Shown here one piece after another: positions 1 to 64,000 of a stretch of 64,000 nucleotides of DNA. How positions within the stretch are numbered: position 1 is the stretch's first letter; each line of letters opens with the position of its first letter. The stretch covers positions 62,001 to 126,000 of the forward strand of contig NZ_ALKN02000010.1 of the NCBI RefSeq assembly GCF_000293865.2. Direction: 5' to 3'. The notes beneath the pieces are model-generated. The model was given only the letters and a program-made list of their open reading frames with translations, did not search any database and had not been told where the DNA came from. This stretch comes from Limnohabitans sp. Rim28. GTDB taxonomy: Bacteria > Pseudomonadota > Gammaproteobacteria > Burkholderiales > Burkholderiaceae_C. The position numbers and the translations under genes are program-made.

Positions 1-736
1 TTCTTTGGCCGGTGAATCGGGCCGCATGGCTGTGGTTGTGGGCATGGCCATGGCCCGGTTCCTCGTGCTCGGCCAAAGGGGCGACGCGCTGGTTGTTCAA
101 GGCGGACAAGCCCCATTGCCAGCTGCTGTTGCGACCAATGTCATTGCCCACTTTCAGGTTCAAAGTGGTGACGCGGTTGCCTGATTCGGCCATGGCTTGA
201 GGCACCAGTTTTTTGCCCCCAAACACCTCGGCGCCCAAGCGCAAGTAAAAAGGCGTGGGGGCGGTCCAGTTCATGCGCAGGCCGTCGTCGTACCAGTGCC
301 CTCCCAAAAAGGCCCGGTACAGCAAGGGCCGCTCGGCAAATTCGTCGGTGTGCGGGTGCAGCTCATTGAGGTAACCAATTTGCGAAGCAAAGCGACCGGC
401 CCGGACCTGAAGCCCTTGGGGCAGGCTGCGGGTTTGCACCCAAGCGTTTTCAAGGTGGTGCTCCAGTTTGCGGTCAGCACTGTGAAAGCCCAGGATCGCC
501 TCGCCACTCAGGTGCTCATTGAAGGCGCCGCGCAAGAGCACATCGCTGTGGCCCAGGCCCACACCTTGGTCGCGCGCGCCCAGTTCCAAGCCCCGTGAGG
601 TGCTGGCGGCATCCAAGACCACGCCGGCTTGCCAGCGCTCAGGGGGTGGGGTTTTTTGGGCCCAGGTGCTCATTGGCACAGCGCTCAGCGCCCCAGCGAG
701 GGCTGAAAGGGCGATCAGTGGGTTTTTAGCGGTCAT
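1..736 (-). CDS. Outer-membrane beta-barrel protein with His-rich segment (C-terminus outside window)
   Basis: The ATG is at 736 and about 245 codons lie in the window; the frame is still open at the left edge. Residues 1-27 form a signal peptide (hydrophobic core, ending TWAQ). The rest has short alternating polar/hydrophobic strands rich in G, N and aromatic residues, as in porin-type outer-membrane barrels. Residues about 221-235 are very His-rich (EHEEPGHGHAHNHSH), which suggests transition-metal binding. The gene diverges from a Fur-family regulator, and a Fur/Zur-like palindrome sits 31 bases upstream of its start. I infer a metal-regulated, probably zinc-related, outer-membrane protein. 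No catalytic motif or TonB box is visible, and transport specificity cannot be assigned. Confidence 0.6.
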   Translation of the reverse strand, partial: MTAKNPLIALSALAGALSAVPMSTWAQKTPPPERWQAGVVLDAASTSRGLELGARDQGVGLGHSDVLLRGAFNEHLSGEAILGFHSADRKLEHHLENAWVQTRSLPQGLQVRAGRFASQIGYLNELHPHTDEFAERPLLYRAFLGGHWYDDGLRMNWTAPTPFYLRLGAEVFGGKKLVPQAMAESGNRVTTLNLKVGNDIGRNSSWQWGLSALNNQRVAPLAEHEEPGHGHAHNHSHAARFTGQR

Positions 737-766
737 GGATTGGCGCTCATCAAAAGTTGCAATACT

Positions 767-790
767 CTAATGATAATGGTTTATCAGTAG
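767..790. promoter_or_regulatory. Fur/Zur-type palindromic operator between divergent genes
   Basis: Two arms, CTAaTGATAA and TTATCAgTAG, are separated by 4 bases and are exact inverted repeats except at one position per arm. The AT-rich TGATAA...TTATCA core resembles Fur and Zur boxes. It lies between the His-rich outer-membrane protein gene (start 736) and the Fur-family regulator gene (start 824), so one site could control both, including autoregulation. The metal sensed is inferred, not shown. Confidence 0.7.
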
Positions 791-823
791 CAAAATCAAA
801 TTTTTTTGCAGTAAGCTCGCGGC

Positions 824-1195
824 GTGGAAAGATCAACCCGTCAACGAACCGCGATTGCGCAAGCCCTGGCTGCTGTGGGGCAACCGCTGCTGCCCCAAGA
901 ACTGCTGCTGGAGGCGCAAAAAAGTGTGCCCAGCCTGAGCTTGGCCACGGTGTACCGCAACCTCAAGGGCTTGGTTGAAGACGGTGTGGTGGATGTGGTG
1001 GCATTGCCCGGTGAGGCCACCCGGTATGAATCACACCGGCACCACCACCACCACCATTTTCATTGCAGCAGTTGCCAAAAGGTGTTTGACATCGATGCCT
1101 GCCCGGGCGACCTGGGTCACTTGCTGCCCAAAGGGTACGAGCTGGCCTCTCATGAGCTGACCTTCTATGGCCGCTGCGCGGGCTGCGTGGCTTGA
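824..1195 (+). CDS. Fur-family metalloregulator, probably Zur-like
   Basis: This 123-residue protein has Fur-family architecture. An N-terminal winged helix carries the recognition segment SLATVYRNLKGL (39-50). A C-terminal dimerisation region carries two structural zinc pairs, C81/C84 and C118/C121. Between them residues 71-80 are almost entirely His, forming the hinge metal site. The start codon is GTG. At 123 residues it is shorter than typical Fur (about 140-150). Its pairing with a His-rich outer-membrane protein and a palindrome between them suggests zinc control (Zur), but Fur, PerR or Mur-type sensing cannot be excluded from sequence alone. Confidence 0.85.
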   Translation: MERSTRQRTAIAQALAAVGQPLLPQELLLEAQKSVPSLSLATVYRNLKGLVEDGVVDVVALPGEATRYESHRHHHHHHFHCSSCQKVFDIDACPGDLGHLLPKGYELASHELTFYGRCAGCVA

Positions 1196-1209
1196 GCCCT
1201 TGAGCTTGA

Positions 1210-2529
1210 TCAGGGACGCAGCAGGCCATCCAGGTTCTTCACGTCGTCCGCTTTGAGCACGCCAGCCGCTTGGCGCAGGCGCAGTTGCCCCACCAACACG
1301 TCATGCCGCGCTTTGGCCAGATCCCGTTTGGTTTGGAACAGCTGGCTTTGGCTGTTGAGCACATCGATGTTGATGCGCACACCCACTTGGTAACCCAGTT
1401 TGTTGGCATCCAAAGCGCTTTGGCTGGAGGCCTCGGCGGCTTGCAGGGCCTTGATCTGGCTTAAACCCGATTCGACGCCAAAAAATGCGGTGCGTGTGGA
1501 CTGGGCCACATTGCGTTGGGCGGCTTCCAGGTCGTTGCGCGCTTTTTCTTCCAGGGCCACTGTTTCGCGGATGCGGTTTTGACTGGCCTGCCCGGTGTAC
1601 AGCGGCATGTTGAAGGCCACACCAATCGTGGCGGTGTTGTTGTTGACTTGCACTTGTGAGCCGTTTTGGAAACGGGCCATGCCATAACTGGCATTGAGGT
1701 CCAGCGTGGGTTTTTCGGCGGCCCTGGCTTTTTCGATCTCCAGGCGTGCCACCTCGAGGGCAATGCGGGCTGCCGTGAGGTTGCCATTGTCCTGGCTTGA
1801 TTGCGCCACCCAAGACTGAACCGTGCCGGTTTGCAAGCGGTCGATGTTGGCGGCCACCAGCAAGGGCTGTGGCTTGACTTGCGGCTGGCCCACGGTGTCG
1901 GCCAAGATGCCTTGTTTGACGCGCAAATCGTTGTCGGCGGCAATTTCTTGGGCAGTGACCAAGTCAAAACGGGCTTGGGCTTCGCGGGTGTCGGTGATGG
2001 TGGAGGTGCCCACCTCAAAATTGCGTTTTGCCGCGGCCAGCTGTTCTGACACCGCTGATTTTTGGGCCTTCACAAAGTTCAGGCTTTCCTGAGCGGTCAA
2101 CACATCGAAGTAGGCCTGGCTCAAGCGCACGATCAAGTCTTGTTCAGCGATTTTGAGTTGGGCCTCGCCCAGTGCCACTTGCTTCATGCCCTGCTCGTAG
2201 CTGGCCTTGTTGCCCGGGCGGTACAGGGGCTGGGTGCCGCTGAACGTCATGTTGCGGGCGCCAGTTTGTCGGTTGAGCGTGGGGAGCTCGATGTTGCTTT
2301 CGGACACGTTGGCCCCCAAGTTGGCCGTGGGGCGCAAGAGGGCCTTGGCCTGCTCTGCGCGGGCCAAGCTGGCATCGAACTGGGAACGGGCCGATTTGTA
2401 CGTGGCGTCGTGCCCTTTGGCCGCCTCGAACAACTGGGACAAGCTTTGGGCGGTGGCAGGGCCAGTGAAGGCGGCCATCAGGGCCAAAGTCAGGGGCAAG
2501 GTTCGCAGTGTCATGGCTTTTTTCTTCAT
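1210..2529 (-). CDS. tolC: TolC-family outer-membrane efflux protein
   Basis: The product is about 439 residues, the usual TolC length, starting at MKKKAMTLRTL with a signal peptide ending near PATAQS. The body contains the two long helical OEP repeats of TolC (segments such as LIVRLSQAYFDVLTAQESL and RNVAQSTRTAFFGVESG) and YQVGVRINIDVLNSQSQL near the C-terminus, typical of TolC. It would form the outer-membrane channel for the RND pump encoded upstream in the same leftward operon. The frame is open further upstream to 2718, but that extension is low-quality sequence without a signal peptide, so the start at 2529 (or 2514) is preferred. Confidence 0.92.
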   Translation of the reverse strand: MKKKAMTLRTLPLTLALMAAFTGPATAQSLSQLFEAAKGHDATYKSARSQFDASLARAEQAKALLRPTANLGANVSESNIELPTLNRQTGARNMTFSGTQPLYRPGNKASYEQGMKQVALGEAQLKIAEQDLIVRLSQAYFDVLTAQESLNFVKAQKSAVSEQLAAAKRNFEVGTSTITDTREAQARFDLVTAQEIAADNDLRVKQGILADTVGQPQVKPQPLLVAANIDRLQTGTVQSWVAQSSQDNGNLTAARIALEVARLEIEKARAAEKPTLDLNASYGMARFQNGSQVQVNNNTATIGVAFNMPLYTGQASQNRIRETVALEEKARNDLEAAQRNVAQSTRTAFFGVESGLSQIKALQAAEASSQSALDANKLGYQVGVRINIDVLNSQSQLFQTKRDLAKARHDVLVGQLRLRQAAGVLKADDVKNLDGLLRP

Positions 2530-2582
2530 CAAAGACGGCCCATCATGGGTCCAGGGTGAGCCCAGGGGCGGCACAAAGGGGC

Positions 2583-2912
2583 TCAATAAACCGGGATGCT
2601 GGGGTCGACTTGCGCCGACCAAGCATGGATACCCCCCGCCACATTCACGACCTGAAAGCCGTGTTGCAACAAGAAGCTGGCCACCTGCATGCTGCGGCCA
2701 CCATGGTGGCAAAAGCAAGCGATGGGGCGTGTTTTGTCGAGTTCATCCAAGCGGGCCGGGATGGACTGCATGGGCATGTGCACCCAGTCTAGAGCCTCGG
2801 GCTTGGCGCAGGCGGTTTGCACCTCCCAGGCTTCGCGCACATCCAGCAAGACCGGGCGTTGCGTCTGTTGGCTGGCCCATTCGGCGATTTGAGAAGGGTA
2901 GAGCTGTTCCAT
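2583..2912 (-). CDS. Single-domain rhodanese-like protein
   Basis: A 109-residue single rhodanese domain with LLDVREAWE (22-30) and the active-site loop CHHGGRS beginning at Cys68. The loop Cys carries persulfide sulfur in active sulfurtransferases. It lies 7 bases after the PIMT-like gene and just before tolC in the efflux operon. A longer start at 2948 would overlap the upstream gene by 29 bases; the ATG at 2912 has a GAG-type ribosome site and is preferred. Its substrate and link to efflux are unknown. The same neighbours are common in Burkholderiales (recollection, not checked). Confidence 0.88.
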   Translation of the reverse strand: MEQLYPSQIAEWASQQTQRPVLLDVREAWEVQTACAKPEALDWVHMPMQSIPARLDELDKTRPIACFCHHGGRSMQVASFLLQHGFQVVNVAGGIHAWSAQVDPSIPVY

Positions 2913-2919
2913 GGCGATC

Positions 2920-3579
2920 TCAAAATTTGAAGCGTGAGGGCTCGGCAAAACCCGTCAAGCGCGGGGCGTTGCAATCCCAGGGCTCCGTGGTGCTCCAGCT
3001 ATTTTCGCCGTTGCGGGTGATCAAGGTGGTGCGCATCATGGGCTCATCGCCCACGATGGCGACCAATCGACCGCCAATGCTCAATTGTTTGAGCAAAACC
3101 GCTGGGACTTCGGCCACCGAGCCGCTGAGCAAAATCGCGTCAAAGGGGCCATCTGCGGCCGCGCCCTGGCTGCCATCGGCTTGGCGCACCGTGACGTTGT
3201 GCACGCCCGCTTTTTGCAAATTGCTTGGGGCTTGGGCGGCCAGTGTGGCGTCCAATTCGAGGCTCAGCACGCTGGCGGCTTGGTGGCCCAGCAAGGCCGC
3301 CATGAAGCCAGAGCCCGTGCCAATGTCCAGCACTTTGTCGGTGGGGCGCACGGCCAAGTCTTGCAGCATTCGGGCTTGCACGCGGGGGGCCAGCATGACC
3401 TGGTTGGGGGCTTTGCCCAGGGGAATTTCCATGTCCACAAAGGCCAGTGCTTTGTGTGCCAATGGAGCGAAGTCCTCGCGCCGAACGGTGGACAGCAGGG
3501 CCAAAACATTCGGATCCAGCACTTCCCAAGGGCGGATTTGCTGTTCAATCATGTTGAAGCGGGCTTGGTTCAGATCCAT
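2920..3579 (-). CDS. Protein-L-isoaspartate methyltransferase-like SAM-dependent methyltransferase
   Basis: A 219-residue protein of the PCMT fold with SAM-binding motif I VLDIGTGSGF (83-92) and DAILLSGSVAEVP later. The start at 3579 follows AGGAG with good spacing; an in-frame ATG at 3621 lacks one. True isoaspartyl methyltransferases carry a conserved QTISQP-type loop that supplies a Ser/Thr to the substrate site. Here the equivalent is GKAPNQVMLAP (55-65), with no TIS. So the family assignment is firm, but isoaspartyl repair activity is doubtful. It lies in the efflux operon between the RND pump and rhodanese genes. Confidence 0.8.
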   Translation of the reverse strand: MDLNQARFNMIEQQIRPWEVLDPNVLALLSTVRREDFAPLAHKALAFVDMEIPLGKAPNQVMLAPRVQARMLQDLAVRPTDKVLDIGTGSGFMAALLGHQAASVLSLELDATLAAQAPSNLQKAGVHNVTVRQADGSQGAAADGPFDAILLSGSVAEVPAVLLKQLSIGGRLVAIVGDEPMMRTTLITRNGENSWSTTEPWDCNAPRLTGFAEPSRFKF

Positions 3580-3630
3580 TTGCGGTAACTCCTGCGGGGC
3601 TTGATCGGGTAACGGGTTCAAAACAACATT

Positions 3631-6600
3631 TTAAGCGGCGTGGGTGTCTTGACTCTGACGCGCAGGGGCCAGTCCCACTTTGCGCCGCAACCATTGCGCC
3701 AAGTCGTCCAAATAGCAATAGACCACGGGCACCACCACCAAGGTCAGCAGCGAAGAGGTGATGACCCCGCCAATGACCGCTTGACCCATGGGGGCGCGCT
3801 GCTCCGAGCCCTCGCTCAGGGCAAAAGCCAAGGGCACCATGCCAAAAATCATCGCCAAAGTGGTCATCAAAATGGGGCGCAGACGCACCTTGGCCGCCAT
3901 CAGCAAGGCTTCGTTGCGCGGCAGTCCTTGGGTCAGGGTGCCGTGTTCATCGGTCTGGTCGGCACGGGCTCTGATGGCGAAATCGATCAGCAAAATCGCA
4001 TTTTTGGTGGCCAAGCCCATCAGCATGATCACGCCAATGATGGAGAACATCGACAAGGTGGACCCAAACACCATGAGGGCCAGCACCACACCGATCAAGG
4101 TCAGGGGCAAGGAAGTCATGAGGGCCAAGGGCTGGAAAAAGCTCTTGAACTGGCTGGCCAGAATCATGTAGATGAAGATCACCGCCATCAACAGGGCCGA
4201 CAAGGCGTAGCCAAAGGACTCGGCCATGTTTTTGGTGGCGCCGCCAAAACTGTAGTGGTAACCAGGGGGCAGGTTCAAGCTGTCCATGGCGGCACGCACG
4301 TCGGCAGACACTTCGCCTGCTGAGCGCCCGAACACGTTGGCGTTGATGGCCACTTCGCGCGACATGTCGCGCCGGTTGATCTGGTTGGAGCCGGTGGTCT
4401 CGGTGACGTGCGCCACCTGACCCAAGCGCACGATGCGCGGGCTGCCATCGGCTGCGCTGGCCAGCACAAAGGGCAGGCGCTCCAGATCTTGTGGGCTGTT
4501 GCGGGCTTCTGGTGAGAGGCGCACATTCACGTCGTAGGTTTGGTCGTCGGGCGCGCGCCAATTGCCCACAATTTGTCCGGCCACCAGGGTTCGCAAAGGA
4601 CCGGCCAGCTGCGCTGTGCCCAACCCCAAGTCGGATGCGGCGTCGCGTTGGATCTCAATCTTGACCATGGGCTTGAACGGTTTCACGCTGGAGTCCAAAT
4701 CGACCAAGCCGGGAATGGCGCGCACTTTGTCCAGCGCCAACAAGGCCAGGCGTTCGAGCTCTTGCTGGTCGGGGCCTTTGAGGGAAAACTCGATTTGTTT
4801 GTTGCCACCCACTGCGTCGAGCAAGCCCGCATGCGTCACGGCCACGCCGGGCACTTGCTTCAGGCGGTCGCGCAGGACGGCTGACATTTGGTCCGCATTG
4901 CGGTCGCGTTTTTTGCGCTCCACCAAGCGGATGTAAAGGTTGACGTTGTTTTTGCCTTGCGCGTTGGCGGTGTTGATGGTGCTGAGGGTGTAGACCACCT
5001 CGGGAAACTCGCGCAAGATGGCTTCGACCTGCCGGGCTTTGGCTTCGGTGGCTTCGAGCGATGTGCCCACCGGGGTTTCAAACTTGAGCGAGGTCTCTGA
5101 AAAGTCGGCTTTGGGGACGAACTCGGTGCCCAACAAGCGGATCATGAACAAGCTGGCCACAAAGATGGCCAAAGCCAAAAAGACGGTGGCTTTTTTGTAC
5201 ACCAAGGCCCATCGCAACAGGGCTTGGTAGCCATCGGCCAGACGCTCGGTGCCTTGGTCAAACCAGCCGGTCACACGGCCAATGGTCTTGTCGTACAAAC
5301 TCACGGGGGCTTGGTTTTTACCGTGCGTGTCGATGGCCGGGTCATGCCAGATGCTCGACAGCATCGGGTCCAGCGTGAAGCTCACAAACATCGAGATCAT
5401 CACCGCCGCCACGATGGTGATGCCGAACTCGTGGAAGAACTTGCCGATGATGCCTTCCATGAAGCCAATCGGCAAAAACACCGCCACGATGGACAAGGTG
5501 GTGGCCAGTACAGCCAAGCCAATTTCTTGCGTGCCGTCCATGGCGGCGCGGTAGGTGGTCTTGCCCATCTGCACATGGCGCACGATGTTCTCGCGCACCA
5601 CGATGGCGTCGTCGATCAGCAGACCCACGCAAAGACTCAGCGCCATCAGCGTGATCATGTTGATGGTGAAGCCAAACATCTGCATGAACATGAAGGTGCC
5701 GATGATGGAAATCGGCAGCGTCAGCCCGGTGATCACAGTCGAGCGCCATGAGTTGAGGAACAAAAACACAATCAACACCGTGAGGACGGCGCCCTCAATC
5801 AGGGTTTGGCGCACGTTGTTGACCGACAAACGGATGGGGCGTGAGTTGTCGGTGATGGGCTCCAGCCTGAGACCCTTAGGCAGTTGGGCCTGCATGTCGG
5901 CCACGGCCTTGACCAGACCGTCCACCACTTGGATGGTGTTCTCGTCTTGTGACTTTTGCACCGACATCAAGAGGGTGCGCTGGCCGTTGTAAAGCGCCAG
6001 GTTTTCCAGCTCTTGTGCGCCATCTTGCACGGTGGCCACTTGCGACAGGCGAATGGGCGTGCCGTTTTTGCGCGCCACGATGATGCGCCCAAAGTCTTCG
6101 GGTCTGGCCATGCGTGAGCTAATTTGTACCGCGCTTTCTTGCTGCAGCGAGCGGATGGCGCCAACCGGCAAGTCTTGGTTTTCGTTGCGCACGGCGGCCA
6201 CCACCTGCTCGGCCGTGATGCCCAGGGCCTCCATCTGGGCCGGTTGCAGGTACAGGTTGATCTCGCGTTTGCTGCCACCGACCATGGTGACCGAGCCCAC
6301 GCCACGCACGTTTTCCAAGCGCTTTTTCAGCACCTGTTCGGACCAATTGGTCAATTCCACCGCGTTGAGTTGCTTGCCCTCGGGGATCACGGCCAGTGAC
6401 CAGACCGCACGGCTGGCCGGGTCGAATCGGAGCACCCGGGGCTCTTTGACTTCGGTGCGCAGCAATGGGCGCAGTGAGGCGACTTTTTCGCGCACATCTT
6501 CGGCGGCTTTGCGGCCATCGATGTGCAGCTGAAACTCGATGATCACCAAGGACTGGTTTTCGTAGCTGCGTGAGGTCAGGGCGCTGATGCCAGCGATCGA

Positions 6601-6816
6601 GTTGACGCCTTCCTCGATCTTTTTAGAGACTTCACTCTCCACAATCTCGGGGGATGCACCGGGGTATTCGGTGCTGATGACCACCACCGGGAAATCGATA
6701 TTGGGAAACTGATCGACCTTCAGGCGTTGGTACGAAAAGAGGCCCATGACCACAATGGCCAACATGACCATGGTGGCAAAAACTGGGTTTTGCAGACTGA
6801 CGCGGGTGAACCACAT
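3631..6816 (-). CDS. RND efflux pump, inner-membrane transporter (AcrB/MdtB-like)
   Basis: The 1061-residue product has full RND length, with two halves of transmembrane helices plus large periplasmic loops. The N-terminus ([20 protein letters not shown]) is the first membrane helix. The fourth helix contains the paired acidic residues of the proton relay ([13 protein letters not shown]), as in drug and organic-solute exporters of the HAE1 group. [19 protein letters not shown] and the C-terminal [20 protein letters not shown] are typical RND segments. It is flanked by its adaptor (12 bases upstream) and, further downstream, tolC. A TetR gene heads the operon. The exported compound is unknown. 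Confidence 0.95.
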
Positions 6817-6828
6817 GCGCTCAATTCC

Positions 6829-7962
6829 TCAAGGTGTGGATTTGGCCGCTGCGGTGAACACCACGGCAACGCCTTCGCGCACCGGGCCGACACTGCCTGC
6901 CAAGACCTGCGCACCGGCCGTCAGGCCGCTGACGGCGATCAGACTTTCTCGTCCGCCTTCGCTGCGCGCGCCCGGTTGCACCGTGAGGTGCTGGATGACA
7001 CCGTCTTGCACCACCTGCACATAGGGCTGGGGTTTGTCGGTGCGCACGCTGCTGACGGGCACAGCCAGCACCTGCACGCTTTGTGTGCCCAGACTGCCTT
7101 GGGCAAACAGACCTTGGCGCAAGCCCTCGCGGCCTTGCATGCCCAGGTACACCACGATGCTGCGGCTGCCCATCTGGGCGCTGGGGTTGATACGCACGAC
7201 CTTGGCAGGCATGGGTTCTGCCAGGCCTTCAATGCGCAGTTGCGCGGTCATGCCCACTTTGACGCGGCTGGCTTCTTCGGTGCTCAGCGCTGCTTCCAAC
7301 TCCAGCCGTGACAGGTTGATCACTTCGATCAAGCGGGCTTCGATGGCCACACGCTCACCGGGCTGGGCCAGGCGCTGCGCCACCACGCCGGACAAGGGGG
7401 ACCGCAGGGTGGCGTCTGCGAGCGACTTGTTGGCCAAGTCCAGGGCCGCCAGCGCCGCCATGTGGGTGGCTTTGGCACCATTCAAGCTGGCTTGCGAGGC
7501 GAGCAAGGCGGTTTGTGAGATGAAGCCTTGGTTCACCAGCGCTTGGTTGTTGTCAAACTGGCGCTGTGCAATGTCCACTTGGGCCTTGGCCGCATCGGCT
7601 TGCTGCTGGGCTTGCCTGACGCGGGCTTGGAATTCGCTGGGGTCGATGCGTGCGACCACTTGACCAGCCTGCACCGTGTCCCCCTCTCGCACCGACATGT
7701 CTTGCAACTCGCCGGCGACCCTGGCCTTGATGATGGCGCTGTCGCTGGCTTTGAGAGGGCCTGACACCGCGATGCCCAGGTTCAAGGTTTGGATTTCGGC
7801 GGTGAAGACGTCGGTGCGGGCCAATTCGATGCGGGGCACAGCGGCGGTCAATGTGGGGGCGGGCGTCTTGGCCGCTTGGCGCTGTTGCATCCAGCGGGCA
7901 GCGCCTGCGACCAGTGCGGCCAAAGCCACAGCAGAAATGATCCAGAGGGTCGTTTTTTTCAT
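6829..7962 (-). CDS. RND efflux periplasmic adaptor (membrane fusion protein)
   Basis: A 377-residue HlyD/AcrA-type protein. An N-terminal membrane anchor (residues about 5-22) is followed by a biotinyl-lipoyl half-domain (SVREGDTVQAGQVVARIDP), an alpha-helical hairpin rich in Q and A, the second lipoyl half (LRSPLSGVVAQRLAQPGERV), and beta-barrel and membrane-proximal domains. It bridges the inner-membrane pump and TolC. It lies 12 bases upstream of the RND gene and 29 bases downstream of tetR, consistent with one transcript. Confidence 0.93.
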   Translation of the reverse strand: MKKTTLWIISAVALAALVAGAARWMQQRQAAKTPAPTLTAAVPRIELARTDVFTAEIQTLNLGIAVSGPLKASDSAIIKARVAGELQDMSVREGDTVQAGQVVARIDPSEFQARVRQAQQQADAAKAQVDIAQRQFDNNQALVNQGFISQTALLASQASLNGAKATHMAALAALDLANKSLADATLRSPLSGVVAQRLAQPGERVAIEARLIEVINLSRLELEAALSTEEASRVKVGMTAQLRIEGLAEPMPAKVVRINPSAQMGSRSIVVYLGMQGREGLRQGLFAQGSLGTQSVQVLAVPVSSVRTDKPQPYVQVVQDGVIQHLTVQPGARSEGGRESLIAVSGLTAGAQVLAGSVGPVREGVAVVFTAAAKSTP

Positions 7963-7991
7963 GGGTTCAAAGAAGGGCGGTTCGGTGCGGA

Positions 7992-8687
7992 TCAGCCTTG
8001 TGACAGGCCTCGTGCCAACAATTGGGCGTGCTGTGAGATGAAGGCTTCGGGGTCGATTTGCTCATGGCTGGGGCAGCAAGGCCCCATGGAGTGTTTCCAC
8101 ATGATCAAAAACAGCAAGGGGGACATGACCGAGTGCAGCGTCAAGTCGACATCGACGGCGCGAAATTCGCCTTGGTCGATGCCGCGCTGCAAAGCGCTGC
8201 GCACCAAGGCATGCGCTGGCGTGATGACCTCGGTGCGAAAAAAATCAACCAAGTCGGGGAAGTTGCTGGCTTCGCTCATCACCAATTTGGAAATCCCCGA
8301 AGCTTTGGTGGCGCCATAGCGCCGCCACCACTGCAGCATCATCCATTCGACCAAGGCGCCGCTGCTGCCCTGAAACTGCGCCACTTCGGCGGCACCTTGG
8401 GTCACGGGGGCAACCACGTTGTGGCGCACCACCGCCTTGAACAGGTCTTCCTTGCTGGGAAAGTACAAAAACAGGGTGCCTTTGGACACGCCAGCTCGGG
8501 CCGCTACTTCTTCGACACGGGTGGCGGCGTAGCCTTTTTCCACGAACAGATCCAAGGCCGCTTCGAGCAATTCACCCGGACGGTCTTGTTTGCGGCGTTC
8601 GCGCTTAGGGGGAGCGTGGGGGTCGGCGAGGTTCAAATGTCGGGGTTTAATGACTGACTGGTTATTAATGTACGCCGTGGGCGGCAT
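7992..8687 (-). CDS. TetR/AcrR-family repressor of the efflux operon
   Basis: The helix-turn-helix is clear (ATRVEEVAARAGVSKGTLFLYFPSKEDLFKAVV), preceded by RPGELLEAALDLFVEKGY, which is typical TetR. The C-terminal ligand domain is unassigned. It is the first gene of the leftward efflux operon and probably represses it in response to an exported compound. The start is uncertain: GTG at 8711, ATG at 8687 and TTG at 8636 are in frame, and the first two would encode about 20 extra residues ahead of the normal TetR N-terminus. An AT-rich inverted repeat at 8647-8668 lies within that stretch, which argues for a start downstream of it. Confidence 0.88.
   Translation of the reverse strand: MPPTAYINNQSVIKPRHLNLADPHAPPKRERRKQDRPGELLEAALDLFVEKGYAATRVEEVAARAGVSKGTLFLYFPSKEDLFKAVVRHNVVAPVTQGAAEVAQFQGSSGALVEWMMLQWWRRYGATKASGISKLVMSEASNFPDLVDFFRTEVITPAHALVRSALQRGIDQGEFRAVDVDLTLHSVMSPLLFLIMWKHSMGPCCPSHEQIDPEAFISQHAQLLARGLSQG
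8647..8668. promoter_or_regulatory. Candidate TetR operator
   Basis: An imperfect inverted repeat with arms TTAATnAC and GTnATTAA around a TGACTG core. GACTGACTGGT-like cores are common in operators of AcrR-type repressors. It sits at the front of the tetR-led efflux operon. Whether it is upstream of the true tetR start depends on the start choice. Confidence 0.45.
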
Positions 8688-8730
8688 GATCGTCAAGGCA
8701 TTGGCGCACACAGGCCATCAGACGGCGCAA

Positions 8731-8752
8731 AAAAGGGGCCGAAGCCCCTTTT
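8731..8752 (-). terminator. Rho-independent terminator after glutaryl-CoA dehydrogenase
   Basis: A stem AAAAGGGGC / GCCCCTTTT with a short loop lies downstream of the leftward gcdH gene, which ends at 8820. It has a T-run on either strand, so it may act in both directions and insulate gcdH from the tetR operon. Confidence 0.8.
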
Positions 8753-8819
8753 ATAGATCTGCCAACAGACCATTGGCCATGCGGATGCGCCGCAGACTGT
8801 GTCATAAGGGCGCAGGGCC

Positions 8820-10007
<1,188 letters not shown>

Positions 10008-10069
10008 GTGGGGTGTCTCCGTTAAAAATCTAAAGCCGATTGTCAGGCCGAGATAAATAGTTGTCTAAT

Positions 10070-10090
10070 ATTGATTGCCTATACATCAAT
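10070..10090. promoter_or_regulatory. LysR-type operator between gcdH and its regulator
   Basis: An exact inverted repeat, ATTGAT - 9 bases - ATCAAT, lies in the AT-rich 98-base gap between the two divergent genes. Dyads of this size with a T-N11-A core are the usual LysR-type binding sites. It is close to the regulator start (10106), as expected for autoregulation. Confidence 0.6.
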
Positions 10091-10105
10091 ACATAATTTT
10101 AATTC

Positions 10106-10996
10106 ATGGAATTCCGACACCTGCGCTATTTCCTGATGTTGGCCGAAGAGCTGCACTTTGGCCGCGCCGCGCAGCGCCTGTCCATTTCGCAGCCACCCTT
10201 GAGCTTGAACATCCAGCAGCTCGAAGCCTCGGTGGGGGCCCAGTTGTTCACCCGCAACAGCCGGGGCGTGCAGCTCACGGCGGCAGGTTCGGCGTTTGTG
10301 CCTGCGGCGCGGGCTTTGTTGGCGCAGGCCAGTGCGGCTTCCCGTGAGGCCCGCGATGTGGCCGAGGGCCAATCCGGTCAACTCCAAATCGGTTTTGCCG
10401 GGACCATGTTGTATTGCGGCTTGCCGCAAATCCTCAGTGGCTTTCAGGCCAGCCACCCGCGTTTGCGTATGGAGCTGCGGGAGCTCAGTTCCGCCGAGCA
10501 GCTGTCCGAGTTGCTGCGCGACCGGCTGGATGTGGGCTTTGTGCACACGCCTCGGGTACCGCCGGGGTTTGAGCAGATTCTGGTGGCCAGCCAACCTTTG
10601 GTGGCCTGCTTGCCTGCCAACCATCCTTTGGCCCATGAGGGCAGTCTGGGCTTGGCGGCATTGGCTGGTCAGGATTTGGTGGTGGTGTCCCGCACGGTGT
10701 CGCCCGATTACAACGAACGCATTTTGCAGTGGTGTGAACAGTCGGGCTGGATGCCGCCTGTGGTGCATGAGCTGCGCCACTGGTTGAGCGTGGTGTCCTT
10801 GGTGTCTCAGGGTTTGGGCGTGGCGCTGGTGCCCCAAGCGCTGCAGCAGTCAGCCCTGTCTGGCGCCGTGTTCGTGCCGCTGCGCGAGGTGGATGTGCGC
10901 TACGACACGCGCTGCCTGTGGCGCAGCGACCGAGACCAAACCGCGTTGGGGGATTTTGTCCAGGCGGTGCAAGCGGGCTTGGTGGGCAAACGATAA
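10106..10996 (+). CDS. LysR-family regulator, probably of glutaryl-CoA dehydrogenase
   Basis: A 296-residue LysR-type protein with an N-terminal winged helix (FGRAAQRLSISQPPLSLNIQ) and a C-terminal periplasmic-binding-like effector domain. The recognition region QPPLSLNIQQLE differs slightly from the common QPALSxQIxxLE. It is divergent from gcdH with an inverted repeat between them, so it probably controls gcdH in response to glutarate or a related metabolite (inference). The downstream msrA gene starts 28 bases later and may be co-transcribed. Confidence 0.88.
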   Translation: MEFRHLRYFLMLAEELHFGRAAQRLSISQPPLSLNIQQLEASVGAQLFTRNSRGVQLTAAGSAFVPAARALLAQASAASREARDVAEGQSGQLQIGFAGTMLYCGLPQILSGFQASHPRLRMELRELSSAEQLSELLRDRLDVGFVHTPRVPPGFEQILVASQPLVACLPANHPLAHEGSLGLAALAGQDLVVVSRTVSPDYNERILQWCEQSGWMPPVVHELRHWLSVVSLVSQGLGVALVPQALQQSALSGAVFVPLREVDVRYDTRCLWRSDRDQTALGDFVQAVQAGLVGKR

Positions 10997-11024
10997 TGCA
11001 GCGCAGATTTCACAAGGACGGAAC

Positions 11025-11558
11025 ATGACAGAAACTTTGGTTTTGGGGGGCGGTTGCTTTTGGTGCACCGAAGCGGTTTTCGTCAAAGTGCGCGGCGTGA
11101 CCGATGTCGAGTCGGGTTACTGCAACGGCCAGACCGTGGACCCCACGTACGAGGAAGTCTGTACCGGTCGCACCGGCCACAACGAGGTGGTCAAGCTCGA
11201 TTACGACCCGGCGCAAATCAGCACCCGTGAGCTGCTGGAGATCTTTTTTGTCATTCATGATCCCACCACCTTGAACCGCCAAGGCAACGACGCGGGCACG
11301 CAATACCGCAGCGGCATTTACTTCACCACCCCCGAGCAGGCCGAAGAGGCCCGAGCCATGATCGCCGAGCTGACCGCCGCCAGGGCGTTTGGCCAGCCCA
11401 TCGTGACCGAGGTGCTGGCGCTGGCCAACTACAGCGCAGCCGAGGCCTACCACCAAGACTTTTTTGAGCGCAACCCCTACCAAGGCTATTGCATGGCCGT
11501 GGCTGCGCCCAAGGTGGCCAAGTTCAAGAAAACCTTTGCGCGTTTGGTGCGTCCTTGA
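11025..11558 (+). CDS. msrA: Peptide methionine-S-sulfoxide reductase MsrA
   Basis: A 177-residue protein with the catalytic motif GGGCFWCTE near the N-terminus; the first Cys reduces methionine-S-sulfoxide. GYCNGQTVDPTYEEVCTGRTGHNEVVKLDYDP and YRSGIYF are family hallmarks. The start ATG at 11025 follows AAGGACGG. The frame extends further upstream, but only through sequence overlapping the LysR gene. It is a cytoplasmic repair enzyme for oxidised Met, with no signal peptide. Confidence 0.95.
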   Translation: MTETLVLGGGCFWCTEAVFVKVRGVTDVESGYCNGQTVDPTYEEVCTGRTGHNEVVKLDYDPAQISTRELLEIFFVIHDPTTLNRQGNDAGTQYRSGIYFTTPEQAEEARAMIAELTAARAFGQPIVTEVLALANYSAAEAYHQDFFERNPYQGYCMAVAAPKVAKFKKTFARLVRP

Positions 11559-11603
11559 CCTTTGCACGGATGGCGCGATGAACGAGCGCGCCCCCTCCGG
11601 CTC

Positions 11604-12569
11604 ATGCCCGCCATGAATTTTGACCATCCTGTTTTGTCTTCCCTGTTGCCCGTGGTCTTGTTGATTGCGGTGGGCTTTGTGGCTGGGCGTGTCCGATGGA
11701 TGCGGCCCGAGTCGGTGCGCGATCTGTCCAACCTGGTTTTTTTGGTGCTGACACAGGCCCTGCTTTTCCGCACCATGAGTTCGGTGCACCTCGAGCGCTT
11801 GGACATGCGGCCGGTGTTCCAATACTTTGTGGTCGCTGCCGTGCTGTTTTTCGGCATGTTGTTGGTTTATGGCCGCGATGCGCGCGCTTCGGTGTTGGCT
11901 TTGGCAGGCATTTTCAGCAACACCTTGATGATCGGTGTCCCCTTGATCGGTTTGGCCTACGGTGAAGCGGGGCAAGTCTTGTTGTTCACGCTCATTTCGC
12001 TGCACGCCTTGGTGCTTCTGACCATGGCGACCTTGGTGCTGGAGTTGCAAATCGCCCGCGAACAAGCCGCCGCGACGGGTCAGCAACGGCAGCTTTGGCG
12101 CACGGTGGGTCAAGCGATTCGCAGTGCCTTGCTCCATCCGGTGCCTTTGCCCATCTTGGTGGGTTTGCTGTATGCGCAGACGGGCTGGGGCTTGCACCCG
12201 GTGGTCGACAAACCCCTGCAGTTGTTGGGTAACGCTTTTGGCCCGATCGCGCTGGTGCTGGTGGGCATCACCCTGTCGCAAACCCCCATGGGTCAAAATC
12301 TGATGGCGGCGGTTCGCTTGTCCTTGGTCAAAACGGTGCTGCATCCTGCACTGATGCTGGCCGTGGGCTGGGCGCTGGGTTTGCGTGGGCTGGCCTTGTC
12401 AGTGATGGTGGTTGCCGCTGCTTTGCCCATTGGCGCCAATGTGTTTTTGTTTTCGCAGCGTTACCAAAAAGAAGAAGATACCGTCACCGCTGCCGTGGCC
12501 GTGTCTACCTTGATGTCCATGGTGGGGATTTCATTGACCATGGGATTTTTGGCCTGGTTGCCCGCTTGA
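11604..12569 (+). CDS. AEC-family transporter (auxin efflux carrier superfamily)
   Basis: About 321 residues with roughly ten hydrophobic segments arranged as two five-helix halves separated by a polar loop (REQAAATGQQRQLWRTVGQA). Motifs such as ALAGIFSNTLMIGVPLIGLAYG and the C-terminal AAALPIGANVFLFSQRY with charged ...KEEDTVTAAVAVSTLMSM are typical of AEC carriers, which move malate, malonate or similar organic acids. Starts at 11604 and 11613 are both plausible; neither has a strong ribosome site. The substrate is unknown, and neighbours give no clue. Confidence 0.85.
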   Translation: MPAMNFDHPVLSSLLPVVLLIAVGFVAGRVRWMRPESVRDLSNLVFLVLTQALLFRTMSSVHLERLDMRPVFQYFVVAAVLFFGMLLVYGRDARASVLALAGIFSNTLMIGVPLIGLAYGEAGQVLLFTLISLHALVLLTMATLVLELQIAREQAAATGQQRQLWRTVGQAIRSALLHPVPLPILVGLLYAQTGWGLHPVVDKPLQLLGNAFGPIALVLVGITLSQTPMGQNLMAAVRLSLVKTVLHPALMLAVGWALGLRGLALSVMVVAAALPIGANVFLFSQRYQKEEDTVTAAVAVSTLMSMVGISLTMGFLAWLPA

Positions 12570-12614
12570 CTTGCCTGCCTGATCACACTCGGCCCTGTGC
12601 CCAACCCCCAGACC

Positions 12615-13553
12615 ATGAACACCACGCTGCCACCCGCGCTTGACGCCGATTCACACACCTTGCATGCCCTCCATGGGGCGTGCGGTCGCATCGCGGTGTA
12701 TGCCGGCGGGGCGGGGCCCCCTGTGCTGCTGGTGCACAGCATCAATGCACTGGCTTCGGTGGCCGAAGTGCGCCCATTGTTTGAGGCTTTGTGTCAAGAC
12801 CACAGCGTGTACGCGCTCGATCTGCCCGGTTACGGCTTGTCAGACCGTTTGCCGCGTGCTTACACCGTGGGCGACATGTGCGCCGCCGTCTTGCAGGTGG
12901 CGCAATGGGTGTCAGAGCAGCACCCGGGGCAGCCGCTGCAGGTGCTGGCTGTTTCCTTGTCGTGTGAATTTGTGGCCCGTGTGGCCCAGCAGTCGCCGGC
13001 CACCTTTGCCAGTTTGGCCTTGGTGAGCCCAACAGGTTTTCGGGGTGGCAAGTCGCTGCGCAAGCTTGCGGGCAGCACGCTGTTCATGGGCGGTTTTGAC
13101 CGCTTTTTGCGCCGCCCGGGACCCGCGTGGGGCCGTTTTTTGTTCCGGCAGTTGTCACGGCCTTCGGTGGTGCGTTACTTTTTGCAGCGCACTTGGGGTG
13201 GGAAAAACATTGACGAAACCCTGTGGGCCTATGCGGTGCGCTGCGCCCATGTGGACAACGCCGAGCAGGCGCCGCTGTCGTTTTTGAGCGGCGGCTTGTT
13301 CAGTGCTGACATGCACAACGTTTACGAAAGCCTGAGTTTGCCGGTGTGGGTGGTGCATGGCACACGGGGTGATTTCACCGACTACCGGGCATTGAGTTTG
13401 GTCCGTGGCCGCCCCAATTGGCAAGTGACTGTCCTGCAAGCTGGGGCCATGCCTTACTTTGAAGACATCGATACTTTCATGGCCAGTTACCGGGCCTTTC
13501 TGACTCAGGGCGCCAAGCGTTCACGCAGCCAACCGCTGGCATCGGGCGTGTAA
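12615..13553 (+). CDS. Alpha/beta-hydrolase fold protein lacking the canonical catalytic His
   Basis: About 312 residues. The oxyanion region [12 protein letters not shown], the DLPGYGLSD turn and an elbow AVSLS (in place of GxSxG, still small-x-Ser-x-small) show the fold, and [14 protein letters not shown] supplies the acid region. The position where the family usually has Gly-His (AGHxPhxE) reads AGAMPYFED, so the catalytic His appears to be Ala. It may be a pseudo-enzyme or may use another His. Its 3' end overlaps the convergent pdxH gene by 49 bases. A GTG start at 12597 is also possible. Confidence 0.8.
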
Positions 13554-14137
13554 CGCAGCCGGTCGTGCAAACGGCTTTTGCGGCCTTGCCAAAACTCCCA
13601 GCGGTCGGGTACCAAGCGAAAGCCTCCCCAGTGCGGCGGGCGCGGGGGCTGCAGCATGAATTGCGCGGCGTATTTGGCGGCGTTGGTCACCAGCACCGTG
13701 CGCCCGTCGATCACCTGGCTCTGAGGCGAGGCCCAAGCGCCGATGCGTGAATCGAGTGGGCGGCTGTGGAAGTAGGCGTCGCTCTCTTCGGTGCTGACCT
13801 TTTCCACCCGGCCTTCGATGCGCACCACGCGCTCGAGCTCAACCCAATGGAATTGCAAAGCTGCAAAAGGGTTACCTGCCAACTCTTGGCCCTTTTGGCT
13901 CTCGTAGTTGGTGTACCAAACGATGCCGCGCTCATCGCAGCCCTTGATCAAGACCACCCGCGTGCTGGGACGCAGCTGGCTGCTCACGGTGGCCAATGTC
14001 ATGGCGTTGGGCTCGGGCACTTCGGCGGCCATGGCTTCTTGCAGCCACTGTTCAAATTGCTTCAACGGGTCGGCATGGGAGGCGTTTTCGTTGAGCTCGG
14101 CTTTTTCGTAGCTCTTGCGCAGGTCGGCGATGTTCAT
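13505..14137 (-). CDS. pdxH: Pyridoxamine/pyridoxine 5'-phosphate oxidase
   Basis: A 210-residue FMN enzyme that makes pyridoxal 5'-phosphate in B6 synthesis and salvage. [21 protein letters not shown] and [19 protein letters not shown] match the FMN-binding core, and the C-terminal [23 protein letters not shown] is the PdxH signature for the phosphate and dimer interface. Length is standard (about 210-220). The gene overlaps the end of the convergent hydrolase gene by 49 bases. Confidence 0.96.
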
Positions 14138-14228
14138 GCATCAAGTATAGGCAGGCCCTCCTGTGCGCTGGCCCTCAGCCAGGTCTTGGGCCTGAGCAGG
14201 GCAGGGGCTTGGTGCCCAAGACAGGGCC

Positions 14229-14864
14229 TCAGTCTCGGGCGTGGCGCAACAAGGCGGCCAAAGCCCGGTCGTCGATGCCGTGCGAGCGCAGGCTGTCGTA
14301 GGTCTGCTGGGCGTAGTCGAGCGTGGTGCCAAAGCGGCCACTGGCGTTTCTGAAAATGTGTCGGTAGGTTTCGGGTGTCAAGTGGCCGGTGAAACTGGGG
14401 CTGCTGCGTGGCAATGTGAAGGCCAGTGCCTTGACGGGACCCTGAGGTGTGCTGCAGGGCAGCCACACGGGGGTGTAAACGTCCATGGGCATTTCGCGCG
14501 CCCACAAACGTTGCAAAACTTCATCGGCATCGCTTTGGCCCACCCGGTAGACGACGCCTTGGCAACTGCCGCCGGGCAGCAAAGCGAACACCAAGCCCGG
14601 GCATTCTGGGCTGCCCCGGTTCAGACGGCTCCACATTTTCAGCGCCCGGTGCCAGCCCCAAACCCGGCTGGCATGTTGCTCTTGTGCCTCAAATTCGGGC
14701 CGCCAAAGCAGCGACGCATAGCCGAACACCCACAAGTCTTGACCGGCGGTTTGCGCTCTGAAGCGGTCCAGCAAGTCGCCCCTGAAGGCCACGCGCGCCG
14801 CATCGGCCGTTGGGCTGGGTGTGCTGAACGCCCGGGCGCTGGCGGGTGTGTCGGTCATGTGCAA
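14229..14864 (-). CDS. ChaC-like gamma-glutamylcyclotransferase
   Basis: About 210 residues. DLWVFGYASLLWRPEF is the substrate-binding motif of the ChaC/GGCT family (the YGSLIW equivalent, here YASLLW). WAREMPMDVYTPVWLPC contains the Glu expected to act as general base. ChaC enzymes cleave glutathione to 5-oxoproline and Cys-Gly. ATGs at 14864 and 14858 are both possible. It lies alone between pdxH and the divergent small membrane protein gene. Confidence 0.88.
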   Translation of the reverse strand: MHMTDTPASARAFSTPSPTADAARVAFRGDLLDRFRAQTAGQDLWVFGYASLLWRPEFEAQEQHASRVWGWHRALKMWSRLNRGSPECPGLVFALLPGGSCQGVVYRVGQSDADEVLQRLWAREMPMDVYTPVWLPCSTPQGPVKALAFTLPRSSPSFTGHLTPETYRHIFRNASGRFGTTLDYAQQTYDSLRSHGIDDRALAALLRHARD

Positions 14865-14909
14865 TCGGGTCCTATTACAATCTGCCCACTATTTTCGGAG
14901 AAAACAAAC

Positions 14910-15173
14910 ATGTCAAACAATGAAGATGAGAATCAACCCGTGGTCTTGGCCATTTTGGTCGGCGTGATCGTGCTGGTCATTGGGCTGGCCGTGGGGATTG
15001 GCATCGCGAAGAGCCAAAAAGCAGCGCCTGCTGCACCAGCCGCCGTGACAGCGCCTGCGGACCCCGCAACAGCGCCGGCAGCGGCCCCGGATGCTGCAGC
15101 GCCAGCCACAGCGGCTGCACCCGCTGCGGCAGATGCCCCTGCGGCCAACACGGCTACCCCAGCGGCCAAGTGA
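14910..15173 (+). CDS. Small single-pass membrane protein with Ala/Pro-rich tail
   Basis: 87 residues: a short acidic cytoplasmic N-terminus, one transmembrane helix (PVVLAILVGVIVLVIGLAVG, about residues 10-29) and a low-complexity A/P/T tail. CGGAG precedes the start at good spacing, and a strong terminator follows 22 bases after the stop. The composition suggests an anchored spacer reaching into the periplasm. Similar short proteins accompany OmpA-type genes in some Burkholderiales, but no such partner is adjacent here. Function unknown. Confidence 0.75.
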   Translation: MSNNEDENQPVVLAILVGVIVLVIGLAVGIGIAKSQKAAPAAPAAVTAPADPATAPAAAPDAAAPATAAAPAAADAPAANTATPAAK

Positions 15174-15194
15174 GACGCTTTGTGCCTATGGATG

Positions 15195-15217
15195 AACCCG
15201 CTTCGGCGGGTTTTTTT
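15195..15217 (+). terminator. Rho-independent terminator
   Basis: AACCCGC - TTCG - GCGGGTT stem followed by a T-run, 22 bases after the small membrane protein gene and upstream of the edd control region. Confidence 0.9.
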
Positions 15218-15252
15218 ACACCTTCAAATATCCCTCGGCCCACGTACCCTTT

Positions 15253-15319
15253 TGGTAACTTGGCCATTGCAGCCAAAGACAGGAACACGGTTACCATCGT
15301 CGATGTAATTTAGTTACCA
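15253..15319. promoter_or_regulatory. edd-eda control region with repeated GTTACCA elements
   Basis: The 7-base element occurs three times: TGGTAAC at 15253-15259 and GTTACCA at 15290-15296 and 15313-15319. The last forms part of TGTAATTTAGTTACC (15304-15318), a near-palindrome similar to the HexR box of other proteobacteria (TGTAAT-N3-ATTACA, two mismatches). No rpiR/hexR gene is in the window. I infer operator sites for a sugar-acid-responsive repressor of edd-eda. Confidence 0.55.
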
Positions 15320-15340
15320 CGTGCAGCCAGGAGGCCAGAC

Positions 15341-17182
15341 ATGACACTTCATCCCACCGTGGCCGCGGTCACGGCCCGCATCACCGAACGCAGCCGCTCG
15401 ACTCGCCTGGCCTATTTGCAGCAACTCGACGCTGCAGCCCAGCAAGACCCGGGCGCCCAGCGTCTGGGCTGCGCCAACGTGGCCCATGCCTTTGCCGCCA
15501 TGCCGCCAGGTGACAAAGACCGCGCCACTGCGCTCGACAAAATCAAAGTGGTCGCTCCGCGTGCGCCCAATATTGGCATCGTCAACGCCTACAACGACTT
15601 GCTGTCTGCCCACGCGCCGCTGCAGCATTACCCCGACCTGATCAAAGACGAGGCCCGCAAGCGGGGCGCCACCGCGCAGGTGGCTGGTGGCGTGCCCGCC
15701 ATGTGCGATGGCGTGACGCAAGGCACGCCGGGCATGGAACTGAGCCTGTTCAGCCGCGATGTGATCGCCATGGCCACAGCGGTGTCGCTGAGTCACGATG
15801 TGTTTGATGCCGCCTTGATGCTGGGCGTGTGCGACAAGATCGTGCCGGGTCTGCTGATTGGCGCGTTGCACTTTGGCCATTTGCCCACGGTGTTTGTGCC
15901 GGCTGGCCCCATGACCAGCGGTCTGTCCAATACCGAAAAATCCAAGGTCCGAGAGCAAGCTGCACAGGGCTTGGTGGGCCGCCCCGAATTGCTCGAAGCC
16001 GAGTCCAAGGCCTATCACGGCGAAGGCACGTGCACCTTTTATGGCACGGCCAACAGCAACCAGATGCTGCTCGAAGCCATGGGCCTGCATGTGCCGGGCA
16101 CGGCTTTCATTCCCCCGGCCGACGGCCTGCGCCAAGACCTGACCCGAGAAGCTGCCCGCACCGTGTTGGCGCTGGTCCAGGGACAGAACTTCACGCCCAT
16201 TGGCCGTTTGGTCGATGAGCGCAGCATCGTCAATGCCATGGTGGCGTTGTTGGCCACCGGTGGCTCCACCAACCACTTGATCCATTGGGTGGCCGTGGCC
16301 CGCGCGGCGGGCATCGTGATCGATTGGGACGACTTCTCTGCCCTGTCCGATGTGGTGCCCTTGTTGTCGCGTGTCTATCCCAATGGCACGGCCGATGTGA
16401 ACCAGTTCCAGGCCGCAGGCGGGCCGGGCTATGTCATCCGCGAGCTGCTGGACGCCGGCTTCATGCACGCCGATGTGCTGACGGTGCGCCCCGGCGGTCT
16501 GCGCGAGTTCACGCGCAAGCCCGGTACAGCCGATGGGCAATTGGTCTGGCGTGAGATTGGGGCCAGCCAAGACGACACCGTGGTGCGCCCGGCCAGCCAG
16601 CCCTTCAGTGCCACTGGCGGCCTCAAGTTGTTGCAAGGCAATCTGGGGCGCAGTGTGATCAAGGTGTCTGCCGTGCCCGAGGCTTTGCATGTGATCGAAG
16701 CCCCCGCCCGCGTGTTCAATTCGCAAGAAGCCTTGCTGGCCGCCTTCAAGGCCGGTGACATGGACCAAGACCTGGTCTGCGTGGTGCGCTGGCAAGGCCC
16801 GCAAGCCAACGGCATGCCCGAGCTGCACAAACTCACCCCGCCGTTGGCCGTCTTGCAAGGCAAGGGTTTCAAGGTGGCGCTGGTCACCGATGGCCGCATG
16901 AGCGGTGCCTCGGGCAAAGTGCCGGCAGCCATCCACGTCTCGCCCGAAGCCGCAGCCGGAGGTCCGCTGGCCAAGGTGCAAGACGGTGATGTGATCCGCC
17001 TGGATGGCGTGGCGGGCACCTTGCAGGTGCTGGTGAGCGAGGCCGAATGGGCGGCCCGCCCGCTGGCCCCCATGCCTGCCGAGCTGCGCGCTGCCAACGG
17101 CGTGGGCATGGGCCGAGAACTGTTTGCCAACATGCGCCGCCACGCGCTCAAAGCCGAAGAAGGGGCCTGCACATGGCTGTGA
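15341..17182 (+). CDS. edd: 6-phosphogluconate dehydratase
   Basis: 613 residues, the standard Edd length. It converts 6-phosphogluconate to 2-keto-3-deoxy-6-phosphogluconate (KDPG) in the Entner-Doudoroff pathway. IlvD/Edd-family iron-sulfur Cys residues are visible in [31 protein letters not shown] and the [14 protein letters not shown] segment. [21 protein letters not shown] is the C-terminal active-site block. The ATG at 15341 follows AGGAGG. It overlaps eda by 10 bases, so the pair is translationally coupled. It serves the gluconate and idonate route encoded from 35 to 42 kb. Confidence 0.97.
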
Positions 17183-17820
17183 ACTCCAATACCCCGCTGA
17201 CGGCCTTGCAGGTGATGCAAGACGCCCCGGTGATCCCCGTGATCGTGCTCCATGATGTGGCCCACGCCGTGCCCATGGCCCGCGCCCTGGTGGCGGGCGG
17301 CATCCGCATGCTGGAGGTCACGCTGCGCACCCCTCAGGCGCTCGCCTGCATGGAGGCGATTGCCAACGAGGTCGAAGGCGCCGTGGTGGGTGCAGGCACC
17401 GTGCGCAGCGCCGCCGATGCGGCCGCAGCGGCCAAAGCGGGTGCCCGTTTTGCAGTGAGCCCTGGATACACCAAAACGGTGGGACAGGCCTGCCGTGACC
17501 AGGGTTTGTCACTGTTGCCTGGTGTGGCCACCGGCAGTGACATCATGATGGCCCAGGAAGACGACTACACCGAACTCAAGTTCTTCCCGGCCATGCAAGC
17601 GGGCGGCCCCGCCATGCTCAAGGCTTGGGGCGGTCCGTTTTTTGATGTGAAGTTTTGCCCCACGGGCGGCGTCACGGTGGGCAATGCCGCTGAGTTTTTG
17701 AGCTTGCCCAATGTGGCCTGCGTGGGCGGCTCGTGGCTGGTGCCTGCTGATGCCTTGGCTCAAGGCGACTGGGCGCGCATCGAAGCGCTGGCGCGAGAGG
17801 CGAGTCGGTTGCCTCGTTGA
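17173..17820 (+). CDS. eda: KDPG aldolase (2-dehydro-3-deoxyphosphogluconate aldolase)
   Basis: 215 residues. It cleaves KDPG to pyruvate and glyceraldehyde 3-phosphate. The Schiff-base Lys is K136 in ELKFFPA and the catalytic Glu is E48 in [14 protein letters not shown] and CPTGGV phosphate-site turns are present. The start at 17173 lies inside the end of edd. Its stop codon abuts, without a gap, the stop of the convergent gene at 17821; no terminator is visible between them. Confidence 0.97.
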
Positions 17821-18504
17821 TCAGCGCACTGCCCAACCGCCAGACATGGGGAAGACTTGCCCCACAAAGCAGCTGGCCGCGTCGCTGCAGAGGTAGGCCA
17901 CAAAGCGGGCGTCCTCTTCGGCCTTGACCAGGCGGCCCAGCGGCACTTCGCGTTTCAATCGTTCCTGAAAACGCGGGTTGGCCTGCACCTCGGGCGGAAA
18001 GTAGGTGGGGTTGTCGACAAAGTTCTGCGCCACGGCATTGAGCTGGATGTTGTCGGGGGCAAGTTCCACGCCGGCCGCCTGCACATAGGCCAGCTGCGCA
18101 CCACGCGCCGCGCTGTAGCTGGCGGCGCGCTTCATGCCGCGCAAGGCCGAGGCACTGCCCATCACCACGATTTTGCCGCCGCCGCGGGCCTTCATGCCGG
18201 GCACCACCGCCCGCACCAGCCGGGGCAGGGGGTCGACCATGACTTCAAACACCTGATGCCATTCAGCTTCGTCAATCTGCGTGACAGGCGTCGACGGCGC
18301 AGGCAGCGCGAGGTTGATCACCAAAGCGGCGAGTGGCCCAGCCTCTTTGATCATGGCCTGGGCGTCTTGCGGGGCCGTCAGCACGCGATCGTCAGCGATC
18401 ACTTCGGCGCCACAGGCCCGCAGCTCCTGGCACAGGGCTGGCCCCATGAAATCTTGGGCCTGGGTCACCAGGATGCGTTGTCCGCGCAGGTCGATCATGT
18501 TCAT
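17821..18504 (-). CDS. SDR-fold protein with halohydrin dehalogenase fingerprint (T-x4-F-x-G, S-x12-Y-x3-R)
   Basis: 227 residues with the SDR fold but without the two features of NAD(P) reductases. Instead of TGxxxGxG it has T14-QAQD-F19-M-G21, and instead of Ser-Tyr-Lys it has S117, Y130 and R134 spaced S-x12-Y-x3-R. Both patterns define halohydrin dehalogenases (HheA-G), which release halide from vicinal haloalcohols to give epoxides. The C-terminal stretch (NPTYFPPEV, REVPLGRL, SCFVGQVFPMSGGW) also resembles HheC as I recall it. It is last in an operon with glyoxalase I, a thioesterase and an SDR. An alternative is a non-catalytic or epoxide-forming SDR relative. The reading frame upstream to 19074 belongs to antiframe sequence over gloA and is not part of the gene. 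Confidence 0.72.
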   Translation of the reverse strand: MNMIDLRGQRILVTQAQDFMGPALCQELRACGAEVIADDRVLTAPQDAQAMIKEAGPLAALVINLALPAPSTPVTQIDEAEWHQVFEVMVDPLPRLVRAVVPGMKARGGGKIVVMGSASALRGMKRAASYSAARGAQLAYVQAAGVELAPDNIQLNAVAQNFVDNPTYFPPEVQANPRFQERLKREVPLGRLVKAEEDARFVAYLCSDAASCFVGQVFPMSGGWAVR

Positions 18505-18515
18505 CCTCGGGTTGT

Positions 18516-18926
18516 TCAGCGCAAGCCCTGACCCGCAGCGTATTCGGCCCGCTGGATCAGCTCGACTTTGTAGCCATCGGGGTCGGTCACGAACGCGATC
18601 ACGGTGCTGCCGCCTTTGACGGGGCCGGCTTCGCGTGTGACTTTGCCGCCAGCGGCTTTGATTTTTTCGCAAGCGGCATAGGCATCGGGCACGCCCAAGG
18701 CGATGTGGCCGTAGGCCGTGCCCATCTCGTAGCTTTCTGTGCCCCAGTTGTAGGTCAGCTCCAGCTCGGCGTGGTCCGGGTTGTGGCCGTATCCCACAAA
18801 AGCCAGCGAGTATTTGTACTCGGGGTTTTCCGAGGTGCGCAGCAGCTTCATGCCCATCACCTGGGTGTAGAAGTCGATCGAGCGTTGCAGGTTGCCTACG
18901 CGCAGCATGGTGTGAAGAAGTCTCAT
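18516..18926 (-). CDS. gloA: Lactoylglutathione lyase (glyoxalase I)
   Basis: 136 residues, standard for bacterial GlxI. Metal ligands H5, E56, H74 and E122 fall at the same positions as in the nickel enzyme of E. coli. It converts the methylglyoxal-glutathione hemithioacetal to S-lactoylglutathione. The 4-base overlap with the upstream thioesterase gene shows translational coupling, and the halohydrin-dehalogenase-like gene follows 11 bases downstream, suggesting a shared electrophile-handling role (inference). Confidence 0.95.
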
Positions 18927-19495
18927 GGTTGATTTCCGGTGGGTGAGGGCATTTCAAAAACAAGGCAGGCCGTGCTGGCGTGGGCATAGAGCGTGCCATC
19001 GGGCCCGACCAGTTGGGCTTCGGCGGTGGCCAGCTGGCGGCCGCAGTGCAGCACTTTGGCAACGGCCCGCACACGCTGCACTTTGGGGGTGATGGCCTTG
19101 ACCAGTTTCACGCTCAAATCGGCCGTGGTGTAGCCCCGGCCAGGCGGCATCATGGTGTGCACCGCGCAGCCCAGCGCCGAGTCGAGCAGGCTGGCAAACC
19201 AGCCGCCGTGCACCGTGCCCAGCGGGTTCAGGTGCTGCACACCGGGTGTGCCTTGAAAAATGGCCAGACCCGGGCCGACCTCGATCAGCATGAAGTCCAG
19301 CGTCTTGGCCATGTGCGCATGAGGCAGCTCGCCTGAAAGCAGGCCTTGCATGACCTGTAGGCCGGTTTTGCCAGCCACCTGTTCGGGGCGGGCCACACCG
19401 GGGCCGACCCCGGCATCCAGGCGTGCGCGCACGTCGCGCTCTTGGGCCAGCCAGGCCTCTAAATGGTTGGGGCGTGTGTCGCTTGTGGTGCTCAT
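18923..19495 (-). CDS. PaaI-family hotdog thioesterase
   Basis: 190 residues with the hotdog-fold motif [23 protein letters not shown], in which HGG and the following acidic position are the catalytic region of PaaI-type acyl-CoA thioesterases, and [14 protein letters not shown] as the central strand. The N-terminal 60 residues are an extension beyond the minimal domain. It sits between an SDR gene (15 bases upstream) and gloA (4-base overlap). The acyl-CoA substrate is unknown. Confidence 0.88.
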
Positions 19496-19509
19496 GAAAT
19501 CGAACGCTT

Positions 19510-20316
19510 TCAGACGGGTACGGTGTAGTTGAGCGCCATGCGCCCGCCGTCCACCGTGACGATCTCGCCCGTGATGTAGCTGGCCGCATCGCTGGCCAAA
19601 AAGGCCACCACCTTGGCCACTTCGTCGGGCTCGCCCAGGCGCTTCATGGGCGTGCGCATCATGATTTTCTTTTCGGCGGCCTCGCTGGTCAGCACCGCCT
19701 GGCGGGCCAGTTCGGTGGCAATCGTGCCCGGGGCCACGGCGTTGACGCGGATGCCAAAGTCGGCCAGCGCCAAAGACATGGCGCGGGTGAGCTGGTTGAT
19801 GCCGCCTTTGCTCACGTTGTAGCTGGCGATGTTGGGGATGGCCAGCACCGCGTTGACCGAGCTCATGTTGACAATCGCGCCGCCCCCGGTGCTTTTCATG
19901 GCACGGGCTGCGGCCTGACCCATCAAGAACGAGCCCTTGATGTTCACGTTGATGACGGCGTCAAAGTCTTCCTCGGTCACATCCAGAAAATCGGCGGCCC
20001 TGAAGATGCCCGCGTTGTTGACCAGCACGTCCACGCGGCCAAAGGCCTGCAGCACATGGTCCACCAGGGCGTCCACATCGGCCTTGCGCGAGACGTCGCA
20101 GGCCATGAAACCGGCGCTGTGGCCTGCGCTGCGCAATTCGGCGGCCACGGCCGCGCCGCGTTCACTGTTCACGTCAGACAAGATGACATGGGCCGACTCG
20201 GCCGCAAAGCGGCGTGCGCAGGCTTCGCCAATGCCATTGGCCGCGCCAGTGACGATGACCACGCGGCCTTGCAGGCCAAAGGAGAGCTGGTGAGAGGGCA
20301 AAAGGGGGGATGTCAT
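19510..20316 (-). CDS. SDR-family NAD(P)-dependent dehydrogenase
   Basis: 268 residues with all classical SDR elements: VTGAANGIGEACAR (cofactor loop), DVSRKADV, NNAGIF, the catalytic Ser in NMSSVNAV, Tyr and Lys in SYNVSKGG, and SDAASYITGEIVTVDGG at the C-terminus. The ATG at 20316 follows GGAGAACGG. It is the first gene of the leftward operon ending in the halohydrin-dehalogenase-like gene. The substrate alcohol or ketone is unknown. Its intact Tyr-x3-Lys contrasts with the Tyr-x3-Arg of the last gene. Confidence 0.9.
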   Translation of the reverse strand: MTSPLLPSHQLSFGLQGRVVIVTGAANGIGEACARRFAAESAHVILSDVNSERGAAVAAELRSAGHSAGFMACDVSRKADVDALVDHVLQAFGRVDVLVNNAGIFRAADFLDVTEEDFDAVINVNIKGSFLMGQAAARAMKSTGGGAIVNMSSVNAVLAIPNIASYNVSKGGINQLTRAMSLALADFGIRVNAVAPGTIATELARQAVLTSEAAEKKIMMRTPMKRLGEPDEVAKVVAFLASDAASYITGEIVTVDGGRMALNYTVPV

Positions 20317-20405
20317 GGTCCGTTCTCCAGGGTGGGGTTGGGGGTGCGCCATGCTGCCACAGCGACCCAAAAATGCCTGTCGCCAGAATGCACATCGGTA
20401 CAGCG

Positions 20406-20436
20406 ACAATGCAAGCATCGCAAAATACCGCATTGT
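20406..20436. promoter_or_regulatory. Inverted repeat in divergent promoter region
   Basis: An exact 7-base inverted repeat, ACAATGC - 17 bases - GCATTGT, lies between the leftward SDR operon (start 20316) and the rightward zinc-ribbon gene (start 20451). It could be a regulator site for either side; no regulator gene is adjacent. Confidence 0.35.
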
Positions 20437-20450
20437 CCAAGAATTAAGCC

Positions 20451-20702
20451 ATGACCACGAACGCTCAAGCCCCCCAAAAACCGAACTCACCGGACTTGTG
20501 CGAGCCCTGCGCTGGCATCCAGCGCCATTGGCGCAAAGCCCCTGGCCACGCCGAATTGGTGCAAGGCACCCACCAGCGCGAAGACCGTGGCAACGGTCAA
20601 GCCAGCTTCACCCGTTACCGCTGTGACCGCTGCGGTGCGGCTTGGGAGTACGAAAACAACAAAGCCAACCAGCACGCCGGTTGGGCCTTGCTTCAGCATT
20701 GA
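20451..20702 (+). CDS. Small zinc-ribbon-like protein
   Basis: 83 residues with two CxxC pairs, C17/C20 (LCEPC) and C58/C61 (RCDRCG), the arrangement of a treble-clef or ribbon zinc site, followed by WEYENN. Six bases separate it from the RIO kinase gene, so the two are probably co-transcribed. No family function is recognised. Confidence 0.75.
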   Translation: MTTNAQAPQKPNSPDLCEPCAGIQRHWRKAPGHAELVQGTHQREDRGNGQASFTRYRCDRCGAAWEYENNKANQHAGWALLQH

Positions 20703-20708
20703 AGCCGC

Positions 20709-21590
20709 ATGAAAGCGCCTCCTAGACTGCAAAACCTCGTTGAAGAAGGCCTGATCGACACTGTGGTGCGTCAGCTCATGAGTGGCAAAGAGGCCATGGT
20801 GTTTGTGGTGCGCTGCGGGGACGAAACCCGCTGCGCCAAGATCTACAAAGAGGCCACCCACCGCAGCTTTCGGCAAGCGGTGGACTACACCGAAAACCGC
20901 AAGGTCAAGAACTCGCGCTCGGCCCGTGCCATGGCCAAAGGCAGCAAGTTTGGCCGTCAAGAACAAGAAGCCGCTTGGCAAAGCGCTGAGGTGGACGCGC
21001 TCTACCGACTGGCCGCAGCCGGTGTGCGCGTGCCCCGGCCCTTCAACTTCTTTGATGGTGTGCTGCTGATGGAGCTGGTCACCGACGCCCATGGCGACGC
21101 TGCGCCGCGCCTGAACGATGTGGCCTTTACCCCCGAGCAAGCCCAGCAACACCACGCCACCTTGATTGGCGAAGTGGTGCGCATGCTGTGCGCGGGCGTG
21201 GTGCACGGCGATTTGTCGGAGTTCAACATTTTGTTGGCGCACATTCCCGGCGAGGGCGACCTGCCCGGCGTGGACGAACCGGTCATCATCGACTTGCCGC
21301 AGGCTGTGGACGCGGCCGGCAACAACCACGCCCAGCGCATGCTGCTGCGCGATGTGGGCAACCTGCGCGACTTTTTTGGGCAGTTTGCCCCCGAGTTGCG
21401 CCAGACCGACTACGGCCCCGAGATCTGGAGCCTGTACCAAGCCGGGTTGCTGAGCAACGAGACCGCGCTCACGGGTCGCTTTGAGCGCTCGACGGCCAGT
21501 GTGGACATGGCGGCCGTGCTGCGCGAGATCGACGATGCGCGTGACGAAGAAATTGCGCGGCGTTTGCGCATGGCCACACCCTCCGCTTGA
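20709..21590 (+). CDS. RIO1-like atypical serine protein kinase (PA4780 family)
   Basis: 293 residues. The RIO kinase core is present: MSGKEAMVFVV (25-34, nucleotide loop), K44 in CAKIYK, the catalytic loop VVHGDLSEFNILL with D168 and N173, and the metal-binding Asp D195 in IIDLPQAVD. These proteobacterial RIO1-like kinases are stand-alone cytoplasmic proteins of uncertain target. The stop overlaps the next start (TGATG), so it is coupled to the DTW-domain gene. Confidence 0.9.
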   Translation: MKAPPRLQNLVEEGLIDTVVRQLMSGKEAMVFVVRCGDETRCAKIYKEATHRSFRQAVDYTENRKVKNSRSARAMAKGSKFGRQEQEAAWQSAEVDALYRLAAAGVRVPRPFNFFDGVLLMELVTDAHGDAAPRLNDVAFTPEQAQQHHATLIGEVVRMLCAGVVHGDLSEFNILLAHIPGEGDLPGVDEPVIIDLPQAVDAAGNNHAQRMLLRDVGNLRDFFGQFAPELRQTDYGPEIWSLYQAGLLSNETALTGRFERSTASVDMAAVLREIDDARDEEIARRLRMATPSA

Positions 21591-22345
21591 TGTCTGCGCC
21601 GCACCTGAAATTGCCCCATGCTGTGTCGCGTCTGCGCACCGAGCGCCTGGCCCGCAGCGCCAAGCCCTTTTTGGCCCGTGGCGGCATCAAGGGCGAGCGT
21701 TGCCCCGGCTGCCGTCTGGTGCCCAGCCATTGCATTTGCGAATTGCGCCCGGAGGTGCCCACGCCAGTGGGCATGTGTTTGCTCATGGCCGACATCGAAC
21801 CCCTCAAGCCCAGCAACACTGGTTGGCTGATCGCCGATGTGGTGCCAGATACCTTCGCATTTGGCTGGACCCGCACCGAGGTGGACCCGGCCTTGCTGGC
21901 GCTGCTGGCCGATCCGCAGTGGCAGGCCTTTGTGGTTTTTCCGGATGAATTTGTGGCGCCTGAGAGGGTGGTGCACGCGGTGCCCACCCTGTCAAAAAAC
22001 TTGCCCTCTGCCCAGCGCCCGTTGTTCATCCTGCTCGACGCCACCTGGCCCGAAGCCCGCAAGATGTTCCGCAAAAGCCCCTACCTGAACTGCTTGCCTG
22101 TGCTCAGCCTGGCCCCCGACCAGGTCTCGCGCTACCAACTGCGCCGCTCCAAACGCGATGACCACTTTTGCACCAGCGAAGTGGCTTCGCTGTGTCTTGA
22201 ACTGGCAGGCGAGCCGCATGCCGCCGATACCCTGCAGGCTTATCTGGACGTCTACACCCACCATTACCTGCAGGCCAAACACCAACTGCCGCCCGACCTG
22301 CTAGGCGTTGCACATGCGCATTGGCGTGCTTTGAAACTGGCATGA
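21590..22345 (+). CDS. DTW-domain tRNA-uridine aminocarboxypropyltransferase
   Basis: 251 residues. The zinc-type cluster CPGCRLVPSHCIC (C38, C41, C48, C50) and the family motif DATWPEARKM (150-159) define the DTW/TapT family, which transfers the 3-amino-3-carboxypropyl group from SAM to a tRNA uridine (acp3U). SKNLPSAQRPLFILLD and LSLAPDQVSRYQLR are further conserved blocks. It overlaps the RIO kinase stop by one base. Cytoplasmic, no membrane segment. Confidence 0.9.
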   Translation: MSAPHLKLPHAVSRLRTERLARSAKPFLARGGIKGERCPGCRLVPSHCICELRPEVPTPVGMCLLMADIEPLKPSNTGWLIADVVPDTFAFGWTRTEVDPALLALLADPQWQAFVVFPDEFVAPERVVHAVPTLSKNLPSAQRPLFILLDATWPEARKMFRKSPYLNCLPVLSLAPDQVSRYQLRRSKRDDHFCTSEVASLCLELAGEPHAADTLQAYLDVYTHHYLQAKHQLPPDLLGVAHAHWRALKLA

Positions 22346-22374
22346 CGCCTTTGTGTTGTTGAAAGGAAATTGCT

Positions 22375-23274
22375 GTGTCCAACACCCCGTTTACGCCTCT
22401 TGTTCCAGCTGCGAGCCACGCTGTTTTGAGTTCACGCACCATCGAACGTCTGGTCACCGGCCAGGCCACCTCGGACGGTGCAGGCGTCAAGCTCAGTCGC
22501 ATCCTCACGCAAGACCTGCAGCACCGGCTGGATCCGTTTTTGATGCTGGACGCCTTTGGCAGCGACAAGCCGGACGACTACATCGCCGGTTTCCCGGACC
22601 ACCCGCACCGGGGTTTTGAAACCGTGACCTACATGATTGCCGGGCGCATGCTGCACCGCGACAGCGCGGGCAACGAAGGCCTGCTGCAAAACGGCGGCGT
22701 GCAATGGATGACCGCAGGCCAAGGCGTGATCCATTCCGAAATCCCGCAGCAAGCCGATGGCGTGATGGAGGGTTTCCAGCTGTGGCTCAATTTACACAGC
22801 TCTGAAAAAATGCAGGTGCCCTGGTACCGCGATTTTCAGAATGCGCAACTGCCGCAGTTGGAGACGCCCGAAGGCGTCGCCGTCACGGTGATCGCCGGCA
22901 GCAGCCATGGCGTGCAGGGCGCAGTCCATCGTGAGATCACGCAACCGGTTTATCTCGACGTGAGCATGCCGCAGGGCGCACGTTTTGAGCAAACACTGCC
23001 TCCAGGACACAACGCCTTTGTGTACGTCTACCGGGGCGAGGCGCGCATCGCAGGGCAGGCCGTGCCCCTGCAGCGCATGGCCATTTTGAAAAACACAGCC
23101 CAAGCCGATGGCGTGGTGGTCGAGGCCCCTTCAGATACCCGATTGATCCTGGTGGCGGGCAAGCCGCTCAAAGAACCCATCGTGCAGTACGGCCCGTTTG
23201 TGATGAACACCAAGGAAGAGATCTACCAAGCGCTGGCCGATTTCAGGGATGGGCGCTTGGGTGAGCGGGCTTGA
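22375..23274 (+). CDS. Pirin-family cupin protein
   Basis: 299 residues of two cupin domains. The N-terminal metal site is H76 and H78 in FPDHPHRGFET with H120 and E122 in GVIHSEIP, the four ligands of pirin. Some pirins are quercetin dioxygenases; others are redox-linked regulators. The start is GTG at 22375, preceded by GAAAGGAAA; no ATG lies nearby in frame. It stands alone, convergent with the KDPGal aldolase gene one base away. Confidence 0.92.
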   Translation: MSNTPFTPLVPAASHAVLSSRTIERLVTGQATSDGAGVKLSRILTQDLQHRLDPFLMLDAFGSDKPDDYIAGFPDHPHRGFETVTYMIAGRMLHRDSAGNEGLLQNGGVQWMTAGQGVIHSEIPQQADGVMEGFQLWLNLHSSEKMQVPWYRDFQNAQLPQLETPEGVAVTVIAGSSHGVQGAVHREITQPVYLDVSMPQGARFEQTLPPGHNAFVYVYRGEARIAGQAVPLQRMAILKNTAQADGVVVEAPSDTRLILVAGKPLKEPIVQYGPFVMNTKEEIYQALADFRDGRLGERA

Positions 23275-23913
23275 TCATCCCCTGAAAACCTTGACAAAGT
23301 TTTGCGCTGCTGCCCGCACTTGTTCGGCACTGCGCCCCGGCGCATACAAGGCAGAACCCAGGCCAAAACCGCTCGCGCCTGCCTGACGGTAAGCCGCCAT
23401 GTTGTCGGGCGTGATGCCCCCCACGGGCATGAGGGCAGCCTCAGGAGGCAACACGGCGCGCAGGGCTTTGACGGTGGCGGGTGAAATCATCTCGGCGGGG
23501 AAAAGCTTGAGGCCGTGCGCTCCTGCACCGAGCGCGGCAAAGGCTTCGGTGGGCGTGGCCACGCCGGGCAGCACCACCATGTTCAGGGCCAAGGCTTTTG
23601 CCACCACGCCGGGGTTGAAGTTGGGGGCCACGACCAAGCGCCCGCCTGCCGCGTGAACGTCTTTGACCTGCTGGGCGTTCAGCACCGTGCCTGCGCCGAT
23701 CAGGGTGTTGGGGAAAAGCCGGCTGAGCGTGGCGATGCTGTGCAAGGGCTCGGGCGAGTTCAGCGGTACCTCTATGATGGCAAAGCCGCTGTCCACCAAC
23801 GCTTGGCCGATGGCCGGCGCTTCGGTGGGGGTCAGGCCGCGCAAGATGGCGATCAAGGGCAGCTGGGCCAAGGCCTGGTTCAGGACAGGGGCGGGGTTTG
23901 TGGGCTGTGTCAT
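23275..23913 (-). CDS. dgoA: 2-dehydro-3-deoxy-6-phosphogalactonate (KDPGal) aldolase
   Basis: 212 residues of the KDPG/KDPGal aldolase family, with E48 in IIEVPLNSPEP and the Schiff-base Lys K136 in GLKLFPAEM. The IEVPLNSPEP form is typical of KDPGal aldolase rather than Eda. It cleaves KDPGal to pyruvate and glyceraldehyde 3-phosphate, the last step of galactonate breakdown. It overlaps the kinase gene upstream by 4 bases. No DgoD-type galactonate dehydratase is adjacent, although sugar-acid dehydratases lie at 28-35 kb. Confidence 0.93.
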   Translation of the reverse strand: MTQPTNPAPVLNQALAQLPLIAILRGLTPTEAPAIGQALVDSGFAIIEVPLNSPEPLHSIATLSRLFPNTLIGAGTVLNAQQVKDVHAAGGRLVVAPNFNPGVVAKALALNMVVLPGVATPTEAFAALGAGAHGLKLFPAEMISPATVKALRAVLPPEAALMPVGGITPDNMAAYRQAGASGFGLGSALYAPGRSAEQVRAAAQNFVKVFRG

Positions 23914-24833
23914 GGCTTGAAGGTCCAAGGGTGTGAGCAGGCGCTGGCCAGCGCGAACAGGCCTGCCCAAGTGGCTTGCGCGCCATGGCTTTGGCAGGCT
24001 ATGCCCAAGTGTTGCAGGGCCAGGCTGTAGCGCTGGGTGAGGGTGTCACTGCCGATCAAGACCACCGGTCCCTGCGCTAAGGGCACGCTTTGGGTGCGCA
24101 GCTCTTCGCCGATCAGCAGGCCCGACAAGTAACTGGGCAATTGGGCTGCGCTCAGGCGGTCAAACAAGCCCAGTGTGCGCACGGCAAACAGGTGGTGCAG
24201 CACGCTGCCCGCTCGCTGGCTTTGGCCCACGCCTTGCAAAAAAATCGCTGGGTCGAAGGCCCCGTTCAGGTCCAGGGTCTTGCCCAAAATCGAGTGCTGG
24301 CTCATCAACGCAAACACCTCGCCGGTCATGAAGGTCTGAAACTGCATGACGCGTCCGCTGTGGACTTGCACCCATTTGCTGTGCGTGCCCGGCAGCACCA
24401 AGGTGGCGTTGTCGCGCCCGGTCAATTGCAGCGCGCCAAAGATCTGCACTTCTTCGCCACGCATCACGTCGGGCGTGTGCAGCGTGTCGGCACTTGTACA
24501 GCTCAAACCCGGCACCAGGGCCATGCGATCGGGCTGCAGCCACAGCAGGTGTTGGCTCAGCTCGGCAAAGCCCGCAGGGCAGGGGCAGTAGGGCGCCTCT
24601 TGCCAGCCTTGGCGGCTACCGGCCATGCCAGAGATCAGGCACAGCGCGCCCTCGGCTTGCATCCAGTCTCCAAAGAGTTCGTCGAACACCGCTTCAAACT
24701 GGCCCGGCGGCACGGTGAGGATGCCGCGTGGAAATTCGCGTGATTCGAGCACCTGGCCGCTGGTGCCCAGCCGTGCGCCACGCAGCGAAGAGGTGCCCCA
24801 GTCGATGGCGATCAAAGGTCTCTTCATGCTCAT
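23910..24833 (-). CDS. dgoK: 2-dehydro-3-deoxygalactonokinase
   Basis: 307 residues with the ASKHA-fold phosphate-1 loop IAIDWGTSSLRGARL near the N-terminus and GEEVQIFGAL and PGTHSKWV blocks characteristic of DgoK. It phosphorylates 2-keto-3-deoxygalactonate to KDPGal. The start overlaps the stop of the upstream KDG kinase gene (ATGA), and its stop overlaps the aldolase start, so three enzymes are translated as a coupled unit. Confidence 0.92.
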   Translation of the reverse strand: MSMKRPLIAIDWGTSSLRGARLGTSGQVLESREFPRGILTVPPGQFEAVFDELFGDWMQAEGALCLISGMAGSRQGWQEAPYCPCPAGFAELSQHLLWLQPDRMALVPGLSCTSADTLHTPDVMRGEEVQIFGALQLTGRDNATLVLPGTHSKWVQVHSGRVMQFQTFMTGEVFALMSQHSILGKTLDLNGAFDPAIFLQGVGQSQRAGSVLHHLFAVRTLGLFDRLSAAQLPSYLSGLLIGEELRTQSVPLAQGPVVLIGSDTLTQRYSLALQHLGIACQSHGAQATWAGLFALASACSHPWTFKP

Positions 24834-25801
24834 GAGGCGGTGCCTTTCGATGGCGCGTTCAACACCTTCAGCACGGTGTCGCGAGAGGGCAAGGGGCCGA
24901 CCGCGCCGAAGCCTTGCACCGACAGTGCGGCTGCGGCATTGGCATAAGCGCAGGCCGCCCACAAGTCGTCTCCAGCCGACAAACGCGCCAGCAGGTTGCC
25001 TGCAAAACAGTCTCCCGCGCCCGTGGCGTCTAAGGCCGTGACCGCATGGCCCGGTATGCGGTGTTGGTTCTTGCCGTCACTGGCCAGCGCGCCGTCGCCG
25101 CCCAATTTGAGCACCACTTGCGCTGCCCCCTGGGCGTGACTCCAGGCAATGATGTCGGCCGCTTTGGTGAGGCCCGTGAGTGCGCTCATGTCTTCGAGGC
25201 TGGGCAAAAACAGATCACACAGACCCACCGCTTGGCGGATGCAGGCCTGCGCCCGGGCCAGTGGCCACAGCGACAAACGCAAGTTCGAGTCGAGCGCCAC
25301 CCGAGTGCCAGCGTTGCGTGCATGCGCCATGGCGGCAAAAGCCGTGTCGCAAGCCGAGGCGGAAATCGCCAAAGAGATGCCCGACAGGTGCAGCCACTGG
25401 CTGCAGGCAATGGCGTCTTGCCAGTGCGCCAAGTCTTGTGGCTGCATGCGGCTGGCCGCCGATCCGGCACGCGCATAGCTGAAGTGGTGACCTTGCGCAT
25501 CGTGGCTCACAAAGTACATCCCGGTGGGCGCTTGTGCATCTCGCAGCACGGTGGTGCTGCCCACGTTTTCGCGTTGCCACAGGTCCATGAGGCACTTGCC
25601 CCAACGGTCGGTGCCCAGACGCGTCAGGTAGGCTACCCGCGCACCGGCCCGTGCCGCAGCAATCGCGGCGTTGCTGGTGTCGCCACCAAAACCTTGGGCA
25701 TAGAGCGGGGCGTCGTTTGCGTCTGAATGGGGGCCTTGGTTGAACTCGACCATGGCCTCACCCAAGGCCACGATGTCGAGGGTTTTGGATGGCTGTGTCA
25801 T
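24830..25801 (-). CDS. kdgK: 2-dehydro-3-deoxygluconokinase (PfkB family)
   Basis: 323 residues of the ribokinase fold: VALGEAMVEF at the N-terminus, GGDTSNAAIAAARAGARVAYL (substrate glycine pair) and the C-terminal ATGAGDCFAGN with catalytic base D264. KdgK phosphorylates 2-keto-3-deoxygluconate to KDPG, the Eda substrate. It is first in the kdgK-dgoK-dgoA operon and divergent from a PLP enzyme gene whose possible product is 2-keto-3-deoxygluconate. Other PfkB sugar kinases are possible, but the operon supports KDG. Confidence 0.88.
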   Translation of the reverse strand: MTQPSKTLDIVALGEAMVEFNQGPHSDANDAPLYAQGFGGDTSNAAIAAARAGARVAYLTRLGTDRWGKCLMDLWQRENVGSTTVLRDAQAPTGMYFVSHDAQGHHFSYARAGSAASRMQPQDLAHWQDAIACSQWLHLSGISLAISASACDTAFAAMAHARNAGTRVALDSNLRLSLWPLARAQACIRQAVGLCDLFLPSLEDMSALTGLTKAADIIAWSHAQGAAQVVLKLGGDGALASDGKNQHRIPGHAVTALDATGAGDCFAGNLLARLSAGDDLWAACAYANAAAALSVQGFGAVGPLPSRDTVLKVLNAPSKGTAS

Positions 25802-25882
25802 GTGAACAAAAAGAGCAAGGACTCAGTGTGCGGTGGGAGAATCAGCGCAAAACGGTCCACGCGGTGAATGGAGCAAAGCGAG

Positions 25883-27163
25883 ATGAAAGACGATTTTGTA
25901 CTGAACGCGGCTTGCAAGGGCTTCCCCTTGGCGGCTGAGCCCTGCGCGGTGTCCCAGTTGGGCGCACGCAACTGGAACCTGCTGGACGATGCGCTGGCTT
26001 ACCCGGTGGCCGTGTTGCGCCGCCCAGCACTCGCGCACAACCTGGCCTGGATGCAAGACTTTGTGCAGCGCAAAGGCGTTGCCTTGGCGCCGCATGGCAA
26101 GACCACCTTGTCGCCGCAGTTGTTTCGCATGCAGTTGCAAGCCGGCGCTTGGGGCCTGACCTTTGCCAACGTGCACCAGCTGCGCGTGGGTCTGGCGGCC
26201 GGGGTGCAGCGCGCCATCATCGCTAACCAATTGGTGTCGGATGCCGACTTGGACGGATTGGATCTGTTGTTGCGCCAGCACCCGCAGGCCCAGGTGTGGT
26301 TTTTGGTGGACGCTGTGGCGCAGCTCGATCAGCTGGCCGAGTGGGGGCGTCGCCGGGAGAGCCCCCGTTGCTGGGACGTGTTGTTGGAGCTGGGCATTGC
26401 GGGGTATCGCACCGGCTGCCGCACGCACGAACAGGCCTTGGTATTGGCGCAGGCCATGGCTGCATCGCCTTGCGTGCGCTTGGGCGGCGTGGAGTGTTAC
26501 GAAGGTGGACTGGGCCAATGCGACAGCGCCCACGACATCGAGGCCGTGAGCGGTCTGGTGCGCAGCGTGCAGGCTTTGGTGCAGCAGATCGATGCGCAAA
26601 ACCTGTGGGGTGGTGACGAAGTTTTGCTGTCGGCGGGCGGCTCGGCGGTGTTCGATTTGGTGATCCCCATGCTCAAAACGCAGGTCAAAAGCCGACCGGT
26701 GCAAGGCGTTTTGCGCTCGGGTTGTTATGTGACGCACGACCACTGGAATTACGCCCGTTACCTCAAACTGGTGGAAGCGCGCGAGGGTCTGAGCGCTTCG
26801 CTGCAACCCGCGCTGGAGATCTGGACCCGGGTGCAATCGGTGCCCGAGCCAGGCTTGGCCATTTTGACGGCAGGGCGGCGCGACCTGTCCTTTGACCAGT
26901 GCATGCCCATGCCGGTGCGCTGGGCGGCTCGCGGGCAAAGTGGTCAAGATGCCATGCAAGCCACGCCCGCTGCCTGGAAAGTCAAGGCGCTCAGCGACCA
27001 GCACGCGCACATGGTGTTTGATGCCGAGGGCGTCTGGCCGCAAGTAGGTGACCGCGTGGCTTTGGGCATTTCGCACCCCTGCACCACGTTTGACAAGTGG
27101 CGCTGGATGGCCATCATCGAAGACGATGGCCGCATCAGTGGGGCAATCAGCACACATTTTTAA
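25883..27163 (+). CDS. DSD1/D-threonine aldolase-family PLP enzyme, possible D-glucosaminate dehydratase
   Basis: 426 residues of the alanine-racemase-like fold. PLP Lys is K73 in APHGKTTLSPQL, and the C-terminal metal pair is H398 and C400 in HPCTTFDKW, as in D-serine dehydratases and D-threonine aldolases. The start at 25883 is preferred because GGAG lies 9 bases before it; an ATG at 25868 is also in frame. It is divergent from kdgK. Since the Pseudomonas D-glucosaminate dehydratase is reported to belong to this fold and yields 2-keto-3-deoxygluconate and ammonia, that role is plausible here. D-serine/D-threonine deamination is the alternative. Confidence 0.85.
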   Translation: MKDDFVLNAACKGFPLAAEPCAVSQLGARNWNLLDDALAYPVAVLRRPALAHNLAWMQDFVQRKGVALAPHGKTTLSPQLFRMQLQAGAWGLTFANVHQLRVGLAAGVQRAIIANQLVSDADLDGLDLLLRQHPQAQVWFLVDAVAQLDQLAEWGRRRESPRCWDVLLELGIAGYRTGCRTHEQALVLAQAMAASPCVRLGGVECYEGGLGQCDSAHDIEAVSGLVRSVQALVQQIDAQNLWGGDEVLLSAGGSAVFDLVIPMLKTQVKSRPVQGVLRSGCYVTHDHWNYARYLKLVEAREGLSASLQPALEIWTRVQSVPEPGLAILTAGRRDLSFDQCMPMPVRWAARGQSGQDAMQATPAAWKVKALSDQHAHMVFDAEGVWPQVGDRVALGISHPCTTFDKWRWMAIIEDDGRISGAISTHF

Positions 27164-27186
27164 ATGGCGAACCCGTGTCAAAAAAG

Positions 27187-27224
27187 AAAAGGTCGCCACG
27201 CAGCCTCCGCGTGGCGACCTTTTT
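27187..27224. terminator. Strong bidirectional terminator between convergent genes
   Basis: A 15-base perfect stem (AAAAGGTCGCCACGC and its complement) around a 7-base loop with A- and T-tracts at both sides, located in the 66-base gap between the PLP enzyme gene (ends 27163) and the leftward denD gene (ends 27230). Confidence 0.95.
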
Positions 27225-27229
27225 GAAGT

Positions 27230-28234
27230 TCACTTCAAACCGTTCAAGGCCTCGGCCGGGTAGCCTGGGCGGGTCTTGCAGTCCTCGATGTACTGCTCAA
27301 TGATGGCCTCGTAGCTGGCATCGGCGCGCAAGCCCAGGGCATGCGCCCGCTCAAAGGTGCAGCCCTTGGCCCAGTTGTCCACGATGGCGGCGATGCGTTC
27401 GTCTTTTTGGAAAGTCACGCGGGCACGCACGGCAGGTCCACCGACCTTCTCGAGGGCTGCCAGCATCTCGCTCACCTTCACATTCAGGCCCGGCAGGTTC
27501 AGCGCCATGCGGCCGCCGAAGGCTTCGCGGCTGGCTTCGAACACGGTGATCAGGCCGTGCACGGTGTTTCCCGGCGAAGAAATGGGGTGCGACACGGTGG
27601 CATCCACTGGGCAGGTGGTGGCGGTGCCGGCCAAGGGCTCACGGATGATGCCGCTGAAAAACGAGGAGGCTGCGCCATTGGGCTTGCCGGGGCGCACGGC
27701 CACGGTCATCAAGCGTGCAGCGCGGCCGTCGATGTAGCCCTTGCGGGTGTAATCGGCCACCATGTACTCGATCATCAGCTTGTGCGTGCCATACGAGGTT
27801 TGCGGCGTGGGCAAGGTGGTGTCTGCCACCAGCGTGGGCATGGGGTTGGCCGCATCGGGGCCGAACACCGCGACCGAGCTGGCAAACACCAGGCGCGAAA
27901 CTTTGCCGCTGGCGCGAATGCCGTCGAGCAGCAAGCGCGAGCTGTCCACGTTGGAGCGCAGGCCCAGGTCAAAGTCCAGTTCGCATTCGCCCGAGACGGC
28001 CGATGCCAAATGGAACACGCCATCGAAGCCACTCTTGAACAAGTCACCCTGTTCCAGCATGGGTCCAGCGTGGCCCTGGACCCGTGGGTCGGCCAGCAAA
28101 TCTGCCGGGGCAGGGAACAGGTCGGCAATCACCAACTCGCGCACGCTTTGGCCATGGAGCTGTCCGCGCTTCAAAATCTCGCGGGCCAGCCGTGCACCCA
28201 AAAATCCGGCACCGCCGGTGATCAAAATTCGCAT
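27230..28234 (-). CDS. denD: D-erythronate dehydrogenase-like SDR (DenD family)
   Basis: 334 residues of extended-SDR type: GGAGFLG (7-13) binds NAD, S119/S120 with Y148 and K152 (TSYGTHK) form the active site, and RPGKPNGAASSFFSGIIREPL is a DenD hallmark shared with H. influenzae HI1014 as I recall it. DenD oxidises D-erythronate to 2-keto-D-erythronate. The usual OtnK/OtnC/OtnI partners are absent. Here it follows a sugar-acid dehydratase gene by 16 bases, so its real substrate may be a longer aldonate. Confidence 0.85.
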   Translation of the reverse strand: MRILITGGAGFLGARLAREILKRGQLHGQSVRELVIADLFPAPADLLADPRVQGHAGPMLEQGDLFKSGFDGVFHLASAVSGECELDFDLGLRSNVDSSRLLLDGIRASGKVSRLVFASSVAVFGPDAANPMPTLVADTTLPTPQTSYGTHKLMIEYMVADYTRKGYIDGRAARLMTVAVRPGKPNGAASSFFSGIIREPLAGTATTCPVDATVSHPISSPGNTVHGLITVFEASREAFGGRMALNLPGLNVKVSEMLAALEKVGGPAVRARVTFQKDERIAAIVDNWAKGCTFERAHALGLRADASYEAIIEQYIEDCKTRPGYPAEALNGLK

Positions 28235-28250
28235 GTGTTTTCCTTGTCCA

Positions 28251-29987
28251 TCAGTGGTTGTCTTTGGGCACAGCCGAACCGCGTTGACCCACCAAAAAGT
28301 CCATGTCCGCGCCTTCGTCGGCTTGCAGCACATGGTCGATGTAGAGCTTCCAGTAGCCAGAATTCATGGCCGGTGCGGGTTTTTCCCACAGGTTCAAGCG
28401 GCGTGCCAGTTCCTCGTCGCTGATCATCAGTTGCAATGTGCGTTCAGGGACATTGAGCGAGATCATGTCACCGTTTTGAACCACCGCCAGCGGGCCGCCT
28501 GCAGCGGCTTCGGGGCTGGTGTGCAAGACCACCGTGCCGTAGGCGGTGCCGCTCATGCGGGCATCGCTGATGCGGACCATGTCGGTGATGCCTTTGCGCA
28601 GCACTTTGGGTGGCAGGGGCATGTTGCCCACCTCGGCCATGCCGGGGTAGCCCTTGGGGCCGCAGTTCTTCAGGACCAATATGCAGGTCTCATCGACATC
28701 CAGATTTTCGTCGTCGATGCGTTTGTGGAAATCGTCGCTGTCTTCAAACACCACGGCGCGGCCGGTGTGCTGCATGAGCGCGGGCGTGGCCGCGCTGGGC
28801 TTGATCACCGCGCCGCGTGGCGCCAAGTTGCCGCGCAGGATGGCGATACCGGCTTTTTCTTTGAAAGGCGCATCCAAGGTCTTGATCACACGGGGGTCAT
28901 AGTTCACGGCCGCAGCGTTGTTCTCGCGCACGGTTTTGCCGCTCACGGTGATGATGTTGGTGTGCAAGAGATTTTCGATTTCCTTCATGACCACCGGCAA
29001 GCCCCCTGCGTAGCAGAAGTCTTCCATGAGGTGCTCGCCAGAAGGCTGCATGTTCAAGATGCAGGACATTTCACTGCCCAATCGCTCAAAGTCATCCAAG
29101 GTGAGTTTCAAGCCCAGGCGACCCGCAATCGCGATCAGGTGAATGACGGCGTTGGTCGAGCCACCGATGGCGGCCAGTGTGCGGATGGCGTTTTCAAAAG
29201 CTTCGCGGGTCAGCACTTTGCTGATGGTCTGGTCGGTGTGAACCATCTCCACAATCCGGCGACCCGAGTCGCGCGCCAACACATTGCGACGACCATCCAC
29301 AGCTGGGAAAGTGGCATTGCCCGGCAAACCAATGCCCAGTGCCTCGACCATGCAGGCCATGGTGCTGGCCGTGCCCATGGTCATGCAGTGGCCATGGCTG
29401 CGGTGCATGCAGCTTTCGGCATCAAAGAAGTCGGCCAACTTCAAGGTGCCCGCACGCACCTGTTCGCTCATGCTCCAGACGCCCGTTCCTGAGCCGAGTT
29501 CTTGTCCGCGCCACTTGCCGTTGAGCATGGGGCCACCGCTGATGCCAATGGTGGGCAGCCCAACACTGGAGGCGCCCATCAGCAAGCTGGGGGTGGTTTT
29601 GTCGCAACCCATGAGCAGGACCACGCCGTCGATCGGGTTGCCTCGGATGGATTCCTCGACGTCCATGCTGGCGAGGTTCCGGTAGAGCATGGCGGTGGGG
29701 CGCAACAGCGTTTCACCGAGCGACATCACGGGAAACTCAAGAGGGAATCCGCCAGCCTCGTAAACCCCGATCTTGACCTGCTCGGCCAAAGCGCGGAAGT
29801 GCGAGTTGCAGGGCGTCAGTTCGCTGAAGGTGTTGCAGATGCCGATGACTGGGCGCCCGTCAAACTGGTCATGAGGAATGCCCTTGCCCTTGACCCAGCT
29901 GCGGTAGGCAAAGCCGTCGCGGTCTTGGCGTCCAAACCATTGCTGGCTGCGCAGGTCTTCGGGTTTTTTACGAGGGGTATCGCTCAT
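28251..29987 (-). CDS. IlvD/Edd-family sugar-acid dehydratase (L-arabinonate dehydratase type)
   Basis: 578 residues. Three iron-sulfur Cys residues, C60 (ELTPCNSHF), C128 (GCDKTTPS) and C201 (SHGHCMTMG), match the [2Fe-2S] pattern of L-arabinonate and D-xylonate dehydratases, and DARMSGTAYGTVVLHTSPEA is the catalytic C-terminal block. Length fits Rhizobium L-arabinonate dehydratase (579). It dehydrates a C5 or C6 aldonate to a 2-keto-3-deoxy acid. It forms an operon with denD and diverges from a FadR-type regulator whose operators lie in the shared promoter. Exact substrate is not decided by sequence. Confidence 0.88.
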   Translation of the reverse strand: MSDTPRKKPEDLRSQQWFGRQDRDGFAYRSWVKGKGIPHDQFDGRPVIGICNTFSELTPCNSHFRALAEQVKIGVYEAGGFPLEFPVMSLGETLLRPTAMLYRNLASMDVEESIRGNPIDGVVLLMGCDKTTPSLLMGASSVGLPTIGISGGPMLNGKWRGQELGSGTGVWSMSEQVRAGTLKLADFFDAESCMHRSHGHCMTMGTASTMACMVEALGIGLPGNATFPAVDGRRNVLARDSGRRIVEMVHTDQTISKVLTREAFENAIRTLAAIGGSTNAVIHLIAIAGRLGLKLTLDDFERLGSEMSCILNMQPSGEHLMEDFCYAGGLPVVMKEIENLLHTNIITVSGKTVRENNAAAVNYDPRVIKTLDAPFKEKAGIAILRGNLAPRGAVIKPSAATPALMQHTGRAVVFEDSDDFHKRIDDENLDVDETCILVLKNCGPKGYPGMAEVGNMPLPPKVLRKGITDMVRISDARMSGTAYGTVVLHTSPEAAAGGPLAVVQNGDMISLNVPERTLQLMISDEELARRLNLWEKPAPAMNSGYWKLYIDHVLQADEGADMDFLVGQRGSAVPKDNH

Positions 29988-30028
29988 GGGGTGTTTCCGT
30001 GGGTAGGGCGGTTAGGGATGCTGAAAAT

Positions 30029-30046
30029 CCTATCGTATGACGATAG
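30029..30046. promoter_or_regulatory. FadR-type operator 1 (dehydratase side)
   Basis: CTATCGT - ATG - ACGATAG (30030-30046) is a perfect inverted repeat containing T-C-G-T-N3-A-C-G-A, the FadR-subfamily GntR consensus TNGTNNNACNA. It lies 42 bases upstream of the dehydratase start. A closely related copy is at 30144-30161. Confidence 0.8.
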
Positions 30047-30143
30047 AAAAAAAAGCCGTGCTTGTAAAGCCAGTGACACGCGGGCAAACCCTAGATGCCA
30101 AAACGACCGATCCTAGGGTTTACCAGAGTCTGTCCCGGGCCTT

Positions 30144-30161
30144 CAATCATCATATGATAGG
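30144..30161. promoter_or_regulatory. FadR-type operator 2 (regulator side)
   Basis: On the minus strand this reads CCTATCATATGATGATTG, against CCTATCGTATGACGATAG for operator 1 (14 of the first 15 positions agree apart from two G/A and C/T changes). It contains the ATCATATGAT palindrome and lies 18 bases before the FadR-type gene, suggesting autoregulation. Confidence 0.72.
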
Positions 30162-30179
30162 TCGCTGAATGCAGACGTC

Positions 30180-30983
30180 ATGACGAACAATTTCCACAAA
30201 AATTCTCTTGATTTATTGGGCCAGGCTATTTTGTCTGGCCGCTATGCTGTGGGCGCGAGTCTGCCCCCTGAGCCCATCTTGTGCGAAGCCTTGGGTGTGA
30301 GCCGTACCGTGGTGCGCGAGGCCATCAAGTCCCTGGTGGCCAAAGGATTGTTGGTCACCGGTCCCAAAGTCGGTACTCGGGTCATGCCCGATGCCCACTG
30401 GAATTGGTTTGACCCCGATGTGGTGGCTTGGCAGTCGGCCTGTGGTTTGACGCCTGATTTCTTGAAAGATTTGCAAGAGCTGCGCCGAGTGGTCGAGCCT
30501 GCTGCTGTCCGTTTGGCCGCTGAGCGGGCCACGCCCGAAGACATTGCGCACATCGAAGCCGCTTACGCTGGCATGAAACAAGCGGTGGAGCAGGGGGGCG
30601 ATTACGTCACGCACGACCTGCGTTTTCATGAGGGTTTGCTACAGGCTTCGCACAACCGCATGCTGGTGCAAATGAGCAAGGCGCTCAATGCTTTGCTGCG
30701 CACCAGTTTCGAAATCTCCACCCGCATCGAGGATGGCACCAAGACCTCCTTGCCTTTGCACCGGGCGGTGCTCAACGCCGTGATCGCGCGCAACCCTGCC
30801 AAGGCCGAACGGGCCGTGATGGTCCTGATCGAAGGGGCTCGGCAAGACATTGAGCAGGTGTTGGCCTCGCGCCGCAAGTTGCCGATGGTCTCGGGCGTGG
30901 CCACGCCCATCAAATCGAAAGTCCGGTCTCATCCGTCAGCCGCCAAGAAAGCGCTTAAAAAAGTAGTCAGGGCAATGGCCTGA
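30180..30983 (+). CDS. FadR-family (GntR superfamily) regulator of sugar-acid genes
   Basis: 267 residues. The N-terminal winged helix is LPPEPILCEALGVSRTVVREAIKSLVAKGLL, and the helical FCD ligand domain follows (about 85-230) with metal/ligand residues in HDLRFHEGLLQASHNRML and LPLHRAVLNAV. A basic tail ends the protein (KKALKKVVRAMA). It is divergent from the dehydratase-denD operon, and TRAP transporter genes follow 14 bases downstream. Two matched operators in the 192-base gap suggest it represses both directions until a sugar acid binds. Confidence 0.92.
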   Translation: MTNNFHKNSLDLLGQAILSGRYAVGASLPPEPILCEALGVSRTVVREAIKSLVAKGLLVTGPKVGTRVMPDAHWNWFDPDVVAWQSACGLTPDFLKDLQELRRVVEPAAVRLAAERATPEDIAHIEAAYAGMKQAVEQGGDYVTHDLRFHEGLLQASHNRMLVQMSKALNALLRTSFEISTRIEDGTKTSLPLHRAVLNAVIARNPAKAERAVMVLIEGARQDIEQVLASRRKLPMVSGVATPIKSKVRSHPSAAKKALKKVVRAMA

Positions 30984-30997
30984 GCCGAAAGACACGC

Positions 30998-31564
30998 ATG
31001 CAAACAACCATCCATGTTTTTTTCAAACTGCTGGAGTTCCTGGTGGTGACGTGCCTGGTGGCCATGGTCATCATGGTCTTTGGCAACGTGGTGCTGCGCT
31101 ACGGTTTCAACTCGGGCATATCGGTTTCGGACGAGATGTCGCGCTACTGCTTCATCTGGCTGACCTACATCGGAGCGATGGTGGCCATGCGCGAAAAAGG
31201 CCACTTGGGTGTGGACACCCTGGTGCGGCGTTTGCCCCTGGGCGGCAAAAAGCTGTGCTTTTTTCTCAGCGAAATCCTGATGCTGCTTTGCAATGCTTTG
31301 TTTTTTTGGGGCACTTGGAAAATGCACGACTTGCAAGTGACCAATATCTCGGTGGTGGTGGGCATTTCCATGATCTGGATTTATGGCATCGGTTACGTCA
31401 CAGCCAGCGTCATGGCGGTGATGAACCTCAACCAACTGCGCTTGCTGCTGACCGGTCGCCTGAAAGAGGAAGACTTGGTGATGGTGGTGGAGTCTGAGGA
31501 CACCGTGGTGCTCGAAGACCTGGAACCCAAAGCGGTGACACCTGAAGGGCGGGGGCGCGCATGA
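30998..31564 (+). CDS. TRAP transporter small permease (DctQ)
   Basis: 188 residues with four predicted membrane helices (FKLLEFLVVTCLVAMVIMVF first) and the DctQ motifs FGNVVLRYGFN and ISVSDEMSRYCFIWLTYIGA. The cytoplasmic tail is acidic. It overlaps the large permease gene by 4 bases. It forms the membrane part of a sodium-driven TRAP importer with the DctM and DctP products downstream. Confidence 0.94.
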   Translation: MQTTIHVFFKLLEFLVVTCLVAMVIMVFGNVVLRYGFNSGISVSDEMSRYCFIWLTYIGAMVAMREKGHLGVDTLVRRLPLGGKKLCFFLSEILMLLCNALFFWGTWKMHDLQVTNISVVVGISMIWIYGIGYVTASVMAVMNLNQLRLLLTGRLKEEDLVMVVESEDTVVLEDLEPKAVTPEGRGRA

Positions 31565-32859
31565 CCATCGCTGTTTTTGTGTTCAGTCTGCTCGGGGCCA
31601 TGGCCTTGGGCATGCCCATTGCCTATGCCTTGCTGGTGTGTGGTTTGAGTTTGATGGCCTACATGGCCAGCAACGGCATGATCAATGCGTTCGACAGCCA
31701 AATCCTGGCGCAGCGCTTTGTCGATGGGGCCGACAACTTCCCCTTGCTGGCTGTGCCCTTTTTCTTGTTGGCCGGTGAGTTCATGAACGCGGGGGGCTTG
31801 AGCCGCCGCATCGTCAACCTGGCCATGGCCTGGGTGGGACATTTCAGGGGCGGTTTGGGTTATGTGGCTGTGATGGCCGCGGTCATCATGGCCTCGCTGT
31901 CGGGCTCGGCCGTGGCCGACACGGCGGCGCTCGCGGCCTTGTTGATTCCGATGATGAAGCGGGCAGGCTACAACGTGGGCCGTTCTGCCGGTTTGATCGC
32001 ATCGGGCGGCATCATCGCGCCGGTGATCCCGCCTTCGATCGGTTTCATCATTTTTGGTGTCGCAGCCAACGTCTCCATCACCAAGTTGTTTTTGGCGGGC
32101 ATCGTGCCAGGCCTGTTGATGGGTGTGGCCATTGGCTTGACGTGGTGGTGGGTGGCCAAGCGCGAAAACGTGCAGCCGGGACCACGCATGAAGCTGGCCG
32201 AAAAACTGCAGGCCACCCGTGAAGGCATCCTGGCCCTGGGCTTGCCGGTTTTCATCATCGGGGGCATGAAGTTTGGCGTGTTCACCCCAACCGAGGCCGC
32301 TGTGGTCGCGGCCGTGTACAGCTTTGTGGTGGGGGTGTTCATTTACCGTGAGTTGGAGTGGTCCAAGTTGTACGGATTGATTTTGGCGGCCGGTAAAACC
32401 ACCTCGGTGATCATGTTCCTGGTGGCTGCCGCCATGGTCAGCGCTTGGTTGATCACGGTGGCCAACATCCCGGCCGAGGTGGCCCGGATGATGGAGCCAC
32501 TCATGCACAACAAAACCTTGCTCATGGTGGTGTTGATGCTTTTGGTCATTGTGGTGGGCACGGCGCTGGACTTCACACCCACCGTGTTGATCCTGACCCC
32601 GGTGTTGATGCCTTTGGTCATCAAGGCGGGCATCGATCCCGTTTATTTTGGTGTGTTGTTCATCATGAACAACGCCATCGGCCTGATCACACCCCCCGTG
32701 GGCACGGTGCTCAATGTGGTGTGTGGTGTGGCCAAAATCAACATGGACACGGCCTTTAGAGGGGTGCTGCCATTTTTGTGGGCGCAACTCGCTGTGCTGG
32801 CCTTGTTGATTGCTTTTCCATCCATCGTCATCGAGCCGATGAAATGGATGCTGCGATGA
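31561..32859 (+). CDS. TRAP transporter large permease (DctM)
   Basis: 432 residues, about 12 membrane helices. Family segments include VPFFLLAGEFMNAGGLSRRIVNLAMAWVGH (31760-31850), ASLSGSAVADTAALAALLIPMMK and NNAIGLITPPVGTVLNVVCGV. It is the ion-coupled transport subunit. It overlaps dctQ by 4 bases and is followed by dctP 36 bases later. The second TRAP set in this window (37827-40676) is homologous. Confidence 0.95.
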   Translation: MTIAVFVFSLLGAMALGMPIAYALLVCGLSLMAYMASNGMINAFDSQILAQRFVDGADNFPLLAVPFFLLAGEFMNAGGLSRRIVNLAMAWVGHFRGGLGYVAVMAAVIMASLSGSAVADTAALAALLIPMMKRAGYNVGRSAGLIASGGIIAPVIPPSIGFIIFGVAANVSITKLFLAGIVPGLLMGVAIGLTWWWVAKRENVQPGPRMKLAEKLQATREGILALGLPVFIIGGMKFGVFTPTEAAVVAAVYSFVVGVFIYRELEWSKLYGLILAAGKTTSVIMFLVAAAMVSAWLITVANIPAEVARMMEPLMHNKTLLMVVLMLLVIVVGTALDFTPTVLILTPVLMPLVIKAGIDPVYFGVLFIMNNAIGLITPPVGTVLNVVCGVAKINMDTAFRGVLPFLWAQLAVLALLIAFPSIVIEPMKWMLR

Positions 32860-32895
32860 TTTTTTAACCCCGTGTATTTTTTAAAGGAGACAAGC

Positions 32896-33903
32896 ATGAT
32901 GAAACGCAGAAATTTGGTGGCCCTGATTGCGGGCACTTTCTTGGTGGCCTCCAGCGCCATGGCCCAGTTTGCCGACCGCAACATCAAGTTCACCAATGGC
33001 GTGAACGAAGACCACCCTGTCGGTGTGGGCGTGAAGAAAATGCAAGAAGTTTTGGCGGCCAAAACCGGCGGCAAGATGAAGATCACCGCCTTCTGGGGTG
33101 GTGCAGCGGGCGGCGATTTGCCCGCCACACAGGCTTTGCGTGCAGGTACGCAAGAGATGGTTTGCACCTCCAGCTCACCGCTGGTGGGCATCATCAAAGA
33201 GTTGGGTGTGTTCGACTTGCCTTTCCTGTTTGCCAATGAAAAAGAAGCCGATGCGGTCCTGGATGGTGCAGCTGGCAGGTACTTCAATGCCAAGCTCGAA
33301 GCCGCAGGCCTGGTGAACCTGGCGTATTGGGAAAACGGTTTCCGTAACCTCACCAACAGCAAGCGTCCCGTCACCAAGTTGGAAGATTTTGAAGGCGTCA
33401 AAGTTCGCGTGATGCAGAACAACATCTTCTTGGACACCTTCAGGACACTGGGCACCAATGCCGTGCCCATGGCTTTTGGCGAGGTGTTCACCGCACTGGA
33501 AACCAAGACCATCGACGGTCAGGAAAACCCCTTCGTGACGATTGAGACGTCCAAGTTCAACGAAGTGCAGCGTTTCTTGAGTGTGACGCGACATGCCTAC
33601 ACGCCTTTCCTGATTCTTTACAGCAAAAAGCTGTGGGATCAGCTGAACCCACAAGAGCAGGCGGTGTTGCGTGAAGCCGCCCTGGAAGGCCAAAAGGTTC
33701 AGCGTGCCGCCAACCGTGCACTGAACGAAAGATCTTTGGCTTCTCTCAAAACCAAGGGCATGCAGGTCAACGAAGTCAGCGCTGCTGAGCAAAACCGCAT
33801 CCGCGCACGCGTGGCTTCGGTGTATGACAAGCACAAAGACTCGATTGGCGCCGATGCCATCAAGGTGGTGCAAGACGAGCTGCGCAAGTCACGCGGCGGT
33901 TGA
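32896..33903 (+). CDS. TRAP transporter substrate-binding protein (DctP)
   Basis: 335 residues. The start at 32896 follows AAAGGAG at ideal spacing; the signal peptide runs to SSAMAQ. FEGVKVRVMQN carries the Arg that salt-bridges a substrate carboxylate, and GTNAVPMAFGEVFTALETKTIDGQENP is a DctP hallmark. Together with neighbouring sugar-acid dehydratases the substrate is probably an aldonate or uronate. A terminator-like hairpin after it separates it from the enolase-superfamily gene. Confidence 0.93.
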   Translation: MMKRRNLVALIAGTFLVASSAMAQFADRNIKFTNGVNEDHPVGVGVKKMQEVLAAKTGGKMKITAFWGGAAGGDLPATQALRAGTQEMVCTSSSPLVGIIKELGVFDLPFLFANEKEADAVLDGAAGRYFNAKLEAAGLVNLAYWENGFRNLTNSKRPVTKLEDFEGVKVRVMQNNIFLDTFRTLGTNAVPMAFGEVFTALETKTIDGQENPFVTIETSKFNEVQRFLSVTRHAYTPFLILYSKKLWDQLNPQEQAVLREAALEGQKVQRAANRALNERSLASLKTKGMQVNEVSAAEQNRIRARVASVYDKHKDSIGADAIKVVQDELRKSRGG

Positions 33904-33950
33904 TTGTCAACCCCGTCTCGATGCCACGTTTGCAGTGCATTGGGTCCACG

Positions 33951-33982
33951 AGCTCCACAGCCACAAGCTGTGGGGCTTTTTT
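33951..33982 (+). terminator. Terminator or attenuator between TRAP and dehydratase genes
   Basis: AGCTCCACAGC / GCTGTGGGGCT stem (one G-T pair) with loop CACAA and a T6 run, 47 bases after the dctP stop and 21 bases before the next start. Read-through would be needed for co-transcription of the dehydratase. Confidence 0.75.
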
Positions 33983-34003
33983 AACGACGGAACAGGTGTT
34001 CAC

Positions 34004-35197
34004 ATGAAAATCACGCAGCTTGAGACCATCCGTCTGGGCGAGTTTCCCAACATCATCTGGGTGCGCGTGCACACCGATGAGGGCTTGGTGGGCCTCGGTG
34101 AAACTTTCATGGGCGCGCAAGCGGTGGAGGCTTATCTGCACGAATGGGTGGCCCCCAAATTGGTCGGCCAAGACCCTCTGGCCATCGAGTCACGCCAGCG
34201 CGACATCACCGGCTATTTGGGCTGGCGTGGGTCCGGGGTCGAGACTCGTGGCAACTCAGCGGTGGACATCGCGCTGTGGGACATTTTTGGCAAAGCCGCG
34301 GGCATGCCGGTGTACACGGCTTTGGGTGGTAAGAGCCGAGATGAGATCCGCGTGTACAACACCTGCGCGGGTTACCAATACATCCGCAGCAACGTCAACC
34401 AGACCAGCAGCAACTGGGGTTTGGGCAACAACGCCGGGCCTTACGAAGACCTGCAAGGCTTTTTGCACCGCGCCGACGAGGTGGCCGAGTCGCTGCTTTC
34501 CGAGGGCATCACGGGCATGAAGATTTGGCCTTTTGATGTGGCTGCAGAAAAGTCGCACGGCCAGTACATCAGCCCGCAAGACCTGAACACCGCCTTGGAG
34601 CCATTCCGCAAGATCCGCCGTGCGGTGGGCGACAAGATGGACATCATGGTGGAGTTCCACAGCCTGTGGCGTTTGCCGATGGCGCAAAAGATTTCAAGGG
34701 CCTTGCAGGAGTTCGACACCTTCTGGCATGAGGACGCGATCCGCATGGACAGCCTCGATTTGCTCAAGCAATACGCGGTGGACTGCAAGGCGCTGATTTG
34801 TGCGAGCGAGACGCTCAGCTACAAATGGGGTTTCAAGGATTATTTGCAAACCGGTGTGGCGGGTGTGGCCATGCTCGACCTGAGTTGGTGCGGTGGCCTG
34901 ACCGAGGCCCGCAAGATCGCCGCCATGGCCGACGCTTGGCAATTGCCCGTGGCCCCGCACGACTGCACTGGGCCTGTGGTGTGGGCCGCGTCTACACACC
35001 TGTCGCTGCACGCGCCCAATGCGCTCATTCAAGAGAGCGTGCGTGCCTTCTACAGCGGCTGGTACAAAGAATTGGTGACCGAGTTACCGCAAGTGAAGAA
35101 CGGCATGATCAGCCTGAATGACAAGCCGGGTTTGGGGCTGGAGTTGTTGCCCGACTTGCACAAGCGGGCTGATGCGGTGATGCGCATCAGCGCTTGA
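34004..35197 (+). CDS. Enolase-superfamily sugar-acid dehydratase (mandelate racemase/MLE group)
   Basis: 397 residues: an N-terminal capping domain (MKITQLETIRLGEFPNIIWV) and a TIM-barrel with metal ligands in MVEFHSLW, WHEDAI and CASETLS, and a catalytic His in APHDCTGPVVWA. GMKIWPFD replaces the KxK pair of racemase-type members, pointing to a mannonate/gluconate-dehydratase-like subgroup. It would dehydrate an imported sugar acid to a 2-keto-3-deoxy acid, feeding the KDG or KDGal kinases. The start at 34004 is chosen because homologues begin at MKIT. The convergent SDR gene ends at 35198 with no gap. Confidence 0.88.
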   Translation: MKITQLETIRLGEFPNIIWVRVHTDEGLVGLGETFMGAQAVEAYLHEWVAPKLVGQDPLAIESRQRDITGYLGWRGSGVETRGNSAVDIALWDIFGKAAGMPVYTALGGKSRDEIRVYNTCAGYQYIRSNVNQTSSNWGLGNNAGPYEDLQGFLHRADEVAESLLSEGITGMKIWPFDVAAEKSHGQYISPQDLNTALEPFRKIRRAVGDKMDIMVEFHSLWRLPMAQKISRALQEFDTFWHEDAIRMDSLDLLKQYAVDCKALICASETLSYKWGFKDYLQTGVAGVAMLDLSWCGGLTEARKIAAMADAWQLPVAPHDCTGPVVWAASTHLSLHAPNALIQESVRAFYSGWYKELVTELPQVKNGMISLNDKPGLGLELLPDLHKRADAVMRISA

Positions 35198-35947
35198 TCA
35201 ACCGCGACCCACAAACGGCATGTTGGTCGCCATCACGGTGGTGAACAAGATGTTGGCCGACAGAGGCAGGCGGGCCATGGTCAGGAAGGTCTCGACCACG
35301 GCGCTCATGTCCATGCGCGGTTCGGCCTTGATGGTCAGGTCGGCCTGGTGGACGCCAGAAGCCATTTTGAGGGTCATGTCTGAGGCCACGTTGCCGATGT
35401 CGATTTGACCCACCGCGATGCTGTACGGGCGGCCATCGAGCGAGGCTGCGCGGGTCAGGCCCGAGACGGCGTGTTTGGTTGCCGTGTAGGCAATGGAGCC
35501 CGGGCGAGGTACATGGGCCGAGATCGAGCCATTGTTGATGATGCGGCCGCCTTGTGGGCTTTGCGCTTGCATCAGCTTGAAGGCATGCGACAGGGTGTAG
35601 AACGCGCCATTCAGGTTGATGTCCACCGCACGGCGCCATTCGTCACCCGACAGGTCGCCTGGCAAGGTGTAGGGCAGCGAGATGCCCGCATTGTTGAACA
35701 CCAGATCGAGGCGGCCAAAGCGCGAGCGAACCTGCTCGAACAGGGCTTTGACTTCGGGCTCTTTGGACAGATCGGTCGGGATGGCGTGGGCGTGGCCAGC
35801 GTTGGGGCCTGCTTCGGCCACGGCAGCCGCCAGCGCGTCGGCACGGCGACCAACCAGAACCACTTGCCAGCCTTCTTGGAGCAGGGCCAGGGCGCAGGCT
35901 TTGCCAATACCTGAGCTGGCACCGGTGACGAGGGCGATTTTGGACAT
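35198..35947 (-). CDS. SDR-family oxidoreductase (last gene of LacI-controlled operon)
   Basis: 249 residues with VTGASSGIGKACALAL, NNAGISLP, the catalytic Ser in NNGSISAHV and Tyr/Lys in AYTATKHAV. The C-terminus ends after MATNMPFVGRG. It follows the idonate dehydrogenase gene by 41 bases in the leftward operon and ends flush against the convergent enolase-family gene. It may oxidise or reduce a further sugar acid; the substrate is not assigned. Confidence 0.88.
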   Translation of the reverse strand: MSKIALVTGASSGIGKACALALLQEGWQVVLVGRRADALAAAVAEAGPNAGHAHAIPTDLSKEPEVKALFEQVRSRFGRLDLVFNNAGISLPYTLPGDLSGDEWRRAVDINLNGAFYTLSHAFKLMQAQSPQGGRIINNGSISAHVPRPGSIAYTATKHAVSGLTRAASLDGRPYSIAVGQIDIGNVASDMTLKMASGVHQADLTIKAEPRMDMSAVVETFLTMARLPLSANILFTTVMATNMPFVGRG

Positions 35948-35988
35948 GGTGTGAACTTTCTTGTGAGGGCTGGAAAAACCAGTGATTT

Positions 35989-37029
35989 TCAGGCGTTTTG
36001 AAAAGAAATCTGTACCTTGAGCGACTGGCTTTTGTCGGCGGCCAGATCAAAGGCTTCGATGGCGCGCTCCACCGGCAAGATGCCGGTGATGACGGGCTTG
36101 CCGTTGACCAGGCCTTCGTTCAAAAAGCGCACGGCGGTGGCGAATTCGGCGTGAAAGCGGAAGGTACCGCGCAGGTCCACCTCTTTGGCCACGATCTGCG
36201 TCATGGGCAGGCTGATGTCGCCGCCCATGCCCACGGTGATCAGCACGCCACGCGGCACGATGGTGTCCAGGCCTGCGCGCAAAGCGGCCTCACTGCCGGA
36301 GGCTTCAAACACCACATCGAATTGACCTTTGTCCAACTTGTAGGCGTCCAGCGCTTGGGGCTGTGTTTTCAGGTTGATGGTCTCGTCTGCGCCCATCGCT
36401 TTGGCGCATTTCAAAGGCAAGTCGGCGATGTCGGCAGCCACGATGCGCGCTGCACCGGCGCGGCGCAAAGCGCCAATGAGCAGCGAGCCAATCGGGCCGC
36501 AACCCGTCACCAAGACGTGCTTGCCCAGCACGTTGCCTGCGCGTTGGATCGCGTGCAAGCCCACCGACAAAGGTTCGGCCAGTGCGGCCTCAGACAGACT
36601 CAGGTGGTCAGCAATCGGGTGGGCTTGGTAAGCCTCGATGATGATTTGCTCGCTGAAAGCCCCCTGGATGTGTGGGAAGGGCATGGCGCTGCCGTAAAAA
36701 CGCATGTGGAGGCAATGGTTGTGCTGGCCCGCTTGGCAAAAGCGGCAGTGGCCGCAAGGCCGCGAAGGCGAGATGGCGATGCGCTGGCCTTTGGCGATGC
36801 CGTTGGCTTGGCTGCCTAAACCGTCGACCACGCCCGAAACTTCGTGCCCCAGGGCAATGGGTTGCTTGATGCGCACGGTGCCAAAACCGCCGTGCTGGTA
36901 GTAGTGCAGGTCCGAGCCGCAAATGCCGCCATAGGCCACATTCACGCGCAGCTGGTGCTCACCCAAAGCGGGCAGTTCGGTGTTTTCAATGCGCAGGTCT
37001 TGGGCCGAGTGGCAAACAACGGATTTCAT
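35989..37029 (-). CDS. idnD: L-idonate 5-dehydrogenase
   Basis: 346 residues, zinc-dependent medium-chain dehydrogenase. Catalytic zinc ligands are C37, H62 and E63 (GHEVSG); structural zinc ligands are C92, C95, C98 and C106; the NAD loop is GCGPIGSLL. It matches IdnD, which oxidises L-idonate to 5-keto-D-gluconate. It is 33 bases downstream of the 5-ketogluconate reductase gene, and gluconokinase is in the same operon, supporting an idonate-to-6-phosphogluconate route. Confidence 0.9.
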   Translation of the reverse strand: MKSVVCHSAQDLRIENTELPALGEHQLRVNVAYGGICGSDLHYYQHGGFGTVRIKQPIALGHEVSGVVDGLGSQANGIAKGQRIAISPSRPCGHCRFCQAGQHNHCLHMRFYGSAMPFPHIQGAFSEQIIIEAYQAHPIADHLSLSEAALAEPLSVGLHAIQRAGNVLGKHVLVTGCGPIGSLLIGALRRAGAARIVAADIADLPLKCAKAMGADETINLKTQPQALDAYKLDKGQFDVVFEASGSEAALRAGLDTIVPRGVLITVGMGGDISLPMTQIVAKEVDLRGTFRFHAEFATAVRFLNEGLVNGKPVITGILPVERAIEAFDLAADKSQSLKVQISFQNA

Positions 37030-37062
37030 GGCAAGTCTCTTGTGTTGAATCAGGAAAGCATC

Positions 37063-37830
37063 TTAGAGGGTCGCGGTCACGCCACCATCGACATAGAGAA
37101 TGTGGCCGTTCACAAAGCGTGAGGCGTCGCTGGCCAAAAAGACCGCCGCGCCGCCCAGGTCTTGCACATCACCCCAGCGGCGGCTGGGTGTGCGGCCCAC
37201 CAGCCAGCTGCTGAACGTGGGGTCATCAACCAACTTTTGGTTGAGTTCGGTCTTGAAGTAACCCGGTCCAATGCCGTTGACCTGAATGCCAAACTGGCCC
37301 CAATCAATCGCCATGCCTTTGGTCAGCATTTTCACCGCGCCTTTGGTCGCGGTGTAGGGCGCGATGCCGGGGCGACCCAGCTCACTTTGCACCGAGCAGA
37401 TGTTGATGATCTTGCCGCGACCGCGTGGGATCATCTTTTTAGCCACCGCCTGGCCCACGAAATACACGCTGTCCAGGTTGGTCTTCATGATCGTGTGCCA
37501 GTCTTCATCCTGGTATTCGTGCAGCGGTCCGCGAATTTGCATGCCTGCGTTGTTGATCAAAATATCGATGGGCCCTTCGGTCTCGATGTGCGCCACCGCC
37601 TCGCGCACTGGGTTGGCCTCGGTCACATCAAATACCGCCGTGCTGACCGAGAAGCCTTGGGTTTGCAGCGCTTGTGCTGCGGCCTCTACCTTGCTGGCCG
37701 TGCGGCCATTCAAGATGACATGGGCTCCCGCTTGTGCCAAGGCCTCTGCCAAGGCCAAGCCAATGCCGGCGGAGGAGCCGGTGATCAAGGCGCGGCGGCC
37801 GGATAAATTGAAGGCGTCCAGAACATTCAT
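37063..37830 (-). CDS. idnO: Gluconate 5-dehydrogenase / 5-ketogluconate reductase
   Basis: 255 residues, SDR: ITGSSAGIG (16-24), R43 next to the cofactor, suiting NADPH, NNAGMQIRGPLHEY, and catalytic S146, Y159 and K163. The motif NNAGMQxRxPxxE and the GPGYFKTELNQ segment are typical of IdnO/Gno. It reduces 5-keto-D-gluconate to D-gluconate. Its start overlaps the stop of the TRAP large permease by 4 bases, so transport and metabolism are coupled. An upstream in-frame ATG at 37845 is possible. Confidence 0.92.
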   Translation of the reverse strand: MNVLDAFNLSGRRALITGSSAGIGLALAEALAQAGAHVILNGRTASKVEAAAQALQTQGFSVSTAVFDVTEANPVREAVAHIETEGPIDILINNAGMQIRGPLHEYQDEDWHTIMKTNLDSVYFVGQAVAKKMIPRGRGKIINICSVQSELGRPGIAPYTATKGAVKMLTKGMAIDWGQFGIQVNGIGPGYFKTELNQKLVDDPTFSSWLVGRTPSRRWGDVQDLGGAAVFLASDASRFVNGHILYVDGGVTATL

Positions 37831-39110
37831 CGCATCAGCATCCATTTGAGCGGCACCATCACCAAGCTGGGGAAGGCGATCAGCGAGCCCATCACCACCA
37901 CCTGGGATATCAAGAAAGGCATGACACCACGGATGACGTCGTGCATCGGAATGCGGCCTACGCCGCACACCACGTTGAGCACCGTACCCACCGGCGGGGT
38001 GAGCAAGCCGATGGCGTTGTTCATGATGAACAGCACGCCAAAATACACGGGGTCAATGCCTGCTTCGCGCACCAGGGGCATCAGCACGGGCGTGAGGATC
38101 AGCACCGTGGGCGCAAAGTCCAGCGCGGTGCCCACAATCATCACCAGCAACATCAGCATGACCATCAGCAGGGTTTTGTTGTCGATGAACGGCCGCAAAA
38201 TTTCGACAATTTGAGCCGGAATATTGGCCACTGTGATGAGCCAAGCCGATACCAGCGCTGCGGCCACGAGGAACATCACCACGGAGGATGTTTTGGCCGC
38301 TGACAGGATGATGCGGTACAGGTCTTTGACCTTGATCTCGCGGTAGATGAACAGGCCGACAAACAGGGAATAGACCACCGCCACCACCGCCGCCTCGGTG
38401 GGTGTGAAGACGCCCATCTTCATGCCGCCGATGATGGTGATGGCCAGCAGGTAAGACCAAAACGCGTTGATGGTCACCGAGATGCGTTCTTTGAACGGCA
38501 CTTTCTCGGCCACCTCCACCTGGTCCTTGCGGGCCACGATCCACCAGGTCACGATCAGGGCAAAACCCATCATGAGCCCTGGAAAAATGCCTGCCATGAA
38601 CAGCTTGGAGATCGACACGCCGCCGATCACGCCAAACAAGATGAAGCCAATCGAAGGCGGAATCACGGGTGCGATGATGCCGCCCGCTGCGATCAGTCCA
38701 GCCGATCGGTCCATCCGGTAACCGGCTTTGCGCATCATGGGCAGCAAGACGGCGGCCAGCGCTGCCGTGTCGGCCACGGCCGAGCCCGATAAGCTGGCCA
38801 TGACGATGGCCGCAAACACCGCCACATAACCCAAGCCGCCGCGGAAGTGGCCGACCCAGACCATGGCCGAATTGACAATGCGCCGGCTCATGCCGCCTGC
38901 ATTCATCAACTCACCGGCCAGCATGAAAAAGGGCACGGCCATCAGCGGAAAGTTGTCGGCCCCGTTGATCAGGTTTTGCGACACGATTTGTGTGTCGAAA
39001 TTGTCCATGTGCAACATCAAAGCCACGCCTGAGACCAGCAGTGAGAAGGCCAGTGGCATGCCCAGCGCCATGGCAGCGAGCAGCGAAACAATGAACACCA
39101 GCACGGTCAT
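37827..39110 (-). CDS. TRAP transporter large permease (DctM), second system
   Basis: 427 residues, about 12 membrane helices, with VPFFMLAGELMNAGGMSRRIVNSAMVWVGH-type and ASLSGSAVADTAALAAVLLP segments and NNAIGLLTPPVGTVLNVVCGV. It is closely similar to the DctM at 31561-32859 and presumably paralogous. It overlaps both the DctQ gene upstream and idnO downstream by 4 bases each. Confidence 0.95.
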   Translation of the reverse strand: MTVLVFIVSLLAAMALGMPLAFSLLVSGVALMLHMDNFDTQIVSQNLINGADNFPLMAVPFFMLAGELMNAGGMSRRIVNSAMVWVGHFRGGLGYVAVFAAIVMASLSGSAVADTAALAAVLLPMMRKAGYRMDRSAGLIAAGGIIAPVIPPSIGFILFGVIGGVSISKLFMAGIFPGLMMGFALIVTWWIVARKDQVEVAEKVPFKERISVTINAFWSYLLAITIIGGMKMGVFTPTEAAVVAVVYSLFVGLFIYREIKVKDLYRIILSAAKTSSVVMFLVAAALVSAWLITVANIPAQIVEILRPFIDNKTLLMVMLMLLVMIVGTALDFAPTVLILTPVLMPLVREAGIDPVYFGVLFIMNNAIGLLTPPVGTVLNVVCGVGRIPMHDVIRGVMPFLISQVVVMGSLIAFPSLVMVPLKWMLMR

Positions 39111-39646
39111 TTTTGGGCCCCTTGGGTGTGGGCGGTCACGACCTCTTCAGAGTCTTGTATCTGGATCAAGTCGCTCTCCTGGAAGTTGCCCTTGGCCAGC
39201 TTCACCAGCTTGCCCAAAATCATCAGGCCCATGGCGACGCTGGTGATGTAGCCCACGCCATAGACCCAGCTCATGGGAATCTCGGTCACGGCCGAGCGCG
39301 TGGTGGCGTTGATGCCGTGTTGTTTGAAAGTGCCGTAAAACATCAGCACACAGCAGCCCAGCATCAGCAGGTTGGAGACCGTGAAAGCCACTTTTTTGCC
39401 GCGAAGGCTGAGCTTGCGCACGATGGAGTCCAAGCCCAGGTGACCGTTTTCACGCATGGTCACGATGGCACCCAAAAAGGTGATCCAGATGAACAAAAAC
39501 CGCGACAACTCTTCGGAGCTGATGATCCCGTCGTTGAAGCCGTAGCGCAGCACCACATTGCCAAACACCATGATCACCATGGCCGACAACATGATGACCA
39601 GCGTGACTTCGGCCAGCTTGAAGAAAAGGTCGTTGATTTTTTTCAT
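39107..39646 (-). CDS. TRAP transporter small permease (DctQ), second system
   Basis: 179 residues with four membrane helices and the motifs FGNVVLRYGFNDGI and SSEELSRFLFIWITFLGA. It is similar to the DctQ at 30998. A hairpin with a T-run lies between dctP and this gene and probably lowers its expression relative to the binding protein. Confidence 0.93.
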   Translation of the reverse strand: MKKINDLFFKLAEVTLVIMLSAMVIMVFGNVVLRYGFNDGIISSEELSRFLFIWITFLGAIVTMRENGHLGLDSIVRKLSLRGKKVAFTVSNLLMLGCCVLMFYGTFKQHGINATTRSAVTEIPMSWVYGVGYITSVAMGLMILGKLVKLAKGNFQESDLIQIQDSEEVVTAHTQGAQK

Positions 39647-39657
39647 ACGTCATTCAC

Positions 39658-39683
39658 AAAAAAGCCCCCTCCTAAGAGGGGGC
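39658..39683 (-). terminator. Intercistronic attenuator between dctP and dctQM
   Basis: A perfect 8-bp stem GCCCCCTC / GAGGGGGC with a 4-base loop, followed on the minus strand by six T. It lies 18 bases after the dctP stop and 11 bases before the dctQ start. Partial termination here would give more periplasmic binding protein than membrane subunits. Confidence 0.85.
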
Positions 39684-39701
39684 GTGATGTCACTCAAACC
39701 A

Positions 39702-40676
39702 TCACTTGGTGTCTTCGATGGCCTTGAGCAAAGCCGGGCCGTTTTTCTCACCAAAAGTCTTGGCGATTTCTGCCGACACGATCTTCTGGAACGGGGCCAT
39801 GTCCACCTTCTCGATCACCTGCATGCCGGACTTCTTCAGATCGGCCACCACCTTGCCCGCGTTGGAGGCATTCAAATTGCGTTGGAAAGTGGCCGCTTCG
39901 CGAGCTGCATCGACCATGACTTTTTGGTAGTTGGCGGGCAGGCTGTCGAACTTGGCCTTGTTCATCGCCACCACCAGGGGCGAGTACACGTGGTTGCTCA
40001 CCGTCAGGTGCTTTTGCACTTCGTAAAACTTGGACGACCAGGTCACGTTGATCGGGTGCTCTTGGGCGTCAAAGGTGCCGGTTTCCAGGGCGGTGTACAG
40101 CTCGGCAATCGGCATGGGCGAGGGGTTCATGCCCAGCAGACGGAAGGCCTGGATGTGGTAGGGGTTGGGTGTGGAGCGGATCTTCAGGCCCTTCAAGTCC
40201 TCGGGCTTGTTGACCGGGCGCTTGTTGTTGGTGAAGGCGCGCCAGCCGTTTTCCCAATAGGCCAAGCCTTTCAAGCCGTGGGGTGTCAGCTCATTGAGCA
40301 CGCTGGTGCCGACCGCACCATCCAGCACGTTGTAGGCGTGTTGCGCGCTGCGAAATACAAAGGGCAATTCCATGGCCGCGGTGTTGGGCACGATGCCATT
40401 GAAGTTGGAGGCACCGCTGGAGACGATGTCGATCGTACCGCCGCGTGTACCGTTGATCATGGCCGCGTCGTTGCCCAATTGGTTGGCTGGGAACACGGTG
40501 ATTTCGACGTCGCCATTGGTGCGTTGCTTGACGAGTTCAGCCAGCTTCAGGGCGGCGGCGTGCTGGCCGTCGGTGGGGTTGACCGCGTGCCCCATTTTCA
40601 GGTTGAACTTGGCGGCGTAAGCGCTGGAGCCGACGGCGGCCACAAGGCAGGCGAGAAGGATGCGGGAAAGTTTCAT
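39702..40676 (-). CDS. TRAP transporter substrate-binding protein (DctP), second system
   Basis: 324 residues. Signal peptide MKLSRILLACLVAAVGSSAYA; LKGLKIRSTPN carries the carboxylate-binding Arg; MNPSPMPIAELYTALETGTFDAQEHP is a DctP signature. The start at 40676 follows GGAG. With idnD, idnO and gluconokinase in the same operon, idonate or ketogluconate is the likely ligand. It shares architecture with the DctP at 32896. Confidence 0.93.
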   Translation of the reverse strand: MKLSRILLACLVAAVGSSAYAAKFNLKMGHAVNPTDGQHAAALKLAELVKQRTNGDVEITVFPANQLGNDAAMINGTRGGTIDIVSSGASNFNGIVPNTAAMELPFVFRSAQHAYNVLDGAVGTSVLNELTPHGLKGLAYWENGWRAFTNNKRPVNKPEDLKGLKIRSTPNPYHIQAFRLLGMNPSPMPIAELYTALETGTFDAQEHPINVTWSSKFYEVQKHLTVSNHVYSPLVVAMNKAKFDSLPANYQKVMVDAAREAATFQRNLNASNAGKVVADLKKSGMQVIEKVDMAPFQKIVSAEIAKTFGEKNGPALLKAIEDTK

Positions 40677-40714
40677 GGTGTTGTCTCCTGGTTGAAAAGC
40701 GGGGTTGAAAAAGC

Positions 40715-41053
40715 TCAATCGGTGGGCAGCGCGAATTCTTGGGCGCTGAAGACGGTATGGAACACGGTGCCATCGAACATGGCGATCATGTCTTTGGACA
40801 CTTCTTTGCTCTTCAGGCGCACCTCGGAGGCCAGGGCGATCTCGATCGCCTCGCGGCTGGGGTAGCGCACGGCCAACACCATGCCGAAGTGCGGGTCCTG
40901 GGTGTCGCTTTCGACCTGCCGCAACACGCGCACTTCTTGGGCGCCGGGAAAACGTGTCCACAGGGGCACCAGGTTCTCTCGGATGTAGCGGTTGAAGGCT
41001 TCTTCAAGACCGGGTTTGACTTGGCCTTGGAAAAATGCACAGCGGATGAACAT
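40715..41053 (-). CDS. EthD/Dabb-like ferredoxin-fold small protein
   Basis: 112 residues beginning MFIRCAFFQGQVKPGLEEAF, with beta-alpha-beta patterning and ALASEVRLKSKEVSKDMIAMFDG toward the end, similar to EthD or dimeric alpha-beta-barrel proteins. It lies between gluconokinase (19 bases) and dctP in the LacI-controlled operon. Such proteins accompany sugar-acid operons, where a mutarotase-like or lactone-related role is possible, but no active site can be named. Confidence 0.75.
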   Translation of the reverse strand: MFIRCAFFQGQVKPGLEEAFNRYIRENLVPLWTRFPGAQEVRVLRQVESDTQDPHFGMVLAVRYPSREAIEIALASEVRLKSKEVSKDMIAMFDGTVFHTVFSAQEFALPTD

Positions 41054-41072
41054 GAGGAATCCTTGTTGAAAA

Positions 41073-41597
41073 TCAAATTGCCGGGTGCAGGCGGCTGCGC
41101 AAAGCCTGAAGCGCTTGCGCGACGATCTCGTGCACAGGTTCGGTGATGGGCAGGCGAATGACATCGGTTTCATCGGCCTGGGGTTTTTCAAGGGCGAGGA
41201 ACTGGCTGTCGAGCAAGTCTGGCTGCATGTAGTGGCCCACGCGTTGGCGCATGCGCTGCGCAATCAAATCAACAGCCCCGTCGAGAAAGACAAAACACAC
41301 ATCGCCCGCTTGGTCCCGGATGCGGTCGCGGTACGCCCGCTTGAGGGCCGAGCAGGCCACCACGCGCCCTCGCGGGTGTTCTTGCGCCAGGTACTTCCCG
41401 ATGCGGTCAAGCCAGGGCCAGCGGTCAAGGTCTTGCAGGGCAATGCCCGCCCTCATCTTGGCCACGCTCTCAGGCAGGTGCAGGTCATCGCCGTCCACCA
41501 TGTCCAAGTTCAGGCTTTCGCTCAAGGCGGCAGCCATGGTCGATTTGCCGCAACCGGAAACGCCCATGACGATCAGTCGCAAAGGTGGGGTGTTCAT
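41073..41597 (-). CDS. gntK: Gluconokinase
   Basis: 174 residues, P-loop kinase with Walker A GVSGCGKST (12-20), DGDDLHLPESVAKMRAGIALQDLDRWPWL (substrate site) and VVACSALKRAYRD. This is the GntK type that phosphorylates D-gluconate to 6-phosphogluconate, the substrate of edd at 15341. It follows the 2-hydroxyacid dehydrogenase gene by 13 bases and precedes the EthD-like gene in the same operon. Confidence 0.95.
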   Translation of the reverse strand: MNTPPLRLIVMGVSGCGKSTMAAALSESLNLDMVDGDDLHLPESVAKMRAGIALQDLDRWPWLDRIGKYLAQEHPRGRVVACSALKRAYRDRIRDQAGDVCFVFLDGAVDLIAQRMRQRVGHYMQPDLLDSQFLALEKPQADETDVIRLPITEPVHEIVAQALQALRSRLHPAI

Positions 41598-41610
41598 GCC
41601 GTGCCGTCAA

Positions 41611-42573
41611 TCATGTGCCCAGAAAGGTCTTGAACTCGGGCACCGGCGTGCGCAGGGGCTGGCCCGAAATGCCTGCCTGCATGTTGGCAAAAGCCAGATC
41701 GGCCATGGCCTGGCGAGTCTCTGTGGTGGCACTGGCCATGTGCGGGGTCAGCACCACATTGCGCAGGCGCCACAGCGCTTCGGGCACGTTCGGCTCGTTG
41801 GCGAACACATCCAGGCCTGCGCCTGCGATGGTGCCGTTTTGCAAGGCGGTGATCAGGGCTGCTTCATCGACGACGCTGCCACGCGCCACGTTGATCAAAA
41901 AGCCGCGCGGCCCCAATGCCTTCAACACCTCGGCGTTGATCAGGTGTTGGGTCCCTGCGCCGCCAGGCGTGATGGCCACCAAAAAATCCACGTTTGCCGC
42001 CAGCTCGGCCGCATGGGGGTAAAACTGAAAACCCGAATCGGGTTTTTCGCCGCGGGCGGTGTAGGCGATCGACATGCCGAAAGCCTGCGCCCGTTGTGCG
42101 ATGGCCTTGCCAATGCGGCCCAGGCCCAAGATGCCCATGCGTGCCCCCGAGACCTTGCGGCCCAAAGCCATGGGTCCGCCAGGCCACTGTCCTGCACGCA
42201 CAAACTGGTCCGCTTGCGGAATGGCCCGTCCCACCGACAGCACCAGACCCATGGCCAGGTCAGCCACATCGTCGGTCAGCACATCTGGGGTGTGTGTCAC
42301 GGGAATGCCGTGTTCGATGGCCGCAGGCACGTCCACACCGTCGTAGCCCACACCAAATACCGCCACCACTTTGGCGTTGGGCAACTGCGCGAGCAAGCTG
42401 CGCGGCACGCTGGCCTCTCCTGTGCCCGCCACACCCACGATGCGTGGTGCCAGCGCAGCAAATGCGGCGGGATCGGTCACATGGGTGCGGTCGTGCACGG
42501 TGTACAGCGTCTCTAGGGCTTTTTGGTAGAAGGGGTGCAGTTTGGCCACAGCCAGCACATCGGGTTTGGACAA
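41611..42573 (-). CDS. 2-hydroxyacid dehydrogenase, probable 2-ketogluconate reductase (GhrB-like)
   Basis: 320 residues, D-isomer-specific family: NAD loop ILGLGRIGKAIAQ (148-160) and catalytic R231, E260 and H278 (NVARGSVVDE, DVFANEP, TPHMASATTETR). The start is TTG at 42573, preceded by AGGAG at 7 bases; no ATG is available. It is the first gene of the nine-gene leftward operon, directly behind a LacI-type operator. In this setting reduction of 2-ketogluconate to gluconate is likely; hydroxypyruvate or glyoxylate reduction is the alternative. Confidence 0.88.
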   Translation of the reverse strand: MSKPDVLAVAKLHPFYQKALETLYTVHDRTHVTDPAAFAALAPRIVGVAGTGEASVPRSLLAQLPNAKVVAVFGVGYDGVDVPAAIEHGIPVTHTPDVLTDDVADLAMGLVLSVGRAIPQADQFVRAGQWPGGPMALGRKVSGARMGILGLGRIGKAIAQRAQAFGMSIAYTARGEKPDSGFQFYPHAAELAANVDFLVAITPGGAGTQHLINAEVLKALGPRGFLINVARGSVVDEAALITALQNGTIAGAGLDVFANEPNVPEALWRLRNVVLTPHMASATTETRQAMADLAFANMQAGISGQPLRTPVPEFKTFLGT

Positions 42574-42594
42574 TTCACAACTCCTGCTTTTGAG

Positions 42595-42616
42595 TTTTGG
42601 ACAGCGCTGTCCAAAA
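42595..42616. promoter_or_regulatory. LacI-type operator 1
   Basis: A perfect 22-bp palindrome: TTTTGGACAGC followed directly by its reverse complement. The core GGACAGCGCTGTCC matches the second site (42708-42721) at 12 of 14 positions. It overlaps the promoter of the 2-hydroxyacid dehydrogenase operon, 21 bases before the TTG start. Confidence 0.85.
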
Positions 42617-42707
42617 GGATTAAAAAAACGCCACACTGGATGAGGGCCTATTCCTGAGCCTGTCCGGACGATGGAAACTCGGCCAAAATCAGCCCTCAAA
42701 ATCTGTG

Positions 42708-42721
42708 GGATAGCGCTATCC
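42708..42721. promoter_or_regulatory. LacI-type operator 2
   Basis: A perfect 14-bp palindrome GGATAGCGCTATCC with the central CG of LacI-family operators. It lies immediately before the LacI gene, 92 bases from operator 1, suggesting autoregulation and possible looping between sites. Confidence 0.85.
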
Positions 42722-42729
42722 TATAGATT

Positions 42730-43800
42730 TTGTGGCCCATCATTTCTCCGCATAAACCCTTGCCAAGTCCACTTGAACAGACCAAAAAACACCGCGCTTC
42801 CGGTCGCATCACCCTGAGCGATGTGGCCCGCGCCGCGGGTGTCAGCCCCAGCACCGTGTCGCGGGCGCTGCGGGGAGAACGGGCGGTGGACCCGGCCCTG
42901 ATCGAGCGGGTGAGGACTGTGTCGGACATGCTCGGCTACGTACCCGACCCTGCGGCTCGGGCGCTGGCCTCTCAGCGCAGTGACCACGTGGGCATCCTGA
43001 TTCCACTGCTGTCCAATGCTTTGTTTGTGGACCTGCTTGACGCCGCACAAACCAGTTTTCGCGCAGCCGGTTACCAGACCCTCATGGGCGTGACGCACTA
43101 CAAGTCCAGCGAAGAAGAACAACTGCTGCGTGAGCAATTGCTGCACCGACCGGCCGGTTTGCTGGTCACTGGGTTGGATCACAACCCGGCTACGCGACAG
43201 TTGATGGCCCGCAGCCAAGTGCCCTGCGTGCACCTGATGGATTTGCCTGCCAGCGACGGCGATGCCTTGTATTGTGTGGGTTTTCGTCAAACCGATGCTG
43301 GCGCAGCCATGACGCGGCATCTGTTGGCGAGCGGCCGCCGCCGCATCGCTTTTGCCGCAGCGCAACTAGATCCACGGGTGATGCAGCGACTTTATGGATG
43401 GCGTCACGCCTTGCAAGAGGCCGGAGCCTTCGATCCCACGCTGGAATTCCTCAACCCCGCGCCCTCATCGTTGGCTTTGGGGGGCTTGATGTTCGAGCAA
43501 ATCATGCAGCAGCGTCCAGCCGTGGACGCCATCTTTTTTTGCAACGACGACTTGGCCCAAGGCGCTTTGATGGCGGCGTTGCGAAGGGGGGTATCGGTCC
43601 CGCAGCAAGTGGCCATTGCTGGTTTCAACGACCTGACCGGTAGCGACCAAATGCTGCCCACCTTGACCACCGTGCGCACGCCGCGTGCCCGCATTGGCCA
43701 GGCGGCCGCCGAAATGCTGCTGACCCTGATGCGCGGCGAGGAGCCCGCTCAACCCCAACTCGACTTGGGCTTTGAAATCGTGCTGCGCCAGAGCAGCTGA
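42730..43800 (+). CDS. LacI-family regulator of gluconate/idonate genes (GntR-like)
   Basis: 356 residues: helix-turn-helix ITLSDVARAAGVSPSTVSRALRG (27-49), the hinge helix ending PDPAARALAS, and a periplasmic-binding-like effector domain (HVGILIPLLSNALFVDLL to the end). The first codon taken here is TTG at 42730; another TTG about 28 bases on is possible, and no ATG precedes the helix-turn-helix. It is divergent from the idonate/gluconate operon with two matched palindromes between, so it is the likely repressor, relieved by gluconate or a relative. Confidence 0.9.
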   Translation: MWPIISPHKPLPSPLEQTKKHRASGRITLSDVARAAGVSPSTVSRALRGERAVDPALIERVRTVSDMLGYVPDPAARALASQRSDHVGILIPLLSNALFVDLLDAAQTSFRAAGYQTLMGVTHYKSSEEEQLLREQLLHRPAGLLVTGLDHNPATRQLMARSQVPCVHLMDLPASDGDALYCVGFRQTDAGAAMTRHLLASGRRRIAFAAAQLDPRVMQRLYGWRHALQEAGAFDPTLEFLNPAPSSLALGGLMFEQIMQQRPAVDAIFFCNDDLAQGALMAALRRGVSVPQQVAIAGFNDLTGSDQMLPTLTTVRTPRARIGQAAAEMLLTLMRGEEPAQPQLDLGFEIVLRQSS

Positions 43801-43837
43801 CAGACCGACACTTTTGTGCCAGCCCCTGCGCGCTTGT

Positions 43838-44833
43838 TCAGCGGGGGCCATGCAGCACATTGGCCAGCGCTTCCCCCCGGCTCAGGCGGGCAATGTTTTC
43901 TGCCAGTGTTTCCTGGCGGCGGCGCACAGTGCCTGCAGTCCAACCCGACATGTGGGGCGTCATGAGCACATTGTCCAGCGCCGCGAAATCGAACTTCGAG
44001 GGTGTGCATGTCTTGTGTGTGGGTGTGGGTGTGGGGTATTGGTACCAGGTGTCAATCACGGCACCACCTATTTGGCGCGCCATCAGTGCGTCATAGAGCG
44101 CTTTTTCTTCGATCACCGCGCCGCGTCCCACATTCATCAGCACGGCATCAGGTCGCATGGCTGCGATCGCGCGTGCATTCACCAAGCCCGCCGTGTTGTC
44201 GGTCAATGGCAGGCTGACCACCACCGCATCGGCGCTGGCCATGAAGGCCTGCAAACCATCCAGCGTCCAGCTTTGGTCCACCAAGGGGTGGCTGATGGGG
44301 CTGCGGTTGGCCACATGGATCCGCATGCCAAAGCTTTTGGCGCGGTGCGCTACGGCCTGCGCGATGTGCCCAAAGCCCAGCAGACCCAGGGTTTGGGTGC
44401 CCATTTCAGAGCGCAGCGCCGACGGGCGACCGGCCCAAAACGTCCATCGCCCTTGGCGCAGGTCTTGGTCAGCACGGGTCAGTGGCACATGGCGCATCAG
44501 CAAGGCCGCCATCACGTATTCGGCGATCGCTCTCTCGTGCCCAAAACAATTGGCCAGCACACATTGCGCGGGCAGCAGCGCGGTAGCGATGGCATCGGTG
44601 CCAGCAGCCGGAGCGTGGAACAAACGTGCCTTCAGGGGTTGGGGCATGGCGCTGTTGAGCTGGATGCCGATGACCACGTCCGCGTTTTCATACAACGTTC
44701 GCTCGCCTGGCTGGTCCAGGCCATCGCTCAGGTCGCTGATGCGGTGATGGGGTGCTATCAATGCCTCAAAACCTTGGCGAAAATTGGCCGCATTTTGGCC
44801 GTGAAAAACGATGTTCAAAGGTGCAGTGTTCAT
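43838..44833 (-). CDS. 2-hydroxyacid dehydrogenase-like protein (GhrA-like) with altered active site
   Basis: 331 residues, D-isomer-specific family with NAD loop LLGFGHIAQAVAHRA, the catalytic Arg in NVGRGAVIEE and His in LMTPHMSGWT. The Glu normally found in DVFExEP is replaced: the segment reads IDTWYQYPTP, followed by a Pro/Thr-rich insertion coded by a GT-rich simple repeat near 44010-44035. The DTWYxYP form occurs in a subgroup of uncharacterised members. It is convergent with the LacI gene and not clearly part of its regulon. Confidence 0.82.
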   Translation of the reverse strand: MNTAPLNIVFHGQNAANFRQGFEALIAPHHRISDLSDGLDQPGERTLYENADVVIGIQLNSAMPQPLKARLFHAPAAGTDAIATALLPAQCVLANCFGHERAIAEYVMAALLMRHVPLTRADQDLRQGRWTFWAGRPSALRSEMGTQTLGLLGFGHIAQAVAHRAKSFGMRIHVANRSPISHPLVDQSWTLDGLQAFMASADAVVVSLPLTDNTAGLVNARAIAAMRPDAVLMNVGRGAVIEEKALYDALMARQIGGAVIDTWYQYPTPTPTHKTCTPSKFDFAALDNVLMTPHMSGWTAGTVRRRQETLAENIARLSRGEALANVLHGPR

Positions 44834-44932
44834 AGCGGCTCGAATTGGCAAAAGGTGCGAGGCCAGGCGCTGAGGGTCTGGCCTGCTGGCTCAGCGACAA
44901 TCGGACCTTCATTTTGATGGAAGAACAGCCCC

Positions 44933-45316
44933 ATGACCCCGCTGAAAAAAGTCATTCTCTTCACCGACACCGATGGCCGTGCCCGTTTTCGCGATGAATG
45001 GGTGCCCCTGACCGAAGGCACGCCCCAAAGCCAGTTGTCGGCCCTGATGGCGGCCAGCGCCTGCCAGTTGCGCCAAAGCCCGGTGGGTTTTCGCAGCAGC
45101 TTTCATTGCACCGGCAACCCGCAGTGGCTGTTTGTGTTGGGCGGCCAGATGGAGATTTTTTTGCAAGATGGCAGCTCGCGCACCTTTGGCCCGGGTGAGT
45201 TTTTTTACTCGGCTGATACCTTGCCTGAAGGGGCCACGTTTGACCCTGCTGTGCACGGCCACTGGAGCCGCCAAGTTGGGCCAGACCCCCTGGTGACCTT
45301 GTTCGTGCGGGACTGA
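44933..45316 (+). CDS. Small cupin-domain protein
   Basis: 127 residues. A single beta-barrel: FRSSFHCTGNPQWLFVLGGQMEIFLQDGSSRTFGPGEFFYSADT has the GxxExxL/PGD-like cupin turns, though only the first His is clearly in the metal-ligand position, so metal binding is uncertain. It is flanked by the divergent GhrA-like gene and a terminator facing rhlE. Function unknown. Confidence 0.78.
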   Translation: MTPLKKVILFTDTDGRARFRDEWVPLTEGTPQSQLSALMAASACQLRQSPVGFRSSFHCTGNPQWLFVLGGQMEIFLQDGSSRTFGPGEFFYSADTLPEGATFDPAVHGHWSRQVGPDPLVTLFVRD

Positions 45317-45335
45317 TTCAGCCTGTCCATCAGGC

Positions 45336-45364
45336 AAAAAAAGAGCCCGCGTTGGGCGGGCTCT
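45336..45364 (-). terminator. Terminator after rhlE
   Basis: A 9-bp stem AGAGCCCGC / GCGGGCTCT with a 5-base loop and, on the minus strand, a run of seven T. It lies 22 bases beyond the leftward rhlE stop at 45386 and 19 bases from the cupin stop. Confidence 0.92.
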
Positions 45365-45385
45365 GTTCATGGGGAAGGGGGCCGA

Positions 45386-47218
45386 TCAGCGACCGAAGCC
45401 ACGGCCGCCGCCGCCGCCACCGTTGCCACCCCGGTTGCCGCCGCCATAACCGCCGCCACCGCCACGGCGGCCGCTGCTGGCCAAGCTGTCGATGCTGGTG
45501 CGTGTTGGGTCAGGCTGGCCGCTGCTGCGCACGGGCTTGCGGTTGGGCAAGTCCAGTCGCGCAAATTGCGTGGTTTTCAGGGGGTCAATGTGGCGCGGCA
45601 ACTCGTCACCGTCGTTGCGGTGGCGGTCCTGCCCACCCTGACCACCTTGTGGGCCGCGACCAGGTCCACGGCCGTCATGACGTGGACCGCGTGGCGCGGG
45701 ACGGCCTTGGCCATCGCCGCGGTTGTCGAAACGTGGATCGCCGCGTTGCTCTTGGCCTCGTCCGCCATCACGTCCACCCTCTCGGCGTGCATCGCCTTGG
45801 CCTTCAAATCGGGGCGCACCTTGGGGGCTGTTGCGGCGTGAAGGTGCTGGACCGTTGCGCGGCGCACGCGCTGGGCCTTGGCCCTCGCCCCGTGCTTGGC
45901 GCTGACCTTGGCCGCCACCACCCCCTACGGCGACTTTGTTGTCGCGGATGCGTTGCATCATGTCCTGGCGAGCGGCCTTGGCGGCTGCGGCCATCACATC
46001 TCGGCTGGGGGGCTTGCCTGCACCGCCCCAAAGGGTCTGGCGACCCATGGCGATGGGCTCGGCCACTTCCCCTGGCTCGGGACCAAAACCTTCGAGCAAC
46101 TGGACTGGAATCTCTTGCTTGGTGAAGCGTTCGATGTCCATCATGAAGCCTTCTTCATCCAGGCACACCAGGCTCACGGCTTCGCCGCTGGCGCCCGCAC
46201 GACCTGTGCGGCCAATGCGGTGCACGTAGTCTTCCGACACGTTCGGGATTTCAAAGTTGACGACGTGCGGCAAGTCTTCGATGTCGATGCCGCGTGCGGC
46301 AATGTCGGTGGCCACCAAAGCGCGAATCTCACCGCTCTTGAAACCGGCCAAAGCCTGGGTGCGCGCTGTCTGGCTCTTGTTGCCGTGCAGGGCCATGGCC
46401 TTGACGCCGTTTTTGGTCAAGAAATCGGCCACGTTGTTGGCGCCGAACTTGGTGCGCGTGAACACCAACACCTGGCTCCAGTCGTGCTTTTGGATGATGT
46501 GCAACAACACGTCTTTTTTCTTGCTGCGGCCCACGGGGTGGATCACTTGTGTGATGCGTTGTACCGTGGTGTTGCTGGGCGTGACCTGAATGCTTTGCGG
46601 GTCTTTGAGCAAGTTGGCCGCGAGTTCGCGGATTTCGTCACTGAAGGTGGCCGAGAACAACAAGCTTTGCTTGTCTTTGGGCACCAAGGCCAGCACTTTT
46701 TTCACGTCGTGGATGAAGCCCATGTCCAACATGCGGTCGGCTTCGTCGAGCACCAGCATTTCGATGCCGGACAGGTCCAAAAAGCCTTGGCCTTGCAAGT
46801 CCAGCAAGCGGCCGGGTGTGGCCACCAAGATGTCCACACCTTTTTTGACTTTGCTGATTTGAGGGTTCATGCCCACGCCACCAAAAATCACGGTGGAGTC
46901 GAGCTTCAGGTATTTGCCGTAATCGCGCACAGACTCTTCGACCTGCGCGGCCAATTCACGGGTGGGCGTGAGCACCAAAGCGCGGATGGCTTTGCCGCCA
47001 AAGCGGTTTTGGCCGGGCTCACTCAGGCTCAGCTTGTGCAGCATGGGCAGGGTGAAGGCGGCGGTTTTGCCGGTGCCGGTTTGGGCGCCGGCCAGCAAGT
47101 CTTGTCCAGCCAGAACGGCGGGAATGGCTTGGGCCTGGATGGGGGTGGGGGTGTCGTAGCCGAGCTCGCGCACAGCTTGCATGATGGCCGGAGCCAGGTT
47201 CAATTCTTCAAAGTTCAT
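45386..47218 (-). CDS. rhlE: DEAD-box RNA helicase RhlE with RG-rich tail
   Basis: 610 residues. All DEAD-box motifs are visible: [13 protein letters not shown] (Walker A), [37 protein letters not shown], and [10 protein letters not shown]. After about residue 400 the chain becomes a 200-residue G/R/D/Q-rich tail ending in [10 protein letters not shown], likely a disordered RNA-binding region. RhlE acts in RNA degradation, ribosome assembly and cold adaptation. The start at 47218 is chosen because [10 protein letters not shown] is the conserved N-terminus; a frame extension to 47308 lacks homology. Confidence 0.95.
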
Positions 47219-47552
47219 TTTCTGAGCGCCATGTCCGGCGCTGGGTGTCGACTCAATCAATGCTGTTGGCAGTGACCAGTGTGGGTCGACAGGTCTTAGG
47301 GTGGGCATGGAAACCGCAGGCGCTTGTTTTGAGCGTTGCCCGGGTCAGGCCCCAGCAGAAGTGCTGATGTTGGAGCAACTGGAGGCCTCAACGAGTTGGA
47401 TTGTCTCACAAAGCCAGCAAGGCGTTGCCAAGCACTGCTTTGACCGCCCAGAACCGTTCTTTGTACGTCATGGGTTCAAACCCCAATTCAATGCGCCAGC
47501 AGACCCGCCTAGACTGTTGGGCACCTGCATCCAATAACACTCGGGAGACCCC
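47219..47552. other. Intergenic region between rhlE and the Bug-protein gene
   Basis: These 334 bases carry divergent promoters for rhlE (leftward) and the Bug protein (rightward). I see no convincing coding region, tRNA or strong hairpin. A long 5' leader for rhlE would fit the cold-responsive leaders of some RNA helicase genes, but nothing in the sequence proves it. Confidence 0.5.
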
Positions 47553-48557
47553 ATGTCCATGAAAACCCCCAACACACGCCGCCATTGGTTGATGGCATCC
47601 ACTGCCTTGGCCGCCGGCTTCGCCAGTTTGGCCATGGGCCCCGTCCATGCTCAAACGGCCACATGGCCGGCCAAGCCCATCAAAATCGTGGTGGCCTTTC
47701 CACCCGGCGGTCTGACCGATGCCATTGCCCGCAACTATGGTGACTTTCTGAGTGGCCGCTTGGGGGTACCGGTGGTTGTCGAAAACAGGCCCGGTGCAGG
47801 CGCCATCATCGGCATCGATGCGGTGGCCAAATCCGCAGCGGACGGTTACACCTTTGGCATGAGCACTTCGGGCACGTTTTGGCAAAACCGGGTCTTGTAC
47901 GCCAAGTTGCCCCATAACTTGGACAAAGACCTGACCCCCGTGACCGTGTTCCCATCGGGCCCATTGGTCGTGGGCATCAACGACAAGATTCCGGCCAAAA
48001 CCATGGCCGAGTTCGTGGCTTGGGCCAAAAAGAACAACACCTCCATGGGCACCTACGCCCCAGGCTCTTACCCGCACATGCTGGCCGACCAAACCAACCG
48101 CCAACAAGGTACTGCCATCCAATCGGTGCACTACAGGGGTGAGGCGCCCATGTGGCTCGATGTGGCGTCAGGGCAATTGCAAATCGCCGTGGGCAGTTTT
48201 CAGGCCTTCAATGCCGTGTCTACCCGGGGCGTGCGCGCCATTGGCGTGACTGGCAGCTACCGCTCTCCCAAGCTGCCCGATGTGCCCACCTTGACCGAGC
48301 AAGGCAATACCGAAAAGCTGGTCACGCTTGAAGGTGGCCTGCCTCTGGTGGCCCCAACAGGCACGCCCGAAGCCGTGCTCAAGCGCATGGCCGATGAAGC
48401 GGTGGCTTGGTCCAACACCGACAAAGCCGCCAAGCTGCGCGAAACCTTTGCCATCCCGAACAAGCCCAAAAACCTGGCGGCCACCCGCAAAGACTGGGAG
48501 GCCGAAGTGCCTGTCTGGATCAAGCTGGCGGTGGACTTGGGCATCAAGCTGGATTGA
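47553..48557 (+). CDS. Bug-family (TctC) periplasmic binding protein
   Basis: 334 residues. The N-terminal signal carries a twin-arginine-like TRRHWLMAS followed by a hydrophobic core ending VHAQ. The mature part opens with WPAKPIKIVVAFPPGGLTDAIAR, the Bug hallmark that forms the ligand pocket. Such proteins bind carboxylates for tripartite tricarboxylate (TTT) transporters; no membrane subunits are next to it, as is common for the many orphan Bug genes of Burkholderiales. Ligand unknown. Confidence 0.93.
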   Translation: MSMKTPNTRRHWLMASTALAAGFASLAMGPVHAQTATWPAKPIKIVVAFPPGGLTDAIARNYGDFLSGRLGVPVVVENRPGAGAIIGIDAVAKSAADGYTFGMSTSGTFWQNRVLYAKLPHNLDKDLTPVTVFPSGPLVVGINDKIPAKTMAEFVAWAKKNNTSMGTYAPGSYPHMLADQTNRQQGTAIQSVHYRGEAPMWLDVASGQLQIAVGSFQAFNAVSTRGVRAIGVTGSYRSPKLPDVPTLTEQGNTEKLVTLEGGLPLVAPTGTPEAVLKRMADEAVAWSNTDKAAKLRETFAIPNKPKNLAATRKDWEAEVPVWIKLAVDLGIKLD

Positions 48558-48622
48558 GAGGAAGCTTGGGGATCCCCAATTGCTGGTGCGGTGGTCTTGA
48601 AGTCGCGGTTTAATCACGCCTT

Positions 48623-49573
48623 ATGAAAAAGACCGATCAAATGAGTTTTTTCGACGCCCCTGTCGATTCGCCTTCTGACCCCGAAGCCATGGCCCAAGCC
48701 CTGGCGCAACACCCCGACTTTCGGGTGTTGCGTCGCTTGGTGCCGCACAGCGATTACGGGCCCGTGAATGGGCAGTCCACCCGGCGAGTGATCGTGCTGG
48801 ACACCGAGACCACGGGGCTGGACAGCAAGAGCGAAAGCATCATCGAGCTGGCCATGTTGTCGGTGTTGGTGGACACCGCAACCGGTTTGCCCGTGGGGCC
48901 GGTCACCATTTTCGAATCCTTTGAAGACCCGGGCAAACCGATTCCGCCGCAGATCACCGAAATCACAGGCATCGACGACAGCATGGTCAAGGGCTTGCGC
49001 ATCGACGACGCGGCCGTGGACGAGTTGGTGGCGCAGGCCGATCTGGTGGTGGCGCACAACGCTGGGTTTGACCGGCCGTTTGTCGAGGCGCGTTTTCCGG
49101 TGTTTGCGGCCAAGGCCTGGGGGTGTTCCTTCATGGGCATCGACTGGAAAAAAGAGGGCAGCGGCTCAGCCAAGCTGGAGTTTTTGGCGTCTGAGCGTGG
49201 CTGGTTTTACGACGCGCACCGGGCGCAAGTCGATTGCCATGCCTTGTTGCTGGTGCTGGCCTCGCCCTTGGCCGATGGTCAAACCGGTTTGTCGCGGCTT
49301 TTGGCCGGGGTGGGGCAGACCCGTTACAAATTGAGGGCCACGGGTGCGCCTTTTGAGTCCAAAGACAAACTCAAAGCCCGCGGGTACCGCTGGGACGGCG
49401 AAGGCCGGGTCTGGTGGTGCAGTTTGGCCTCGGACGTTTTGCTGGACGCCGAGTGCGAATGGCTGCGCGATGAGGTTTATGGCCGCCGCAGTGCCCGGGT
49501 GCAACTGGAGGCCCTAGACAGCCGGGTGCAATATTCGTCGCGATCAGGGCACTTGTCGGAGCGGACCGTCTGA
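48623..49573 (+). CDS. DEDDh 3'-5' exonuclease (DnaQ-like)
   Basis: 316 residues. Exonuclease motifs are VIVLDTETTGLD (D60 and E62), VAHNAGFDRPFVE and HRAQVDCHALL (the His and Asp of ExoIII). The last 90 residues contain KDKLKARGYRWDGEGRVWW, a short module found C-terminally in other nuclease-like proteins and not in the polymerase III epsilon subunit. It is therefore probably a repair or RNA exonuclease rather than a proofreading subunit. It lies 85 bases upstream of ettA. Confidence 0.87.
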   Translation: MKKTDQMSFFDAPVDSPSDPEAMAQALAQHPDFRVLRRLVPHSDYGPVNGQSTRRVIVLDTETTGLDSKSESIIELAMLSVLVDTATGLPVGPVTIFESFEDPGKPIPPQITEITGIDDSMVKGLRIDDAAVDELVAQADLVVAHNAGFDRPFVEARFPVFAAKAWGCSFMGIDWKKEGSGSAKLEFLASERGWFYDAHRAQVDCHALLLVLASPLADGQTGLSRLLAGVGQTRYKLRATGAPFESKDKLKARGYRWDGEGRVWWCSLASDVLLDAECEWLRDEVYGRRSARVQLEALDSRVQYSSRSGHLSERTV

Positions 49574-49657
49574 GTTTTTTACCTTCAAACCCTGGCAAGC
49601 GGGGATAATGTCTGGTTGCACGCGCTGCAACCGCGCTTTTTATATTCAGGTTTACAC

Positions 49658-51319
49658 ATGGCTCAATACGTATTTTCGATGAACCGGGTGGGCAAGATCG
49701 TGCCCCCGAAGCGTCACATCCTCAAAGACATTTCGCTGTCTTTCTTCCCCGGCGCCAAGATTGGCGTGCTGGGCACCAACGGCTCGGGCAAGTCCACTTT
49801 GCTCAAGATCATGGCGGGCATCGACAAAGAGATCGAGGGCGAAGCCATTCCGATGGCGGGCCTGAAAATTGGTTATCTGCCCCAGGAGCCTGTGATGGAC
49901 CCCGAGCAGACCGTCCGTGAAGCGGTTGAAAGCGGCATGGGCGAAGTCAAGGCCGCGCAGGCTCGCCTGGAGGAGGTTTACGCCGCCTACGCCGAAGAAG
50001 ACGCTGACTTTGACGCCTTGGCCGCTGAGCAAGCCAAACTCGAAGCCATCATCTCCACCGCTGGCGATGCATCCGAGCATCAACTTGAAATCGCCGCCGA
50101 TGCGTTGCGCCTGCCGGCTTGGGACGCCATCATCGGCAAACTCTCGGGCGGTGAAAAGCGCCGTGTGGCCTTGTGCCGTTTGCTGCTGTCGCGCCCCGAC
50201 ATGTTGTTGCTCGACGAGCCGACCAACCACTTGGACGCTGAAAGCGTGGACTGGCTGGAGCTGTTCTTGCAGCGTTTCTCGGGTACGGTGGTGGCCATCA
50301 CCCACGACCGTTATTTCTTGGACAACGCCGCCGAGTGGATTTTGGAACTCGACCGGGGCTCTGGCATTCCTTACAAAGGCAACTACTCCAGCTGGTTGGA
50401 GCAAAAAGACGCCCGTTTGGCCACTGAGCAGCGCACCGAAGATGCGCGTTCCAAAGCCATGAAGAAAGAATTGGAATGGGCCCGTGCCAATCCTAAAGGC
50501 CGTCAGGCCAAGAGCAAGGCGCGTTTGGCTCGCTTCGAAGAGTTGAGCGACCACGACTACCAAAAACGCAATGAGACCCAGGAGATCTTCATCCCTGTGG
50601 CCGAGCGTCTGGGCAACGAAGTGTTCGAGTTCAAGAACGTCAGCAAGTCCTTTGGCGACCGTCTGCTGATCGACAACCTGAGTTTTCAGGTGCCTGCGGG
50701 TGCCATCGTCGGCATCATCGGCCCCAATGGCGCTGGTAAGTCGACTTTGTTCAAGCTGATCGCGGGCAAAGAGCAACCCGACAGCGGCGAGGTCAAGATC
50801 GGCCAGACCGTGCGCATGGCTTTTGTGGACCAGAACCGCGACGATCTGGACAACGACAAAACCGTGTGGGAAGACGTCTCGGGTGGCCTGGACATCATCA
50901 ACGTGGGCAAGTTCCAGATGCCTAGCCGTGCGTATTGCGGCCGCTTCAACTTCAACGGCGGCGACCAGCAAAAGAAGGTCGGCATGTTGTCGGGCGGTGA
51001 GCGTGGCCGTTTGCACCTGGCCAAAACCCTGATCGAGGGCGGCAACGTGCTGCTGCTGGACGAACCCTCCAACGACTTGGACGTGGAAACACTGCGTGCT
51101 CTGGAAGACGCACTGCTGGAGTTCGCCGGCTCCATCATGGTCATCAGCCACGACCGTTGGTTCTTAGACCGCATCGCCACGCACATTTTGGCCGCCGAGG
51201 GCGATAGCCAGTGGGTGTTCTTTGATGGCAACTACCAAGAGTACGAAGCCGACAAGAAACGCCGTCTTGGCGAAGAGGGTGCCAAGCCCAAGCGCGTGCG
51301 CTTCAAAGCACTCAAGTGA
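49658..51319 (+). CDS. ettA: Energy-dependent translational throttle protein EttA (ABC-F)
   Basis: 553 residues. Two ABC domains carry Walker A GTNGSGKST and GPNGAGKST, signatures LSGGEKRR and LSGGERGR, and Walker B LLLDEPTNHLD and LLLDEPSNDLD. Between them lies the charged PtIM linker (KKELEWARANPKGRQAKSKARLARFEEL region), and the toe-like arm of EttA is present in domain 1. EttA binds the ribosomal E site and gates the first peptide bond according to ATP/ADP. The start at 49658 (MAQYVFSMNRVGK) is the conserved EttA N-terminus. A terminator follows. Confidence 0.96.
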   Translation: MAQYVFSMNRVGKIVPPKRHILKDISLSFFPGAKIGVLGTNGSGKSTLLKIMAGIDKEIEGEAIPMAGLKIGYLPQEPVMDPEQTVREAVESGMGEVKAAQARLEEVYAAYAEEDADFDALAAEQAKLEAIISTAGDASEHQLEIAADALRLPAWDAIIGKLSGGEKRRVALCRLLLSRPDMLLLDEPTNHLDAESVDWLELFLQRFSGTVVAITHDRYFLDNAAEWILELDRGSGIPYKGNYSSWLEQKDARLATEQRTEDARSKAMKKELEWARANPKGRQAKSKARLARFEELSDHDYQKRNETQEIFIPVAERLGNEVFEFKNVSKSFGDRLLIDNLSFQVPAGAIVGIIGPNGAGKSTLFKLIAGKEQPDSGEVKIGQTVRMAFVDQNRDDLDNDKTVWEDVSGGLDIINVGKFQMPSRAYCGRFNFNGGDQQKKVGMLSGGERGRLHLAKTLIEGGNVLLLDEPSNDLDVETLRALEDALLEFAGSIMVISHDRWFLDRIATHILAAEGDSQWVFFDGNYQEYEADKKRRLGEEGAKPKRVRFKALK

Positions 51320-51346
51320 CGCGCTAAAGCGCTGAAGCGTACAAAG

Positions 51347-51371
51347 AAAACGGGCCTCAGAGGCCCGTTTT
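51347..51371. terminator. Bidirectional terminator after ettA
   Basis: AAAACGGGCCTC - A G - AGGCCCGTTTT: a near-perfect stem with A- and T-tracts at both ends, 28 bases after ettA and 17 bases before the end of the convergent regulator gene. Confidence 0.92.
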
Positions 51372-51387
51372 GATGGGCAAGTCTGCG

Positions 51388-52023
51388 TCAAGCCATGGCG
51401 GGTGCTTGCGCCTTTCTGCGCTGAGCGATCAAGGCGGTGAAAAAGCCGTTGAGCCACTGCATGTTGACTGGTTTGGCCATGAAAAGGGTCCCATCGGGCA
51501 AGCCGCCCTTGGCCGATATGGCTTCTTGGCTCAGAGCAGAAATCACCAAGCAGGTCATGCGCTGAAATTGCGCCGATTGCTTGAGCGTTTTGAGCAATTC
51601 AAAACCGTCCACACCTGGCATGTTCAGGTCAGCAATGAGCACGTCAGGCTGGATGCTGGCCATGTCAATCAAGGCTTCGAGACCCGAGGACATGGCGGTG
51701 CAATCGACCGGCATGTCACAGCCGCTACAAAAGTTGCGGATCATTTCCCGCGTCACAGGGTCGTCCTCGACCAACAAAACACGCAGTCGATTTTCCTTGG
51801 CTTCTAGCGGACTCAACAGCATGTTGTGCTTTTTTTGGTAGTGGCGAATGGAGGGCATGGAGATACGGCGGTGACCGCCTTGTGTCTTCCACGCATGTAA
51901 TTCGTTTTTTTCTACCAAGGTCTGAATGGTGCCCACGGACAAACCCAGCAGTTTGGCTGCATAGGTGGTGCCGCAGTAGTCCTCGGGTGTGTAGGGTGTG
52001 TCGGATGTGTCGGGTGTTTGCAT
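51388..52023 (-). CDS. Response regulator with N-terminal excisionase-type HTH and C-terminal receiver
   Basis: 211 residues. Residues 18-63 form a MerR/excisionase-type DNA-binding domain (TTYAAKLLGLSVGTIQTLVEKNELHAWKTQGGHRRIS region, with the typical GGHRRI wing). Residues 79-200 form a receiver domain: D87/D88 acidic pair, phospho-acceptor D132 (IADLNMPG), S162 and K184. The order is reversed relative to usual response regulators, whose output domain is C-terminal. No histidine kinase is adjacent; an orphan Hpt protein lies at 62840. The N-terminus and upstream DNA carry a short GTGT-rich repeat. Target genes are unknown. Confidence 0.9.
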   Translation of the reverse strand: MQTPDTSDTPYTPEDYCGTTYAAKLLGLSVGTIQTLVEKNELHAWKTQGGHRRISMPSIRHYQKKHNMLLSPLEAKENRLRVLLVEDDPVTREMIRNFCSGCDMPVDCTAMSSGLEALIDMASIQPDVLIADLNMPGVDGFELLKTLKQSAQFQRMTCLVISALSQEAISAKGGLPDGTLFMAKPVNMQWLNGFFTALIAQRRKAQAPAMA

Positions 52024-52251
52024 GGGTTTATTTTAATTACAAAACTGGCAATCCATAAAAAATAAATAAATAATGCCGCATTTTTGGTCAATATTAAACA
52101 ATCTTGGCGAATCATAAAAAAATTCCGAACCATCTTGGATTTTTTATAGAAACGGTGAACTTGGCTTGTCTTGGTCCCCCTCGCGACAAAGACGGGCCCG
52201 TGCAGAAGCAGGGCCACGATTAACATGCTGAGCACTACAAGGAGACATTGA

Positions 52252-53967
52252 ATGCCTGCTCATGCTGCTGTTTGGCCTGCCCGACTGCCTACCCGTTTGT
52301 CAGCACCTGTCACATCTTTGTGGATGAATTTGGCCATCAGCGCATGGCGATACCCCGATAAACCGGCCTTGGTCTTTATGGGGCGGGTCTGGTCCTACCG
52401 TGAGCTGTTGGCCAGTGCAGAGCAGTTGGCGGGACAACTCAAGGCGCTTGGGGTCAAAGCGGGTGACCGTGTGGTGTTGGACATGCAAAACTGCCCGCAG
52501 CTGGTGATCACACACTTTGCGATTTTGCGCATTGACGCCGTGGTGGTGCCGGTGAACCCGATGAACCGGGCCGAAGAGCTCAAGCATTACATCACCGACC
52601 CTGACACGAAAGTGGCGGTCACCACCGCCGATTTGGCCCCTGACTTGGCGCAGGCCAGTGAGGCCTTGCCCCCCGAGCAGCGCCTTGAACACATGGTGGT
52701 GACGCAATTTACCGATGTCTTTGATCCGGCCAGTGTGGGCCCTGAAGACATGCCAGAAGCTTGGCGGCCTTGGTTGCTGCCGGTGCGCGATTTGCCAAGT
52801 TTGAGTTCGGGTCGGGTGCATGCTTGGGCCGCTGTGATGGCGCAACCCGCTGTGGCCATGCAGCCACCTCAAGCCCATACCGACGATTTGGCCATCTTGC
52901 CTTACACCAGTGGCACCACAGGCCTGCCCAAGGGTTGCATGCACACGCATGGCACCATCATGCACAACGCCATGTCCAGCGGTTTGTGGGGCAATGGCAC
53001 CCCGGAAAACGTGACGCTGTGCGTCGTGCCCATGTTCCACATCACTGGCATGGTTTCCGTGATGCACACCAGCATCTTGCTCGGGGCCAGCTTGGTGATC
53101 ATGCCGCGCTGGGACCGTGATGTGGCGGGGCATTTGATCTCGAAATGGCGCGTGACGCATTGGACCAACATCCCAACCATGGTGATCGACTTGTTGGGCA
53201 GCCCCAACATGGCGCGTTATGACCTGAACAGCTTGGTCTACATCGGCGGCGGTGGTGCCGCCATGCCGGAGGCCGTGGCTCAGCGGCTGCGTGACCAATT
53301 TGACCTGCGTTACGTAGAAGGTTATGGCTTGACCGAAACCGCCGCCCCTTCACACACCAACCCGCCCGATGCCCCTAAAAAACAGTGCTTGGGGATCCCC
53401 TTCATGGGCGTTGAATCGCGCATCGTCGACCCGGAGACCTTGGCTGAATTGCCACCCGGTGAGTCAGGAGAAATCGTGATTTGTGGGCCGCAGGTGTTCA
53501 AGGGGTATTGGAAGCGCCCCGAGGCGACTGCCGACGTTTTTTTTGAACGCGATGGCTTTCGTTTTTTCCGCTCTGGCGACATGGGCCGGGTGGACGAGGA
53601 GGGCTACTTCTTCATGACCGACCGCTTGAAACGCATGATCAATGCCAGCGGTTTCAAGGTATGGCCTGCCGAGGTCGAGGCCTTGATGTTCCGCCATCCC
53701 GCCATCCAAGAGGCCTGCATCATTGCCACCCGCGATGCATACCGGGGTGAATCGGTCAAAGCCGTGGTGGTTTTGCGCCAGGGCCAGCAAGGCCTTGTCA
53801 GTGAGCAAGACATCATCGACTGGTGCCGTGAGAACATGGCGGTTTACAAAATGCCCCGCGCCGTGAGTTTTGTCGATGCGCTGCCCAAGAGCGGCAGCGG
53901 CAAAGTCATGTGGCGTGCCTTGCAAGAAGCCGAGTTGGCCGCCATGGGGTCGCCAGCAAAAACCTGA
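52252..53967 (+). CDS. Acyl-CoA synthetase (AMP-forming, medium/long-chain type)
   Basis: 571 residues. ANL-superfamily motifs: the P-loop LPYTSGTTGLPKG, GYGLTETA, GDMGRVDEEGYFFMTDRLK, and the C-terminal catalytic Lys in SGSGKVMWRA. It activates a carboxylic acid to acyl-CoA; the acid cannot be assigned (fatty or aromatic). The ATG at 52252 follows AAGGAGA. The luciferase-like gene begins 18 bases after its stop, so they form one unit. The 228 bases upstream are unusually AT-rich and contain no gene. Confidence 0.9.
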   Translation: MPAHAAVWPARLPTRLSAPVTSLWMNLAISAWRYPDKPALVFMGRVWSYRELLASAEQLAGQLKALGVKAGDRVVLDMQNCPQLVITHFAILRIDAVVVPVNPMNRAEELKHYITDPDTKVAVTTADLAPDLAQASEALPPEQRLEHMVVTQFTDVFDPASVGPEDMPEAWRPWLLPVRDLPSLSSGRVHAWAAVMAQPAVAMQPPQAHTDDLAILPYTSGTTGLPKGCMHTHGTIMHNAMSSGLWGNGTPENVTLCVVPMFHITGMVSVMHTSILLGASLVIMPRWDRDVAGHLISKWRVTHWTNIPTMVIDLLGSPNMARYDLNSLVYIGGGGAAMPEAVAQRLRDQFDLRYVEGYGLTETAAPSHTNPPDAPKKQCLGIPFMGVESRIVDPETLAELPPGESGEIVICGPQVFKGYWKRPEATADVFFERDGFRFFRSGDMGRVDEEGYFFMTDRLKRMINASGFKVWPAEVEALMFRHPAIQEACIIATRDAYRGESVKAVVVLRQGQQGLVSEQDIIDWCRENMAVYKMPRAVSFVDALPKSGSGKVMWRALQEAELAAMGSPAKT

Positions 53968-53985
53968 ACCCCATTGGGTATTGCC

Positions 53986-55005
53986 ATGAGCCTCAGACTT
54001 TCTGTACTTGACCAATCCGCTGCCGCCTCTGGGCGTGGTCAGGATGCAACCATCCGCCAGACGCTTGAATTGGCGCAAAAAGCCGAGGCCTGGGGTTATG
54101 ACCGTTTTTGGGTGAGCGAACACCACAGCCACCCCAGCATCGTGGGCAGCGCCCCCGAAGTCTTGATGGCCGCCATTGCCGCCCGTACCCAGCGCATCCG
54201 CATCGGCAGCGCGGGCGTCATGCTGCCGCACTATGCGCCCCTGAAGGTGGCCGAGCAGTTCCGTGTGCTGGACGCACTGGCCCCTGGCCGCATCGATTTG
54301 GGGGTGGGCCGTGCCCCCGGCAGCGACGGGCGCACCGCGCAACTGCTCAACCCCGACCGCAGCGCCTCGGAGCGTTTTCCGCAGCAGGTCATGGAAATGC
54401 AAGCGTGGGTGAGTGGCCAGAACTTGCCACCCGGCCACCCGGGACACAACGTGTTCGCCTACCCGCTGTCTGAGTCCTCGCCCACGGTTTGGATGTTGGG
54501 CAGCTCGGACTATGGCGCCCAGCTGGCCGCGCACCTGGGTTTGCCGTATGCGTTCGCCTATTTCATCACCGACGGGCAGGGCGCTGATGTGGCCCTGCAG
54601 ATTTACCGCGAAACTTTCCGGCCCAGTGCCGTGCTGCAAAAACCCCACGCTGCCTTGTGTGTTTGGGCCTTGGCCGCCGATTCAGACGAAGAAGCCCTGC
54701 GACTGTTTGAGAGCCGTGCCCGCTGGAAGATGGACCGAAATTTGGGCCGCATCGGGGCGCTTTTTTCGCCCGAAGAGGCTGTGCGCGACTACAGCCCGGC
54801 CGAGCAATTTGCGCTCGAACGTCTGCGCGAGGGTGCCTTGATCGGTTCGGCCGCCACGGTCGGCCGCAAATTGCGCCAACTGGCTGCGCGGCTGGAGGTG
54901 CAAGAGTTGGTGGTCATCACCTGGACGCATGACCCTGCAGCGCAAATGCGCTCTTACGAGTTGCTCGCCCAAGAATTTGAATTGACGTCAAACTCGGCGC
55001 TTTGA
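53986..55005 (+). CDS. Luciferase-like (LLM) flavin-dependent oxidoreductase
   Basis: 339 residues of the bacterial-luciferase TIM-barrel family: LSVLDQSAA, YDRFWVSEHHSHPSI, IRIGSAGVMLPHYAPLKVAEQFRVLDALAPGRIDLGVGRAPGSD. The last segment is typical of the MsnO8 subgroup. It would use reduced FMN (or F420) and O2 or transfer hydride. The start at 53986 (MSLRLS) follows an upstream in-frame TTG. It lies between the acyl-CoA synthetase and the core-MetE genes, 26 bases before the latter. Substrate unknown. Confidence 0.88.
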   Translation: MSLRLSVLDQSAAASGRGQDATIRQTLELAQKAEAWGYDRFWVSEHHSHPSIVGSAPEVLMAAIAARTQRIRIGSAGVMLPHYAPLKVAEQFRVLDALAPGRIDLGVGRAPGSDGRTAQLLNPDRSASERFPQQVMEMQAWVSGQNLPPGHPGHNVFAYPLSESSPTVWMLGSSDYGAQLAAHLGLPYAFAYFITDGQGADVALQIYRETFRPSAVLQKPHAALCVWALAADSDEEALRLFESRARWKMDRNLGRIGALFSPEEAVRDYSPAEQFALERLREGALIGSAATVGRKLRQLAARLEVQELVVITWTHDPAAQMRSYELLAQEFELTSNSAL

Positions 55006-55031
55006 TTTTTTAAACACACAGGATTTTTGAC

Positions 55032-56051
55032 ATGTTCACCACCGCAATTGCTGGCAGCTTGCCCAAACCCGCCTGGCTGGCCGAAACCGAAAAGCTCTGG
55101 CCCCAGTGGACCACCCAGGGCCCTGAGCTGCAGCAGGCCAAAGCCGACGCCACGCTGTTGTGGATCAAGGCGCAAGAAGACGCAGGCTTGGACGTGATCG
55201 GTGACGGCGAGCAAGCGCGCCAGCACTTTGTGCACGGCTTTGTGGAGCAGGTCGAAGGCATCGACTTTGTGAACAAAGTCACCATGGGCATCCGCAACAA
55301 CCGCTACGACGCGCAAGTGCCGCAAGTCATTGCGCCGCTGCGCCTGAAAGGCCGCGTGCACGCCTTCGAGGCCCAGCTGGCCCGCGCCCACACGAAAAAG
55401 AAACTCAAATTCACTTTGCCGGGCCCGATGACCATTGTGGACACCGTGGCCGACCGCTTTTATGGCGACAAGGTCAAGATGGCCATGGCCTTTGCCGAGT
55501 TGCTCAACCAGGAAGCCCTGGCGCTGCAAGCCGATGGGGTGGACATCATCCAGTTCGACGAGCCTGCTTTCAACGTTTACATGGACGATGCGGCCGACTG
55601 GGGCGTGAAGGCGCTGGAGGTGGCCGCACGCGGCCTGACCTGCACCACGGCGGTTCACATTTGTTATGGCTACGGCATCGAAGCCAACAACAAATGGAAA
55701 GAAACACTGGGCCAAGAGTGGCGTCAGTACGAAAAAGTCTTCCCAGCCTTGGCCAAAAGCAGCATCCAGCAAGTCAGCCTCGAATGCATGCACTCGCATG
55801 TGCCGATGGAGATGATGAAGCTGCTCGAAGGCAAAGACGTGATGGTGGGTGTGATCGATGTGGCCAACCCGGCCATCGAAACGCCTGAAGAAATCGCTGA
55901 CACCATTGGTCGTGCCTTGCAGTTCGTGCCCAAGAACCGGTTGATTGCTTGCACCAACTGCGGCCTGGCCCCCATGAGCCGTGCCGTGGCCGAAGCCAAA
56001 CTCAAGGCCTTGGCTGAAGGTGCGAAACTGGCCAGCCAGCGTTACGCCTGA
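55032..56051 (+). CDS. Core-MetE methionine synthase, MesD-like (C-terminal MetE domain only)
   Basis: 339 residues matching only the catalytic half of MetE. Zinc ligands are visible as H and C in AVHICYGYG, E in SLECMH and C in ACTNCGLAPM; QFDEPAFNVYM is the homocysteine-site strand. The N-terminal folate-binding half of MetE is absent, as in the folate-independent core-MetE families; in aerobic bacteria (MesD) a DUF1852 partner, MesX, is usually needed. No such gene is in this window. Neighbours are an LLM oxidoreductase upstream and a 2-oxoglutarate dioxygenase downstream. Confidence 0.85.
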   Translation: MFTTAIAGSLPKPAWLAETEKLWPQWTTQGPELQQAKADATLLWIKAQEDAGLDVIGDGEQARQHFVHGFVEQVEGIDFVNKVTMGIRNNRYDAQVPQVIAPLRLKGRVHAFEAQLARAHTKKKLKFTLPGPMTIVDTVADRFYGDKVKMAMAFAELLNQEALALQADGVDIIQFDEPAFNVYMDDAADWGVKALEVAARGLTCTTAVHICYGYGIEANNKWKETLGQEWRQYEKVFPALAKSSIQQVSLECMHSHVPMEMMKLLEGKDVMVGVIDVANPAIETPEEIADTIGRALQFVPKNRLIACTNCGLAPMSRAVAEAKLKALAEGAKLASQRYA

Positions 56052-56125
56052 AACGCCAAATGCTGGCGTGATCTGGGTCCTGCATCAGGTTATGCTCACC
56101 TTTTGCCCAGGACTCGGATTGACCC

Positions 56126-56878
56126 ATGCCCCAACAAACGCTGCAGCCCCCTCTGACCTCGCCCGATTGGCTGAATGCCACTTTGGCGGACCAAGGCTTC
56201 GCGGTGCTCGGGTCGGCCAGCGTGTGCGCTTTGGCGGGTGTCACTATCGATGCCTTGAAGGCTTTGCAGTCCAGCTGGGATGATTTGCCTCCAGACCAAT
56301 ACCTGAAGGACGGGGGGCGTTACCGCCGCCGCCGCCACGCCAGCTTTGAGTTGACCGGTGCACAGGTGAAAGCCACACCTCACCGGGCCCATTGGCAGCC
56401 GCTGTCTTACAACGCCTTGCATGGCGGCATGCAGCGTTGGTTCGATCCCATGGACCCTCAAGTGGTGCAGGCGATCGCATGGCAAAAACTCTTGGCTTGG
56501 TTGGGTTCAATCGCCTCTGCCGCACAAGGCGCGCAGACTTGGTACACCGAGGCTCACCAGTTCCGAATTGACACCACCGATGGCATTGGCCGTCCTACGC
56601 CCGAAGGGGCCCACCGCGACGGCGTGAATTGGGTGGCGGTGTTCATGGTGGGGCGGCATGGCATCAAAGGCGGTGAGACCCGGGTGTTCGACATGGACAG
56701 CCCCAGAGGTCAGCGGTTTACCCTGAGTGAGCCTTGGTCGGTGCTCTTGCTGGACGACAGCCGTGTGATCCACGAGACCACCCCCATTCAGCCTGAACAA
56801 GTCGGCGGCTGGCGCGATACTTTGGTGATCACGCTGCGCTCGGGTGGATTTTTGGACGAACCTGCGAGCAAAAACTGA
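56126..56878 (+). CDS. 2-oxoglutarate/Fe(II) dioxygenase (BsmA/IDO-like family)
   Basis: 250 residues. The metal triad is the HxD of EGAHRDGVNW and the His of SRVIHETTPI, and the Arg in GGWRDTLVITLR binds 2-oxoglutarate. The RYRRRRHASFEL and YNALHGGMQRWFDP segments are typical of the PF10014 group, which includes isoleucine-4-hydroxylase and other free-amino-acid hydroxylases that also oxidise Met sulfur. It is 74 bases downstream of core-MetE in the same direction and followed by a terminator. Substrate is inferred to be an amino acid, unproven. Confidence 0.85.
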   Translation: MPQQTLQPPLTSPDWLNATLADQGFAVLGSASVCALAGVTIDALKALQSSWDDLPPDQYLKDGGRYRRRRHASFELTGAQVKATPHRAHWQPLSYNALHGGMQRWFDPMDPQVVQAIAWQKLLAWLGSIASAAQGAQTWYTEAHQFRIDTTDGIGRPTPEGAHRDGVNWVAVFMVGRHGIKGGETRVFDMDSPRGQRFTLSEPWSVLLLDDSRVIHETTPIQPEQVGGWRDTLVITLRSGGFLDEPASKN

Positions 56879-56895
56879 ACCCTGTGCGGACCCCA

Positions 56896-56935
56896 AAACC
56901 AAGAGCCCAGTGTGAAAACACCGGGCTCTTGGTTT
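56896..56935. terminator. Strong bidirectional terminator
   Basis: A long stem AAACCAAGAGCCC / GGGCTCTTGGTTT extended by GTGT/ACAC around a GAAA loop, in the 93-base gap between the dioxygenase gene and the convergent thiolase gene. Confidence 0.95.
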
Positions 56936-56971
56936 AAGGGGGTGATCCCGGTAGACCGGGACCCGTGGGCA

Positions 56972-58156
56972 TCACATGCGCTCAAAAATCGCGGCAATGC
57001 CTTGACCGCCGCCGATGCACATGGTGACCAAGGCATAACGACCTTGGATGCGCTGCAGCTCGTACAAGGCTTTGACGGTGATCACGGTGCCGGTTGCACC
57101 GATGGGGTGTCCCAGCGAAATGCCCGAACCATTGGGGTTGACTTTGGCCGGGTCCAGGCCCAGCTCGCGGGTCACGGCGCAGGCTTGGGCGGCAAAGGCT
57201 TCGTTGGCCTCGATCACATCCAGGTCGTTGACCGTGAGGCCCGCTTTTTTCAGGACAGCGTGCGTGGCTGAGATGGGCCCAACACCCATGATTTTGGGGT
57301 CCAAGCCGGTATGGGCATAAGCCACCAAGCGGGCCATGGGTTTGGCACCACGCGCCTTGGCTGCACCGGCTTCCATCAGCACCACGGCGGCAGCCGCGTC
57401 GTTGATGCCTGAGGCATTGCCTGCGGTCACTGTGCCGTTTTCTTTCACGAACACGGGCTTGAGCTTGGCCATGTCTTCGAGTTTGCAACCAGGGCGGAAA
57501 TGCTCGTCGGTGGTGTAAGCCACGTCGCCTTTTTTGCTTTTGAGCATGACCGGCATGATCTGGTCTTTGAAGTACCCGGCCGCTGTGGCGCGCTCGGCAC
57601 GGTTGTGGCTCTCAACAGCCAGCGCGTCTTGCATGTCACGGCTGATGCCGTACTTGGCCGCCACGTTTTCGGCCGTGACGCCCATGTGGATGGTGTGGAA
57701 GGGGTCGTGCAGGGCGCCGAGCATCATGTCGACCATTTTGGTGTCACCCATGCGCATGCCCCAGCGTGAGCTCAGGCTCGCATAGGGGGCGCGGCTCATG
57801 TTCTCGGCGCCGCCGCCAATGGCGATGTCGCAGTCGCCCAGCAAGATGGACTGGCTGGCGCTGACGATGGCCTGCAGGCCCGAGCCGCACAGGCGGTTGA
57901 CGTTGAAGGCTGGCGTGGTTTCTGCGCAGCCACCATGGATCGCTGCCATGCGCGACAAGTACATGTCTTTGGGCTCGGTGTTGACCACATGGCCGAACAC
58001 GACATGGCCTACATCTTGACCATCCACACCGGCTCGGGCCAACGACTCGCGCACCACCTGAGCCGCCAGTTCGGTAGGGGCGATGTCTTTCAGGCTGCCG
58101 CCATAGGTACCAATGGCGGTGCGCACACCGCTGACCACAACAACTTCACGACTCAT
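56972..58156 (-). CDS. bktB: Beta-ketothiolase (BktB-like acetyl-CoA acyltransferase)
   Basis: 394 residues. Catalytic residues are C90 (NRLCGSG), H350 (GHPIGATG) and C380 (MCIGGGQG), at the same positions as in Cupriavidus BktB, which it resembles along its whole length as I recall that sequence (VVVSGVRTAIGT start, QGIAAIFER end). BktB condenses or cleaves C4-C6 3-ketoacyl-CoAs, including propionyl-CoA with acetyl-CoA, and serves polyhydroxyalkanoate synthesis and degradation. No phaB or phaC is adjacent. An SDR gene lies 123 bases upstream in the same direction. Confidence 0.94.
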   Translation of the reverse strand: MSREVVVVSGVRTAIGTYGGSLKDIAPTELAAQVVRESLARAGVDGQDVGHVVFGHVVNTEPKDMYLSRMAAIHGGCAETTPAFNVNRLCGSGLQAIVSASQSILLGDCDIAIGGGAENMSRAPYASLSSRWGMRMGDTKMVDMMLGALHDPFHTIHMGVTAENVAAKYGISRDMQDALAVESHNRAERATAAGYFKDQIMPVMLKSKKGDVAYTTDEHFRPGCKLEDMAKLKPVFVKENGTVTAGNASGINDAAAAVVLMEAGAAKARGAKPMARLVAYAHTGLDPKIMGVGPISATHAVLKKAGLTVNDLDVIEANEAFAAQACAVTRELGLDPAKVNPNGSGISLGHPIGATGTVITVKALYELQRIQGRYALVTMCIGGGQGIAAIFERM

Positions 58157-58279
58157 GGGGATGTCTCCAAATTGAAAAGAAATGAAAAAACGGATGCAGA
58201 ACTATAAAGGGCAGTGTCGGGCGCGATGGCTACAGTGGCCTGACACGCAGGGGTTCAATTTTTTGAAGTGAACAGGCTT

Positions 58280-59035
58280 TCAACCCCGCACATCGGCCAC
58301 AGGCACTTGACCGAAGTCAGCCCTTGCCAAATAGCGCAGCACCTGTTCAGCCGCCTGTTCTGGGCTGCTGAGCTGGCCGTTGGCTTTGAGTTGCTCAAAC
58401 TTGGATTGGTCGGGGAAAGCCTCGCTGGCGGCGCCCCGCAATTGCACTTGCATGTCCGTGTCGATCACGCCGGGGGCAAGCGAGCAGACTTTGGCACCGT
58501 TGGCGTGCAGGGCTTCGTCCAGCGCCAAGCAGCGGGTGAAATGGTCCATGCCGGCTTTGGCAGCGCAGTAGCCTGCCTGCGAGGCCATGGGGTGACGGCC
58601 CAGACCCGATGAAATATTGAGCACTTTGCGCGGAAGTGTCCAGGCCTGCGTGGTCCCCAAAAACACCGCACTCAAGGCCATGGGCGCTTCCAGCCCAACG
58701 CGCAGGGCTTGGGCCAAGTCGGCCGGTTGCGATTGGCGCAGCGGCACAACGGGCGGGATGACCCCCGCGTTGTTGATCAGGGTGGCGCTGGCAAAGCGGG
58801 CCGGGTCTTGGCTTTGTAACCAGTCCCGCAAGCGCACACTGACGCCTTCAGCGTCGGCCAAGTCGTGCGCCCATTGCACCAAGTCTTGGCCTGATTTTTG
58901 GGCCCTGTTGGCCAGTTCGGGGCTGGCGTTGCGGGAGATGCACAGCAAGGTGTTTCCGGTTGCCAGCAGTTGGCGAGCCAGGCCTAAGCCCATGCCGCGC
59001 GAGGCCCCGGTCAGGATGTAAAGGTGGTGTGTCAT
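58280..59035 (-). CDS. SDR-family oxidoreductase (sepiapterin/benzil reductase-like)
   Basis: 251 residues with ILTGASRGMGLGLARQL at the N-terminus, LINNAGVIPPVV, the catalytic Ser in NISSGLGRHP and Tyr/Lys in YCAAKAGMDHF. The C-terminal half (APGVIDTDMQVQLR) fits the YueD/sepiapterin-reductase group of carbonyl reductases. It is encoded between the cytochrome c genes and bktB, all leftward, but the gaps (64 and 123 bases) leave co-transcription open. Substrate unknown. Confidence 0.85.
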   Translation of the reverse strand: MTHHLYILTGASRGMGLGLARQLLATGNTLLCISRNASPELANRAQKSGQDLVQWAHDLADAEGVSVRLRDWLQSQDPARFASATLINNAGVIPPVVPLRQSQPADLAQALRVGLEAPMALSAVFLGTTQAWTLPRKVLNISSGLGRHPMASQAGYCAAKAGMDHFTRCLALDEALHANGAKVCSLAPGVIDTDMQVQLRGAASEAFPDQSKFEQLKANGQLSSPEQAAEQVLRYLARADFGQVPVADVRG

Positions 59036-59099
59036 GCCGACATGTTAGAGGCATCTGAGCAGCCAGGGGTTGCCGCAGTTGACAAGTTCAGCAGCCCTC

Positions 59100-60440
59100 T
59101 CAGTTGCCTTGGGCGGCCCGGATTCGGTTGACCTGCAACGTGGTAACTTCACCCGCTTGGTGACCCCATTGCGTGCGCAGGTGGGTCAGCACCGCGGCGA
59201 TGTCGTGGTCATGCAGCTCCAGCACGGCAGGCGGCATGCCAAAAGGCCTGGGGTGGCCTTGGGTGGCAGGGCCGTAGCCGCCGTACAGCACCAGTTGCAC
59301 CAAGTTGGTCGGGTCTTGGAGCAACACGGCGCGGTTGCCTGCCAAAGCCGGGTAGGCCACCTCGCCCGAGGCGGTTTTCATGCCTTCACCCTGTTCGCCG
59401 TGGCACTGCAGGCATTGGCGTTCGTAAACCTTGGCCCCTTGGGTGGCCACTTGGGCAGAAACCTGGCCATTGCTGCGGGCCATTTTGGCCGCATCGGGCG
59501 CAGGCTGGGTGGCGCGCTGTGCCCGCGACTGGAGGTAAACCGCCATGGCCAGCAGGTCGGCTTCTTTCAGGTGCTGCAGGCTGTGCTGCACCACCTCGCC
59601 CATGGGGCCATTGGTTTGGGCCGTGTCGGATGCGCCGGTGCGCAGCAGGCGCACGATGTCGGGCAAGGGCGTGCTGGCCAGGCCGCTTTCGGCATCCTGT
59701 GTCAGGTTGGGGGCATACCAGTTGACCACCGGCATCAGGCCGCCCGACAAGTCGTGCACAGGGCCGGTGGCGCCCAGTGCGTTGCGCGGGCTGTGGCAGG
59801 CTGCGCAATGGCCCAAACCTTGCACCAGGTAGGCGCCCCGGTTCCATTCGGCGTTGCGCGCTTTGTCTTCTTGAAAAGGACTGGGCTGAAAAAACAAGCT
59901 GCGCCACACGGCCAAGGCGGGCTGCGTGCCAAAAGGCCAAACCAAAGTGTGGGCAGCTTGGGCCTGAACCACGGGGGGTTGGCTCTTCAACCAAGCAAAA
60001 ATCGCATCGCTGTCTTGTCGGGTGACGACGCTGGTGTGGTTGTAAGGAAACGCAGGTGTCAGCAAACGCCCATCTGCAGACCGTCCCCGGTGCATCGCGT
60101 GCCAAAAGTCTTGCGAGTTCCATCTTCCCAGGCCTGTGCTGGGGTCTGGCGTGAGGTTGCTGCTGTAGACCCCGCCAAAAGGCGTGTCGATGCGGCGGCT
60201 GCCTGCCAAGGGCGTGCCGCCTCGTGTGGTGTGGCAGGCCATGCAGTTGCCCGCCAAGGCCAAGTAGCGGCCTTGATCAATTTGGCTTTGGGTGGCCGTG
60301 ATCGCCGCAACGGGTGACGGCTTGGCAGGTACCAGCAAGTCGCCCCAGTTGTCCCACAACACGGCGACGGTCAGCACCATCAAGCTGATCAGGGTGACCC
60401 ATCCCACCCGCCGAAGGGGGTGCGTGCCTGGCCGGTTCAC
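59100..60440 (-). CDS. Membrane-anchored triheme cytochrome c (dehydrogenase electron-acceptor type)
   Basis: 446 residues. An uncleaved N-terminal helix (about 13-30) anchors it; three heme sites follow: C66-MA-C69-H70, C211-AA-C214-H215 and C342-LQ-C345-H346. The three-domain layout matches cytochrome subunits of alcohol, sorbitol and gluconate dehydrogenases, which pass electrons to ubiquinone or oxidases. No dehydrogenase flavoprotein or PQQ subunit is nearby, so the donor is unknown. Its start overlaps the upstream cytochrome stop by 4 bases. Confidence 0.92.
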   Translation of the reverse strand: MNRPGTHPLRRVGWVTLISLMVLTVAVLWDNWGDLLVPAKPSPVAAITATQSQIDQGRYLALAGNCMACHTTRGGTPLAGSRRIDTPFGGVYSSNLTPDPSTGLGRWNSQDFWHAMHRGRSADGRLLTPAFPYNHTSVVTRQDSDAIFAWLKSQPPVVQAQAAHTLVWPFGTQPALAVWRSLFFQPSPFQEDKARNAEWNRGAYLVQGLGHCAACHSPRNALGATGPVHDLSGGLMPVVNWYAPNLTQDAESGLASTPLPDIVRLLRTGASDTAQTNGPMGEVVQHSLQHLKEADLLAMAVYLQSRAQRATQPAPDAAKMARSNGQVSAQVATQGAKVYERQCLQCHGEQGEGMKTASGEVAYPALAGNRAVLLQDPTNLVQLVLYGGYGPATQGHPRPFGMPPAVLELHDHDIAAVLTHLRTQWGHQAGEVTTLQVNRIRAAQGN

Positions 60441-61225
60441 GGACGGGCCCCTTTCAGTGGTTTGGCGGGGCTCTGGGCAGACAGTTCGGGTGCGCTGCCG
60501 CAGCGCAGAGCTTCAGGCAAAGCGGGGCCTGCAGGCGGGTGCTCGGCGGGGCGGGTGTCCGCGGGCAAGGCTTGTCTGGCCAGCCAGCTGGACACGGCAA
60601 TCAAGTCACTGGCCGGCATGCGCTGGACGATTTCAGCCATGCAATCCGGGGCGTGAGCACGTCTTTGACGGGTTTGCCAAGCGCCCAGTTGGGCGTTCAA
60701 ATAATCAAGGGGCAAGCCCAGCAGCCCAGGCACGTTGGGCTGTACGCCCGTCAATCGTGCCCCATGGCACTGGGTACAAGCCGGCAGGCCCCGCGCGGCG
60801 TCGCCCTGCGTGACAAGTTGTCGGCCTCTGGCCAAGCGATCGGGGGAGATGGCGTTGTTGGCTTTGGGGGCGGGGTAGGGCAGTTGCAAATCCGCAAAGT
60901 ATTGCGCCATCTCGCCCAGATAGGCATCGCTCAAAGGGTCTACCAAGCGCGTCATCAGCTCGTAATGCCGACGGCCTTCGGCGAAATTACGCAATTGGTT
61001 GTGCAAATACCCAGCGGGTTTTCCGGCCAATCGCGGGTAATAACCATCGGGGCCGGCCCGACCTTGCTCGCCATGACAAGCGGTGCAGGCCCGGGTGCGT
61101 TCGGCCATGTCGTCGGCAAAACGAGGGGGGGTCTGTGCCTGGGCGCCAGCCGCCAACAAGGTCCATGCCAGCCATAGGCTGCGGCTCCAAAACCATCTTG
61201 GAGCGTGTTTCAAAATCATCCTCAT
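60437..61225 (-). CDS. Diheme cytochrome c4-like protein
   Basis: 262 residues. Signal peptide ends AAGAQA (about 30); heme sites are C47-TA-C50-H51 and C150-TQ-C153-H154, the two-domain cytochrome c4 pattern. The C-terminus adds a Pro-rich tail of about 40 residues. The ATG at 61225 is chosen because the signal peptide starts there; the frame extends to 61741 over the divergent acetyltransferase. Coupled to the triheme cytochrome by a 4-base overlap, it probably relays electrons in the periplasm. Confidence 0.9.
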   Translation of the reverse strand: MRMILKHAPRWFWSRSLWLAWTLLAAGAQAQTPPRFADDMAERTRACTACHGEQGRAGPDGYYPRLAGKPAGYLHNQLRNFAEGRRHYELMTRLVDPLSDAYLGEMAQYFADLQLPYPAPKANNAISPDRLARGRQLVTQGDAARGLPACTQCHGARLTGVQPNVPGLLGLPLDYLNAQLGAWQTRQRRAHAPDCMAEIVQRMPASDLIAVSSWLARQALPADTRPAEHPPAGPALPEALRCGSAPELSAQSPAKPLKGARP

Positions 61226-61321
61226 GCATTGAAGATAACCGATGCGGCGACAATGTTGGGTTTTGCGCCGAATGCCCTGTGCTCCCGGTGCGTTGTTTTT
61301 CCATTTCTTCAAGTTCAAGCC

Positions 61322-61840
61322 ATGTCCGATATCCAAGTCCGATTTGCCAAACTCCAAGACGCGCCCGCCGTGGCCGCCTTGCACCTCCATGCCTGCCGCA
61401 TGGCGTATGCCGGGCAAGTGCCCGATGCCCATTGGGACGCCACACCCATGCCCAAGCGGATCTCGTATTGGAAAGAGGCGATCGAGTACGGCGAGCCGCA
61501 AGTCATCGTGGCCACCCAAGGGCAAGACATTGTGGGTTTTGTGGGGTTTGACCGTTCGCGCGACCCCAAGTCCAAAAACACCACGGGAGAGATCTGGGCG
61601 ATTTACGCCGCCCCAGACCGCATTGGCCAAGGTGTGGGCCTGGCTTTGTGGGACGCGGCCCGCGAAGGCCTGGAAGACGAAGACTGCACCGAAGTGACCG
61701 TGTGGTTGCCTTTGCTGCATGAGCAAACATTGCGTTTTCATGACCTGGCCGGTTTCAAACGCGAGATGAACACCGCCCGCACCGTGCCCTTGGGCGGCGT
61801 CAAGGTGGAAGAGGTTCGCCTCAAACGCAAGCTGGGCTGA
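61322..61840 (+). CDS. GNAT-family N-acetyltransferase
   Basis: 172 residues. GNAT fold with IRFA-like start (MSDIQVRFAKLQDAPAVAAL), the acetyl-CoA-binding turn IYAAPDRIGQGVGLALWDAA (motif A, Q/RxxGxG/A) and a C-terminal FHDLAGFKRE motif. It acetylates an unknown amine. It diverges from the cytochrome genes and is followed by dusC 10 bases later, so a joint transcript is likely. Confidence 0.9.
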   Translation: MSDIQVRFAKLQDAPAVAALHLHACRMAYAGQVPDAHWDATPMPKRISYWKEAIEYGEPQVIVATQGQDIVGFVGFDRSRDPKSKNTTGEIWAIYAAPDRIGQGVGLALWDAAREGLEDEDCTEVTVWLPLLHEQTLRFHDLAGFKREMNTARTVPLGGVKVEEVRLKRKLG

Positions 61841-61850
61841 CCGTCAAGAC

Positions 61851-62843
61851 ATGCAAATCATGCTGGCCCCCATGGAGGGGCTGCTCGACCACACCTTGCG
61901 CGATGTGCTGACCCGGGTCGGCGGGGTGGACGTGTGTGTGTCCGAATTCATCCGGGTCACCAACACGGTCTTGCCGCGCCGTGCTTTTGAGCGTGTGGCG
62001 CCCGAGTTGCGCAACCAAAGCTGCACGGCTGCCGGGGTGCCGGTCAAGGTGCAGCTCTTGGGTTCGGACCCGATTTGCCTGGCCGACAATGCTGCCGCCC
62101 TGGCTGAATTGGCGCCGTATGGCATTGACTTGAACTTTGGCTGTCCAGCCAAAACGGTGAACCAGCACCGCGGCGGTGCGGTCTTGCTGGATGAGCCTGA
62201 ACTGGTGGGCCAGATCGTGGCGGCGGTTCGCCGGGCTGTACCAGCGCACATTCCAGTGTCGGCCAAGATGCGACTGGGCTACAACGATGACAGCCGCGCC
62301 GAGGACTGCGCCTTGGCCATCGAGGCGGCCGGAGCGAGTGAGTTGGTGGTGCATGCCCGCACCAAAGCCCATGGCTACAGGCCACCGGCTTATTGGGACC
62401 GTATCGCCGACTTGCGACAGCATGTGCGTTTGCCGATCGTGGCCAATGGCGAAATATGGACCGTGGCCGATGCCTTGCGTTGCCAAGAGGTGACGGGCTG
62501 TGATCGTCTGATGATCGGTCGCGGCATGGTGACCGATCCGGGCTTGGCCTTGGCCATTGCACACCAGCGCAGGACTGGCGATGTCCTGTCACCCGGCCAA
62601 GGCGTGGCTTGGACTGTGATGCTCGCTTTGATGCAGGTTTTTTGGGTGGGCGTGAGTGCGCGTGTGGCCACTCGCCACCGGGCGGGGCGGCTCAAGCAAT
62701 GGCTCAACTACATGCGCCGTGTGTACCCTCAAGCACAGCAGGCTTTTGATGACCTGCGCTTGGTGCACGACGCTGACAAGATCGACGCGTGGTTGATGGC
62801 GCAGCAGGCAGAGGCTGCGCCTGCAATCCTTCTCGGGTCTTAG
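61851..62843 (+). CDS. dusC: tRNA-dihydrouridine(16) synthase
   Basis: 330 residues. FMN TIM-barrel start LAPMEGLLDHTLRDVL, catalytic C98 in NFGCPAKTVNQHRGGA (the same position as E. coli DusC), and ANGEIWT and MIGRGMVTDPGLA. The C-terminal helical domain recognises tRNA. The CPAKTVN form and the LAPMEG start fit DusC, which makes dihydrouridine at tRNA position 16, rather than DusA or DusB. Its end overlaps the convergent Hpt gene by 4 bases. Confidence 0.95.
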   Translation: MQIMLAPMEGLLDHTLRDVLTRVGGVDVCVSEFIRVTNTVLPRRAFERVAPELRNQSCTAAGVPVKVQLLGSDPICLADNAAALAELAPYGIDLNFGCPAKTVNQHRGGAVLLDEPELVGQIVAAVRRAVPAHIPVSAKMRLGYNDDSRAEDCALAIEAAGASELVVHARTKAHGYRPPAYWDRIADLRQHVRLPIVANGEIWTVADALRCQEVTGCDRLMIGRGMVTDPGLALAIAHQRRTGDVLSPGQGVAWTVMLALMQVFWVGVSARVATRHRAGRLKQWLNYMRRVYPQAQQAFDDLRLVHDADKIDAWLMAQQAEAAPAILLGS

Positions 62844-63205
62844 GTCTGGTTTTGCGGGGCCATGTGCGCCAGCACTTCTTGGCGCAGGGCCTCGAGCTTG
62901 GGCGCCAAAAGAGAATAAGCAGCGCTTAGATCGGCCGCCTTGGCATGCTTACTCATGTCCTCCACTTGCACGACGTGCGCCACCAAGCTGTCTGCACAAA
63001 AAACCGGGGCGAAACCCTTGAGTTGATGCAGGATGCGGTTAGCACCCAGCACATCTCCTGTGTCGAGCAGGGCTTGGAGTCGGGGCAAGTCATCGCTCAA
63101 GGTCTCATGGAGCGTTTTGAGCAAAGACAACACGTCTTGCTTGTCACCAATGAATTCCATAGCCCGGTCGATGGACAGAAATTCTGGCAATGGCGTGAGG
63201 TTCAT
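62840..63205 (-). CDS. Hpt-domain phosphotransfer protein
   Basis: About 121 residues, helical, with the phosphorylation motif ILHQLKGFAPVFCADSL: the His of HxLKG is the phosphate carrier. Single-domain Hpt proteins shuttle phosphate between hybrid kinases and response regulators. No kinase is adjacent; the reversed HTH-receiver protein at 51388 is a possible but unproven partner. An in-frame ATG at 63226 would add 7 residues. It ends within 4 bases of the convergent dusC. Confidence 0.88.
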   Translation of the reverse strand: MNLTPLPEFLSIDRAMEFIGDKQDVLSLLKTLHETLSDDLPRLQALLDTGDVLGANRILHQLKGFAPVFCADSLVAHVVQVEDMSKHAKAADLSAAYSLLAPKLEALRQEVLAHMAPQNQT

Positions 63206-63274
63206 GGGGCAGACTGAGGTGGGCATGGCGTTGCTGTGAGCACGTTGTTTATGACGGAAGCAAACGCATCCATT

Positions 63275-64000
63275 TTAGTCAAGCAATGCCGCCAGACCCA
63301 ACTCTGGCTCAAAGCGTTGGTTGATGAACATCAAACGACTGGGTCCAGGAAAGGCAGCTTGTCTGACGGAGTGGCGTGGGTCGCCCGGGTAGCAGATGGT
63401 GCGAACGCCGTCGTGGTCATAAGGTTCGGGCTCGATCACCGGAGGGCGTCGGTTCTGAGCTTCGGCCAGCACACTGTGGGCATTGGGGTGACGGCTCAGG
63501 TGCACCAAACTCATGATTTGGGGAGGAGCCAACTCGATCTCTCGGTTCCAGTAACGCAATAGCGCATCGCGAGGGTTGATCCACAGGACTTCCGTGGCTT
63601 CATGGTTGTCGTGCTCAGCCAACTGGTCATCGGGCACTTGGGTGACAAAAAAGCGTGTGTCAAAGCGCTTGTTCGTCACCGAAGCTTTGCGCGGCGTGAT
63701 CCATCTGCACCAAGGCAGCAGCGCATCGGTGTGCAATGACAACGCTTGGGCTTGAAAGGCAGCATGCCAGCTTTGACCGCTGCGCAGCGCTTGCAGCAAT
63801 TGACTGGCTTGGAGCATGGGATGCGATGTGCAGCCGAGCAGCACCCGGCATTCTTCGTAAGCCTCACGCATGGCAGCCACAAACAGACCAGAAGCACGTT
63901 CGCTTGGCAAGTCAGGTTCGTTCAGCCTTTCGTGCAGCGTGGCGCTGTCTTGGCTCAAGCGTTGTTGCCAGAGCGGGTCTTGGTCCTCTGGGTCGAGCTT
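63275..64000 (-). CDS. Nudix hydrolase (N-terminus outside window)
   Basis: About 241 residues are in the window and the frame is open at the right edge. The Nudix helix motif REAYEECRVLLG (the REUxEExGU part) is visible, within a larger protein of the NUDT19 type that carries a long insert after the Nudix helix. PRRASVTNKRFDTRFFVTQVP-like strands follow. Nudix enzymes of this group cleave CoA and acyl-CoA; the substrate here is not established. The true start lies beyond position 64000. Confidence 0.82.
   Translation of the reverse strand, partial: KLDPEDQDPLWQQRLSQDSATLHERLNEPDLPSERASGLFVAAMREAYEECRVLLGCTSHPMLQASQLLQALRSGQSWHAAFQAQALSLHTDALLPWCRWITPRKASVTNKRFDTRFFVTQVPDDQLAEHDNHEATEVLWINPRDALLRYWNREIELAPPQIMSLVHLSRHPNAHSVLAEAQNRRPPVIEPEPYDHDGVRTICYPGDPRHSVRQAAFPGPSRLMFINQRFEPELGLAALLD

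Follow-up and report, generated by a model that had tools for sequence, protein, structure and literature searches.

The window analysed here, a stretch of 64,000 nucleotides from Limnohabitans sp. Rim28, carries a gene (hheD) for a predicted D-type halohydrin dehalogenase (HHDH), which stands at the end of a run of minus-strand genes and faces the edd–eda pair of the plus strand. The features of the locus are the following.

15341-17182, plus strand: edd, phosphogluconate dehydratase of the Entner-Doudoroff pathway (TIGR01196, 925.7 bits, cut-off 708.25)
17173-17820, plus strand: eda, KDPG/KHG aldolase, from ATG 17173 (searched from 17179 or 17182; TIGR01182, 241.3 bits, cut-off 156.05)
17821-18504, minus strand: hheD, predicted D-type HHDH, an intact reading frame of 227 aa from ATG 18504, or 225 aa from ATG 18498
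18516-18926, minus strand: gloA, lactoylglutathione lyase (glyoxalase I; TIGR00068, 175.2 bits, cut-off 120; PF00903)
18923-19495, minus strand: hotdog-fold thioesterase (TIGR00369, 64.9 bits, cut-off 36.6; PF03061)
19510-20316, minus strand: ordinary SDR with TGxxxGxG and YxxxK, from ATG 20316 (searched as 19510-20313; NF005559, 273.8 bits, cut-off 215; PF13561)

The order SDR, thioesterase, gloA, hheD is as the preliminary description gave it. By the coordinates SDR and thioesterase are 14 bp apart, thioesterase and gloA overlap by 4 bp, and 11 bp separate gloA from hheD, which is probably transcribed together with the other three genes. The eda gene is convergent to hheD, and the stops of the two abut. 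A scan of positions 15000-21000 returned no promoter-like site and 17 terminator-like sites, versus 5.4 in shuffles; none of the 17 lies on the strand of hheD where that gene ends. Near edd–eda, at positions 23275-39110 of the window, is a region of sugar-acid type with a second KDPG/KHG aldolase, a 2-keto-3-deoxy-galactonokinase, a PfkB kinase, a GntR regulator, an enolase-superfamily protein, a zinc alcohol dehydrogenase and two TRAP DctM permeases.

Motifs, fold and subtype

Classical NAD(P)-dependent SDR enzymes are described by the patterns T-G/A-x3-G/A-x-G and S-x10-14-Y-x3-K (PMC11976700). In HHDHs the Gly-rich NAD loop is replaced by motif 1 (T-x4-F/Y-x-G), and motif 2 reads S-x12-Y-x3-R (PMC11976700, PMC4989007). 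With residues numbered from ATG 18504, the hheD protein holds both HHDH motifs exactly as first reported, T14-x4-F19-x-G21 and S117-x12-Y130-x3-R134. The Gly-rich loop and the Tyr-x3-Lys pair are indeed absent: the sequence at the loop is T-Q-A-Q-D-F-M-G, and in Y130-x3-R134 the lysine is replaced by Arg134. The two segments singled out earlier, NPTYFPPEV and SCFVGQVFPMSGGW, are both found in the protein. The start of hheD is possibly M3, since GAGG precedes the second in-frame ATG (18498) and a methionine occupies that column in three relatives (rows L009, L010 and L012 of alignment A1); all residue numbers given here may then be too high by 2.

Both motifs recur in 79 of the 80 relatives of the best-match set, the exception (L079) being truncated at its start, and in 35 of the 36 loci of a second set, drawn partly from the same contigs, where one locus is without motif 1. 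Neither motif occurs in any of 24 control ORFs, all of which match the ordinary SDR of the window better than the hheD protein, and the ordered pair is absent from all 2550 other ORFs that reach 200 aa. Residues T14, F19, G21, S117, Y130 and R134 are invariant across 44 aligned sequences with identity down to 62%. Judged from these sequence comparisons, the motif pair in hheD is not a product of chance.

The predicted fold of the hheD protein is that of an SDR, nearest to solved HHDHs; by structural alignment the closest structures to the model are HheD2 (7b73, 63% identity), HheD8 (8xxb, 56%) and HheB (4zd6, 42-43%). HheD2, whose host we take to be gammaproteobacterium HTCC2207, aligns over the full length and has both motifs at the same positions as hheD, while 37% of the residues differ. 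HheD8 shares both motifs and aligns over 214 residues; its solved form is an engineered triple mutant (A69F/M124P/R127G) with chloride, whereas the hheD protein has A69, M124 and A127 at these places. HheB, the nearest non-D subtype seen, has both motifs and a length similar to that of hheD, but is 43% identical and has Tyr in motif 1 where hheD has Phe. Since this identity exceeds the value of below 30% given for pairs of HHDH subtypes (PMC4989007), the assignment to D and not to B depends on HheD2 and HheD8 being the closer matches.

In a small tree, which has long branches and unsettled bootstrap values, includes HheC and 6a41 as fragments only and keeps four of the six SDR control loci (no ORF was picked in the others), the hheD protein groups with the HHDHs; no supported fork separates all D rows from HheB. 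The motifs suggest that a nucleophile pocket may occupy the nucleotide site; the ligand-free model has pLDDT below 50 at residues 119-125 and 188-190. Values below 50 are also seen at 161-163 and 222-227, and the low-scoring stretches lie partly beside the active site. The protein was modelled as a monomer; HHDHs are homotetramers (PMC4989007). The HHDH identity first proposed for this gene is strongly favored by the motifs, by the 63% match to HheD2, by the predicted fold and by the tree, and we infer from sequence and model, with high confidence, that positions 17821-18504 encode a working D-type HHDH, cofactor-free and of SDR fold.

Of 184 NCBIfam matches, the 25 listed all stay under cut-off and belong to generic SDR or FabG models; against Pfam, generic SDR domains score over cut-off. 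Because the family libraries yield generic SDR matches only, automatic annotation would probably miss hheD.

Distribution and neighbours of the relatives

hheD occurs once in the genome of the window (3.4 Mb, 67 contigs), which also has 27 weaker matches at 22-33% identity. Of the 299 genomes sampled from the family, 39 contain a relative (E 1e-45 or better), and these span 31 of 141 genera, so the label of a rare class does not hold for the D-type enzymes. In the named genome collection the motif patterns gave 571 matches, 528 of which are relatives of hheD (tblastn E 1e-3), though maybe not all of D-type. The set of relatives used here is the best 80 of these 528, at least 67% identical bar local variation, and the nearest among them belong to Limnohabitans or Comamonadaceae. 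Newly found HHDHs are mostly of A- or D-type (PMC4989007). A literature search for Limnohabitans together with HHDH did not return Limnohabitans among the matches listed, a search whose scope did not extend to supplements or the 2014 paper on subtypes D-G. Bins titled Akkermansia muciniphila (L055, CALQKH020000016.1) and Rickettsia typhi (L092, CALPPP020000007.1) bear hheD loci of Comamonadaceae type. The first contains the entire Limnohabitans block with an enzyme 96% identical, and its title looks wrong; for the second a wrong title is suspected only.

The neighbourhoods were compared over 117 loci (the 80, the overlapping 36 and the window). Neighbour counts that rest on the gene caller are lower bounds, because it missed the hhe ORF in 14 of these loci, the window included. 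Of the 80 loci, 18 have a gloA gene (query coverage at least 50%) close to hheD, all with an enzyme at least 87% identical; none was found in the remaining 62, which include short contigs as well as one locus (L070) with an enzyme at 88%. In the second set gloA occurs at L038, the same stretch as L072, and at L143, a locus from another genus of the family in which the enzyme is 70% identical and gloA, thioesterase, SDR, edd and eda all fall within 10 kb but are differently ordered and oriented. With this partial exception, relatives below 87% identity have neighbours different from those of the window. Outside the genus, 13 loci have a small gene near hheD, directly upstream in 12 (for example L110, 8650-8979), and the one member tested against Pfam is DUF6172. 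In 11 loci outside the genus an alpha/beta hydrolase, a name that rests on one member, lies downstream of hheD on the opposite strand, followed by what we take to be urease accessory genes.

An epoxide hydrolase would be the expected catabolic partner of an HHDH. In three of the 117 loci (L104, L119 and L128, from Pseudomonas abyssi and Halopseudomonas), an alpha/beta hydrolase on the same strand ends 14-69 bp upstream of hheD. Among solved structures, epoxide hydrolases match it best (5cw2, EphA, E 4.9e-78); the search of the loci detects relatives of this one hydrolase only. The enzymes of these loci, kin of HheD12 from the Pseudomonas pertucinogena lineage, are 67-69% identical to hheD and carry both motifs. 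Where they have a relative of the epoxide hydrolase upstream of hheD, the window has gloA. HheD12-like enzymes have been listed in this lineage in a paper whose main text does not mention an epoxide hydrolase (PMC6922532). As only two HHDH genes in an operon with an epoxide hydrolase were counted as of 2016 (PMC4989007), such a pairing is a known exception and not the rule. No relative of the Halopseudomonas hydrolase lies within the 18.7 kb around hheD in the window; the best match in this genome is a candidate on another contig. The same genome has one type II haloacid dehalogenase over cut-off and no match to an epoxide hydrolase of EHN type.

The gloA–eda junction in the genus

In the genus, hheD is present in 19 of 60 genomes, gloA in 54 (E 1e-40) and eda in 50 (E 1e-60). 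Among the cultured carriers are L. planktonicus, L. radicicola and L. lacus. Carriers have gloA within 100 bp of hheD in 15 of 19 cases and eda within 150 bp in 13. Gene gloA or eda is present in 38 hheD-free genomes, and in 30 of them the two share a contig; the distance between them is below 1 kb in 26, and in 21 of these it is at most 100 bp. We read 41 junctions, the window included, out of 57 genomes (16 were excluded as their flanks were split, partial, missing or very distant): 14 contain hheD, and the other 27 gave no trace of a remnant (tblastn E 1e-3). In one genome (G326) the stop of a gloA whose protein is 98% identical directly meets eda. In another (G328) hheD sits 140 kb off and the junction is empty, and two further genomes (G347 and G348) have copies at 62-64% identity on contigs without gloA. 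The closeness of gloA and eda in 21 of 30 hheD-free genomes, together with the 27 clean junctions, makes hheD an optional (accessory) insert between two conserved neighbours.

Two junctions (L192 and L193, from G305 and G349) hold about 1.1 kb of other sequence in place of hheD, and the site thus seems open to insertions. The combined gloA and eda tree of 41 rows divides into a part of 12 rows without hheD at the junction and a part of 29 rows with the 14 carriers. Presence and absence on this tree require 10 changes where shuffles need 11.9 on average, with 70-76 of 500 shuffles as low, and its resolution is too poor to tell gain of hheD from loss.

The close SDR–thioesterase–gloA block is found in 11 of 19 carriers versus 11 of 38 hheD-free genomes, as counted from the best 32 of 49 thioesterase rows (the others are weaker and located elsewhere). 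The operon had been called detoxification-like; its gene order is real, but the order is weak evidence of function, as the block is kept in those 11 genomes without hheD. Close relatives have the same genes without hheD, and the neighbours therefore say little about its role. A conserved detoxification operon was not upheld as evidence of function, the gloA neighbour being limited, L143 in part excepted, to relatives at 87% identity or more.

Proposed chemistry and natural role

In the proposed reaction Y130, tuned by R134, would take the proton of a vicinal haloalcohol, with its oxygen held by S117, the catalytic serine of HHDHs. The ring would close to an epoxide, and the halide would leave into the pocket that replaces the NAD site, lined by the loop of T14, F19 and G21. 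In reverse, epoxides could be opened with halide, azide, cyanide or nitrite. The epoxide products may be processed by an epoxide hydrolase encoded elsewhere in the genome or react spontaneously. For the family, a Ser-Tyr-Arg triad and a nucleophile pocket at the NAD site are described, as is a reaction that can be reversed with other anions (PMC4989007). The hheD protein probably releases halide from haloalcohols, and the window copy is one more ordinary D-type HHDH of a known family.

Two readings that deny the gene such a function are both very improbable. An NAD-dependent SDR with a degenerate motif would agree with the generic library matches and the SDR fold, but not with the replaced Gly loop, the arginine at the place of the catalytic lysine, the six invariant motif residues or the HHDHs that lead both the structure ranking and the tree; on motifs, structure ranking and tree we rejected an ordinary SDR. 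The patchy occurrence in the genus would suit a functionless copy retained by chance, an account that sits badly with an intact frame, with motif positions kept in relatives down to 62% identity, and with absences so clean that 27 junctions keep no remnant.

A third reading keeps the enzyme and changes its task: it would open reactive epoxides with small anions, as a unit of electrophile defence with glyoxalase I and not of haloalcohol breakdown. The position 11 bp past gloA, shared within 100 bp by most carriers in the genus, speaks for it, as do the several carriers that are bins with pond or lake in their titles and the room left for other physiological functions of HHDHs (PMC4989007). We nevertheless consider it unlikely, given that the gloA–thioesterase–SDR block also stands without hheD, that gloA is not a neighbour in relatives below 87% identity (L143 in part excepted), and that in the three Halopseudomonas-group loci an epoxide hydrolase precedes hheD, which fits haloalcohol catabolism.

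HHDHs serve as biocatalysts, and their natural role is described as unsettled, with other physiological functions not excludable (PMC4989007), a source beyond which our search on this role gave nothing among the matches listed. There is a slim chance, slightly smaller again, that part of Limnohabitans captured a D-type HHDH at the end of a gloA operon and uses it, with native anions, to fend off native epoxides or other electrophiles, and not for the breakdown of man-made haloalcohols. If true, the HHDH family would gain a natural role, a point on which the literature is undecided. Since hheD is present at one fixed Limnohabitans junction in some strains and absent in others, comparable strains with and without the gene are at hand, and a test of its natural role becomes practical.
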